From the NCBI GenBank assembly GCA_039715185.1, contig JBDLIA010000022.1:1-43515 (forward strand): a stretch of DNA of 43,515 bases. The letters are read 5' to 3'. The first letter of the stretch is position 1; each line of letters opens with the position of its first letter. Origin of the DNA: Gemmatimonadota bacterium (lineage in GTDB: Bacteria; Gemmatimonadota; Gemmatimonadetes; Longimicrobiales; RSA9). Shown here piece by piece: positions 1 through 43,515 of this stretch. The notes below the pieces were generated by a model that was not told the DNA's origin, searched no databases, and saw only the letters and a program-made list of their open reading frames with translations. Made by a program: the position numbers and the translations under genes.

Positions 1-1475
1 GCCTCGCTCCACTTCTTTTCCTTGTACGGCCCGTTGATGGCGAAGGCGAAGAGCAGGTTGGCCGCGTCGTCCCCCGAGATGGACCCGGCGTCACGCGCCC
101 GCGACAGCGCCGCGCGCGCGTCCGCCAGCCGGCCCGCCTCGATCAGCCAGGAGGCCATCATGCCGTCGAAGTTGGCGACGCTCTCGTCGATGGCGCGCGC
201 GCTCTCCAGCGTCTCGATGGCGCGATCGAGCTGGCCCGCGTCCTTGCGCACCGTGGCGACCTGCACCAGCAGTCCGGCGTCGTCGGGCAGGGCCGCCTCC
301 GCGCGATCGCCGAAGGCGACGGCGCGGTCGGTCTGCTCCAGCTTGCGCATGGCGTTGAGCATGTTGCGCAGCATGACCGCGTCCGCCGAGTCGGGCTGCG
401 CGGTGAAGACCGCGTCGTAGTTCGCCAGCGCCTTCTCGTACGTGGGGTTGGCCAGGGCCCAATCGGCCTCGTCCTCGGACTCCTCGTAGCGCTGCGCGGC
501 GGGCAGCGCGAAATGCCCGATGTAGAGCTTGAGCGTCATGTCCTCGGGCGCGTACTCGACGCCCTCTTCGGCGAGCGTCAGCGCGCCCGCCGGGTCGCCG
601 GCTTCCATCAGGTCCAGCGCCACGCGCAGCCGCACGTCCACGTTGCCCGGGTCGAGCTCGAGCATCTGCCGGAAGTAGCCCAGCGCGCGCTCGCCGTCGC
701 CCAACAGCGTCGCCGCGTACCCGGCGCTCTGCATCGCGCCCTCGTGCACCGGGTTCTGCTCCAACACTGCATCGAAATCGGACAGCGACCCGTGGACGAG
801 CTGGTCGCGCTCCCCTGGGCTACCGTTGGTGCCCTCCATGCCCTCGGCCTTGCCGAGCTTGGCGCGGCCGCGCGAGTACAGCGCGGTCTGCATGGTGGGG
901 TTGATCGCCAGCGCCTCCTCGCAGGTGCGCAACGCGTTGTCCCACTGCTGGCTACCCACGTAGTCCACGCAGATAGCCGCGGAGCGAAGCTGCTGCACGT
1001 AGTCCTGGAAGGCGCCGTGGATCTCCTGGGCGGCGTGGTCGTCGTCGGTGCTCGAGAACTCCGGCACCGTGAACGGCTCGCCGTTGCGCGCGCCCTGGAA
1101 GTTGGAGTTCACGATGCGCGTGCTGTTGGTCTCGGTGTACTCCCCGCAGAAGATGAGCTCCACGCTCATCTGCACGGCGAGCTGGCGCCACTGGATGCAC
1201 CCCAGGTCCTTCTCCTTCAGATCGAACTCGCGCAGCTTCTTGCGGATCTCGTCCCGCTCCACGGACACGTGCGTGTCCATGTCGTCGATCAGGTCGCGCA
1301 GCTTCTCCGACACGTCCTTGCCGAAGTTGTCCTTCGCGCCCTCGAGCGGCTCCAGATTCGGAACCAGAACCTTGAAGCGGCCCTGTCCCTGCAGGGGCGG
1401 CGCCAACGCAATGGCTGCCGCGAGTGCTAGGAACGGGCCGAGCATCGCGGCTCGCTTTAAGGAGTGCGGGATCAT
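1..1475 (-). CDS. Secreted TPR protein, C-terminus outside window
   Basis: The frame is open from an ATG at 1475 to the left edge, giving 491 visible residues. The ATG has a GGAGAG ribosome site about 8 bases upstream. Residues 1-32 form a signal peptide (Lys/Arg start, Ala/Leu-rich core, then LQGQG). Residues about 33-110 (FKVLVPNLEP onward) resemble the short alpha/beta domain of FlgO/CsgG/LpoB-type envelope proteins; this is inferred from the pattern only. From about residue 150 onward there are tetratricopeptide units, for example 'ALRTCEEALAINP' and 'ALGYFRQMLELDPGN'. TPRs bind proteins, so a periplasmic scaffold or outer-membrane accessory role is likely. It is divergent from the DUF4105 gene and no neighbour suggests a specific partner. 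Confidence 0.85.
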   Translation of the reverse strand, partial: MIPHSLKRAAMLGPFLALAAAIALAPPLQGQGRFKVLVPNLEPLEGAKDNFGKDVSEKLRDLIDDMDTHVSVERDEIRKKLREFDLKEKDLGCIQWRQLAVQMSVELIFCGEYTETNSTRIVNSNFQGARNGEPFTVPEFSSTDDDHAAQEIHGAFQDYVQQLRSAAICVDYVGSQQWDNALRTCEEALAINPTMQTALYSRGRAKLGKAEGMEGTNGSPGERDQLVHGSLSDFDAVLEQNPVHEGAMQSAGYAATLLGDGERALGYFRQMLELDPGNVDVRLRVALDLMEAGDPAGALTLAEEGVEYAPEDMTLKLYIGHFALPAAQRYEESEDEADWALANPTYEKALANYDAVFTAQPDSADAVMLRNMLNAMRKLEQTDRAVAFGDRAEAALPDDAGLLVQVATVRKDAGQLDRAIETLESARAIDESVANFDGMMASWLIEAGRLADARAALSRARDAGSISGDDAANLLFAFAINGPYKEKKWSE

Positions 1476-1693
1476 GGGGTGCTCTCTCCGATCGCCTGGT
1501 CGGTCGTTGGTACGGCCGCGAATCCAACCGCGACTTTGCCGGCTGTAGATAACCCGGTCCGGCTTGGTTTGTTCGTTTCGGTTTCGCAGGCGCGCACGAT
1601 ACCCGCTAAGGGTTTCCACCGCAAGCGAAATCGGGACGCGCCCATTACTTAGAAGCAAACCAGGGGCCACGCGTCACATCACCGGCGCAGGCA

Positions 1694-3166
1694 ATGGCGG
1701 TCGTGGACCGCGGTTGGCGCCGATTCCGGGGTTCGGCGATATTGGCATGCCCGCCGCGGCCGGGCGGGCCCCGAAACCCGTCGGCGTCTGGTCGTCTACC
1801 ATGGAGAACGTACCTGTCCCATCCGAGTGACACGCCGACGCGAGGCGCGCACAGCGAGCGTCGCCGGGGTCGCCTCGCGGCCTCCCTGGCCGCCGCCGTC
1901 CTTCTCGCCACGGCGAGCGCGGCGGTCGGACCGTGGTCGGCCGCGGCTCAGGAGGCCCCGCTCGAATCCCCGGGGCCGGGCGTCTATCTCGTGACCTTCG
2001 GACCCGGCGCGGCGGTATGGGAGCGCTTCGGGCACAACGGCATCTGGATCGTCGACAATGAGCTCGGCGTGGACCGGATCTACGACTGGGGCAGGTTCTC
2101 CTTCGGCGACGGTTTCGTGAGCCGCTTCCTGAAGGGCTACCTCCGCTACTGGATGGGATCGGCCCCGTCCTGGGCCTACTTCCAGACGTACCGCGAGGTC
2201 GATCGATCCATCTGGGTTCAGGAGCTCGCGCTGGACGCGCGGGCCCGGCGCCGACTGCTGGCCTCTCTCCAGGAGCTGGACACCGATGCGCGGCGTTTCT
2301 ACGACTACAACTACTACACGGATAATTGCTCCACGCGCGTGAGGGACGCCCTCGACGAGGCCGCCGGTGGCGCGCTTGCCCGGCTCCTCCAGGCAACGCC
2401 CGCGACCGGCAACTACCGCTCGCACACGCAGCGGCTGACCGCCGTCGATGTGGCCCTGAACGCCGGCCTCCTGCTGGCGATCGGACCGCGCGTCGACGCG
2501 CCCGCCACCGCGTGGCAGGAGTCCTTCATCCCCATGGCTCTGCGCGCGCACGTTCGCGCGGCCGAAGTCGCCCGGCCCGACGGCTCGATCGAACCGCTCG
2601 TGCGGCGCGAGTGGACCATCCACCAGTCCACCGCGGTCGCGCCCCCCGAGGCGCCGCCCTCCCTCATCCCCAAGCTGCTCGCGTTGGGGTTGGGCCTCGC
2701 GGCGCTGATCGCCCTGCTCGGGTCTCGCGCCGGCGCCGCGCGCGCTGGGTGGAGCCGGCGAGGCCTGGCCCTGGTCGTGGGCGGCTGGGGACTGCTCGCC
2801 GGCTTGTTGGGGACCATCATCCTGGGCCTCTGGCTGGGCACCGAGCACGTGTTCACCTACGGCAACGAAAACGTCGTCCAGATGACCCCGCTGTCGCTCG
2901 GGCTGGCGATCTTGGGACCCATCGCCATCCTGCGCGGCCGCGCCACCCGGCTGGTAGCGGGCCTTTCCGCGGCGGTGGCGGCCCTTTCGGCAATCGGCTT
3001 CTTCGCGCAGGTCCTGCCGGGGCTGGACCAGGTGAACGGGGCCATCGTGGCGCTGGCCCTGCCCGTCCATCTCGCGACCGCGTGGGCGCTCAGGGGAGGA
3101 GCCGCGTACGGACGCCCTCGCGCGGCTCCAAGGGACGCCGCGGGCGGCGCGCTGGAAGGCGGCTGA
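1694..3166 (+). CDS. DUF4105 (Lnb N-terminal-like) membrane protein
   Basis: After a hydrophobic export segment (about residues 60-85, ending AAAQ) comes a DUF4105-type domain: 'WERFGHNGIWI', 'YDWGRFSFG' and the conserved cysteine in 'DNCSTRVRDAL' with nearby aromatic residues. In the family this region resembles a papain/NlpC-like cysteine fold exposed outside the cytoplasm. The C-terminal 170 residues contain about five membrane spans, so the protein couples an extracytoplasmic enzyme-like domain to a membrane bundle. The substrate is unknown. The start is uncertain: the ATG at 1694 has no good ribosome site and leaves an unusually long Arg/Pro-rich lead before the signal segment, so translation may begin at a non-ATG codon nearer 1814. 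Confidence 0.8.
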   Translation: MAVVDRGWRRFRGSAILACPPRPGGPRNPSASGRLPWRTYLSHPSDTPTRGAHSERRRGRLAASLAAAVLLATASAAVGPWSAAAQEAPLESPGPGVYLVTFGPGAAVWERFGHNGIWIVDNELGVDRIYDWGRFSFGDGFVSRFLKGYLRYWMGSAPSWAYFQTYREVDRSIWVQELALDARARRRLLASLQELDTDARRFYDYNYYTDNCSTRVRDALDEAAGGALARLLQATPATGNYRSHTQRLTAVDVALNAGLLLAIGPRVDAPATAWQESFIPMALRAHVRAAEVARPDGSIEPLVRREWTIHQSTAVAPPEAPPSLIPKLLALGLGLAALIALLGSRAGAARAGWSRRGLALVVGGWGLLAGLLGTIILGLWLGTEHVFTYGNENVVQMTPLSLGLAILGPIAILRGRATRLVAGLSAAVAALSAIGFFAQVLPGLDQVNGAIVALALPVHLATAWALRGGAAYGRPRAAPRDAAGGALEGG

Positions 3167-3193
3167 GGCACACCTTCGGGCGTGGCCGCCGCC

Positions 3194-3229
3194 TGGACGA
3201 GCCGGCGGTCCAGCGGCTAGTTTGAATAC
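3194..3229 (+). promoter_or_regulatory. Candidate leaderless promoter
   Basis: TAGTTT at 3218-3223 fits the TANNNT form of a -10 element and lies exactly 6 bases before the ATG at 3230. TGGACG at 3194-3199, 18 bases upstream, is a weak -35 match. The ATG has no Shine-Dalgarno sequence. This is the pattern seen for leaderless mRNAs in several phyla. The same 6-base spacing occurs before the gene at 31108. Confidence 0.35.
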
Positions 3230-3832
3230 ATGAGTAGCCCCAATCGCCGCCTTCCCTTGTTCGTCCTGCCGAGCGTGCTGTATCCAGGCATGCAGATGCC
3301 GCTGCACATCTTCGAGCCCCGATACCGACGGATGGTGGCGCGCTGCGTGGAGACGAGCGGCGAGTTCGGGCTCGTCTACCACGACCCGGACGCATCCGGC
3401 CCCTTCCTGATCGACGAGGGCAGAGTGGGCTGCGCCGCACGCATTCTGGAGTTCAAGCCCATCCCCGACGGCCGCTCTCTGATCCTCGTGCAGGGCGTGG
3501 AGCGGTTCGCCATCCGGGACGGCATCGAGTCCGAGGAGCCATTCTACGAGGCGCTCGTCGAGTCGTACGTGGACTACGCGGCTGTCGGAGCCGGTCTCCG
3601 GGCGCGCAGAGCCGACTCCATCGGCTTGTTCCGCGAAGTCGCGGCCAGGGCCATGGACGCCGGGGCCACGCTGCCCTGCGTGGACGAGGACCGCGAGACG
3701 TCGTTCCTGCTGGGGGAGCGAATCCACCTCGAGATGGGGTGGCGCCAGGCGCTGCTGGAATCGCGCAACGAGTTCGACCGGCTGGATCGCATAGACGCCG
3801 TGCTCAGGGCAGTCCTCTCCCGATACGAATAG
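3230..3832 (+). CDS. Lon N-terminal-type substrate-binding domain protein
   Basis: A 200-residue protein that matches the LON substrate-binding domain almost end to end: 'LPLFVLPSVLYPGMQMPL', then 'HIFEPRYRRMV', then 'GCAARILEF' and 'LVQGVERFAI', and a helical C-terminus. There is no AAA+ or protease domain, so it is a stand-alone member of the family, as is common in bacteria. These proteins are presumed to bind unfolded or regulatory proteins, but their role is not settled. It is a cytoplasmic single gene, downstream of the DUF4105 gene by 63 bases and probably transcribed on its own from the promoter candidate just before it. Confidence 0.9.
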   Translation: MSSPNRRLPLFVLPSVLYPGMQMPLHIFEPRYRRMVARCVETSGEFGLVYHDPDASGPFLIDEGRVGCAARILEFKPIPDGRSLILVQGVERFAIRDGIESEEPFYEALVESYVDYAAVGAGLRARRADSIGLFREVAARAMDAGATLPCVDEDRETSFLLGERIHLEMGWRQALLESRNEFDRLDRIDAVLRAVLSRYE

Positions 3833-4055
3833 GGGTCTCCAGGGGGTCACTCGGCTCTGGCGTTTTGCAAGCCCCGTAACGGATTGCACCGCTCCGAGCG
3901 GACGCTTCGTGCCACGCCACTTCAAGTAATACTTCATGTTGTAGCCTTCAACTATCTCCCTTTTATGGTCATTGTGGCGATGTAGGGATATCTGGCATGG
4001 CGGCTGCTCAAGTTCTTACGCGCTCCCTGGTCCTGCCAGCTCGTACAAGGGTGTC

Positions 4056-5168
4056 ATGCAAGATCTCGAGTCAGCTAGGATTCTGATCGTCGACGACGAG
4101 CCGGCCAACGTCCGGCTCATCGAGAGAGTGCTGCGCGGGGAGGGGTTTCACCACCTCGTGAGCACGACCGATCCCACGGAAGTCCTCACACTTTTCGCCA
4201 AGGAAAAGCCGGACCTGATCCTGCTGGACCTGTGGATGCCCGAGAAGGACGGCTTCCAGGTTCTCGAGGACCTGGTGCCGTGGATCCCCCAGGACACCTA
4301 CCTGCCCGTTCTCGTGCTGACGGGAGACACGAGCGCGGACATCAAGGCGCGCGCTCTCGCCAGCGGAGCCAAGGACTTCCTCACCAAGCCGTTCAGCCCG
4401 GGCGAAGTGCTGCTGCGCATCAAGAACCTGCTGGAGACGCGCATGCTCCACCTCCGTGCGGAGGTGCACAACCACCTCCTGGAGGAGATGGTTCGCGAGC
4501 GCACGCGCGACCTGCACCAGGCGCGCCTGGAGATTCTACAGCGCCTGGCCCGGGCCGCGGAGTACCGCGATGACCAGACCGGCGAACACACCAGGCGAGT
4601 GGGCGAGCTGGCGGGCCGGCTGGCGTCGCGCATCGGCGCGCCCGAAGAGCACGTCGAACTGATCCGGCGCGCCGCGCCTCTGCACGACGTCGGCAAGATC
4701 GGGATTCCGGACGGCGTCCTGCTCAAGCCGGGCCGGCTTTCCCCCAAGGAGCTGGACCTGATGCGGCAGCACTGCGCAATCGGGGCGAACCTGCTCTCCG
4801 GCAGCGGCGTGCCCCTGCTGGACGTCGCCGCCACCATCGCGCTCACGCACCACGAGCGCTGGGACGGCACCGGCTATCCCGAGGGCCTGAAGGGGGAGAG
4901 CATCCCGCTCGCGGGCCGAGTGGTAGCGGTCGTCGACGTATTCGACGCGCTGCTCCACGAGCGTCCCTACAAGGCCGCGATGGAGCTTCCCGAAACGGTG
5001 CAGGCGCTGGAGGACGGCCGAGGCACGCATTTCGATCCCGTGGTACTGGACGCGTTCCTGGACATGATCCGCGAGAGCCTGACCGGTGAGCCCGCGCTCG
5101 GCGTTGAAGCCGCAGGGGAACTCGCTGCGGCGCACGGGCGACCGACGGATGGAGGTCGGGCCGCCTGA
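4056..5168 (+). CDS. Response regulator with HD-GYP domain (c-di-GMP phosphodiesterase)
   Basis: A 370-residue cytoplasmic protein. Residues 5-125 are a receiver domain: acidic pocket DD at 13-14, phospho-acceptor Asp58 in 'LLDLWMP', Lys in 'LTKPFSPGE'. A coiled linker (about 130-165) leads to an HD-GYP domain with the metal-binding pair His210-Asp211 in 'HDVGKIGIP', 'THHERWDGTGYP' (GYP at 273-275) and 'VVDVFDALLHERPYK'. All signature residues are present, so hydrolysis of c-di-GMP is expected, controlled by phosphorylation. The ATG at 4056 is chosen because AAGGG lies about 8 bases upstream and the receiver starts at once; an earlier in-frame ATG would add unrelated sequence. It is followed after 26 bases by a hybrid histidine kinase, its probable partner. 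Confidence 0.95.
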   Translation: MQDLESARILIVDDEPANVRLIERVLRGEGFHHLVSTTDPTEVLTLFAKEKPDLILLDLWMPEKDGFQVLEDLVPWIPQDTYLPVLVLTGDTSADIKARALASGAKDFLTKPFSPGEVLLRIKNLLETRMLHLRAEVHNHLLEEMVRERTRDLHQARLEILQRLARAAEYRDDQTGEHTRRVGELAGRLASRIGAPEEHVELIRRAAPLHDVGKIGIPDGVLLKPGRLSPKELDLMRQHCAIGANLLSGSGVPLLDVAATIALTHHERWDGTGYPEGLKGESIPLAGRVVAVVDVFDALLHERPYKAAMELPETVQALEDGRGTHFDPVVLDAFLDMIRESLTGEPALGVEAAGELAAAHGRPTDGGRAA

Positions 5169-5194
5169 CGGCCCTGCCACGCCGCGGCCCACCG

Positions 5195-7897
5195 ATGTCA
5201 GAACCCGCCGACGCACGCACTCCGGACGCGGAAGCCGTCGGCAATGTCGCTTCGGTGACCGCTCCGAGGGACGCTCACGAGGGTCCGCGGACCGTGGACG
5301 TAGGGTTCCTCTCCTCCTGGGACCTGATCCGGGACCGGCTGGTGGGGGCGTCGCGCTGGAAGGTCATGAGTGGCCCGATCGCCACCGCCACCGCGCTCGT
5401 GTCCATGGAGCTGATGGCTTCCTTTGGCGTGGACATCGTTCCGGTACCGGTCGTCGCCCTGTTGTTGGTCCTGTACTCGGCGGTGGTAGGCGGACTTCTA
5501 CCGGGGGTCACGGCCGCGGCGTTCGTGACCGGATACCACGCCTACTTCGTCGCGATGCCGGACCGCAGCCTGGGGGCCATCGACCTCAGACCGTTCTACA
5601 TCCTCGCCACGGCGGCCCCGGCGGCGGCTCTCGCCCCGAGGGTGGTGCGGGACTGGTTCGGCGAGCTCTTCCTGCAGAACGACACCGAGAAGGCGCGGGC
5701 GCTGGAGCGCGCGCGCTTCCTGGCGGAAGCCAACGCGCTCCTCGACACCTCGCTGGGCTTCGATACGACGATCGAGCGGCTGGCCTGCCTGCCTGTCCCG
5801 CGGATGGCCACGTGGACGGCCGCCTACGTGTACGACGAAGGCGGCAGGCTTCAGCGGGTCGCGGTGCACGCGGACGCACAGGAACTGACCAGCACGCTGG
5901 AAACCGCCTTCAGGCGCGCGCCACTTTCCCCCAACCACCCGCACCCCCTCGACGGTGTCCTGGCGGTCGCCGGGTCGGGCGAGGTGTTGCGCAAGGAGCC
6001 CGACAATCGCGCCCACCTGGCGCTGTACGCGCGCACCAACCAGGAGCGCCTCGAGCTGGAGGCGCTACAGCCCCGAGAGATCCTGATGGTCCCCATGCAG
6101 GCGCGGGGACGCCCGCTGGGGGCGATGGTATTCGCGCGGACCGGTGAGGGCGCGGGCTTCTCGCGCCATGACGCGGAGCTCGCGAGCGAGTTCTGCATGC
6201 GCGCCTCGCTCGCGGCGGATAGTGCCCGGCTGTACGACGCGGCGGTGTCGGCGCGGGCGGAGGCGGAGGCGGCCACGGTCCGGGTCAGCGGCATCCTGGA
6301 GAGTCTGACCGATGGCTTCCTGGCCTTCGATGAGGAGTGGCGCTTCAGCTACGTCAACGGCACCGGGGAGCGTCTGTGCGGACGCCCACGACGGGAGCTC
6401 CTCGGGCGCGACTTCTGGGAGGCGTTCCCCGAGCTTCTCGGCACGCGCTTCCACCGGATCTGCCTGGAGGCGGCCGAGGGACGGCGCGCGCGCCGGATGG
6501 AGCTACAGCTCCACTCGTTCGCCGACGCGCCCTGGCTCGAGGTGAACATCTTCCCATCGGTGAACGGCGTGTCGATGTTCTGCAGGGACATCTCCTCCCG
6601 CCGGGAGGTGGAGGACGCCCTCTCTCATAGCGAAGCGCAGCTCCGCCAGTCGCAGAAGATGGAGGCGGTGGGCCGCCTCGCGGGTGGAGTCGCGCACGAC
6701 TTCAACAACATCCTCATGTCGATCATGGGGTACGCGGAGTTGGTCAACAGCAGGCTGCCCGACGACGAGGCGCTGCGCTCCGACATGGCCGAAATCAGCC
6801 GTGCGGCGGGCCGGGCCCAGGCGCTCACACGCCAACTCCTGGCGTTCAGCCGCAAGCAGGTCCACGAGCCGCGGCCGCTGGACCCCAACGAGGTGATCGA
6901 GCAGGTCCAGCGTATGCTGAGGCGGCTCATTGGCGAAGACGTCGCCCTGGTCACTCACCTCGATCCGGCGGTGGGCACCGTGCACGGCGACCCGAGCCAG
7001 ATCGAGCAGGTCCTGCTGAACCTGGCGGTGAACGCGCGCGACGCGATGCCGCTCGGCGGAATCCTGACAATCGAAACGGCCAACGAGGCGCCCGATCCCG
7101 CGCGCGACTTCGGCTCCGAGGTGCTCACCGGGCCGTGCGTGCGCATCTCGGTGACCGACACCGGCGAGGGCATCCCCGAGGACGTGCTCCCCAACATCTT
7201 CGAGCCCTTCTTCACCACCAAGCCGCGAGGCAAAGGCACCGGCCTGGGGCTGGCGACGGTGTACGGTGTCGTCACGCAGATCGGCGGCGACATCGCGGTG
7301 CGGAGCGTACCGGGCAGGGGTACGCGGTTCGACATTCTGCTCCCGCGGGATGCCGCGCCGCCGGTGCCCCTCGACGGGTACGCTGCATCAATGCCCGCAG
7401 ACGAGCCGGATCCCGGCGACGAGACGTCCTCCGCCACGGTCGCCGGGGACGTCGAGAGCAGGCGTCCGAGCCGCTCGCCCGGCCCAGCGCGCGCCGGTAC
7501 CCCCCTCACCTCCAACGGCATCGTCATCCTCGTCGTGGAGGACGAAGACGCCGTGCGCCGCTTCGTGAGCGACGTCCTGCGACTCAATGGCTACGAAGTG
7601 GTGTCGGCCGAAAACGGCAGGCTGGCGTTGGACGCGCTGGCCAGCGGCGTGAACCCCGACCTGGTGCTGACCGACGTGGTGATGCCCGAATTGGGCGGCC
7701 GCGAGCTCGCCGAGCACCTGGTCGCGGAAAGGCCCAGCCTGCGGGTGCTGTTCATGTCGGGGTACGCTGAATCGGAAGTGGCCCATCAGGGGGCGCTGGC
7801 GCCGGGGACGGAACTGCTGGAGAAACCCTTTGGGTCGGACGCCCTGCTCGACGCCGTCCGGACCGGCCTGTCCCGACCCGAATCGGGCGCGGCCTAG
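5195..7897 (+). CDS. Membrane hybrid histidine kinase (GAF-PAS-HisKA-HATPase-REC)
   Basis: 900 residues. Residues about 60-155 hold roughly four membrane spans. Then come a coiled segment, a GAF-like domain (about 175-350), a PAS domain (about 365-465, 'ILESLTDGFLAFDEEWRF'), and a HisKA domain with the phospho-acceptor His501 in 'GGVAHDFNNIL'. The HATPase domain (about 560-720) has 'NLAVNARDAMP', 'DTGEGIP' and 'GKGTGLGLATVYG'. The receiver (about 773-893) has Asp827 in 'LTDVVMP' and Lys in 'LLEKPFG'. All catalytic boxes are intact. It senses a membrane or cytosolic signal and probably passes phosphate to the HD-GYP regulator encoded just upstream. No strong ribosome site precedes the ATG. Its 3' end meets the opposite-strand cluster with only 42 bases between. 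Confidence 0.95.
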   Translation: MSEPADARTPDAEAVGNVASVTAPRDAHEGPRTVDVGFLSSWDLIRDRLVGASRWKVMSGPIATATALVSMELMASFGVDIVPVPVVALLLVLYSAVVGGLLPGVTAAAFVTGYHAYFVAMPDRSLGAIDLRPFYILATAAPAAALAPRVVRDWFGELFLQNDTEKARALERARFLAEANALLDTSLGFDTTIERLACLPVPRMATWTAAYVYDEGGRLQRVAVHADAQELTSTLETAFRRAPLSPNHPHPLDGVLAVAGSGEVLRKEPDNRAHLALYARTNQERLELEALQPREILMVPMQARGRPLGAMVFARTGEGAGFSRHDAELASEFCMRASLAADSARLYDAAVSARAEAEAATVRVSGILESLTDGFLAFDEEWRFSYVNGTGERLCGRPRRELLGRDFWEAFPELLGTRFHRICLEAAEGRRARRMELQLHSFADAPWLEVNIFPSVNGVSMFCRDISSRREVEDALSHSEAQLRQSQKMEAVGRLAGGVAHDFNNILMSIMGYAELVNSRLPDDEALRSDMAEISRAAGRAQALTRQLLAFSRKQVHEPRPLDPNEVIEQVQRMLRRLIGEDVALVTHLDPAVGTVHGDPSQIEQVLLNLAVNARDAMPLGGILTIETANEAPDPARDFGSEVLTGPCVRISVTDTGEGIPEDVLPNIFEPFFTTKPRGKGTGLGLATVYGVVTQIGGDIAVRSVPGRGTRFDILLPRDAAPPVPLDGYAASMPADEPDPGDETSSATVAGDVESRRPSRSPGPARAGTPLTSNGIVILVVEDEDAVRRFVSDVLRLNGYEVVSAENGRLALDALASGVNPDLVLTDVVMPELGGRELAEHLVAERPSLRVLFMSGYAESEVAHQGALAPGTELLEKPFGSDALLDAVRTGLSRPESGAA

Positions 7898-7939
7898 GGG
7901 GCGGGCAAAGCGGCGTCCTGAGACCCCGAATGCCCCACC

Positions 7940-8128
7940 CTACGCGCTACCCCCTCCTCGCGGCCGCAGCGCGTACAGGGCCGCGACCACGGCGATGGCC
8001 GACAGGATGAAGATCCACGAGGTGTTGAAGTTGTTGACGATGGCGGACGCCACCCCCTTCACGAACCCCCACAAGTCTCCCAGCACCCTCAGCAGAAACT
8101 GCCCGAAACGAATCAACGCCTGCTGCAT
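7940..8128 (-). CDS. Small single-span membrane protein
   Basis: A 62-residue protein with an amphipathic N-terminal half ('LIRFGQFLLRVLGDLWGFV') and one clear membrane span (about 36-55, 'WIFILSAIAVVAALYAL') ending in a basic, Gly-rich tail. A GGAGGAGG ribosome site lies shortly before the ATG, overlapping the stop of the upstream deacetylase-like gene (4 bases from stop to start). It is the last gene of the 20-gene minus-strand cluster. I do not recognise a family. Its position suggests a small accessory subunit of the polysaccharide machinery. Confidence 0.7.
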   Translation of the reverse strand: MQQALIRFGQFLLRVLGDLWGFVKGVASAIVNNFNTSWIFILSAIAVVAALYALRPRGGGSA

Positions 8129-8131
8129 GGT

Positions 8132-9907
8132 CTAATCCTCCTCCACCGGGGCGGTCTGCGCCGGCCCCGCCGGTTCGAGTCGTACCGTGAGCTGCTCGGC
8201 GGGCCCGAGCGAGGGCAACCGCACGACCGCCCTGTCGGCCCCCGCACGATCGGCGATCAGCACCGCGCCCTCCAGCGGACGCGCCCCCCCGTTACGAACC
8301 ACTACCTCCCTGCCGTCCGCGCTCAAGGTGAGCTCCACGCTCGCGCGTGCTCGCCACCATCGTGCCACGTCGGTGGCCGTGCCGGCCCACAGGGTCGAGT
8401 CCCCGGCGACCTCGTCCAGCAGCGCCACGAGCGTCGGCAGCAAATCCCGGCGCCCCAAGGTATGCGCGTGCGTGCCCAGGACGTAGAGCCCCCTGAACTC
8501 GGCGACGAGGTCCAGGTCCGCCAGGAATCGCCCCACCAACTCACCACGATCACGCACCCCGTCGACCGTCAGGTAGTGGAAATCGTCCGGCGTGGCGCGG
8601 ACGATCAACACCACGGAGTCCCGTCCGAGCGGGACGATCTCGGGGCCTGCCGTGCGCACGTCGCTCGTTCCGTAGACGTACTCGCCTCCCGCGGCCCGCC
8701 AGGCGGCCAGGGTGCGTGCGTCGGGGACCCCGCCGCCGGAGTGAAACCCGAGGGCCGGTGCGCCCGCCGCTCTGCCCACGGCCTCGCGACCCTCGTTCAA
8801 CAGGCGCGCGCGCCGATCCTCGGGCCCGGCCTCCGCGCGATCTCCCGCGGCGGGACGGAGCCCCACCTCACCCACCCGCGCCGCGATCCGAACCGCCTCC
8901 TCGTGCTCTCGCGCGGCTGGCCCGGCGATGAAGAAACTCACGGGGATACGGTCCGCCGATGCCGCCGCCACGTTGCGCACGTTCTCCGGCCGCGTTTGAA
9001 CGTCCTGCGCGACGACGACCCCGGCCCTGGCGGCGCCCGGCCACGACGCCAACTGCACCACCGGCCTGCCCGCCGCCCAAAGCGCCGCGTTCGCGGCTAG
9101 CCGCCGAGCCACGTCCCTGCTCCAGCCCGGTTCGGCGTGGGTGAGCGCGAACCCGAACACCACGGAGCGCCCGACCCCCACCAGCGAACGCGCGATCGCC
9201 CCATCGAAGAACCGCTCATCGTTCGCGGCCATGGGCACGCGCACGAAGTCGCCGTAGTAGACGTCGCGATCGCCTCCGCGGAACACGAACTGGTTCGCCG
9301 CGGGGCGAACCTCGAGCCGCGCGCCGGGCGGCACCCCCGCCGCCAGCGTGGTCTCTCCCAGGGCCACCGCGAAGCGCGAGCCACCCCGTTCGTCGAGTCG
9401 CGCCACCTGACTCGCGCCCCCCAGCAGCGAGTGCAGCAGCGTATCCGCCGTGGGGGCGCAGGTCCGGCCGCCGTAGCCCACTGGCCCCACGGCGACGAGC
9501 CCGCCGCCGGCCGAGAGATGGCGTACGATCAGGTTGCGCTGCGCCGCGCCCAGGCAGGCGCCCCACGGCACGATCAGCGCGGCCGCATCGCCCGGTCCCA
9601 CGATGCGCGCGCCGCCCTCGACCAGAAGCTCCCGCCAGGCGGAGACCTCGGCGGCGTAGAATCCCGGCGGGGTCACGCGGACGTTCTCCGGCTCCTCCAG
9701 GATGGCGACCACCGCGCCGGCCAGTGAGCCCAGCGGGACCGCGGCGGGAAGAGCTGTCGGCGCCACCTCCGGGCCGGGCTCCGGCGTACCCACCAGGCCC
9801 GAGGTGGGCGGCAGCGTCCGCCACAGCCAGAGGCCGCCGAACGCGAGTCCCGCCAGCAGCGCCAGCGAGCCGAGCATGGCCGCGAGCCTCGAGCGCGTGC
9901 CTGCCAC
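8132..9907 (-). CDS. Deacetylase-fold (NodB-like) protein with degenerate active site, exopolysaccharide module
   Basis: 591 residues. An N-terminal membrane anchor or signal (about 10-30) is followed by a Rossmann-type, amidotransferase-like domain (about 60-280, 'VVAILEEPENVRV', 'ALIVPWGACLG', 'GGGLVAVGPVGYGG'). A NodB-like deacetylase fold (about 300-500) comes next, then a small beta domain. The NodB first motif, normally TFDDG, reads 'VVAQDVQT', and the usual HxxxH zinc pair is not visible ('GEVGLRPAAGD' stands there). A late 'LGTHAHTL' remains. Catalysis is therefore doubtful. The combination of deacetylase and amidotransferase-like domains recalls PelA; the position recalls PgaB. The GTG start has a GGGGGG stretch upstream, and 6 bases separate it from the previous gene. 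Likely periplasmic, handling the nascent polysaccharide. Confidence 0.75.
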   Translation of the reverse strand: MAGTRSRLAAMLGSLALLAGLAFGGLWLWRTLPPTSGLVGTPEPGPEVAPTALPAAVPLGSLAGAVVAILEEPENVRVTPPGFYAAEVSAWRELLVEGGARIVGPGDAAALIVPWGACLGAAQRNLIVRHLSAGGGLVAVGPVGYGGRTCAPTADTLLHSLLGGASQVARLDERGGSRFAVALGETTLAAGVPPGARLEVRPAANQFVFRGGDRDVYYGDFVRVPMAANDERFFDGAIARSLVGVGRSVVFGFALTHAEPGWSRDVARRLAANAALWAAGRPVVQLASWPGAARAGVVVAQDVQTRPENVRNVAAASADRIPVSFFIAGPAAREHEEAVRIAARVGEVGLRPAAGDRAEAGPEDRRARLLNEGREAVGRAAGAPALGFHSGGGVPDARTLAAWRAAGGEYVYGTSDVRTAGPEIVPLGRDSVVLIVRATPDDFHYLTVDGVRDRGELVGRFLADLDLVAEFRGLYVLGTHAHTLGRRDLLPTLVALLDEVAGDSTLWAGTATDVARWWRARASVELTLSADGREVVVRNGGARPLEGAVLIADRAGADRAVVRLPSLGPAEQLTVRLEPAGPAQTAPVEED

Positions 9908-9913
9908 GGCGGG

Positions 9914-10186
9914 CTAGCCCCCCTCCTCCGGTTCCGGCTCGGAAGCCGGGCGCCCCAGCCCGAGCCCGAGCGGGTCGGGCGCAGCCTGCGGACGCTCACC
10001 CCGAGCATCGCTCAGCGCCGGAAGCCGCACGCGCTCGAAGAACATCGGCCCTTCGCGCTCTAGTTCCTCCGGCGCCGGTCGCCGTCGCTCGCGCACGCGG
10101 AACGCGGCGTAGCTGGTCGCCGCGAGCGTAATCGTAACGACGATGGTCACGACCATGACCAGCACGATGACCTCCAGGACGTTCAT
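9914..10186 (-). CDS. Small membrane partner of the polysaccharide synthase (PgaD-like position)
   Basis: A 90-residue protein with one strong membrane span at residues 5-28 ('VIVLVMVVTIVVTITLAA'), then a basic stretch (FRVRERRR) and a Pro/Glu-rich cytosolic tail. Its ATG overlaps the TGA of the synthase gene by 4 bases (10183-10186), so the two are translationally coupled. In Pga systems the small membrane protein PgaD completes the c-di-GMP site on the synthase PgaC. This protein has the same place but only one span and no recognisable sequence match, so a PgaD-like role is inference from position. Confidence 0.75.
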   Translation of the reverse strand: MNVLEVIVLVMVVTIVVTITLAATSYAAFRVRERRRPAPEELEREGPMFFERVRLPALSDARGERPQAAPDPLGLGLGRPASEPEPEEGG

Positions 10187-11520
10187 ACGGGCCTTCCCAC
10201 TCGTTCGAGCTTGCCCCACGTCATCTCGAGCTTCAGCGCCTCCTCTACGGAGGCGAGCAGCTTGGCGACGTCGATGAACAGGATGAAGAAGAAGCGGTAG
10301 ATGACCGCGAGCGGCACGAGGGACAGGTCCTCGCCCTCGATCGCCACTGTGTGAAGCGCCGCGGCGACGTCCAACAGCGTCAGCAGCAACCACCAGCTCA
10401 CCACGTATGCGCCGGCGTCGAACGCCAGGAAGATGCCGACGAAGAACAGATTGCCGACCACGTTCATGAACGGCCAGATGACCGCCTCGAACAGCATCAT
10501 GGCCACCGACAGCCACACCGCCGGGTCGGTCCTCGGGTTGAGCAGAGCTGAGCGGCGCTTGCCCATCGCCTGCAGAATTCCACGCGTCCAGCGATAGCGC
10601 TGGCGAAGCAGGCCCATGAGGTTCTCCGGCGCCTCGGTGTAGGCGATGGCGTCGGGCGCGTATTCGATGCGGTAGCCGTTCGTGAGGATCTTCAGCGTGA
10701 GATCCGCGTCCTCGGCGAAGGTGTCGCTGTCGTAGCCGCCGACCTGCCGCAGGACGTCGCGGCGGAACACGCCTATGGGGCCCGGAATGATGTTGACCGC
10801 GCGCAGGAACCCCTGGGCGCGGCGCGGCATGTTCAGCCCCTCGATGTACTCGAGCGCCTGCAGCCGGCTCCACAGGTTGCGCCGATTCTCCACCTTTACG
10901 TTGCCCGCCACCGCCGCCACGCGTGGGTCTCGAAAGTGCCGCATGGCCGCGCGCAGAGAACCCGGGGCCAGAGTCGAGTCGCCGTCTATGCAGCAGACGA
11001 ACGGGAACCGCGCCAGCGCGATGCCCGTGTTCAGCGCCGCAGCCTTGCCCGCGTTGGCCTTGCTCACGACCCGCACTGTCGCCTTGCCGTGCCGGCCCTC
11101 CAGTGCTGACGCCCGGGCCGCCGTGTCGTCTGTGCTGCCGTCGTCGATGACCAGCACCTCCAGCCGCGGGTAGTCCAGCCGCAGCACGGAGCGGATGGCG
11201 TCCTGGATCACGCGGCCCTCGTTGAACGCCGGGATCAGCACCGATACCGGCGGCAGCATCGCCGGTGTCGCCTTGCGCTCTTCCTCCGGGCCGATCGCCT
11301 GCTCGACGTGCTGCAGGTAGCCCAGCCAGAGGAGCACGATGTAGCGCAGCACCAGGATGCCCAGGAAGAGGATCAGCGTCACCACGGTGGCGCGGACCAG
11401 CACGTTCTGGATATCGGGCGGGGCGAAGAATGACCAGATGAGCACCGACAATACGCCCGCCAGCCCGACGACGAGCAGGATGCCTGACACGAACAGCAGC
11501 GTGTAACGGGGGCGCCTCAT
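10183..11520 (-). CDS. Processive family 2 glycosyltransferase (PgaC/IcaA-like polysaccharide synthase)
   Basis: 445 residues. Two N-terminal spans (about 7-32 and 43-68), a cytosolic GT2 domain (about 90-320), and three or so C-terminal spans. All motifs of a processive synthase are present: DDGS at 126-129, the DxD equivalent DGD at 179-181, the catalytic ED at 270-271 and QRYRW at 307-311. It should polymerise a UDP-sugar and extrude the chain through the inner membrane; poly-N-acetylglucosamine is the best guess by family resemblance, not proven. There is no PilZ domain, so c-di-GMP control must come from another protein. The start at 11520 is fixed by a 4-base overlap with the barrel gene; an open frame continues further upstream but is out-of-frame shadow of that gene. 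Confidence 0.92.
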   Translation of the reverse strand: MRRPRYTLLFVSGILLVVGLAGVLSVLIWSFFAPPDIQNVLVRATVVTLILFLGILVLRYIVLLWLGYLQHVEQAIGPEEERKATPAMLPPVSVLIPAFNEGRVIQDAIRSVLRLDYPRLEVLVIDDGSTDDTAARASALEGRHGKATVRVVSKANAGKAAALNTGIALARFPFVCCIDGDSTLAPGSLRAAMRHFRDPRVAAVAGNVKVENRRNLWSRLQALEYIEGLNMPRRAQGFLRAVNIIPGPIGVFRRDVLRQVGGYDSDTFAEDADLTLKILTNGYRIEYAPDAIAYTEAPENLMGLLRQRYRWTRGILQAMGKRRSALLNPRTDPAVWLSVAMMLFEAVIWPFMNVVGNLFFVGIFLAFDAGAYVVSWWLLLTLLDVAAALHTVAIEGEDLSLVPLAVIYRFFFILFIDVAKLLASVEEALKLEMTWGKLERVGRPV

Positions 11521-13694
11521 GGCCAGGTGGGCCTCGTCACCCACTGGACGCTGAGCAGAGCGCCCCGGTAGCCGTCCTCGAAGGCGGCGCCGGTCCAGTC
11601 CATCGACGCCAGCACGTCCCACCCGTCGCCCGCGAGGTTCATGTCCAGCCCCGCGCCCAAGAAGAACACCTCCTCGTCGAAGAAGCGTCGCTCCGGGCCG
11701 CGTTCGCGCACGAACACGTAGGACGGGCGCACCCGCAGGCCGGCGAATCGGTCGACGCCGATCTTGCGCTCGTAGGCCAGGCCCACGCTCGGCGCCACGT
11801 AGTAGTCCGGCGTCCAGTACAAGGGGTCGCCGTCGAGCGCCGGTGAGTCCCCCGTCGTACCCACGAACGCGACCCCGGCCAGCGCCGAGAAGCCGGCGCC
11901 CAACGGCCTGCGCGCGTCGAGAGAGGCACCGATGCGCCACGTTTCGCCGAGATCGGAGGCCAGGAACTCGTTCTCGGAGGCCACCGACAGGCTCCACGAC
12001 CCCGCTCGCGTGGCGACGCCGCCTCGCACCAGGTGGGACATAACGTCGGCCCCGACCGCCGCGGAGGTGGCAGACCGGCGGACCGCGGGGCCCAGGTCGT
12101 AGGCCGCCTCCAGGCGGGTGCCGGGGCGCGGATCCCAGGTAATGCCCACCGTCGCGGTGGGGTGGGTCCCTGCCCGCTCGAACCCGTGCGCGCCGAGGCC
12201 CAGCGTCAGCCAGGTGCGATCGGAGGTCGTGAAGCGCGCCTGGCCGCTCAGCGCGAACCCGACCGCGGTCAGGTCCAGATCGTCGACCGGGAAGCCCTGT
12301 AGCACGTCCGAGCGGCCACTAACAGACCAGACCGCGCGTTCGCCGAACCACGTCCGCGTGACCGCGTTGGAGAACCAGCGGAACGCCTGATTGTCGCCGA
12401 AGGTCTCGTTGATTGCCGACCACCGGCCCGCGGGCGGCGGGCGCTGCGTGCTATCGGGGGCGGGCGGGCGGGCCTCCAACGCCGCGCTCGCCAGCTCCAG
12501 GCCGCGCGCGGCGCGTTGGTCGTCCGGGCGGGCCTCCAGCGCGGACTCGTAGAGCCGGGCGGCGTCGGGGGAAGACCCCGCCCACCACTCGATGTCGGCC
12601 AGCAGCAGCAGGCCGTCGGGGTCTTGGGGACGCTCCGCAAGCGCGGTCCTCAGATCCCGGCGCGCTTCCTCCCAACGCTCCTGCCGCGCGAGCAGGCGGG
12701 CGCGTTCGATGCGGAGCGTCGGGTCGTCGGCCGACGCGAGCAGGGCGGAGTAGGTCGCCAAGGCCTCGTCCGTACGGCCGGCCCAGGCCAGCGCGCGCGC
12801 CAGCCGGACGCGCACGTCGCGGCTCGGATCGGCCCTCTGCGCATACCTGTCGAGCGCGTCCGCGGTCGCGGCGGCGGAGTCCGCCTGCGCCGCCGCCGCG
12901 GCGTACTCCAGCCACAGCGAATCCGCGAACTCACCGCTCCACGCCGCGTAGCGCAGGTGCACCAGCGCTTCGCCGTGGCGGTCCTCGCGCGCCAGCGCGC
13001 GCCCGAGCCACAGCCGTTCCAGGGGCGCGTCGTTCTCGGCCAGCCACGCCGCCGCCTCCGCGGCGCTCGGCCGCAGCCCGCCGCGGATCTCGCGCAGCAG
13101 AGCGGTCGCCTCCACGTCTCCCGGCCGGACGTCCAGTACCCGGAGGACGGCCGAGCGCGCCGGCACCGGCTGCGCCGCCCACCAGCGGTAGCGCGCCAGC
13201 TCGAGCCAGAGCCCGGCGTCGTCGGGGCGCGCGGACGTCAGCGCCTCCAGCTCGCGCGCGGCGGCCTGCGGCTGGCCGCCCCACGCCAGCGCGCGTGCGT
13301 ATTCCCGGCGGACGCCGAACGGACGGTCGCGCTCGGACAGGGTCTCGAAAAGTCGGCGGGCCGCGGCGTAGTCACCAGCCCCCACGGCGGCGCGCGCCCG
13401 GTCCAGCGTCGTGCCGGGGGCGCCCTGCACCCTCAGAGGCGGCGCGGGACGTTCGGGCGGGGTCTCACGCGCCAGCGCGGGCAGCTCGTTCGTTCGGCGC
13501 GGCGTAACGCCGCCGGTCGGTCGAACGGGATCCCGCCGCGGAGCGTTGCGCGCCACGGGGCTGCCGAAGACGTCCGACTGCGACAGTCCTGGCGGCGGGT
13601 CGTACAGGACGTACAGCGCCCCCATGCTCACCACGGTGAGGGCCGCCGCGATCAGCAGGAACCGCGGGAGGTAGCCGCCCCCGCCAGTCGCCAC
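11517..13694 (-). CDS. TPR and outer-membrane beta-barrel protein (PgaA-like exporter)
   Basis: 725 residues. A hydrophobic segment (about 10-31) acts as signal peptide or anchor. A Pro/Arg-rich linker follows, then TPR-type helical repeats (about 95-410, for example 'ARRLFETLSERDRPFG', 'ALATYSALLASADD', 'ARRDLRTALAERPQD'), then about 300 residues of alternating amphipathic strands rich in Trp, Tyr and Gly ending in 'GALLSVQWVTRPTWP', typical of an outer-membrane barrel. This is the architecture of PgaA, which guides partially deacetylated polymer through the outer membrane; related YaiO/NfrA-type proteins share it. The GTG start lies 3 bases after the stop of the BcsE-like gene; its stop overlaps the synthase start by 4 bases. 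Confidence 0.85.
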   Translation of the reverse strand: MATGGGGYLPRFLLIAAALTVVSMGALYVLYDPPPGLSQSDVFGSPVARNAPRRDPVRPTGGVTPRRTNELPALARETPPERPAPPLRVQGAPGTTLDRARAAVGAGDYAAARRLFETLSERDRPFGVRREYARALAWGGQPQAAARELEALTSARPDDAGLWLELARYRWWAAQPVPARSAVLRVLDVRPGDVEATALLREIRGGLRPSAAEAAAWLAENDAPLERLWLGRALAREDRHGEALVHLRYAAWSGEFADSLWLEYAAAAAQADSAAATADALDRYAQRADPSRDVRVRLARALAWAGRTDEALATYSALLASADDPTLRIERARLLARQERWEEARRDLRTALAERPQDPDGLLLLADIEWWAGSSPDAARLYESALEARPDDQRAARGLELASAALEARPPAPDSTQRPPPAGRWSAINETFGDNQAFRWFSNAVTRTWFGERAVWSVSGRSDVLQGFPVDDLDLTAVGFALSGQARFTTSDRTWLTLGLGAHGFERAGTHPTATVGITWDPRPGTRLEAAYDLGPAVRRSATSAAVGADVMSHLVRGGVATRAGSWSLSVASENEFLASDLGETWRIGASLDARRPLGAGFSALAGVAFVGTTGDSPALDGDPLYWTPDYYVAPSVGLAYERKIGVDRFAGLRVRPSYVFVRERGPERRFFDEEVFFLGAGLDMNLAGDGWDVLASMDWTGAAFEDGYRGALLSVQWVTRPTWP

Positions 13695-13697
13695 GCC

Positions 13698-15269
13698 TCA
13701 GGCCCCCGCGATCGCGGGGCGCCCGGTAGCGCCGTTCTCCAACCACGCCAGAACGCCCTCGCGGTCGGCCGGATAGGAAAACATGGAGGTGTGGTCCAGA
13801 TCGGCCAGCCCGGGCTCGGCCGAAACCAGGCGCGTAAGGAGCGAGCGCACGTGCTTGCGATGGATGTCGTGCAGGTAGAGCGCCACCCTGCCGTCCTCCA
13901 TCACCGCCACCAGATCGCCGTCGCGCACGCGCAGCCGCTCCAGCAGAAGCCGGCCGGCCTCCGCCGTCGAAAGATCGGCCGGGCCCAGCTCGACCAGCGC
14001 GAAGTAGGCGTGGCGCGCACGCTCCACGTGCTCGCGCAGGAGGCCTCGGAAGTCGCCCGCGGCGAGCGGAACTGCCTCGCCGTTGCCGTCCGTCGGCTGC
14101 GATCCCGGCGGCGCGGATGCCACCGCGCCTTCGGCGATGCGCCGGTGGCCACGCGCGCGCGCGTTGTCGATGCGCGCGAGCAGCTCGGACGGGCTCAGCG
14201 TGTCCTCCAGGAAGTCGTCCCCGCCCGCGCGCAGACCCTCGGCGCGCGTCTGCCCGCGCAGCCCCCGGGTCGAAGACACGAACAGGATGGGCGCGCCGTT
14301 GCCCGCGCGCCGAAGCTCCTGCGTCAGGCTGAGCGCCGGCTCCGGCCGCATGGGATCGAGCGCCACCAGGAGGGCTCCGTAGTTGGCCGAAGCCAGGTCA
14401 CCGAAGGCGCGCGCGACCGAATCGAACGCGTCCAGTTGGTAGGCGTCGCGCAGCGGCGGCAGCCATTCCGACGGGAACTCCGCGCCGTGGCTCAGGAGCA
14501 CCACCCGGCGCCGCGATTCCTCGGGCAACTCGTCGTGCGAGCGCAGCGACAGCTCCTCCACTATGCCCGCGCCAGGCCGGATGCTGAACCGCACGGACTC
14601 CGTCGAACCCAACCGCTGACGCAACTTGCGCACGGTCATCTGACGCGCGGAGCCGGCCAGGTTCTCGAAATGGAAAATCCCCGCCGCGCCGGCGCTGATG
14701 CGATTGTAGATGCGCCGGTAGTAGGTCTCGCTCAGGTCGCCCGGCACGGTGATGAACGTCGTGCACGGGATCTCGTCCAGGAACTGGGCGAAGGCGTCCA
14801 CGGCCTCCTCGGCCGCCATGCCGCCCTCCAACAGCGGCAGGACCGAGTCGATCACGAAGCGGTGCGGAATCTGATCCCAGAGCAGCGACTTGAGCTCCTC
14901 GTACACCATCGCGGGATCAGCCACCCGGCTGTAGTGGCGCTGGAAATCGAGCCGGTAGCGATAGAAGGCGAGGCGCTCGGCGCCGGCGGCCTCCTGGAAG
15001 TCGTAGCCCAGATACTCCGCCTGCGCGAACAGATCCGCGGGGTCGTCCTGCGTGAGAATGGCGCACGTCTCGTGCGCCTCCAGGCCCGTCCCCATGAAGT
15101 GGAGGGCCGTGGAGGTCTTGCCCGAGCCCGGCGCGCCGCTCAGGACGTAGTAACGGCCCGAGATCAGCCCGCCGACGCGTTCATCGAAGGGGCGTACCCC
15201 TATCGAGACGGTCTTGGGTTCTATCGTTGGTTGCGCCACGGGGAAGCGCTCCGAGACTGGCATCCGCAT
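13698..15269 (-). CDS. KaiC-like ATPase with receiver-like and GGDEF-like domains (BcsE-like c-di-GMP sensor candidate)
   Basis: 523 residues, soluble. Residues about 20-230 are a KaiC/RadA-type RecA fold: Walker A GAPGSGKT at 45-52 and a hydrophobic strand ending in Asp near 140 ('RFVIDSVLPLLE'). Residues about 240-355 look like a receiver domain lacking the usual acidic pair. Residues about 390-510 follow the secondary-structure pattern of a GGDEF domain: 'RDGDLVAVMEDGRVALYL' fits the RxxD-(GGDEF) core, with RDGD at 449-452 as the I-site and MEDGR in place of GGDEF. The order RecA-like/receiver-like/GGDEF-like is that of BcsE, which binds c-di-GMP through an RxGD motif. The ATG at 15269 is chosen for GGGA upstream; a second ATG follows two codons later and a GTG lies at 15326. 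Confidence 0.8.
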   Translation of the reverse strand: MRMPVSERFPVAQPTIEPKTVSIGVRPFDERVGGLISGRYYVLSGAPGSGKTSTALHFMGTGLEAHETCAILTQDDPADLFAQAEYLGYDFQEAAGAERLAFYRYRLDFQRHYSRVADPAMVYEELKSLLWDQIPHRFVIDSVLPLLEGGMAAEEAVDAFAQFLDEIPCTTFITVPGDLSETYYRRIYNRISAGAAGIFHFENLAGSARQMTVRKLRQRLGSTESVRFSIRPGAGIVEELSLRSHDELPEESRRRVVLLSHGAEFPSEWLPPLRDAYQLDAFDSVARAFGDLASANYGALLVALDPMRPEPALSLTQELRRAGNGAPILFVSSTRGLRGQTRAEGLRAGGDDFLEDTLSPSELLARIDNARARGHRRIAEGAVASAPPGSQPTDGNGEAVPLAAGDFRGLLREHVERARHAYFALVELGPADLSTAEAGRLLLERLRVRDGDLVAVMEDGRVALYLHDIHRKHVRSLLTRLVSAEPGLADLDHTSMFSYPADREGVLAWLENGATGRPAIAGA

Positions 15270-15457
15270 GGTTTCCCTATCCACCCCCACCCATGACAAC
15301 TTTCGTACCGCCTTCGTCGGCGCCACGATGCACCGCCATACGGGGCAAACCCGCCCTCACGCCCAGCGCGGGCGCCATGCCCGGGAACGCCGCGTTACGC
15401 TCCGGCCGTAACGCGATGTTTCACGCGGGGCCTCCGCGCGGGAGGGCTCAGAGTCCG

Positions 15458-16165
15458 CTAGGAGTCGCCGTCTTCGTCCGCGGCGTCCTCGTCCTCGGAC
15501 TGGGACCCGTCGTCGGGCGGTGGCGCGGCCACGGCTCCCGCGCCCGCGCCCCCCTCCATGATGGCGAGCTCCGGCTCACCGAAGCGGTCCACACCGATGC
15601 CGGCGCGGGTCAGCCCACGACGATCCGCGAAGACGAGCGACGAGGACCGATCGCCGGACACGCCGAGCACGGCGCGCGCGCTTCCGTCCTCGTCCGCGAA
15701 AACGAGGTTGCTCACATCGGGCAGGTGCGCCAGCACCACCCGCTGATTGCCCTCCTCGTCCAGAAAGGCCACGCCGGGCGCGCCGCCCTGGTCCAGAACC
15801 GAGAGACGCATGCGCACGCGGCCCTCGGTGTCCAGCAGGGTCAGCCTGGCCCCGCCGTCATCTCCGGCGCGCCACGTGCCGCGCACGGTCCCTTCGGCGT
15901 CCGCCAACTGGTACTCGCGGGCGGTCACCGTGTTGGCCGCCCAGGCGGGCATGCCTCCGGACCGGAGTTGCGTGAAGTAGAAAAAGCCCATCCCGAGAGC
16001 CAACACCAGGAGGACCAGGATGACGCCACCCAAGGCGTGCAGGCGGCGGTTGGACCGCTCTACGCGCTTGAGACGATCGACGACGATGTCCTCGAACTCG
16101 CGCGCGAGCTCCTCGACAGTCTTTCCGCCCGACAGAGAGCCCGAAAGCCCCTCGTTCACCGGCAT
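15458..16165 (-). CDS. Single-span membrane protein with extracytoplasmic beta repeats
   Basis: 235 residues. A helical cytosolic N-terminus ('VEELAREFEDIVVDRLKRV') leads to one membrane span (about 45-66). The outer part has about five repeats of roughly 25-30 residues with the pattern 'F-D-E-x-G-x-x-R' then a short strand (for example 'VAFLDEEGNQRVVLAHL', 'LVFADEDGSARAVLGV', 'LVFADRRGLTRAGIGV'), suggesting a beta-solenoid or propeller-like stack, and an acidic Asp/Glu tail. I do not recognise a named function. The ATG at 16165 has GGAGCGG before it. It lies between the AAA+ ATPase and the BcsE-like gene, all on one strand, so a link between pilus and polysaccharide parts is possible. Confidence 0.75.
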   Translation of the reverse strand: MPVNEGLSGSLSGGKTVEELAREFEDIVVDRLKRVERSNRRLHALGGVILVLLVLALGMGFFYFTQLRSGGMPAWAANTVTAREYQLADAEGTVRGTWRAGDDGGARLTLLDTEGRVRMRLSVLDQGGAPGVAFLDEEGNQRVVLAHLPDVSNLVFADEDGSARAVLGVSGDRSSSLVFADRRGLTRAGIGVDRFGEPELAIMEGGAGAGAVAAPPPDDGSQSEDEDAADEDGDS

Positions 16166-16304
16166 GACCCGCTCCGTTCCCGTCGGTGTTCCCTGCGGAT
16201 GCGCGCTGCCGTCGGCAGATCGCACCCGAACCCCTACCCAGCCCTACCCCCGGTCGGGCCACACGCCCCACGTCCGCCCATTCGGCTCGGCGGACGGCTT
16301 GTGA

Positions 16305-17684
16305 TCAGCCTACGCCGGCCTCTCGCATGTCATCGGCCGCCATGACCCGGAAGTACGAGTCGCACGCCGAGTCTATGAGCTCGGGCGTCAGCTTCGGCTC
16401 CGCCTCGACATACCGGGCGTAATCGAGCACGTGGTCGGTGATGTCGCGCGGATGACACCCGCGCGGCTCGATCCCGATCGACCCGTAGTACTTGCGGTAG
16501 ATGTACTCCACCGCGCGCGGATCATAAGGGATGCTGCGACCCTCGCAGGCTCGCTCGAAGATGATCTCGTACTGGTCCCTGTTCGGGCTAGGCACTTCGA
16601 TCTTGTAGTGAATTCGCCGCATGAACGCCTCGTCCACAAGGTCGCTGGGATCGAGGTTCGTGGCGAATATGATCAGCGCGTCGAACGGCACCGGGAATTT
16701 CACGCCGGTGTGCAGCGTCAGGTAATCCCGCCGCTTCTCGAGCGGCACGATCCAACGATTGAGCAACTCGTGCGGCGGCACCCGCTGGCGCCCGAAGTCG
16801 TCGATGATGAGCACGCCTCCGTTCGCCTTCACCTGGAAGGGCGCCTGATACATCTTCGTGTGCCGGTCGTACTCGAGGTCGAGCTGGGTCATGGTCAGCT
16901 CACCGCCGGTCATCACGATGGGCCGCCGAATGTGCACGAAGCGGCGGTCGTAGGGCCTTTCCTTGCGGACCAGCAGGTCGTCCACGCTGCCGTCGCCCTC
17001 TTCGACCTGCTTCTCGACCCGCTGGTGGTGGACCGGATCGAACAGCACGACGACCTGACCGTCCACGTCGATCGCGAACGGCACCCAGACGCTGGCGCTG
17101 CCCATCAGGCGGGCGATGATCTCGGCCATGTGGGTCTTGCCGTTCCCCGGCGCCCCGTAGAGGAACAGCGACTTGGCGGAGTTCACCGCGGGCCCGAGTG
17201 CCTCGAATAGAGCTTCGTCCAGCACGAGGTCGTCGAACCCCTCGCGGATCCGGCTGCGCGTGATGTGGACCTCGCCCACCGACTGTTTGAGGGTGGCGGC
17301 ACGATAGTGCTCCAGCGGTACCGGAGCGGGGCCGACGTACTGATTCCCCTCCAGCGCCTCGCGGGCCCGCTCTCGACCTTCGCCCGATATGTCGAAGGTG
17401 TAGCCGCCGCGTCCGTGGCCCTGCGTGTTGCGGACCTCGATGAAGCGGCGCTGCTGCAGGTCCAGCAGCACGTTGTCCACTATGTCGAAGGGCAGCGCCA
17501 CGGTTTTCGTGAGGCTGTCCCCGCTGCGCGCGCCCTGCACGTAGAGCACCTTCAAGAGCAGGTCGGCCACCGCCTCCTCCGAGAGGCCCGTCTCCTCCAC
17601 GCTCTCTGGGACCGGCGGTATCCAGCCCTCGCTCGAGTCCCTCGCGATGGGCGGCGCCCCCGCGTTCATTTCAGCCGTTGCCAC
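16305..17684 (-). CDS. Winged-helix AAA+ ATPase
   Basis: 459 residues, cytoplasmic. Residues about 35-110 look like a winged-helix domain ('AVADLLLKVLYVQG', 'NVLLDLQQRRFIEV'). An AAA+ core follows with Walker A GAPGNGKT at 177-184, Walker B VLIIDDF at 291-297, a sensor 1-like 'LIIFATNL' and an arginine-rich 'DEAFMRRIHYKIE'. It resembles MoxR/RuvB-type remodelling ATPases, but I cannot name the subfamily. The start is GTG with AAGGGGG six to seven bases upstream. It is 33 bases after DUF192 on the same strand, directly after the tad genes. A role as an assembly or regulatory ATPase for pilus or polysaccharide is inferred from position. Confidence 0.88.
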   Translation of the reverse strand: MATAEMNAGAPPIARDSSEGWIPPVPESVEETGLSEEAVADLLLKVLYVQGARSGDSLTKTVALPFDIVDNVLLDLQQRRFIEVRNTQGHGRGGYTFDISGEGRERAREALEGNQYVGPAPVPLEHYRAATLKQSVGEVHITRSRIREGFDDLVLDEALFEALGPAVNSAKSLFLYGAPGNGKTHMAEIIARLMGSASVWVPFAIDVDGQVVVLFDPVHHQRVEKQVEEGDGSVDDLLVRKERPYDRRFVHIRRPIVMTGGELTMTQLDLEYDRHTKMYQAPFQVKANGGVLIIDDFGRQRVPPHELLNRWIVPLEKRRDYLTLHTGVKFPVPFDALIIFATNLDPSDLVDEAFMRRIHYKIEVPSPNRDQYEIIFERACEGRSIPYDPRAVEYIYRKYYGSIGIEPRGCHPRDITDHVLDYARYVEAEPKLTPELIDSACDSYFRVMAADDMREAGVG

Positions 17685-17717
17685 GGGCTCCCCCCTTTTG
17701 AGTCTGGTGCACGTTCA

Positions 17718-18173
17718 TCACGGGGAGAGGACGTGCTCTTGTGACGATGCTTGCGCGCGCGAGGCGTCGGACGGCTCGGGCGCGACCTCGGCCAACACCC
17801 GCTCCGCTGCGACCGGTTGCCAGACGAGCTTGTCGCCGACGCGCGTGCCGCTGGCCTCTATGGTCCCTGTGGGAATCTCCAGGGCGTAGTGCGAGCCCTT
17901 GATGAAGCCGGTACGCGTGCCCGGCGCCAACTCCGGTCTCAGGTCCACGACGGTGCCCTCCTGGTCGAGGAACACCACATCCAGGGCGTATTTCATTCCG
18001 TACATGTGGATGCCCTTGCACGGCACGATCAGCAAGCCCTCGCCGGGTGCCGGCTCGGGCCTCCCGAGCATCCCCCGCAACCGCGTCCAGTGCGTGCCCG
18101 CCACCGCCACGCGTCCGCCCAGTACGCTCTGGCGCGTGGCGTTGCGCACGTCGATACGCCGCATGCGCTTCAT
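17718..18173 (-). CDS. DUF192 family protein
   Basis: A 151-residue protein matching DUF192: 'THWTRLRGMLGRPEP', 'GEGLLIVPCKGIHMYGM', 'ALDVVFLDQEGTVVDL', 'GSHYALEIPTGTI'. The conserved Cys-Lys-x-Ile-His-x-x-x-Met pattern is present. No signal peptide is visible here, although many family members have one. The function is unknown; DUF192 genes often sit in or next to tad loci. Its ATG overlaps the TGA of tadC by 4 bases (18170-18173), so it belongs to the tad transcript. The tail after residue 125 is Ala/Ser-rich and specific to this protein. Confidence 0.9.
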   Translation of the reverse strand: MKRMRRIDVRNATRQSVLGGRVAVAGTHWTRLRGMLGRPEPAPGEGLLIVPCKGIHMYGMKYALDVVFLDQEGTVVDLRPELAPGTRTGFIKGSHYALEIPTGTIEASGTRVGDKLVWQPVAAERVLAEVAPEPSDASRAQASSQEHVLSP

Positions 18174-19108
18174 CCGCCGAAGCCGCCGCCGGTCACCAGG
18201 ACGCGGTAGATCTGGATTGCGGCGGGCCCGAGGATTACGGTGAAGATCGCCGGGAATACGCAGAACACGAGCGGCGGAATCAGCTTGATGGTGGTCTTGG
18301 CCGCTGCCTCTTCCGCGCGCTGCCGGCGCTTGGTGCGCATGGTGTCGGCCTGCGTGCGCAGCGCGGTGGACACGGACGTACCGAAGCGGTCGGTCTGGAT
18401 CAGGATTGCGGTGAGCGCGCGCACGTCGTCCACGCCGGTCCTCTCCGCCAGGTTCCGCAGCGCCTGCTGGCGCTCGGCTCCCGCCCTGATCTCCAGGTTC
18501 ACGAGCGCCATCTCTTCGCTCATCTCCAGGCTCACGTGGCGGATCTCCTCGGACACGCGCACGAGCGCCTGGTTCAAGCCGAGTCCCGCCTCCACGCACA
18601 CGACCATCAGGTCCAGCGCGTCGGGCAGCGCCTTCTGGATCTTGAGCTTGCGCTTCTTCTGCTTGCGCCCGACGTAGAAGCTGGGCCCCACCCAGCCGAG
18701 CGCCGCCGCGGACAACCCGCGCACGAGCAGCATGTTGGGCGCGGCCCCCGACGCTGCCCCGATGGCGAGCAGCGAAAGCCCGAGCCCCGCGGTCAGGAAC
18801 AACCTCACGCCCCAGAACACCGCCGGGGCCGTGGGGCTCCGGTACCCCGCCTGGATCAGGCGCTGGCGGATCTCCGCGGCGTCCTTGCGCCCCTGGTCCA
18901 CCTTGGACCCCAGCCGGCGCAGGAACAGCTCGAACTGCGCGCGCCGATCCTGCCGACCCGAATGCTCGGCGCTGACCCCCGCGTACCCCAGGCGGCGCAG
19001 CTCCGAAAGGCGCTGCGTGACGGACCGAGGCCGGCTGGGAGCAGCGTCGGCCGCCCCTATGATCAAGAGGATGACCGTCAGGCCGATGAGAAGAGCTGGG
19101 ATTACCAT
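18170..19108 (-). CDS. tadC: Tad pilus inner-membrane platform protein TadC
   Basis: 312 residues of the GspF/T2SF family. An N-terminal span is followed by a cytosolic segment, two spans (about 100-150), the conserved F domain ('LPDALDLMVVCVEAGLGL', 'LRNLAERTGVDDVRALTAIL') and a C-terminal span ('FCVFPAIFTVILG'). TadC pairs with TadB to form the platform that the ATPase CpaF drives during pilus extension. A GAGGAG ribosome site precedes the ATG by 6 bases. It is 9 bases downstream of tadB. Confidence 0.95.
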   Translation of the reverse strand: MVIPALLIGLTVILLIIGAADAAPSRPRSVTQRLSELRRLGYAGVSAEHSGRQDRRAQFELFLRRLGSKVDQGRKDAAEIRQRLIQAGYRSPTAPAVFWGVRLFLTAGLGLSLLAIGAASGAAPNMLLVRGLSAAALGWVGPSFYVGRKQKKRKLKIQKALPDALDLMVVCVEAGLGLNQALVRVSEEIRHVSLEMSEEMALVNLEIRAGAERQQALRNLAERTGVDDVRALTAILIQTDRFGTSVSTALRTQADTMRTKRRQRAEEAAAKTTIKLIPPLVFCVFPAIFTVILGPAAIQIYRVLVTGGGFGG

Positions 19109-19117
19109 GGATTCTCC

Positions 19118-20092
19118 TCAGATGTCGATGTCCACGACCTGGCGGATCCACAGGAAGCCGATCACCTGTAGAATCAGCGCGGCGCCCAGGAAGAAATGCC
19201 CGAGCGGGTCGGTGAACAGCGTGAGGATGTATTCCCGATTCAGGAAGTAGAACAGGATCCCCATGATGATCGGCAAGCCGGCCAGCAGGTAGCCTGTCAT
19301 GCGACCCTGCGCGGTCCGCGTCCGAATCTCGCGCTGGATCCGGAAACGCTCGCGAATGGTGTGAGAGATGCTGTCCAGGATCTCGGCCAGGTTGCCCCCG
19401 ACCTCGCGTTGGATGAGCACCGCGGTCACGAAGATACGGATGTCCAGGAGCGGGTTGCGATCGGCTAGCGACAGCAGCGCGTCCTGAACCGGCAAGCCGA
19501 AACGCTGCTCCTCGAAGGCGCGCCTGTACTCCTCACCCAGCGGGGCCGGCAGCTCCTCCGCGACCATCTTGATCCCCGCAGAGAACGGGTGGCCGGCGCG
19601 CAGCGCGCGACCCATCAGGTCGATCGCCTCCGGCAGTTGCTCCTCAAGCTTGCGCATGCGGCGCGCCCGCTTGCGCGTCACGTACATGTACGGCAGGCCT
19701 CCGCCGATCGCCGCGGTGACGAGCGCCACGCCGAAGCTGTTCGAGAACACGAAGCCGGACAACCCACCGCCGATGGTGAAGCCGACGGTGGCCATGAGGA
19801 ACGTGCCGATGGACCAACTCAGGTCCGCCTGCTCCATGGCGGTCTGGATCCCGCGCATGCGCGTGAACCGATCGGCGAACGCCTCTAGCGCGGTCTGCTG
19901 GTGCAGCGGCCGAAGCAGGTCGGAGGGCGCGTTGGAGCGCGAGGCGAGCGTCTCGAAGTCCATGCTCTCGAGGCGGCTGGCGAGCGTCTTCTTGTCACGT
20001 ACGTCGCGTAGCCCCTCCCACGACAGTGACATGATCACCACCAGCGCCGCGACCGCGACGAAAACCAGAATGGGCAGCAGGAGCGATCCCAT
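19118..20092 (-). CDS. tadB: Tad pilus inner-membrane platform protein TadB
   Basis: 324 residues, T2SF fold. N-terminal span (about 5-25), then two spans near 100-145, the F domain ('LPEAIDLMGRALRAGHPF', 'LADRNPLLDIRIFVTAVLI', 'VGGNLAEILDSIS') and two C-terminal spans. It is the partner of TadC in the pilus base at the inner membrane. Its ATG lies 3 bases after the stop of the ATPase gene cpaF, so expression is probably coupled. Confidence 0.95.
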   Translation of the reverse strand: MGSLLLPILVFVAVAALVVIMSLSWEGLRDVRDKKTLASRLESMDFETLASRSNAPSDLLRPLHQQTALEAFADRFTRMRGIQTAMEQADLSWSIGTFLMATVGFTIGGGLSGFVFSNSFGVALVTAAIGGGLPYMYVTRKRARRMRKLEEQLPEAIDLMGRALRAGHPFSAGIKMVAEELPAPLGEEYRRAFEEQRFGLPVQDALLSLADRNPLLDIRIFVTAVLIQREVGGNLAEILDSISHTIRERFRIQREIRTRTAQGRMTGYLLAGLPIIMGILFYFLNREYILTLFTDPLGHFFLGAALILQVIGFLWIRQVVDIDI

Positions 20093-20095
20093 GGC

Positions 20096-21580
20096 CTAGC
20101 TCACCGACTCCAGGCGGTCGCCCCACAGCGTCTTCTTCTCCTTCTCCGCCTTGGCGGGAGCCTCCTCCTCGGCCATGTCCGTGCCCACCTCGTCGCCGAA
20201 CAGGAACGACGAGAGCTTGATGCCGTGCATGCGCAGTTGATCCGCGAAGCGCGGGCGGATGCCGGTCGAGCGGAAGCCGCCCAGCACCTTGCCGTCCTCG
20301 TCGATGCCCTGACGGTCGAAGATGAAGATGTCCTGCATGGTGATGACGTTGCCCTCCATGCCCACTATCTCCGACACGGCGACGACCTTCCTGGACCCGT
20401 CGCTCATGCGGCTGGCCTGGATGACGACGTCTATCGCCGAAGAAACCTGCTCGCGCATGGCCCGCTCGGGGATGTTCAGGCTGGCCATGGAGATCATGGT
20501 TTCCAGCCGGGACAGCGCGTCGCGCGGGGCGTTGGCGTGCAGCGTCGTCAGCGAGCCGTCGTGGCCCGTGTTCATGGCCTGCAGCATGTCGATCGCCTCG
20601 CCGCCACGGACCTCGCCGAGGACGATCCGGTCGGGCCGCATGCGCAGCGCGTTGATCACCAGCATGCGCTGATTCACCGCGCCCGACCCCTCGACGTTGG
20701 GCGGCCGCGTCTCCAGCCGGACGACGTGCGGCTGCCGGAGCTGAAGCTCGGCGGAGTCCTCGATCGTGACGATGCGCTCATCCTTGGGGATGTACCCGCT
20801 CAGGATGTTCAGGAGCGTGGTCTTGCCGGCGCCCGTGCCGCCCGAGATGAGGACGTTGAGGCGCGACTTCACGATCGCCTCGAGCAGCTCGAGCATGGGC
20901 TCGCTGAGCGACTCGTAGCGCAGCAGGTCCTCGCCCGACAGCGTGTCCCGCTTGAACTTCCGGATGGACACGTGCGGACCGTCGATCGCCAGCGGCGGGA
21001 TGATCGCGTTGACGCGCGATCCGTCCGCCAGACGGGCGTCCACCATGGGTGAGCTGTCGTCGATGCGCCGCCCCACCGCGCTCACGATCCGGTCGATCAC
21101 CTGCATCAGGTGGCGGTCGTCGCGGAAGTGCGTCCCGGTCGCGAACAGCTTGCCGCGCCGCTCCACGAACACCTGGCGGCCCGTGTTGACCAGGATGTCG
21201 GAGATCTCCGGGTCCTTCATGAGCGGCTCGAGGGGTCCGAGGCCGAAGATCTCGTCCAGGACCTTCTCCACCACCTGCTCGCGCTCGACGCTGGCGAGGG
21301 GGGTCTCCTCCTCGTTCAGCAGCTCGTGCGCGACGCGCTGGATGGTGCGGGCGGCCTCCTCCCGGTCCAGCTCGGACAGGCTGGCCAGGTTGAGCCGCTC
21401 AAGCAGGTTCCGGTGCAGCCGTTCCTGCACCTTGCTGAGCGTACCCTGCGCGGTCGGCGTGACCTCAGCCGCCCGCCCGCCCTTCGCCTTGGCTCGCTTG
21501 GCCAGGTCGCCGGTCCAGAGGCCTCCGCCCTGTTCCGGCGCGGCGCCCTCCTCGGTGGGTGTCGTTGTTTCTTCGCTCAT
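20096..21580 (-). CDS. cpaF: Tad pilus assembly ATPase CpaF/TadA
   Basis: 494 residues, the secretion ATPase (GspE/VirB11 superfamily) that powers Flp pilus assembly. Visible motifs: Walker A GGTGAGKT at 247-254, the Asp box '[10 protein letters not shown]' near 272-281, Walker B 'DRIVLGE' at 317-323 and the His box '[12 protein letters not shown]' at 339-350. The first 50 residues are a variable acidic/Ala-rich extension. The C-terminal 50 residues after '[12 protein letters not shown]' are also variable. A GGGGGAG site precedes the ATG. The order cpaE-cpaF-tadB-tadC is the standard tad order. Confidence 0.97.
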
Positions 21581-21604
21581 AACTCAGGCTCCCCCGGATC
21601 GCCG

Positions 21605-22843
21605 TTACTTCTTCAACCCGAACAGACGCTTCAGCGGCGCCGCCAGCCCGCCGTCGCCGTTGGTGTCCGGCGCGCCCGGCAGATCTACCAGGCCTCCGAT
21701 GATGGACTCGATGTCGCGCGAATACGGGGAGCGGCCGTTCAACGTGATGGGGCGGCCCTCGTTGGCCGCCTTTATCGCGGACCTGTAATCGTTCGAAAGC
21801 GTCCAGTGCACGTCCATGTCCAGGAGCGTACGGATGTCGTCGATGGTGACCTGTCCGTCCGGGTGGTAGCGGTTCACCACCACGCGGATGCGGTCCGTCG
21901 AGCTGTCATCGATGCGCTGTAGCACGGGCAGCAGCCGCTTCAGGCTGCCCAGCGTGGGCAGATCCGCCGTCGTGACGGCTATGATCTTGTCGGCCGATTC
22001 CATGACGCTGAGCATCATGGGCGACAGCGACTTGGACATGTCCAGGATGATGAAGCGGTAGGTCTGCCGCAGGAAGTCGATGATCTTGCTGGCTTCCTCC
22101 GCGGCGATCACGTCCGAGCGCTCCGGCCGGAGCGGCGCCGCGAGCACGTCCAGTCCCGACGGGTGAGACTCCACGTAGGAGCTCACCAGGTTCGGGTCCA
22201 GGCGATGGAAGTTGCGCGCCAGGTCCAGGAAGCTGAAGCGCGGGCGCAGGCCCAGCAGGAGCGCGACACCGCCGAGCTCCATGTCCAGGTCCACCAACAG
22301 CGTCTTCTCGTTGGTCGCGCGTTGCAGCGCCACCGCGAGGTTGACCGCCGCAGTGGTGGTGCCCGTGCCGCCCTTGACCGGAAGGAAGGCGAACACCTTG
22401 CCGCGCTGCTCCACCTCGTGGCCGTGCAGCTCCTGCTCGACGAAGGAGTGGCGCTTCCACGCCCGGCCCAGAGCCTCCCCCAGGTCGCTCGTGCTGACCG
22501 GAGCGAGCAGGTACTCGTTCACCCCCGCGCGCATGGCCTGCATGAGGACGTCCGGCGCGAGCCCCGGGCCGGAGCCGACCACGTGCAGGGTGGGTGCGGC
22601 GTCCGCCAGGTACGCGGCGATCTTGATGCCGGTGGCCGGGTCGTCCCCCATGCCCACGAAGACGACGTGCAGGTCGCTCTGGGTGAGCTGGGCCGCGTCT
22701 TCGCGGCCCAACTCGGCGAGCGGGGCGTCCAGCTCGTGCGCGATCTCCAGGCGCCGCTTCCCCGGCAGCTCGACCTCGTCAAGCGCTTTTCGCACCGCCG
22801 GATCGACGCCGACGAGCGCAATGCGCAGGCTCTTTTGCGCCAT
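21605..22843 (-). CDS. cpaE: Tad pilus localisation ATPase CpaE/TadZ
   Basis: 412 residues. The N-terminal 130 residues form an atypical receiver-like domain ('DLHVVFVGMGDDPATG'), and the rest is a MinD/ParA-type ATPase with the deviant Walker A motif KGGTGTTT at 157-164, 'TLLVDLDMELGG' and 'FIILDMSKSLSP'. CpaE/TadZ marks the place in the cell where the Tad machine is built. It is 24 bases upstream of cpaF and 77 bases downstream of the tadG-like gene. Confidence 0.95.
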   Translation of the reverse strand: MAQKSLRIALVGVDPAVRKALDEVELPGKRRLEIAHELDAPLAELGREDAAQLTQSDLHVVFVGMGDDPATGIKIAAYLADAAPTLHVVGSGPGLAPDVLMQAMRAGVNEYLLAPVSTSDLGEALGRAWKRHSFVEQELHGHEVEQRGKVFAFLPVKGGTGTTTAAVNLAVALQRATNEKTLLVDLDMELGGVALLLGLRPRFSFLDLARNFHRLDPNLVSSYVESHPSGLDVLAAPLRPERSDVIAAEEASKIIDFLRQTYRFIILDMSKSLSPMMLSVMESADKIIAVTTADLPTLGSLKRLLPVLQRIDDSSTDRIRVVVNRYHPDGQVTIDDIRTLLDMDVHWTLSNDYRSAIKAANEGRPITLNGRSPYSRDIESIIGGLVDLPGAPDTNGDGGLAAPLKRLFGLKK

Positions 22844-22920
22844 GTTCCTGTTCCCTTTCCCTATCCCAATCCACGACCCGGGGAGATCCGGCCTACCTCA
22901 CCTGCTCGATACGACCGAGC

Positions 22921-24183
22921 CTAGAACTCCGAAGGATCGATCAATCGCAGTATCATTATCAACGAATTCGTCGACATTGAGTCCGGCCCTTCGGTCCCTT
23001 CGCCGTAGTACATGAAGCGCGCCTTGACCGGATCGCTCCTCGTCGGCTGCTCCTCGATGTACATCAGCGCCACGTTGCTGACGACGATCATCCAGTTTTG
23101 GCTCCCGTCAAAGCCGTCGGCCGCCCGCAGCAGGCCGTCGGGCCCGAACATGAGCACCTTGACGACGCGCTCGCTATCGCCGACCAGGTTCCCGTTGGCG
23201 TCCACAATGCCGTTTTGGGCCTCGTCCCAGGTCGTGTTCGGATCCTTGGCCTCGAGCACATCGACACCCTTCTCCGTGGGGCCGATCATGTTGCCGTTCT
23301 CGACGCGGACCGTGTCTCCCGGACCGATGGACTCGGGGCTGCAGTTGGCGATGTTGCCCTCGTAGACCTTCCCGCCCTGATTCTTCCCCTCGTCGTTGTA
23401 CAAGCGAATCGGGAAGAAGGAGCCAGTCGAGACCACATCCAGATCGTTGGGGTCGCTAACCTTGGTCTTGATCTGGTACCCCCAGTCCCGGAACGGAACG
23501 CCCGCGGCGCCTGTGGTTCGGGCGCAACTCCCGTAGCCCGTTTCGCCGTGCCCGTCGGGACACGATCCCATGTCGGGAACGCCGCCCGTGGCCGATCCAT
23601 GCTCGGCGTAGCGGTCGCCCTCGCTCGCGTTCCAGATCCAGTCTTCGTCAACCGTCGTGTACGGAATGTTGTCGTCGCCGATGTCGTCGATCGAGTCGTC
23701 CCACAGATCCGGAATGGCGAACGGGATGATGCAGTCCGTGCCGCCCGATTGCGTCGCTTCCGCCACCGCTACCCCCGCCACATCGACCACGCCCACGCCG
23801 AGGATCTTGGCGAACCACGTGGGTATGGTCCGGCGCACGATGACCCTGATGCGCCTGTCGGCCGGCTTGACGTCGACCTGCACCTCGGTGGAGTCGATCA
23901 ACTGGCCGCGGATCGTGTTGCTCTCGGCGAACGAGTGTGCGAGTCCCACTGCGTCTGCAACCACCGTGGCGTCGGAAGGATCGCGGCGCAGGAACTCCCC
24001 CGCGGCGGCGAGCGCCCCCGAATCCGCCGCGCGCTGCGCTTCCGCCCTGGCCGAGAACATCATGCCCATGTCCACGCCCAGGGCGATGAGCCCCAGTAGC
24101 ACTGGCATACCCAGTGCTACCAGGGCCAGCGAGGCCCCACGTCGGTTTCGCGCGTACCGTTTCAAGAGATTGTTCTCTTGCAT
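22921..24183 (-). CDS. TadG-like pilus-associated protein
   Basis: 420 residues. Residues about 10-60 are the TadE/TadG-like N-terminal module: a basic lead 'NRRGASLALVALGMP', one membrane span, then 'RAEAQRAADSGALAAAG'. The remaining part is extracytoplasmic, acidic, and has several cysteines ('SCPDGHGETGYGSCA'), with no von Willebrand factor domain visible. TadG-type proteins are minor components or anchors of the Flp pilus. The ATG at 24183 is preferred because AAGGGG lies 6 bases upstream; a second ATG at 24189 is too close to that site. Located between cpaC and cpaE. Confidence 0.85.
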   Translation of the reverse strand: MQENNLLKRYARNRRGASLALVALGMPVLLGLIALGVDMGMMFSARAEAQRAADSGALAAAGEFLRRDPSDATVVADAVGLAHSFAESNTIRGQLIDSTEVQVDVKPADRRIRVIVRRTIPTWFAKILGVGVVDVAGVAVAEATQSGGTDCIIPFAIPDLWDDSIDDIGDDNIPYTTVDEDWIWNASEGDRYAEHGSATGGVPDMGSCPDGHGETGYGSCARTTGAAGVPFRDWGYQIKTKVSDPNDLDVVSTGSFFPIRLYNDEGKNQGGKVYEGNIANCSPESIGPGDTVRVENGNMIGPTEKGVDVLEAKDPNTTWDEAQNGIVDANGNLVGDSERVVKVLMFGPDGLLRAADGFDGSQNWMIVVSNVALMYIEEQPTRSDPVKARFMYYGEGTEGPDSMSTNSLIMILRLIDPSEF

Positions 24184-24224
24184 TGGCATCCCCTTACAGT
24201 ATCGCGACACCGGCCAGGCCATTC

Positions 24225-25514
24225 CTAGCGTCGCCTCTCGAGGTCCTGGTCCCGCACGCCGCGCATCCAGTCCCATGTCTCCGGCTCGCCCGTGGGCATC
24301 TCCGGCGGCACGTCGCTGGGCTGCACGATGTACGGCGTCACCGTCACCAGCAGTTCCGAACGGGTCTGCTGCGCGTCCGTCGAGCGGAAGAAGGCGCCGA
24401 GAATCGGGATATCCCCGAGGATCGGAATCTTCGTCACGCTGCGAGCCATCTCGCTGTTGATGAGCCCGGAGATGGCCAGCGTCTGGCCCTCTCCCAGCTC
24501 CACCTCGGTGCTGGTCTTGCGCGACAGGATCGTCGGGATCCTGAAGCCGTTCAGAATCAGACCGTTGGCGAAGTCGAGCGACGACACTTCGGGCTCCACC
24601 TGGAGCCTGATGGAGCCGCTGTTCGTGATGAACGGCGTGAACTTCAGCCGGATCCCGAACTCCTTGAACATGATCGTGACGCCGCCACTCGTGTTCCCCT
24701 GCAAGATCGGGAACGGAAACTCACCGCCCGCCAAGAAGGTGGCCTCGTTCCCCTCTATCGTCAGCAGGTTCGGCTCGGCCAGGCTCTTGAAGTCACCGGA
24801 CTCCTTGAGGGCTTGAATGATCCCCTCGAGCGACCGGTTGTCTCCAGACAGCATGAAGCTGAGCAGCCCATCCGAGATGGTCTCGCCGAACCAATCCTCG
24901 TCGTCGCCGTCGAACTCCAACTGGTGCGGGTTCAGCGTCCGAAACACCGACGCCATGTTCCGCCCCGCGGTATTCGCCACCTCGGCGAACCGCACCTTCA
25001 GCAGGATCTGCTCGGCCGAAGGCGACTGAATGTTGTTCACGACCGTGGCGCCGCTCTGCGACGCGATCTCCACTGCGCGGCGCGCCATACCGGGGCGCGT
25101 CACGTTTCCGTTCAGCACGATGTTGATGCCGCTGGGGATGACCGTGATGGTCTCGCCCGGCAGCATCATTTCGATCTGACGCTGGATCAGATCCGCGTCC
25201 GCCGTCACCTCCACGGTGTACAGCGACACCGTGTTGTTGGTGCGCCAGACGAACAGGCTGGTGGTCCCGATCTCAATACCCGTGACCACCAGCTCGCGCA
25301 CCGAAATGGGCGTCGCATCCGCCACGGCGGGGTCCGCCAACTGGATCCTCTCCACCTGCGCCGGCTGCAGCACCAGCGCGGACTTGCCCTTCGCTACGCG
25401 GATGACGTCCTCGGCCGTCTGCAGCACCTGCTGCTGCTGCGCCACCGCCGCGTCCGCCCGCATCATCCCGAAGGCCAGTACCAGACCCCAGACGGGAATG
25501 GCCGATCTCCGCAT
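24225..25514 (-). CDS. cpaC: Tad outer-membrane secretin CpaC/RcpA
   Basis: About 429 residues. A signal peptide ends near 'DAAVAQ'. An N-terminal pilus-associated domain ('VIRVAKGKSALVLQP', 'LFVWRTNN') and a BON-like part ('IVLNGNVTRPGMARRAVEI') precede the secretin core ('LAEPNLLTIEGNEATFLAGG', 'EFGIRLKFTPFI', 'TEVELGEGQTLAISGLI', 'IPILGDIPILGAFFRS', 'LLVTVTPYIV'). It forms the outer-membrane gate for the pilus. The ATG at 25514 has GGAGG 6 bases upstream; further in-frame starts lie at 25517, 25520, 25529 (ATG) and 25547 (GTG), so the N-terminus is uncertain by up to 11 residues. Confidence 0.95.
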   Translation of the reverse strand: MRRSAIPVWGLVLAFGMMRADAAVAQQQQVLQTAEDVIRVAKGKSALVLQPAQVERIQLADPAVADATPISVRELVVTGIEIGTTSLFVWRTNNTVSLYTVEVTADADLIQRQIEMMLPGETITVIPSGINIVLNGNVTRPGMARRAVEIASQSGATVVNNIQSPSAEQILLKVRFAEVANTAGRNMASVFRTLNPHQLEFDGDDEDWFGETISDGLLSFMLSGDNRSLEGIIQALKESGDFKSLAEPNLLTIEGNEATFLAGGEFPFPILQGNTSGGVTIMFKEFGIRLKFTPFITNSGSIRLQVEPEVSSLDFANGLILNGFRIPTILSRKTSTEVELGEGQTLAISGLINSEMARSVTKIPILGDIPILGAFFRSTDAQQTRSELLVTVTPYIVQPSDVPPEMPTGEPETWDWMRGVRDQDLERRR

Positions 25515-25561
25515 CATCATCCTCCGCATCACAGTGAGCCCCCCCACACCTGAAACGTCGA

Positions 25562-26383
25562 TCAGAACCGCTGGATGGTCCTCTGTCCTCCCTTGAGAAT
25601 CTCGATTGTCGGCGCCTGCTCCACGGGAGCGACCCGTGTGGTCGCCCTGCCGCTCGCCCTGCGCCGGCGGCCGGTGAGCAGGTCCTCCACGCGCGCGCCG
25701 TCGGTCCGGATGGAGTCTCCGTCCAACGTGTTGCGCAGCGCGAGCTGGATGCGCCCCTGGTCGCCCGCGATCACGAGCTGTTCCGCCTGCTCGGGCGTGA
25801 CCAGCACCGTGATGACGGACGCCACCACGGGCGATCCGTTGTCGTCAGCCTCGATGAGTTGGCCCGAAGTCAGGGCCAGGATGTCCTGAAGCACGACCTG
25901 CGACAGCTTGTCGCCGCCTCTCGGCGGGTCGACCGTGAGGATCACGTCGACGCGCGTGCCCGGCACCACGAAGCCCGCCACGCTCACCACCTCGTCCACG
26001 CGGATGCTGATCGCGCGCATGCCCTCGGGGATGGTGATAGGCAGGCCGCCGTTCTCGGTGTCGGCGAGCTTGGCCTCGAGGAAAGGCTCATTGACCGAAA
26101 CCGCGCGGACCAGGCCGCGCCCGACCACGTCCTCCACGGCGGTCACGTAACCGACCGGCACCTGCTCGGACGGCCAATCTATCAATTGGACATCCTCTGG
26201 GCGAACCATGCTGCCGAGCGGCAGGTCGGTGACGGCCACCGCCACCGGCGTGGTGGTCCGGTTCACGGTGGGCAGCACCGGGCCGCCCTGGTTCTGAAGG
26301 TAGTTCAAAGAGGCCCAGGCGGCGGCCAAACCGAGCACCATCGCGAGCCCCAAGATCAGCAACGCACGTCTGCGATTTCCCAT
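25562..26383 (-). CDS. cpaB: Tad pilus assembly protein CpaB/RcpC
   Basis: 273 residues. An N-terminal span (about 7-25), then a SAF/CpaB domain ('VAVAVTDLPLGSMVRPEDVQ', 'VGRGLVRAVSVNEPF', 'ISIRVDEVVSVAGFVVPG', 'RVDVILTV') and an RcpC-like C-terminal part ('VTVLVTPEQAEQLVIA'). CpaB is periplasmic and helps the secretin and pilus pass through the cell wall. The tail is Arg-rich and variable. It is 18 bases downstream of tadE. Confidence 0.95.
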   Translation of the reverse strand: MGNRRRALLILGLAMVLGLAAAWASLNYLQNQGGPVLPTVNRTTTPVAVAVTDLPLGSMVRPEDVQLIDWPSEQVPVGYVTAVEDVVGRGLVRAVSVNEPFLEAKLADTENGGLPITIPEGMRAISIRVDEVVSVAGFVVPGTRVDVILTVDPPRGGDKLSQVVLQDILALTSGQLIEADDNGSPVVASVITVLVTPEQAEQLVIAGDQGRIQLALRNTLDGDSIRTDGARVEDLLTGRRRRASGRATTRVAPVEQAPTIEILKGGQRTIQRF

Positions 26384-26401
26384 GATCCCCCGTCCCCTCC
26401 C

Positions 26402-26881
26402 CTACTCCTTGCGCATCGCGACCGAAGTCCTGATCGGGATCGTGCTGTAACCGGTCATCGAAGAGATGAGCGGCCCGAACATGATCATGTCGTGCTGATA
26501 GGTGATGTTCATGCGCGCGGTGTCGCCGCGCTCGACATCGCTCCACCCGGTCGGCAGGCTGACTCCGCTGGCCACGAGCTCCACCGTCGCCCCAGCGCCG
26601 TCCAGGCCGCCCCGGCCCAGCGCACCGCGCACCACGTTCGTGGCGTCGGTCGAGTCGGCGGCGGTCCCGTTGCCGATAACGGCTACGCGCGCGCCCTCGC
26701 GCGCGGCGTCCGTGACCACCTGCCAGGACTTGACGATGAGGCCGAACTCGACGACCCCGAAAACGAGAAGCAGAAGCATGGGCACGACCAGCGCGAACTC
26801 CGCGATCGACTGCCCAGCGGCAGAGCGGCGAATCGAGCCCGAACCAGAGGCTTCCCTCGGCGCGCGTTGCAGAAACCTCAT
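26402..26881 (-). CDS. tadE: TadE-like pseudopilin
   Basis: 159 residues. After a basic lead comes 'AAGQSIAEFALVVP', the prepilin-peptidase site (Gly, four residues, Glu-Phe) followed by a membrane helix, then 'FGLIVKSWQVVTDAAREGAR', typical of TadE. It is probably processed by the peptidase encoded just before it. Its ATG overlaps the stop of the peptidase gene by 4 bases (26878-26881). The open frame continues upstream, but that part is antiphase shadow of the peptidase gene. Confidence 0.93.
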   Translation of the reverse strand: MRFLQRAPREASGSGSIRRSAAGQSIAEFALVVPMLLLLVFGVVEFGLIVKSWQVVTDAAREGARVAVIGNGTAADSTDATNVVRGALGRGGLDGAGATVELVASGVSLPTGWSDVERGDTARMNITYQHDMIMFGPLISSMTGYSTIPIRTSVAMRKE

Positions 26882-27387
26882 AGCGCGAACCTTGCGATTA
26901 GGGAGCCGGCGGCGATGGCGACACCGTAGGGTATAGTGACGGCGCCCTCCGATCGGAGGGTCTGTCTGTGACCGAACCGTCCGACGGTGACGAGGTTCAG
27001 CACGAGGGCGCCAGTGTTGGAAATGGTCCTCCCAAGCAGACCAAGTCGCCATGTAGTATACACCGCCATCGCTCCGCCTATCAAGGCTGTGCCGAAGAGG
27101 GCTTGCACCATCCCCAGCGGCCCCATGAATGCGCCGACGGCGGTGATGAGCTTCGCATCCCCCCCGCCAAAAGCACCGAGCGCGAACAGCGGGAGCGAAA
27201 GGCCGAAGCCGATCGCCGCGCCCAGCAGCGCTCCCCAGGGCGAAAGGCCCCCGGGGCTCAACGATAGCACGACACCGATCACGAACCCCGTAACGGTCAG
27301 ATAATTCGGTATCGTGCGGTCTTTCAAGTCCGACAACGCGGCCGCCACCACGAGGGTGATCAGCCAGAAATCCGCCCAAGCCATCAT
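26878..27387 (-). CDS. tadV: Prepilin peptidase TadV/CpaA
   Basis: 169 residues with five to six membrane spans and both catalytic aspartates of the A24 family: Asp20 in 'LSDLKDRTIPN' and Asp77 in 'FGGGDAKL'. It lacks the N-methylating domain of PilD, as expected for TadV. It should cut the leader of the two Flp pilins and the TadE protein. It is 32 bases after the second flp gene. Confidence 0.95.
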   Translation of the reverse strand: MMAWADFWLITLVVAAALSDLKDRTIPNYLTVTGFVIGVVLSLSPGGLSPWGALLGAAIGFGLSLPLFALGAFGGGDAKLITAVGAFMGPLGMVQALFGTALIGGAMAVYTTWRLGLLGRTISNTGALVLNLVTVGRFGHRQTLRSEGAVTIPYGVAIAAGSLIARFAL

Positions 27388-27419
27388 CCCCGGTGCACTC
27401 CTAGCCGCGCCGTTGCCGT

Positions 27420-27599
27420 TTAGCTACGTGTCGCCTCGTTGATCGCGTCCCGCACGCCCTCCATCGGCCGCGCTATGGCGGTCCGAAAATCGATCAGCAT
27501 CACGATCATGGCGAGCGCGATCAGCGCCATCAGAACCGAGTACTCTGCCAGGTCCTGTCCGGCCTCGTCCAACCAGTATGTCCTGAGAATCCCAAACAT
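27420..27599 (-). CDS. flp: Flp-type pilin 2
   Basis: A 59-residue prepilin. A short leader ends 'DEAG', followed by the cleavage pattern 'G/QDLAEYSVLMALIA' (four residues then Glu-Tyr) and a hydrophobic helix, giving a mature pilin of about 45 residues. The ATG at 27599 is chosen because the leader length (14 residues) matches the first pilin; the open frame extends further without homology. It is one of two paralogous pilins in tandem and differs from the first mainly in its C-terminal part ('DFRTAIARPMEGVRDAI'). Confidence 0.92.
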   Translation of the reverse strand: MFGILRTYWLDEAGQDLAEYSVLMALIALAMIVMLIDFRTAIARPMEGVRDAINEATRS

Positions 27600-27656
27600 G
27601 TGGTCCCGGGCCGTTTTCTGTTCCTTGTGCAAAGCCCACCGCGGCCTTCGTGACCG

Positions 27657-27682
27657 GGCGGGCAACCCGCCGAGCACTCGGC
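27657..27682 (-). terminator. Overlapping hairpins between the two pilin genes
   Basis: Two overlapping inverted repeats: GGCGGG at 27657-27662 pairs with CCCGCC at 27666-27671 (3-base loop), and GCCGAG at 27669-27674 is repeated inverted at 27677-27682. They are mutually exclusive. No T-run follows. They may attenuate transcription after the first pilin or protect its mRNA, so that pilin is made in excess of the machinery. Confidence 0.35.
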
Positions 27683-27731
27683 TCGGAGGCCGCGTACCGC
27701 GACCCCCGAACCGAGCGTCATCCGGCTGGGT

Positions 27732-27911
27732 TCAGCTTACGCCGGCGTTGTTGAGAACGTTCGTCGCGCGGCCGAAGGCCGTCACGATGGCGTTCCGCAG
27801 ACCGGTGATGGCCGTCACGAGCACCACGGCCAGAAGCGCCAGAAGCAGCGCGTACTCGGCCAGGTCCTGTCCCGACTCATCGTTCCAGAAGTTACGAATC
27901 ACGGCGTCCAT
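27732..27911 (-). CDS. flp: Flp-type pilin 1
   Basis: A 59-residue prepilin with a 14-residue leader ending 'DESG', then 'QDLAEYALLLALLAVV', the Flp cleavage and helix motif, and a short tail 'TNVLNNAGVS'. First gene of the minus-strand tad cluster. An AAGGGG sequence lies 10 bases before the ATG. The upstream 296 bases up to the PAP2 gene hold several hairpins and should contain the promoter. Confidence 0.93.
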   Translation of the reverse strand: MDAVIRNFWNDESGQDLAEYALLLALLAVVLVTAITGLRNAIVTAFGRATNVLNNAGVS

Positions 27912-27942
27912 GGATCGACTACCCCTTCCTGAGTGTGACCTT

Positions 27943-27958
27943 GCCACCGTCCGGTGGC
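27943..27958 (-). promoter_or_regulatory. Hairpin in the flp leader
   Basis: GCCACC at 27943-27948 and GGTGGC at 27953-27958 form a perfect 6-bp stem with a 4-base loop, about 32 bases before the first pilin ATG and just above its ribosome site. It could stabilise the pilin mRNA or tune translation. Confidence 0.35.
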
Positions 27959-28053
27959 GCTCAGCTGCGGTTCTGGGTCGGGTTGCCGATTCCGGCCTCA
28001 CCCCGCCCCGGTCCCTCCCGTCTTCGGAGGGCCCTGCTTACTGCATGTCAAAC

Positions 28054-28103
28054 CGGCCAGTCGGCCGTCCGACGAATGAACCCGCCTGTGCGGGGTTCGT
28101 CGG
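28054..28103 (-). terminator. Paired hairpins between PAP2 gene and flp
   Basis: CCGACGAA (28069-28076) pairs with TTCGTCGG (28096-28103), and inside this CCCGC (28081-28085) pairs with GCGGG (28090-28094) around a 4-base loop. A second small hairpin, CGGCC/GGCCG, lies at 28054-28067. There is no T-run on either strand. The structure may end the transcript of the PAP2 gene, which stops about 105 bases upstream, or be part of a long flp leader. The 296-base gap 27912-28207 holds no gene that I can support. Confidence 0.4.
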
Positions 28104-28207
28104 TGCCTCCACGGACAAGCCGTGCGAGCCGACCGTACCTACAACAAGTCGCGTGCCAAACCTCGCCAGATCCAGGAACGCCTCCGTTGCGGCGCATTCC
28201 CCCACTG

Positions 28208-29287
28208 TTATCGGCCAGGAGACGTTTCAGCGAGTAATAGATCGTTACCCGCTTCGGGTACTGTTTTATTACGTCCGCGGTCCGTCTCGAGAACGCCTCC
28301 GACTGGCGCCTGCGTCGATCCCAGCCTAGCGAGCAGTCCCGGCGCATAGCGCCAGGCAACCGCGGCCACCGCGCCGCCCACCAGCAGATCGACTACGTAG
28401 TGCTCGGCCCCGTAGACCAGGGCGAACCCCATCAGGGCGACGTACGCCCAGCCGATCGCGGCACGCACCGATCCCGAACGCCCCCAGGCGAGCGCCACGA
28501 GTACCGTCAAGGCCATGTGGTAGGACGGCATCGCCGACACGTCATTGCCGCTCGCGCTGTTGCCGAGCTCGTAGACCGTGGTTTGTTCGCCGAGCCAGCC
28601 ATCATGCAATAGCCGACCCACGGGCTCGATGTAGCCTTCTAGAGACGCCATCCATGGTGGAGCCGTCGGCAACGCCCAGTGGATGGGCAGCCCGATCACG
28701 AACACCAGAACGCCCGCCGCGAGCATCCGCTCCGCTCCGCTCCTATCGCGCCAGTACAGGAAAGGAGCCGACGCCACGAACACGAAAAAAAAGCTCACGT
28801 AAATCGCGACGAGAACCGGAGCCCAGCCGGCCAGAACCCCGGCCATGGCGTGCTGAAGCCAGACCGTCGGCACCTCGCCCAGACCCAGCACGCGGTCGGC
28901 GCTGATGACGTACTCCACTCGAACCGGCGCGAAGCCGTCGTCGGCGAGTCGCCTTCCGGCCACGTAGAACAGGAAGACCAGGGGGTAGACCGCCAGGATC
29001 CGCGTGGTGCGTTCGGTGGCGGCGAGGGCGACGGCGCCGAGCGCCAGCGTGACGGCGATCCAACTCCAGGTCCCCGCGAGGTCCAGGAGGATCGTGAGGT
29101 AGAAGCTGATGGTGATGACGAAGAGCAGGGCGTAGTGCAGCGGTGCCCATTGCGTTCCGCCCAGGTCGGGCGAGTCTGCGCTGGGGAGCTGGGACACATC
29201 CGACTGACCGGCGTGGCCGGATCCGCGCCCCGGCACCCACCGGGACGCTTCAACTACCGGAATGGTCGTCCCCCTAGCCTCCACCAC
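28208..29287 (-). CDS. PAP2-superfamily membrane enzyme, Aur1/inositolphosphotransferase-like
   Basis: 359 residues with about seven membrane spans. The active-site motifs are of the PAP2_3 type: 'DVSAMPSYHMALTVL' (PSYH, like MPSxH of Aur1) and 'YGAEHYVVDLLVGG' (His and Asp of the last motif). The usual first PAP2 motif (KxxxxxxRP) is not obvious, as is common in this subgroup. Family members transfer phospho-inositol or dephosphorylate lipid phosphates in the membrane. The GTG start has GAGGGG 7 bases upstream. The last 40 residues after 'LARLGS' are polar and variable. It stands alone, 154 bases after the GT-C-like gene on the same strand. Confidence 0.85.
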   Translation of the reverse strand: MVEARGTTIPVVEASRWVPGRGSGHAGQSDVSQLPSADSPDLGGTQWAPLHYALLFVITISFYLTILLDLAGTWSWIAVTLALGAVALAATERTTRILAVYPLVFLFYVAGRRLADDGFAPVRVEYVISADRVLGLGEVPTVWLQHAMAGVLAGWAPVLVAIYVSFFFVFVASAPFLYWRDRSGAERMLAAGVLVFVIGLPIHWALPTAPPWMASLEGYIEPVGRLLHDGWLGEQTTVYELGNSASGNDVSAMPSYHMALTVLVALAWGRSGSVRAAIGWAYVALMGFALVYGAEHYVVDLLVGGAVAAVAWRYAPGLLARLGSTQAPVGGVLETDRGRNKTVPEAGNDLLLAETSPGR

Positions 29288-29441
29288 GGCATTCCCCTCA
29301 CCTCACCCCACGTCCAGCCGCCTCCCGAGCCGCTTCCAAAGGTTTCACCGCTGCATGGCATGCGCAAGATTGCTTGGAGTGCCGCGTGAGGGTTGCTGCC
29401 AAGGGCCAGATCGGCCGTAGGCGGCTCTCCGCGCACCGAAC

Positions 29442-30965
29442 CTACGGCAGAAGGATGAGCCGATCGTCGATGAGCAGGTGCGTCGCTCCGGTCGCGCCGG
29501 CGAACGCGGCCAGGCTCAGCCGCTCCTCCAGGACCGCGCGCACGAGCGCCTGCTTTTCCCGATAGTGGGGGGTTTCCCCCCAGTGACCCGGCAGAGTGGT
29601 CCGTCCGGCGACCATCGCGACGTGCGGCGAGTACTCGGGGCTGGTGGCGATGACCGCCGTGGCTGGAGTCTCCCCCGCGCGCGTGAATCCGTCGTAGGTC
29701 ACCCGCGGCACGTACGCCCTGAAATTGGAAAGATCCCCTCCGCGCGAAATCAGAGCGTGGAGATCGCGCGCCGTGAAGAAGACGTTGCTCAGGCTCAACA
29801 GAACGAACACGACGGCCGCGGCCCACAGCCCGCCCCGTCGCAACCGCACACGCACCATCCCCAGGCCGGCGAGCAGAGCCACCGGGATGTGAACCCCCAT
29901 GAGCAGCTTGCGCTGCAAGCCAACAGGCAGATAGCCCAGGCCGAGTTGGAGGAAAGCCCAGGCGACCAGGAGGACGACCATGTCCCGCTCCGCGCCCTCC
30001 GTCCGCGCGCCGATCACCGCGAGGGGGATCAGCAGGCCGAAACCGAGCAGGTAGTGGCCCAGGGGCAGGCTCGGGGTAGGAACCGCGGCGCGAAGCTGGA
30101 ATACCGCATCCGTGGACAGATACCACAGCATCCAGGCCGCGGCGGGCGCGGCGACCGCGGCGGCGATCCCGGCGGCTCGCAGCAGGCGGGTGGAGAATCG
30201 GCCGTGGCGCAGCCGCCCGATGACGAGGTGGGCGCCGACGATCACCACCAAGGGTACCGCGTCGTAGGTGTGCACGTTGATCAGGAGCAGCAAGGCGAGA
30301 CCAGCCACGATCGCGTCTCGCGTGCGCCCCGTTCTTTCGGCCTCGAGCAGAGAGGTGAGCGCCAGCAGGAACAGGGTGATGGAGAACGCGAACAGGCCGC
30401 TGGAATAGAGCGCCAGGAACGTGACCACCTCAGGCTGGACGAGGTCCGCCGATCCGAAGGGGGCCCCGGACAGACCCACCAGCCACCCCAACCCTGCCCC
30501 GGCGGCGACGACCGCCGTGGCCCACCGGCGGGGCTCCGTTTGCGGGACGACGTAGGCCGCCAGGCGGTACACGAGGACAACGCTGGTGAAGGTGAAGAGG
30601 AGGCGGGCAAGGTGGTAGACCACCGCGTAGGGCGTCCGCGCGGCGGCTGCCACCGTACCGATCCCCCACGCCCACAGATGGACGAAGCGTCCCGAATCCG
30701 GCTCCGCGGCGAACAGGTTGGACAGGAAGAAGGACCCGTCCCGAGCCTGTACGATCCAGGACCAGTGGACCGCGGTGTCCACCCCGTTGTGGGTGGTGCC
30801 CATCCACACGTGACCGGGCGGCGTGAGGGTCCACGCGACGAGATACGGGATCGCCGAGAAGGCCGTTACCGCGCCCGCGGCGGCGAGGATCCAGCGCCAC
30901 TCGCGAGGAGCGATCAGCGGAGCCCCGGGAAGCCCCGTTCGCACGTGCGACTCCGACTCCTCCAC
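29442..30965 (-). CDS. Multi-spanning GT-C-like glycosyltransferase
   Basis: 507 residues with about ten membrane spans and a soluble C-terminal part ending 'GATHLLIDDRLILLP'. The loop after the first span has acidic and His residues ('GTTHNGVDTAVHWSWIVQ'), as in lipid-phosphosugar-dependent GT-C enzymes, where an acidic residue of the first outer loop is catalytic. No specific family motif lets me name the sugar. The GTG start is preceded by a GGGGGAAGGGG stretch. It is divergent from the operon at 31108, whose last two genes encode the same type of protein. Confidence 0.75.
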   Translation of the reverse strand: MEESESHVRTGLPGAPLIAPREWRWILAAAGAVTAFSAIPYLVAWTLTPPGHVWMGTTHNGVDTAVHWSWIVQARDGSFFLSNLFAAEPDSGRFVHLWAWGIGTVAAAARTPYAVVYHLARLLFTFTSVVLVYRLAAYVVPQTEPRRWATAVVAAGAGLGWLVGLSGAPFGSADLVQPEVVTFLALYSSGLFAFSITLFLLALTSLLEAERTGRTRDAIVAGLALLLLINVHTYDAVPLVVIVGAHLVIGRLRHGRFSTRLLRAAGIAAAVAAPAAAWMLWYLSTDAVFQLRAAVPTPSLPLGHYLLGFGLLIPLAVIGARTEGAERDMVVLLVAWAFLQLGLGYLPVGLQRKLLMGVHIPVALLAGLGMVRVRLRRGGLWAAAVVFVLLSLSNVFFTARDLHALISRGGDLSNFRAYVPRVTYDGFTRAGETPATAVIATSPEYSPHVAMVAGRTTLPGHWGETPHYREKQALVRAVLEERLSLAAFAGATGATHLLIDDRLILLP

Positions 30966-31074
30966 GGGCCCCTTCCCCCATCCGTTTGCCTACGCTCCGC
31001 CGGGCCTCAACAACGTACCTGGCCGAGGCGCGGTCAAGTCATCCCGCGCGGCGCACGCGGCCGAGACGGCGGTG

Positions 31075-31107
31075 TTGTTCACGCGGCGCGCGCCGTAAGA
31101 TGCCCGC
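31075..31107 (+). promoter_or_regulatory. Candidate leaderless promoter
   Basis: TAAGAT at 31096-31101 fits TANNNT and stands 6 bases before the ATG at 31108. TTGTTC at 31075-31080 is a weak -35 with a short 15-base spacer. No ribosome site precedes the ATG. Compare the equally spaced element before 3230. Confidence 0.35.
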
Positions 31108-32016
31108 ATGACCGAAGCGCTGCTCGCGGAATTGCGCGATCGCCGAAACGCCGACGGCGGGTGGCCCGCCCGAGCGGGCCTGCCCAGCAACGCGGAGAGC
31201 ACCGCGCTGGCGCGCATGGCGTTCGCCGCGGTGGGGCCAGAGGGTGAGGCCGAAGTGGCCGCGGCGACCGCCTGGCTGTTGCGCCACCAGGCGAGCGACG
31301 GCAGTTGGTCCTTCCAGCCGGACGTTCCGCTCGGCAAGTGGCCCACGAGCCTCGCCGCGCTGGCGCTCGGTTCGCACGCGGAGCACCGCGACGCGGTGCG
31401 GGCGGCCGTGCGACACATCGTCGACCAGGAAGCGCGCAAGCTCCCCTGGCTCACGAACCTGTTGTACTGGTTCGCTCGCGAGAGGATGTCCGTGGAATTG
31501 AACCCTTCCCTCAACGGGTGGCCGTGGGCGGAAGGCGCCTTCAGTTGGGTGGAGCCGACGGCGTACGCCGTGATCGCGCTCAAGCGGCACGGCGGCCTCG
31601 CGGGTCGGCGAGCGAGGGGACGGCTGGACGAGGGCGAGCGCATGATCCTGGACCGTACCTGTGCGGGCGGCGGCTGGAACCACGGGAACTACAGGGTCCT
31701 GGGCGAGGATATCCACGCCTATCCGGACACCACGGCGATAGCCCTTCTCGCGCTGCAGGGAGCGGGACGGATGCCCGAGGTGGAGGAGGGTCTCACGGTG
31801 CTCCCCCGCCTTCTGGACGCGCACGCGTCGGGCGGGACGCTAGCCCTGGCGCGCCTGGCGCAGCGGGCGTGGTCGGTCGCGGACGCCGGGGTTCGCGAAC
31901 GCCTCGACGCGTGGTCTACGGCCCCGGACGGCTTCGGCGGGACCCGCGGCATCGCGCTGGCCGTTCTGGCCCTCGCGGACGCCGCAAACCCCTTCCTGCT
32001 GGTGAACGTCCGATGA
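31108..32016 (+). CDS. Squalene-cyclase/prenyltransferase-like alpha-toroid protein
   Basis: 302 residues made of paired helices with repeated Gly-Trp turns, the QW-type signature of the terpene cyclase and prenyltransferase alpha/alpha barrel: 'NADGGWPARAG', 'ASDGSWSFQPD', 'CAGGGWNHGNY'. It is about half the length of squalene-hopene cyclase and has 'YPDTTAIALLAL' where class II cyclases carry DxDD, so hopanoid-type cyclisation is unlikely. It could be a binding or modified-substrate protein. No signal peptide. First gene of a plus-strand operon; its stop overlaps the DUF362 start by 4 bases. Confidence 0.82.
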   Translation: MTEALLAELRDRRNADGGWPARAGLPSNAESTALARMAFAAVGPEGEAEVAAATAWLLRHQASDGSWSFQPDVPLGKWPTSLAALALGSHAEHRDAVRAAVRHIVDQEARKLPWLTNLLYWFARERMSVELNPSLNGWPWAEGAFSWVEPTAYAVIALKRHGGLAGRRARGRLDEGERMILDRTCAGGGWNHGNYRVLGEDIHAYPDTTAIALLALQGAGRMPEVEEGLTVLPRLLDAHASGGTLALARLAQRAWSVADAGVRERLDAWSTAPDGFGGTRGIALAVLALADAANPFLLVNVR

Positions 32017-33035
32017 TCGGCCGGCGCGCGTTCGTGAAGTCGATCGGCGCCGCCGCCGCGGCCCCTGCGCTCGTCCGCTGCGCCGAACCCCCGGAAGAGC
32101 CCCAGGGCCCGCGTTGGCTCCCGGAGGCTGAGGTCCGCCCGGACCGCTCGAGCGTGGCGGTGCTGGCCGCCGACGCCTACGACGGCCGGCTGACGGACGT
32201 CGTGCGGCGCGGCCTCGAGCTGTTCTCGGTCCCCGTGCGTGGCCGCCGCGTGGTGCTCAAGCCCAACCTGGTCGAGTTCGACCCCGGCGGCGTCATCAAC
32301 ACGCACCCCGTGCTGATCGCGGCGACCATCGAGGCGCTCCGGGAGCTGGAGGCGAAGGAAGTCATCGTGGCCGAGGGGCCCGGCCACCGGCGCGACAACG
32401 AATACCTCCTGTCGGCGTCGGGGCTGGCGGATGTCCTCCGGGACACGGGCGCGCGTTACGTGGACCTGAACGTGGACGCGGTGCGGCCGGTAAGGCTGCG
32501 CAGTCACTACACCGCCCTGGACCGACTCTACCTGCCCGCGACGGTCCTGGACGCCGAGCTCTTCATCTCGATGCCCAAGATGAAGACCCACCACTGGGCG
32601 GGGGTCACCTTGTCGATGAAGAACCTGTTCGGGATCGTGCCCAGCGCGGTCTACGGGTGGCCCAAGAACGTCCTCCACTGGCAGGGCATCGACAACAGCA
32701 TCCTCGACATCAACGCGGCGCTGACGGTGCCGCGTTTCAACATCGTCGATGGAATCGTGGGCATGGAGGGCAACGGTCCGATCCAGGGCACCGCCAAGCC
32801 CACGGGGGTGCTCGTGTTTGGCGCGGACCCGGTCGCCGTGGACACGACCGCGGCGAGCGTCATGGGGCTCGAGCCGACGCGCGTGAACTACCTGGCGGAG
32901 GCGGGTGAGTTCTTCGGCAACGCGGCGCTGGAGCGGATCGAGCAGCGCGGGGAATCGCCGGGGGCGCTTCGTCAGAGCTACGACGTGGTGGAGGCGTTCG
33001 AATCCCTCAAGGCAGGCCTCGCGGGTGCCGGCTGA
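32013..33035 (+). CDS. Tat-exported DUF362 protein
   Basis: 340 residues. The N-terminus 'GRRAFVKSIGAAAAA' is a twin-arginine signal, so the protein is exported folded and may carry a cofactor. The rest matches DUF362: 'VVLKPNLVEFDPGG', 'VIVAEGPGH', 'ELFISMPKMKTHHWAGVTL', 'SMKNLFGIVP', 'FNIVDGIVGMEGNGP', 'FGADPVAVDTTAA'. The ferredoxin-like cysteine clusters found in some members are absent. The function of DUF362 is unknown. ATG overlaps the preceding stop (ATGA, 32013-32016). Confidence 0.9.
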   Translation: MIGRRAFVKSIGAAAAAPALVRCAEPPEEPQGPRWLPEAEVRPDRSSVAVLAADAYDGRLTDVVRRGLELFSVPVRGRRVVLKPNLVEFDPGGVINTHPVLIAATIEALRELEAKEVIVAEGPGHRRDNEYLLSASGLADVLRDTGARYVDLNVDAVRPVRLRSHYTALDRLYLPATVLDAELFISMPKMKTHHWAGVTLSMKNLFGIVPSAVYGWPKNVLHWQGIDNSILDINAALTVPRFNIVDGIVGMEGNGPIQGTAKPTGVLVFGADPVAVDTTAASVMGLEPTRVNYLAEAGEFFGNAALERIEQRGESPGALRQSYDVVEAFESLKAGLAGAG

Positions 33036-33049
33036 CTAGGCCTGACGGG

Positions 33050-34546
33050 GTGCTCCGAACCCTGACGCTGGGACTGGTGGCCGCGGCGCTCGCCGGCGTC
33101 GTCCACGTGTTTCGCTATCCGCTGCACGTGGACATCGGCTTTCTGCTGGACCTCTCCGAGCGGGTGATGGACGGCGAAACCCTGTACCGGGAAGCGCTCG
33201 AGCCGAACCCTCCGCTCGTCGTCTACCTGATGGCGGTTCCCGTCGGCCTGGCCAGGCTGACCGGAGCGAGTCCCGTGGTGCTCCTGCGGCTCATGCTAGT
33301 GGCGCTCGTCGCCGTCTCAGCGGTAGGCGGCTGGCGGAGCGGGCGCCGGTACCTCGCGCCGGCGGTCGCCGCGTTCCTGTGCGTCGCTTTCGCGGCCTCC
33401 GCGCTGGTGGTCGAGCCGGGCGAATTCGGTCAGCGCGACGGGGTCATGTTCGCTCTGCTGTTCCCCTACCTGGTGACCGCGGGCGCGCGCATCGCCGCGG
33501 TCCCGGTGTCGCGGTCGTGGGCCATAGCCGTGGGTATCGCGGCCGGCGTGGGGGTGGCGCTCAAGCCGTTCTTCGTGCCTCTGCTGGTGCTGGTCGAGGT
33601 GGCCGTGGTCCTGGGGCGAGGCCGAGCGCCGTGGCGCCGACCCGAGACGCTGGCCGCGGCCTGCTTTCTCCTGGCGTACGCGACGTGGATCGCGGCCTTC
33701 GCGCGCGACTACCTGCGCGTCGCGCGCCTGGCGTCCGAGCACTACGGATTCTTCGCCCCCATAGCCCGCGTGGACCTGGCGGCGCTGGGCGTCGTCATCG
33801 TCCTTGTTTCCGCGTGGGCGTTCGTCCTCGCCTGGTCGGCGCGGCCCGCGCGGCCGCTGGCGGGCGTGCTGCTGGCAGCATCGCTCGGCCTGGTGATGGC
33901 CGTCATCCTGCAGGGAAAGGGCTTCCCCTATCACTGGGTGCCCACGTACTTGGCGGCCGTGGTGCTGCTCGCTCTGGCCGCCGCATCGGTCCTCGCCGAG
34001 GCGCCGTCGCTGCCGCGCGCCGTGCCGGCGGCGGTGCTGACCGCTCTCCTGATCGCCGTGGGCTGGAGCGGCTTCGCGGGCGCGGAGCGCGCGTGGGACC
34101 GTCTGGATCGCTACCCCTACTACCTCACGGACTTCTCGCGCCTCGTCCAGTCCCGGCCCGCGGGCGAATCCGTGTTCAGCTTCTGGGTCGCCCCCGGGTT
34201 CCCGCTGGTCACCTACACGGACGCCTCCTGGGGGTCGAGCTTCAGCTCGCACTGGCTGCTTCCGTCGATGCACCAGCGAGAGAAGCGGGGCGAGGATATG
34301 GCCGAGGTCAGGAGCCTGGTCCTGGATGTGATCGCGAAGGATCTGCGCGAACGGGCCCCGGGCCTCCTCCTGGTGGACATCGAGCCGCGCTACAACAACC
34401 TCACCGACTTCGACTTCCTGGCGTTCATGCGCTCCGACCCTGAGGTCGCCGCGAGCCTGGAAGGCTACCGCGAGCTGACGAGGGTGGGCGAGTTCCTGGT
34501 TCTGGAGCGCGCCGCGGGCGCTACCCGCTCGGCCGATCCCCAATGA
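33050..34546 (+). CDS. Multi-spanning GT-C-like membrane protein
   Basis: 498 residues with about ten spans and a soluble C-terminus. Acidic residues follow the first span ('YPLHVDIGFLLDLSERVMDG', 'LYREALEPNPP'), the typical place of the catalytic Asp/Glu in GT-C transferases. 'GVALKPFFVPL' is shared with mannosyltransferase-like proteins. The GTG start at 33050 lies 14 bases after the DUF362 stop. The last codons overlap the next gene by 4 bases. It probably transfers a sugar from a lipid carrier on the outer face of the membrane; the acceptor is unknown. Confidence 0.75.
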   Translation: MLRTLTLGLVAAALAGVVHVFRYPLHVDIGFLLDLSERVMDGETLYREALEPNPPLVVYLMAVPVGLARLTGASPVVLLRLMLVALVAVSAVGGWRSGRRYLAPAVAAFLCVAFAASALVVEPGEFGQRDGVMFALLFPYLVTAGARIAAVPVSRSWAIAVGIAAGVGVALKPFFVPLLVLVEVAVVLGRGRAPWRRPETLAAACFLLAYATWIAAFARDYLRVARLASEHYGFFAPIARVDLAALGVVIVLVSAWAFVLAWSARPARPLAGVLLAASLGLVMAVILQGKGFPYHWVPTYLAAVVLLALAAASVLAEAPSLPRAVPAAVLTALLIAVGWSGFAGAERAWDRLDRYPYYLTDFSRLVQSRPAGESVFSFWVAPGFPLVTYTDASWGSSFSSHWLLPSMHQREKRGEDMAEVRSLVLDVIAKDLRERAPGLLLVDIEPRYNNLTDFDFLAFMRSDPEVAASLEGYRELTRVGEFLVLERAAGATRSADPQ

Positions 34547-36003
34547 GACCCCGCGCCTTTGGCCCTCCCAACAGCGTCGCGCTGGTTTTCCTCGCGTGGA
34601 TCGTGGCGATCCCGGTGTTCTTCGCCGATCGCCTGCTCAACACCGACGGCGACCTGGCCAGCCATCTCTTCATCGGCCGCAGGGTGCTCGAACACGGGAT
34701 CAGGATTCCGGTCGACTGGGCGTTCACCACGCCGGACGCGACGTTCGTCGCCTACGAGTGGCTGAGCGAGGTGGCGCTCGTCGGGGTCGAATGGGCGGCC
34801 GGACTCGCCGGCGTCGTGGCCCTGGCCACGCTGCTCATCGTAGGGAGCGTGGCCCTAGCCGGGGCTTATCTGCGTCCTCGAGTGGAGCCGTTCTTCGCGC
34901 TGCCGGCGATGTTCGGCGTGGCGGTCCTGACGTCGGCCCACTGGAGCGCGCGTCCGCACCTCTTCACGTTCGCCGGGCTCGCCATCCTGCTGCACGTGGG
35001 CGCCTCGCGCGGCCGCCTCCGTCTCTTGTGGCTGGGGCTCTTGTTCGCGTTCTGGGCCAACCTGCACCCGGGTTTCCTGTACGGCCTGGCGATGTACGTG
35101 GCCTACCTGGCCGGACACGCGCTCGACCGGAGGAGCGCCGAGGCGGTACGCACGAACGCGCTCTCGGCCATGGCGGCCGGCGCGGCGACCCTGCTCAACC
35201 CGCTCGGCTGGGGCCTGCACGCCAACGTGCTCCACCACCTGTCCGATCGGGCCGCGTTCGACCTGGTGGACGAATTCGCGGCGCCCGGGCTGGACAGCGT
35301 CTACGGGCTCTCGTTCTTCACAGCCATCGCGCTGCTGGTGGCGCTCGTCATTACGACGCGCCGCCGACCGGACCTGCGCGTGCTGCTTCCCCTGCTGCTC
35401 GCCGTGGCCGTTTCCCTGGCCGCTCAGCGAAACATCGCGCTGTTCGCCCTCTATGCCCTGCCGCTGGCGCTGGCAGACCTGCTTCCTCACGCCTCGGCGC
35501 GGCTGCGACTCATCTCCGGGCTGCGCGAGCGGCTGCGGGCGGACGACGCCACGGCCGTCACGACGGTGTGGGTGGGGGCCGCCACCGTGCTCCTGGCCAT
35601 CGCCGCCGCGGTGTCACGCCCGGGCGGGCCGGCTCGCCTTCTGCCCAACGAATTCTCCGCCGATGTCTTCCCGGTTGAGGCCGTGGAATACGCCAGGGAA
35701 GCCGGCCTTACGGGCAGCCGCGTGTTCCACGACTACACCTGGGGCGGTTACATCCTGCACCAGTGGCCCGGACAGCAGATCTACATCGACGGGATGGCCA
35801 ATCTGTTCGGGAGCGAACTGATGGAGGAGTATGCGGCGATCGTGGGTGCGGAGGAAGGGTGGGAGGAGACCTTGGCCAACCGCGGGATCACCGTCCTGAT
35901 CCTGTCACCGAAGGCTCCGCTCGCCACTGCGGCCCTCTCAGACGGCACCTGGCAGCCCTTGGCCCAGAACTCGGTAACTGTCCTGCTACAGGCAGCGCCA
36001 TAA
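34543..36003 (+). CDS. Multi-spanning GT-C-like membrane protein
   Basis: 486 residues with about eleven spans. After the first span comes 'LNTDGDLASHLFIGRRVLE', then 'FTTPDATFVAYEWLSEVAL', again the acidic first loop of GT-C proteins, and 'NLHPGFLYGL' in a later loop. The C-terminal 130 residues are soluble ('HDYTWGGYILHQWPGQQIYI'), as in several uncharacterised bacterial relatives. ATG overlaps the previous stop (34543-34546). Last gene of the four-gene operon; it ends 13 bases from the opposite-strand gene, with no clear terminator between. Confidence 0.75.
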   Translation: MRPRAFGPPNSVALVFLAWIVAIPVFFADRLLNTDGDLASHLFIGRRVLEHGIRIPVDWAFTTPDATFVAYEWLSEVALVGVEWAAGLAGVVALATLLIVGSVALAGAYLRPRVEPFFALPAMFGVAVLTSAHWSARPHLFTFAGLAILLHVGASRGRLRLLWLGLLFAFWANLHPGFLYGLAMYVAYLAGHALDRRSAEAVRTNALSAMAAGAATLLNPLGWGLHANVLHHLSDRAAFDLVDEFAAPGLDSVYGLSFFTAIALLVALVITTRRRPDLRVLLPLLLAVAVSLAAQRNIALFALYALPLALADLLPHASARLRLISGLRERLRADDATAVTTVWVGAATVLLAIAAAVSRPGGPARLLPNEFSADVFPVEAVEYAREAGLTGSRVFHDYTWGGYILHQWPGQQIYIDGMANLFGSELMEEYAAIVGAEEGWEETLANRGITVLILSPKAPLATAALSDGTWQPLAQNSVTVLLQAAP

Positions 36004-36016
36004 GCGAATACCTACG

Positions 36017-37717
36017 TCACCGTACTTGGAAGAATTCCCGGGCCTCAACTGGAGTGCGAAGGACCACGCGGGCATCCTCTGCGGCGCGCCACCGCAAACG
36101 AGCGAAGGCGGGTCCGTCCAGTCCGTACTTGCCCGCAGACAACTGGATTGCGGCGCCCTCCCCGTATCTCTCTCCCCCGACTTCCAGTTGGCTATCCGGC
36201 CCCACCAGCTCGTAAGTGCCGTCAAGCCCCACAGACACTGAGTCCGACTCAGCATCTCGGCTCGGGGAGTATATCCACACCGATCCCCAGAGCGGCTCGT
36301 AGTTCCGGCTGATGAATTCACCAAAGGCTTCGGGTAGGTCACTCAACCGATAATTGTGAAGCAGAACGCGGGGCGGGGCCGCGGCCATGCGCTGAACGAT
36401 TCGCCGGTGCTCCGCAACGCTTCGCTGGCGCAGTGCCACCCTGTTGTATTGGTCGAGCCAGCCGAGTTCGCCGATCTGGTCTCGGTCGTACAGCGCGTTG
36501 GCCCCTGCCCAATAGCTATCGCCAGGGCCGAGCAGCGCTCGCGCCATCACGAAGTTTTCCCGCTGATAGTCATTGCTCCGCACGCTGTGCTCCGTGAACG
36601 CGAGGCCTGGATAGAGCACACCGAGCAACGCGAACGTCACACCCCAACCGCGAGAAAGGCCGAGCCGGTGTGTCCCCGACAGCAGAATGTCGTCCAACAG
36701 TGACGCTACCAGGACACCGGCCGTGGGAACCACGATCAGGATGAAATACGGCCACGGCTCGCTATATAGGCCGGCCTGTAGTCCAAGTGCAAGCGCGAAT
36801 ACTGCCAGCGAGGCTCGCGGATCGGCGGCTGCTTTCCGCCGACTCGCCGTCTGCCTCGTGATCAACGCCGACCGTCCAGCCGTGTAGAGCCCCGCAATCG
36901 CAAGTCCCCAAAACAGAGGGTTGCGAAGTCCGCTGATTACCCAGCTGATCCTAAGGCCATCGTATACGTCCCTCAACGCGACTCCTGCCGCGCCGCCGAA
37001 GGTGGGCTCGAGGACGGCCTCTACTCCTCCGATGGCGCCCCACATGGCCAGGTACGCTGCTATGGGCAGGGCGGCCCACGCTACGAAACGCATCAAGCTC
37101 CGACCGGCGTGCCCCATCCCCCCGTTTCTCCACCCGACGACCACCAAGGCCAAGCCCCCGGATGACAGGAAGAAGGCAGCTTTTTGCGACACCAGGAACC
37201 CCACCCCGGCCAAGAATCCCGCCACGCCTACACTGCCACCCATCAGCGCCAGGAGAACGCCGAGCCCAATCCATGATGTCATCATGTCCACGCGTATCTC
37301 TGCTGACCGCTCGAGGAAAGTCGTCGTCACGGTCATGAGCCCCACGGAAAGCAGGACAGCCTCACGCCGAAACAGCCTTGCCAGACGCCAAGCAAGGACA
37401 CCGAGCAAACCGACGTTCATCAGGGCCAGATATAACTTGACGGCCACCAGGCCTTGCCAGCCCGTGAATCCGAGCAGCAACGGAGGTAGCTGCAGGTAGT
37501 AGCCCAGCACAGTCTTGTAGGGGCGGTAGTCACGATACGGTACCTCATCCAGGAGCCGGAGGACTTCCTTCGTACCGTGGAACTCATCGACATTGAGGGG
37601 GATCCACTTCGCGTAAGCGAGCTGAACGCCGAGGTAAACCGCAAGAATGACCGCCAGGCCCGCGGTGAAGCCCCAGGCGGATATGTTGGACTCCACCCGG
37701 CCCGCCGTCGTCGTCAC
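36017..37717 (-). CDS. Multi-spanning GT-C-like protein with soluble C-terminal domain
   Basis: 566 residues. About ten spans in the first 400 residues, with 'WIPLNVDEFHGTKEVLRLL' after the first one (acidic pair, GT39/GT83-like) and 'RSAEIRVDMMTSWI' later. A C-terminal domain of about 160 residues has beta character ('YELVGPDSQLEVGGERYGEG'). The GTG start at 37717 makes a GTGA overlap with the previous stop; a TTG at 37723 is also in frame. Last gene of the glycan operon. It could attach a sugar or, less likely, act as polymerase; no Wzy is otherwise visible. AT-rich codons are more frequent than in the tad genes. Confidence 0.75.
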   Translation of the reverse strand: MTTTAGRVESNISAWGFTAGLAVILAVYLGVQLAYAKWIPLNVDEFHGTKEVLRLLDEVPYRDYRPYKTVLGYYLQLPPLLLGFTGWQGLVAVKLYLALMNVGLLGVLAWRLARLFRREAVLLSVGLMTVTTTFLERSAEIRVDMMTSWIGLGVLLALMGGSVGVAGFLAGVGFLVSQKAAFFLSSGGLALVVVGWRNGGMGHAGRSLMRFVAWAALPIAAYLAMWGAIGGVEAVLEPTFGGAAGVALRDVYDGLRISWVISGLRNPLFWGLAIAGLYTAGRSALITRQTASRRKAAADPRASLAVFALALGLQAGLYSEPWPYFILIVVPTAGVLVASLLDDILLSGTHRLGLSRGWGVTFALLGVLYPGLAFTEHSVRSNDYQRENFVMARALLGPGDSYWAGANALYDRDQIGELGWLDQYNRVALRQRSVAEHRRIVQRMAAAPPRVLLHNYRLSDLPEAFGEFISRNYEPLWGSVWIYSPSRDAESDSVSVGLDGTYELVGPDSQLEVGGERYGEGAAIQLSAGKYGLDGPAFARLRWRAAEDARVVLRTPVEAREFFQVR

Positions 37718-39141
37718 ACCCAAATGCCCTCGCCCGCAGGAGCCGCCAGCGCCCCAATTGCGGCACCGAAGCCCTCCGCCACAGAATCGAGGTTGCCTGC
37801 ATCCATGCTCGCTGGCGACCAGAGGGCATCACCCACGATCCCGCTCCAGCTATTGGCAAGGACGCCCGCCAAGAAGTCGGTAACGACCGAGTCCGATTGA
37901 GGCGCGGACTGATTGAGCGCCTCTCCCACCGACATCCGCCTCTCGTCGAAGCGCTTCAAGGCCGCTATGCGCTCGAAGAAGACCGGGCCGATAGTAGCAG
38001 CTCTCTTTCCCAGAACAGCGGCTTCATACGCCCCGGTGCCGGTAATCGTGATAGTTAGTTCCGCTCGGTCGATGAGGTCGAGTGAGCTGACACGGTAGTC
38101 GATCAGGCGCACCGCTGGTATCGACTTGATCTCGCGGTAGAATCGCATGGTACGCCAAATCAGGGCCGGCTCGTGTTCTTTTACGTAGAGGTCGTATCCC
38201 ACCGGCAGCGTCCGCGAGAGGCCCCTGATGATCTCCACCTGATTTGCGGTGCGCGCTGCCATGACGTCGATGGTCGCCTCCGGCTGCACGTGCAAGAGAA
38301 AGAGGACGAACGGCCGCACTCCGTTGGGGTCGGGAAATTCAAATATGGCCGTGCGCATAAGGCGGTTCCTGCGGCGTCGCCACCATCGACCTGCGTGGTC
38401 CGAGATGAGTCCCATGGGGCGCCTGCTGGTTTCATCGTGCCGATCTCCTCGGAGACTCCACACGTGGCGCGCAAGTAGCGAAAGCCGTCCTGCGTTGAAC
38501 TCCAAGACCTCTCGGTTTCCGAAGAGCCCGGAAGGCTGCGGCCGCCGCTCTCTGTATTGACTGACCAACTCAGCAGCAGCGTGCTCGTCCGCAGCGGTCG
38601 ACGTGCCCAACCGCAGCATCTGGTCGACCTGGTGTCCGCGAAAGAAGGCAAACCGGTCGAACGGAATCCGAACCGTCATCGGGTTCAGAACCGGGATGCC
38701 GAGACCTCGGCAAACCTGTCCGGAAACCAACTCGAACGCCCACGTCTGTTCCCCGAAGACAGCCCCCACACCGTGCGCGGTCACGAAGTGCCTTATCCGC
38801 TCAGCGCAGACGGCGAGATACCGAAGCGCATAGGAACGATCTCTTCGCCCGTGGAGAAACTTGTCCATGAGCAGGATGTCGTTCGCCGTCAGGCGACCAT
38901 CCCGTTCAAGGCCGGCCAGAATAACTTCTGCATCTACCGAGTCCGATTGCCGGCTCCACTCGGGGCCATAGTGCGCCAGATCCAGGATCCGGTCGGGCTG
39001 GACGCCTGATTGGCGCAACCAGCGCGCCCAGCGAAGGTTGGGGCTAATCCAGAAGACCTTGTGGCCGCTCACCTCGAGACGCTCTGCCACGCCTCCAAAG
39101 AAGATCGTCCGGTAAGCCGAGGGTAGGAACGCCACGTTCAT
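37714..39141 (-). CDS. Capsule polysaccharide synthesis-like protein (KpsC/KpsS type)
   Basis: 475 residues, soluble. The fold pattern is a two-domain GT-B: N-terminal 'NVAFLPSAYRTIFFGGVAE' and a C-terminal half with 'FVLFLLHVQPEATIDV', 'YDLYVKEHEPALI' and 'LTITITGTGAYEAAVLGKRA', the last being characteristic of capsule synthesis proteins that add Kdo or a similar linker sugar. Its exact sugar is unknown. The ATG overlaps the flippase stop by 4 bases and its stop overlaps the next gene. Confidence 0.8.
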   Translation of the reverse strand: MNVAFLPSAYRTIFFGGVAERLEVSGHKVFWISPNLRWARWLRQSGVQPDRILDLAHYGPEWSRQSDSVDAEVILAGLERDGRLTANDILLMDKFLHGRRDRSYALRYLAVCAERIRHFVTAHGVGAVFGEQTWAFELVSGQVCRGLGIPVLNPMTVRIPFDRFAFFRGHQVDQMLRLGTSTAADEHAAAELVSQYRERRPQPSGLFGNREVLEFNAGRLSLLARHVWSLRGDRHDETSRRPMGLISDHAGRWWRRRRNRLMRTAIFEFPDPNGVRPFVLFLLHVQPEATIDVMAARTANQVEIIRGLSRTLPVGYDLYVKEHEPALIWRTMRFYREIKSIPAVRLIDYRVSSLDLIDRAELTITITGTGAYEAAVLGKRAATIGPVFFERIAALKRFDERRMSVGEALNQSAPQSDSVVTDFLAGVLANSWSGIVGDALWSPASMDAGNLDSVAEGFGAAIGALAAPAGEGIWV

Positions 39142-40400
39142 TGATATACAGCTCTTGCCGCAAGTACGGTCTTGCTAGCCGCCAGGACGCTGAAGCCGCC
39201 CGCCGTGGCCAACGCGGCTCCGCGTATACCGAGTGTCGGGACGAGCGCGATGTTGAGGCCGATCGCAGTGACAAGGCCAAGAACGGCGGAGCCCGCTATG
39301 GCACGGTCGGCACGTCGGCAGTAGAGCACGACATCCGGAATCGCTCCAGCTACATGGATCCAAGACGCGACCACGAGTATCTGAAACGCCGGTAGGTGCT
39401 GCTGATAGATACTCTCGGGCAACAGTCCAAAGATGATCGGAGCCAGCAAGACCGCGGCCCCCCCTAGCGCGATCGCTCCGACCATGGACCACACCGCATA
39501 ACGTCGCAGTAGGAATCGATACTCCCTTCGCGCTGATCTCTGATATGCTCCGACAATCCTGGGACGAAGGACATGGTGTACGGCAGCCTCCACCAAGCCG
39601 TGGATCGCTGAGTAAGCCCCGAAGTATAGGCTATACACGCCTACAAGGGCCGGACCCGCAACGACGGCCAGCGCGTACCTGTCTGCGGCCAGGATCCCAC
39701 GTATCGCGAGAGTGCTCAGCAGGAAAGGCGCAGCAGTTTTGACCCCGGCCCGGATCCAAGACCAGTCAACTGGCCGTCGCGTCGCGGCCCTCCACTGCAA
39801 GTGCCTGAGTTTGGCTGCGCCGTAAACAACTGCGGCCAATGACCCAAGGATCCACAGAGTCAACACCGTTGGCAGCGTTCGTGCCCCCACTCGACCGATA
39901 GCGACCGCCACGAGCACCCAGACCCACACCCCACCCCTGAGCAGAAGCACGACGGCGGCCGCGGTGGACCGACCAAGCGCGATCAGCACTCGTTGAAGTT
40001 CTTGAGCCGCGTGCTCGGCCAAAAGGAGCAGATAGAAGAAGCCGGCGAGGCGCCACGGAATCACGTCGCCGATGAACAGCAAGAGCCCAACCGGAAGGAT
40101 CAGCAGATAAGCGAGCGCGTGGAAGATCACCTGATCGCGTAGCATACCCGGAATGGCGGACTCCTGCGCCCCGACCAGCTCTCGCGTCGCGTAGGCGTAG
40201 AAGTCGAACCCCAACAAAAACATCCCGAGGCTGAGGGAGGCCGTCAGTAGCCCGAACCTCCCGACATCTTCGGGAACGAGCGTCGCGGCAAGGAAGACGA
40301 TCAGCGCCGCCTTGCTCAGCACCGTAAGCCCGTGCAAAGCCGTGTTGGCGCCCGCCGAAAGCACCAGCTTCCGATCCGACAACGTCTGGACTCGCTTCAT
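39138..40400 (-). CDS. Polysaccharide flippase (Wzx/MATE-like)
   Basis: 420 residues with about twelve to fourteen spans. 'NTALHGLTVLSKAALIVFLA', 'EDVGRFGLLTASLSL' near the N-terminus and 'LALVPTLGIRGAALATAGG'-type Gly/Ala pattern near the C-terminus are typical of the MOP superfamily. It should move a lipid-linked glycan unit across the inner membrane. The start at 40400 shares its A with the TGA of the upstream GT2 (TGATG); an in-frame extension to 40469 overlaps that gene and is unlikely. Confidence 0.9.
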   Translation of the reverse strand: MKRVQTLSDRKLVLSAGANTALHGLTVLSKAALIVFLAATLVPEDVGRFGLLTASLSLGMFLLGFDFYAYATRELVGAQESAIPGMLRDQVIFHALAYLLILPVGLLLFIGDVIPWRLAGFFYLLLLAEHAAQELQRVLIALGRSTAAAVVLLLRGGVWVWVLVAVAIGRVGARTLPTVLTLWILGSLAAVVYGAAKLRHLQWRAATRRPVDWSWIRAGVKTAAPFLLSTLAIRGILAADRYALAVVAGPALVGVYSLYFGAYSAIHGLVEAAVHHVLRPRIVGAYQRSARREYRFLLRRYAVWSMVGAIALGGAAVLLAPIIFGLLPESIYQQHLPAFQILVVASWIHVAGAIPDVVLYCRRADRAIAGSAVLGLVTAIGLNIALVPTLGIRGAALATAGGFSVLAASKTVLAARAVYQ

Positions 40401-41401
40401 CAGCGAACTGAGCCGGCGAGGCGCAGCATCCTTGCGACTACGCCCGCGCACATCCCGAACCCGCGCCAAACAGCGCGTATGGCTCCGAGCGGAGCGTACA
40501 CCAAGGCGCGGGGCCCGCGCTCGATCGAGAGCAGGCGCAGCATCATCGGCAGTTGCAGCGCTAGCAATACGGCCCAGAGGCCGATCATCAGTGGCCGGAA
40601 ACGCTCCCCGATCGCCAACGGTGTAGCCAGCACCGCGGCTATGCCTACGAACGGCTGCGCGTGATCCACCGGTCCGCTGTAGTCGTCGCCTCCGCCTTGC
40701 TTACGGTGCTTCAGGTGTAGGGCCACGCGCCAGAAACCGTGCCGCCGTTGGGTCTTGAGGTACGGCAACAACTTAGTAGGGTGGTAATGGCCGACGAGCG
40801 AGCGCGGTTCGAAGTGGAGGATCCAGCCGGCCGCGGAGGCCCGGTACGCAAGATCAATGTCCTCTGCCCCCGGCTTGCCTGCCGCATTGAAGCTGACCTC
40901 GTCAAAGCCCCCGAGCGATTCGAGCACTGACCGCCGATAGAGCACGTTGTACGTGGCGAGGTAACCGACATGGGTCGGCATCCGGCGATGTCGCGCCACG
41001 ATCTCCGCGTGGATGAGAGTTCCTAGGAGTGACCCGGGGACCTCGTTCGCGTAAGAGCCGCCGGCGCCACCCACGGCGGGAGCCCGCAGGTGAGCCTGAA
41101 GGGCCTCGAGCGCGCCGGGCCGGGCGACGCAGTCGGCGTCGATGAACCACACCAGGTCCGTAGACGCGGCTTTCCAGCCCACGTTTCTGGCACCTCCGGG
41201 GCCCAAGCCACCTGCGTCCAGCACTCGCGCGGGGTATGCCGCGGCGATCGCAGACGATTGGTCGGTGGAGCCGTCGTCCACGTACATGATCTCGCGAAGG
41301 AGGCCCGACCCCAGATACGGAACGACGGCCTTCAGGCACGCGTGCAGCGTGAGCGCGGTGTTCCGGCCCGGGATGACCAGTGTGATGCTACTACTCGTCA
41401 T
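40400..41401 (-). CDS. Family 2 glycosyltransferase, membrane-anchored
   Basis: 333 residues. A GT2 fold with DDGS at 42-45, DAD at 88-90 ('FIDADC') and 'GAEDIDLAYRASAAGW' (ED acceptor motif). The C-terminus has two to three hydrophobic helices. It probably adds one sugar to the lipid-linked unit; the QxxRW motif of processive enzymes is absent. The start overlaps the DUF2304 gene by 11 bases. Confidence 0.9.
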   Translation of the reverse strand: MTSSSITLVIPGRNTALTLHACLKAVVPYLGSGLLREIMYVDDGSTDQSSAIAAAYPARVLDAGGLGPGGARNVGWKAASTDLVWFIDADCVARPGALEALQAHLRAPAVGGAGGSYANEVPGSLLGTLIHAEIVARHRRMPTHVGYLATYNVLYRRSVLESLGGFDEVSFNAAGKPGAEDIDLAYRASAAGWILHFEPRSLVGHYHPTKLLPYLKTQRRHGFWRVALHLKHRKQGGGDDYSGPVDHAQPFVGIAAVLATPLAIGERFRPLMIGLWAVLLALQLPMMLRLLSIERGPRALVYAPLGAIRAVWRGFGMCAGVVARMLRLAGSVR

Positions 41402-41750
41402 CGACTCCCGCTTCGTCCTCGGCCTGGCGGAGTCGCTCGGACAGCATGGCCACCTCCTGCGCCAGCGTGGTGAGCTTTCGATCCTGAACGCTCACGATGG
41501 TGAGCAACTCGAACAGCATGAGGATCACGAAAGCCGCCAGCGTAAGCACGAGGAGGGTCGGCTTCTCAATCTCCAGCAAGTTGGAGAAGTAGACTACTCG
41601 ATCCGGCCAGATCGCGAGGAGGAGGAAGGGCAAGCCCACGGCCACGAACAACAGGAAGTAGCGCTCCTTGAGGCGCCGCTGGCGGAGCCGTCGCAGGGCG
41701 AGCCCGACAAGCAGCAGGCCGTAAACGAGCAGGAATATCGTCCGAATCAC
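41391..41750 (-). CDS. DUF2304 membrane protein
   Basis: 119 residues with three hydrophobic segments ('IFLLVYGLLLVGLALRRL', 'FLLFVAVGLPFLLLAI', 'LLVLTLAAFVILMLFELLTI') and a coiled C-terminal tail ('LTTLAQEVAMLSERL'). DUF2304 proteins are regularly encoded beside a polyprenyl-phosphate GT2, as here, where the start overlaps that gene by 4 bases. The role is unknown; a membrane partner for the transferase is likely. Confidence 0.88.
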   Translation of the reverse strand: MIRTIFLLVYGLLLVGLALRRLRQRRLKERYFLLFVAVGLPFLLLAIWPDRVVYFSNLLEIEKPTLLVLTLAAFVILMLFELLTIVSVQDRKLTTLAQEVAMLSERLRQAEDEAGVDDE

Positions 41751-42598
41751 GACCCCACCTCAGCACGGCTGGCGACCTCATGCCCCGCCCTGGCACGCCG
41801 CTGACGCGGGAGCGGCGGCCGTCCGAGACCTGGAGCCGAATCCCCGGCCTGGGCGCCCGCCCAAGGATCGCGTAGCATGTCCAGCAGCATCGCCGTGCTG
41901 ACCTTGACCATGTATACGATCGCATCCAGCGGAGAGATGCTGCTCTTACCCGCCAATCTGGGGTTCATTCGGACCGGTACCTCGCGCACGCGGAATCGGC
42001 TGCGAAGGGCCATCGCCAACACTTCGGGCTCCGGATAGTCGTCCGGATACCATTCCGCAAACGTTTTGACGACGGATCGATTGGCGGCCCTGAACCCGCT
42101 TGTGCAGTCGGTCACCCATTGGCCCGCGAGAATGCGAATGAGACCGTGGAGAGCCGCGGCACCGATCCCGCGGGTCGCGGTCTGCTCGTACTCGCCAGCC
42201 TCGAGGAATCTGGAGCCGACGACCAGGTCGGCCACTCCAGACGAAATGGGGCCGAGAAGCTTCCGAACTTGGTCGCCCCGGTGCTGGCCGTCGCCGTCGA
42301 CCTGGACAACGACTCGAGCACCAGTCCAGAGCGCGTAGCGATACCCCGCTTGCATCGCGCCGCCGATACCTAGATTGAAGGGCAGGCGGAGCACCCGCAC
42401 CGCGTCCGGCACTGCCCGCGCGGTGCCGTCCGTCGAGCCGTCGTCAACGACCAGGATCTCGGCGCCGGGGAGTTCGCGCAGAAGATCCTCCAGAACCGCG
42501 GGCAGCGATTCGGCTTCGTTGAACGCTGGCACGACGACGAGGCAGCCGTCGAGCGGTCTGCTTGGCGGGTTCATTGAGTCCACTTGATCGCCGGACAT
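41747..42598 (-). CDS. Polyprenyl-phosphate glycosyltransferase (GT2, DPM1/GtrB-like)
   Basis: 283 residues. DDGS at 52-55, DGDGQH at 101-106, 'GSRFLEAGEYE' and a final basic motif 'NPRLAGKSSISPLDA', the usual set for enzymes that make polyprenyl-phosphate sugars from nucleotide sugars. These feed GT-C enzymes such as the one at 36017. The ATG at 42598 has no ribosome site and abuts an 11-bp hairpin; an ATG at 42574 is an alternative that would leave the hairpin in the leader. The last 40 residues are Arg/Ala-rich and variable. Confidence 0.88.
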   Translation of the reverse strand: MSGDQVDSMNPPSRPLDGCLVVVPAFNEAESLPAVLEDLLRELPGAEILVVDDGSTDGTARAVPDAVRVLRLPFNLGIGGAMQAGYRYALWTGARVVVQVDGDGQHRGDQVRKLLGPISSGVADLVVGSRFLEAGEYEQTATRGIGAAALHGLIRILAGQWVTDCTSGFRAANRSVVKTFAEWYPDDYPEPEVLAMALRSRFRVREVPVRMNPRLAGKSSISPLDAIVYMVKVSTAMLLDMLRDPWAGAQAGDSAPGLGRPPLPRQRRARAGHEVASRAEVGS

Positions 42599-42634
42599 CG
42601 TGGAGGCGCACGCATGCTGACACGCGCCTCCACG
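42599..42634 (-). promoter_or_regulatory. Perfect 11-bp inverted repeat at the GT2 start
   Basis: CGTGGAGGCGC at 42599-42609 is repeated inverted at 42624-42634, with a 14-base loop. It touches the proposed ATG at 42598. It may end the upstream PKD transcript or hide the ribosome site of the glycan operon. No T-run follows on the minus strand. Confidence 0.45.
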
Positions 42635-42669
42635 TTCTGTTGATGGGGAGTCTACCCTAGTTAGCCTCG

Positions 42670-42714
42670 CTCGCGGGCACCGTCAACGGCTTTTTGCCGC
42701 GAGGTGCCCGGGAG
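42670..42714 (-). terminator. Hairpin after the PKD gene
   Basis: CTCGCGGGCACC at 42670-42681 pairs with GGTGCCCGGGAG at 42703-42714 with one mismatch. The loop holds a second small stem CGGC/GCCG around TTTTT. It begins 19 bases after the PKD-gene stop on the minus strand. A terminator is likely, though no T-run follows the stem. Confidence 0.45.
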
Positions 42715-42732
42715 CCAGGCCAAGATTGGTGG

Positions 42733-43515
42733 CTACCTACAACGCGTCCCCCTGCGCCCGGTCGTGCAGACTATCGTCAACTCCTGGCTCGTCGACGCGC
42801 CGGCACCGTCATTATCCAGAATGGCCAGCAGCACCGTGTAAGTGCCAGCGTTCTTGTAGGTGAAGCTGGGCGACTGCTCCGTGCTCGTACCCTTCCGCAC
42901 ACCCAAGTCCCAGCTCCAGTCCACGACCGTGCCGTCAGAGTCGGTGCTCAGGTCGATAAACAAGCAGTTGTTCTCCACGCAGGAGACGCTGAAGTCGGCG
43001 GTAGGCGCCACGTTCGGCGGATCCGTCACGGTCACCAGCTGGCTCGTCTGGTCCGTGCCGCCTTGGTCGTCGGTCACCGTCAGCGTGACCGTATAGCTTC
43101 CCGCCGTCGCGTAGGCGTGCGTAGGCGTCGAGCCGCTGCCCGCCGTCGTCGCGTCGCCCCAGTCCCAGCTCCAGCCCACCACGCTGCCGTCCGAGTCGCT
43201 CGAGCCGCTCCCGTCGAAGCTCACTAGCTCGCCCGTCTCCGGCGCAACCGGCAGGTAGCCGAAGGCCGCCGTCGGGTCGATGTTCGGCGGGTCGGTCACG
43301 GTTACCAGCTGCGATGTCTGGTCCGTGCCGCCGTCGTCGTCGGTCACCGTCAGCGTGACCGTATAGCTTCCCGCCGCGCCGTAGCTGTGCGTCGGCGTAG
43401 CGCCGCTGCCCGCCGTCGTCGCGTCGCCCCAGTCCCAGCTCCAGCCGACCACTGCGCCGTCGCTGTCGCTCGAGCCGCTCCCGTCGAAGCTCACCACTTC
43501 GCCCGTCTCCGGCGC
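42733..43515 (-). CDS. PKD-repeat extracellular protein, N-terminus outside window
   Basis: 260 visible residues, with the frame open to the right edge. Three PKD domains: two nearly identical ones ('SFDGSGSSDSDG', 'GWSWDWGDATTAGSG', 'YTVTLTVTDD', 'GGTDQTSQLVTVTDPPN') and a diverged last one that has two cysteines ('SVSCVENNCLF') and 'WSWDLGVRKGT'. The protein ends 'CTTGRRGTRCR' soon after. PKD domains are beta-sandwiches in surface or secreted proteins that bind glycans or other proteins. It lies upstream of the glycan operon on the same strand but is separated by two hairpins. Confidence 0.9.
   Translation of the reverse strand, partial: APETGEVVSFDGSGSSDSDGAVVGWSWDWGDATTAGSGATPTHSYGAAGSYTVTLTVTDDDGGTDQTSQLVTVTDPPNIDPTAAFGYLPVAPETGELVSFDGSGSSDSDGSVVGWSWDWGDATTAGSGSTPTHAYATAGSYTVTLTVTDDQGGTDQTSQLVTVTDPPNVAPTADFSVSCVENNCLFIDLSTDSDGTVVDWSWDLGVRKGTSTEQSPSFTYKNAGTYTVLLAILDNDGAGASTSQELTIVCTTGRRGTRCR
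43012..43515. repeat. 270-bp tandem repeat (PKD domains)
   Basis: 43012-43245 and 43282-43515 are nearly identical with a period of exactly 270 bases (90 codons). Both copies end GCCCGTCTCCGGCGC. The DNA-level match shows recent duplication or gene conversion, and further copies may lie beyond the right edge. Confidence 0.9.

Follow-up and report, generated by a model that had tools for sequence, protein, structure and literature searches.

Does the reading frame at 13698..15269 of the window (the whole 43,515-nucleotide stretch of Gemmatimonadota DNA analysed here) encode a c-di-GMP receptor of the BcsE type, and which polymer would such a receptor serve beside a Pga-like synthase? The frame is a real gene, since its homologues, with 24-49% identity to the query, are of similar length, occur phylum-wide and are nearly all free of internal stops; their domain order is identical. 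The product (hereafter the regulator) comprises a KaiC-like NTPase domain (residues 21-240), a degenerate receiver (REC*, residues ~250-375) and a degenerate GGDEF domain (GGDEF*, residues ~390-512), with the following features:

13698..15269, minus strand: BcsE-like regulator, 523 aa, ATG at 15269; NTPase, REC* and GGDEF* domains (Pfam, AlphaFold, profile)
15114..15137, minus strand: Walker A GAPGSGKT, residues 45-52
14844..14861, minus strand: Walker B-like strand RFVIDS, residues 137-142; R137 invariant, D141 kept by 90% or more of the 26 members
14247..14258, minus strand: REC* motif RGQT (residues 338-341), opposite R306ATD of BcsE in the alignment
13914..13925, minus strand: I-site motif RDGD of GGDEF* (residues 449-452), opposite R415TGD of BcsE in the alignment

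In Pfam, KaiC (PF06745) matches residues 21-237 (E 5e-21), Response_reg matches residues 277-367 weakly and under the cut-off, and residues 384-523 have no convincing family. The receiver is clear by the family profile, which matches response regulators of the PDB with E down to 1e-14.

The regulator was found in 37 of 395 Gemmatimonadota genomes by single-sequence search and in 42 of 395 by profile search. The family is spread over 30 of 138 genera and is absent from the ten other sampled genomes of the source bacterium's own family; its 26 near-complete members form the alignment A1. A search of genome contigs with the single protein yielded no relatives. With an eight-member alignment, full-length relatives were found in Gemmatimonadota only, in a scan that used two short patterns and leaves relatives elsewhere possible; all named records with a full-length match in that scan belong to this phylum. 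The regulator had no tblastn matches in plasmids, and a literature search found no description of BcsE, PelD or Pga in Gemmatimonadota.

The synthase operon

Across the families of the phylum a gene order is conserved that runs from the regulator through a TPR outer-membrane protein, a PgaC-like GT2 and a one-helix peptide to a deacetylase-like protein. In the window these reading frames overlap or almost touch, and the genes downstream of the regulator are:

11517..13694, minus strand: TPR-repeat outer-membrane protein, 725 aa (TPR families of Pfam and synteny), with a putative PgaA/BcsC-like role
10183..11526, minus strand: processive GT2 synthase, PgaC/IcaA-like, 447 aa, no PilZ
9914..10186, minus strand: single-helix membrane protein, 90 aa (synteny, alignment), candidate BcsF-like/PgaD-like partner
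8132..9907, minus strand: polysaccharide-deacetylase-like protein, 591 aa, with catalytic motifs that are intact in relatives and decayed in this copy

By synteny, the conserved block does not extend to the genes upstream (255-aa, AAA and Tad); a Tad/Flp pilus-like cluster (CpaE, CpaF, TadB, TadC, TadG-like) occupies 17718-24276 upstream of the operon, on the same (minus) strand.

PgaC_IcaA (TIGR03937) is by far the best family for the synthase, in agreement with the Pga-like neighbour described in the earlier note; the score of 220 bits falls under the 422-bit equivalog cut-off, so we infer, and do no more than infer, that the polymer is PNAG-like. With the GT2 counted as present at E ≤ 1e-110, the regulator occurs in 32 of the 33 genomes that carry the synthase, 3.5 being expected among the 395 (Fisher P 4e-37, genomes counted without phylogeny correction), and in 28 of these 32 the GT2 lies 2.2-3.0 kb downstream of the regulator on the same strand. 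The suspected tie to a non-cellulose synthase is therefore phylum-wide by both synteny and co-occurrence. The sole sampled genome with a synthase and no regulator detected is G203 (contig C194). At this threshold, ten genomes have a regulator but no synthase hit. Contig-end cases are found among these ten but do not include G325 or G051. The regulator genes of these two genomes (L048 and L038) have no synthase nearby and may serve other loci.

The small membrane peptide belongs to no Pfam family and has a conserved cytosolic tail (..SYaAyKvRexRRP..PxFFER in the alignment). BcsF is the one-helix anchor of BcsE, and its tail adds a strand to the BcsE NTPase domain (PMC11470070). The hhalign comparison of the peptide with BcsF covered 6 columns and gave no meaningful match, hence the parallel between the two is one of anatomy and is suggestive. 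In the deacetylase-like protein of the window, the RPP motif and the HxxxH metal motif (GLRPAAGD where GSHTYDH would stand) are gone; L031 is one of the relatives that retain the deacetylase motifs (PF01522, E 1e-19). The polymer of the source species may stay acetylated.

The genome encodes seven GGDEF proteins over the cut-off; neither BcsB nor a PF10995 (CBP_BcsE) match was found in it. Its one PilZ protein, a BcsA-like glycosyltransferase on contig C53 (about 497-2251), with BcsB absent, perhaps serves a second c-di-GMP-linked polymer. A few kb from the operon, 3972-5168 (plus strand) encodes a receiver-HD protein with the HD-GYP-like motifs HDVGK and HHERWDGTGYP, likely a c-di-GMP phosphodiesterase, and a hybrid histidine kinase (5195-7897) adjoins it.

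Relationship to BcsE

The AlphaFold model of the regulator, computed from A1, has a mean pLDDT of 86.8 and a pTM of 0.55, the latter leaving the relative placement of the domains uncertain. Its five best Foldseek matches in the PDB are all E. coli BcsE chains (~530 columns, E 3e-23 to 4e-20), and KaiC ranks after them (E 4e-17). Whole-chain TM-scores are low (0.34-0.40), which fits a common domain order with differing domain placement. A GGDEF-like fold of the C-terminal region, proposed in the earlier note and set as a test beforehand, was borne out: residues 384-523, modelled by themselves (pLDDT 91.5), have as leading hits a T. maritima GGDEF domain, PelD, BcsE (6YBB and 6TJ0) and further GGDEF domains, with a probability near 1, yet with E of just 1e-3 to 1e-2 for so small a domain. 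The order of elements, beta-alpha-beta-beta-alpha-beta, is that of a GGDEF core minus one helix, and such a shortened core was described for BcsE and PelD (PMC7439463).

Profile comparison agrees with the structure search. Alignment A3 was built from nine BcsEs (E. coli, Yersinia, Klebsiella, Photobacterium, Pseudoalteromonas, Catenovulum and three from Caballeronia), and hhalign of A1 against A3 gave (i) a probability of 96.8% with E 2e-10 over 439 colinear columns, from the N-terminal domain through the end of GGDEF*; (ii) a score of 87 for the real pair, against at most 19.7 for 20 column shuffles and 16.8 for the reversed profile; and (iii) single-domain matches of the NTPase (E 5e-4), REC* (E 3e-4) and GGDEF* (94.3%, E 1e-7), each to its own counterpart only, the wrong-domain pairs failing. 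The scores, the controls and the per-domain matches together point to homology of the regulator and BcsE over the whole length, and the BcsE-type order and fold first read from the sequence stand on both lines of comparison.

The regulator is nevertheless not BcsE itself, because neither Pfam nor the operon context agrees with such an assignment. PF10995 is matched by all nine BcsEs. At E ≤ 10 it is missing from the families that the regulator matches and, for the 26 members together, from the 25 families matched most often. The regulator is best described as a variant of the BcsE kind that goes with a PNAG-like, non-cellulose synthase. Could the likeness have arisen by convergent domain shuffling, the protein being a KaiC-family ATPase, extended by a receiver and a C-terminal domain, whose task in signal transduction or in oligomer switching has nothing to do with BcsE? 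The missing PF10995 among the listed matches of the members would agree with such an origin, as would the strongest plain-sequence relatives, which are KaiC proteins and response regulators. However, the BcsE match is colinear and domain-specific over three domains, BcsE stands above KaiC in the structure search and the regulator, like BcsE, has an exopolysaccharide synthase for its operon partner. Convergence is disfavoured by the structure search and the profile comparisons, and we consider it very improbable.

We propose, with moderate confidence, that the regulator is a cytosolic, BcsE-like protein that senses c-di-GMP and regulates the synthase-dependent production of a PNAG-like exopolysaccharide in Gemmatimonadota. 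Its role as a synthase regulator is what we infer from the comparisons above; binding of c-di-GMP, binding of ATP and contact with the small membrane peptide are put forward with less certainty.

The putative ATP and c-di-GMP sites

The NTPase domain of BcsE was reported as likely unable to bind ATP (PMC7439463). The regulator has the complete Walker A noted at the first reading, and GxxGxGK[TS] is intact in 18 of the 26 members, all on one side of a single branch (support 100/100); the remaining eight have lost it (the K replaced by R, the T by L, or worse), and some members of that clade retain the operon. Compared with KaiC, the query keeps D141 and K215-x-R217, the latter at the place of the trans-acting K-x-R, while the catalytic Glu-Glu pair is replaced by Q74-D75-D76 and lacks acidic residues in most relatives. 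These residues make ATP binding by the query likely and hydrolysis no more than possible. The earlier note had suggested an ATP-driven effector, that is, a synthase regulated chiefly through ATP hydrolysis by a KaiC-like motor or timer, with c-di-GMP as a modulator. Although Walker A, D141 and K215-x-R217 are all in place in the query, the altered Glu-Glu pair and a whole clade of eight without Walker A, members of which keep the operon, argue against this suggestion, and we hold it to be improbable.

In BcsE, a c-di-GMP dimer is held by REC* R306ATD together with GGDEF* R415TGD, and the latter was termed absolutely necessary in the E. coli protein (PMC11470070). RxGD is carried by all nine BcsEs, in Photobacterium exactly as RDGD, and the RDGD of the regulator aligns with it, at the I-site as had been proposed; the GGDEF box is lost, EDGRV standing five residues past RDGD. 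The conservation expected of RDGD was found in half of the motif: G451 and D452 are invariant (26 of 26), while the I-site Arg, R449, occurs in just four members (the query, L002, L004 and L016). R447, two residues before R449 (the -5 Arg), is present in 25 of the 26. In REC*, R338 is likewise found in 25 of 26 members, and the fourth place of the motif is D (RxxD) in 20 and T in the query and four relatives (RGQT); the Caballeronia BcsEs also lack RxxD (RHQY). An apparent trade-off between the T of REC* and the R of GGDEF* rests largely on one clade. By these motifs the composite site is partly present throughout the family and c-di-GMP binding by the query is plausible; the exact E. coli form of the site occurs in L016 only (RSID with RSGD), and the same conclusion does not extend to the whole family.

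The scarcity of the I-site Arg raises the question of whether most of the family has lost c-di-GMP sensing and persists as a BcsE-like scaffold that tethers or assembles the synthase complex, in which REC* and GGDEF* would mediate protein-protein contacts and the GD would be retained for the sake of folding. Asp is commonly retained in GGDEF domains without an I-site, so its invariance agrees with a scaffold, and the residues that mark phosphorylatable receivers, an acidic pair and a lysine, are missing from REC*. Binding of BcsE to BcsRQ is itself independent of c-di-GMP (PMC7439463). Against this, RxGD is kept in the query, L002 and L004, and R338 and R447, kept in 25 of the 26 members, are not obviously needed by a mere scaffold; loss of sensing is in our opinion rather unlikely, though a reading to be taken seriously.

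If the regulator is a c-di-GMP sensor, as we prefer, its KaiC-like N-terminal domain, probably ATP-bound, would position it at the inner membrane beside the synthase, possibly through the one-helix peptide of the operon. The REC*-GGDEF* tandem would sense c-di-GMP via RDGD and R338 of REC*, and the regulator would then promote or stabilise the active PgaC-like synthase. The PilZ domain of BcsA, BcsQ and BcsR, the partners of BcsE, are absent from the operon, thus the downstream contact must differ. More tentatively, BcsE could be a decayed member of an older and wider class of ATP-binding c-di-GMP receptors (KaiC-REC*-GGDEF*) for various exopolysaccharide synthases. The ATP site would then have survived in the Gemmatimonadota branch, whose partner would be a BcsF-like one-helix membrane anchor, and synthase activity would depend on both ATP and c-di-GMP; we regard this as possible and as speculative.

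Comparison with known systems

In the literature found, BcsE, which in E. coli links c-di-GMP with the secretion of cellulose, is described from proteobacterial cellulose operons only. That a relative occurs in a second phylum, where its P-loop is intact and its partner a Pga-like synthase, would mean that the three-part c-di-GMP receptor is not cellulose-specific. The Gemmatimonadota regulator offers a handle on the former role of the dead NTPase of BcsE and suggests a c-di-GMP input to PNAG-like synthases apart from the PgaC-PgaD interface. The family, its operon, the second motif in REC* and the small membrane peptide are additions to the earlier note.

With BcsE of E. coli Type II cellulose secretion (PF10995; PDB 6TJ0, 6YBB, 9FNN), the regulator has in common the NTPase-REC*-GGDEF* order, the full-length fold and 523 aa, RxGD in GGDEF*, a conserved Arg of REC* at the place of R306ATD, and a gene neighbourhood that includes an exopolysaccharide synthase and a short membrane peptide with one helix. 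It differs by an intact Walker A (degenerate in BcsE), no PF10995 match and RGQT in REC*; its partner is a PgaC-like GT2 without PilZ, no BcsA, B, Q or R is in the operon, and the phylum is another one. PelD of the Pseudomonas Pel system, one of the leading structural hits for the C-terminal domain, similarly uses a degenerate GGDEF domain as the c-di-GMP sensor of a synthase-dependent exopolysaccharide, however, it is a membrane protein of GAF-GGDEF architecture without NTPase or REC.

The operon resembles PgaABCD of PNAG synthesis in its TPR outer-membrane protein, PgaC-like GT2, deacetylase and small membrane protein. The site of c-di-GMP action in the E. coli system is the PgaC-PgaD complex (PMC8461298). 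The Gemmatimonadota operon differs in that an additional BcsE-like cytosolic protein heads it and the GT2 scores under the PgaC equivalog cut-off. Finally, the N-terminal 220 residues are akin to KaiC/RecA-like ATPases in Walker A, the Walker B Asp and K-x-R, whereas the regulator is a single KaiC domain fused to REC*-GGDEF*, with the catalytic Glu-Glu pair replaced.
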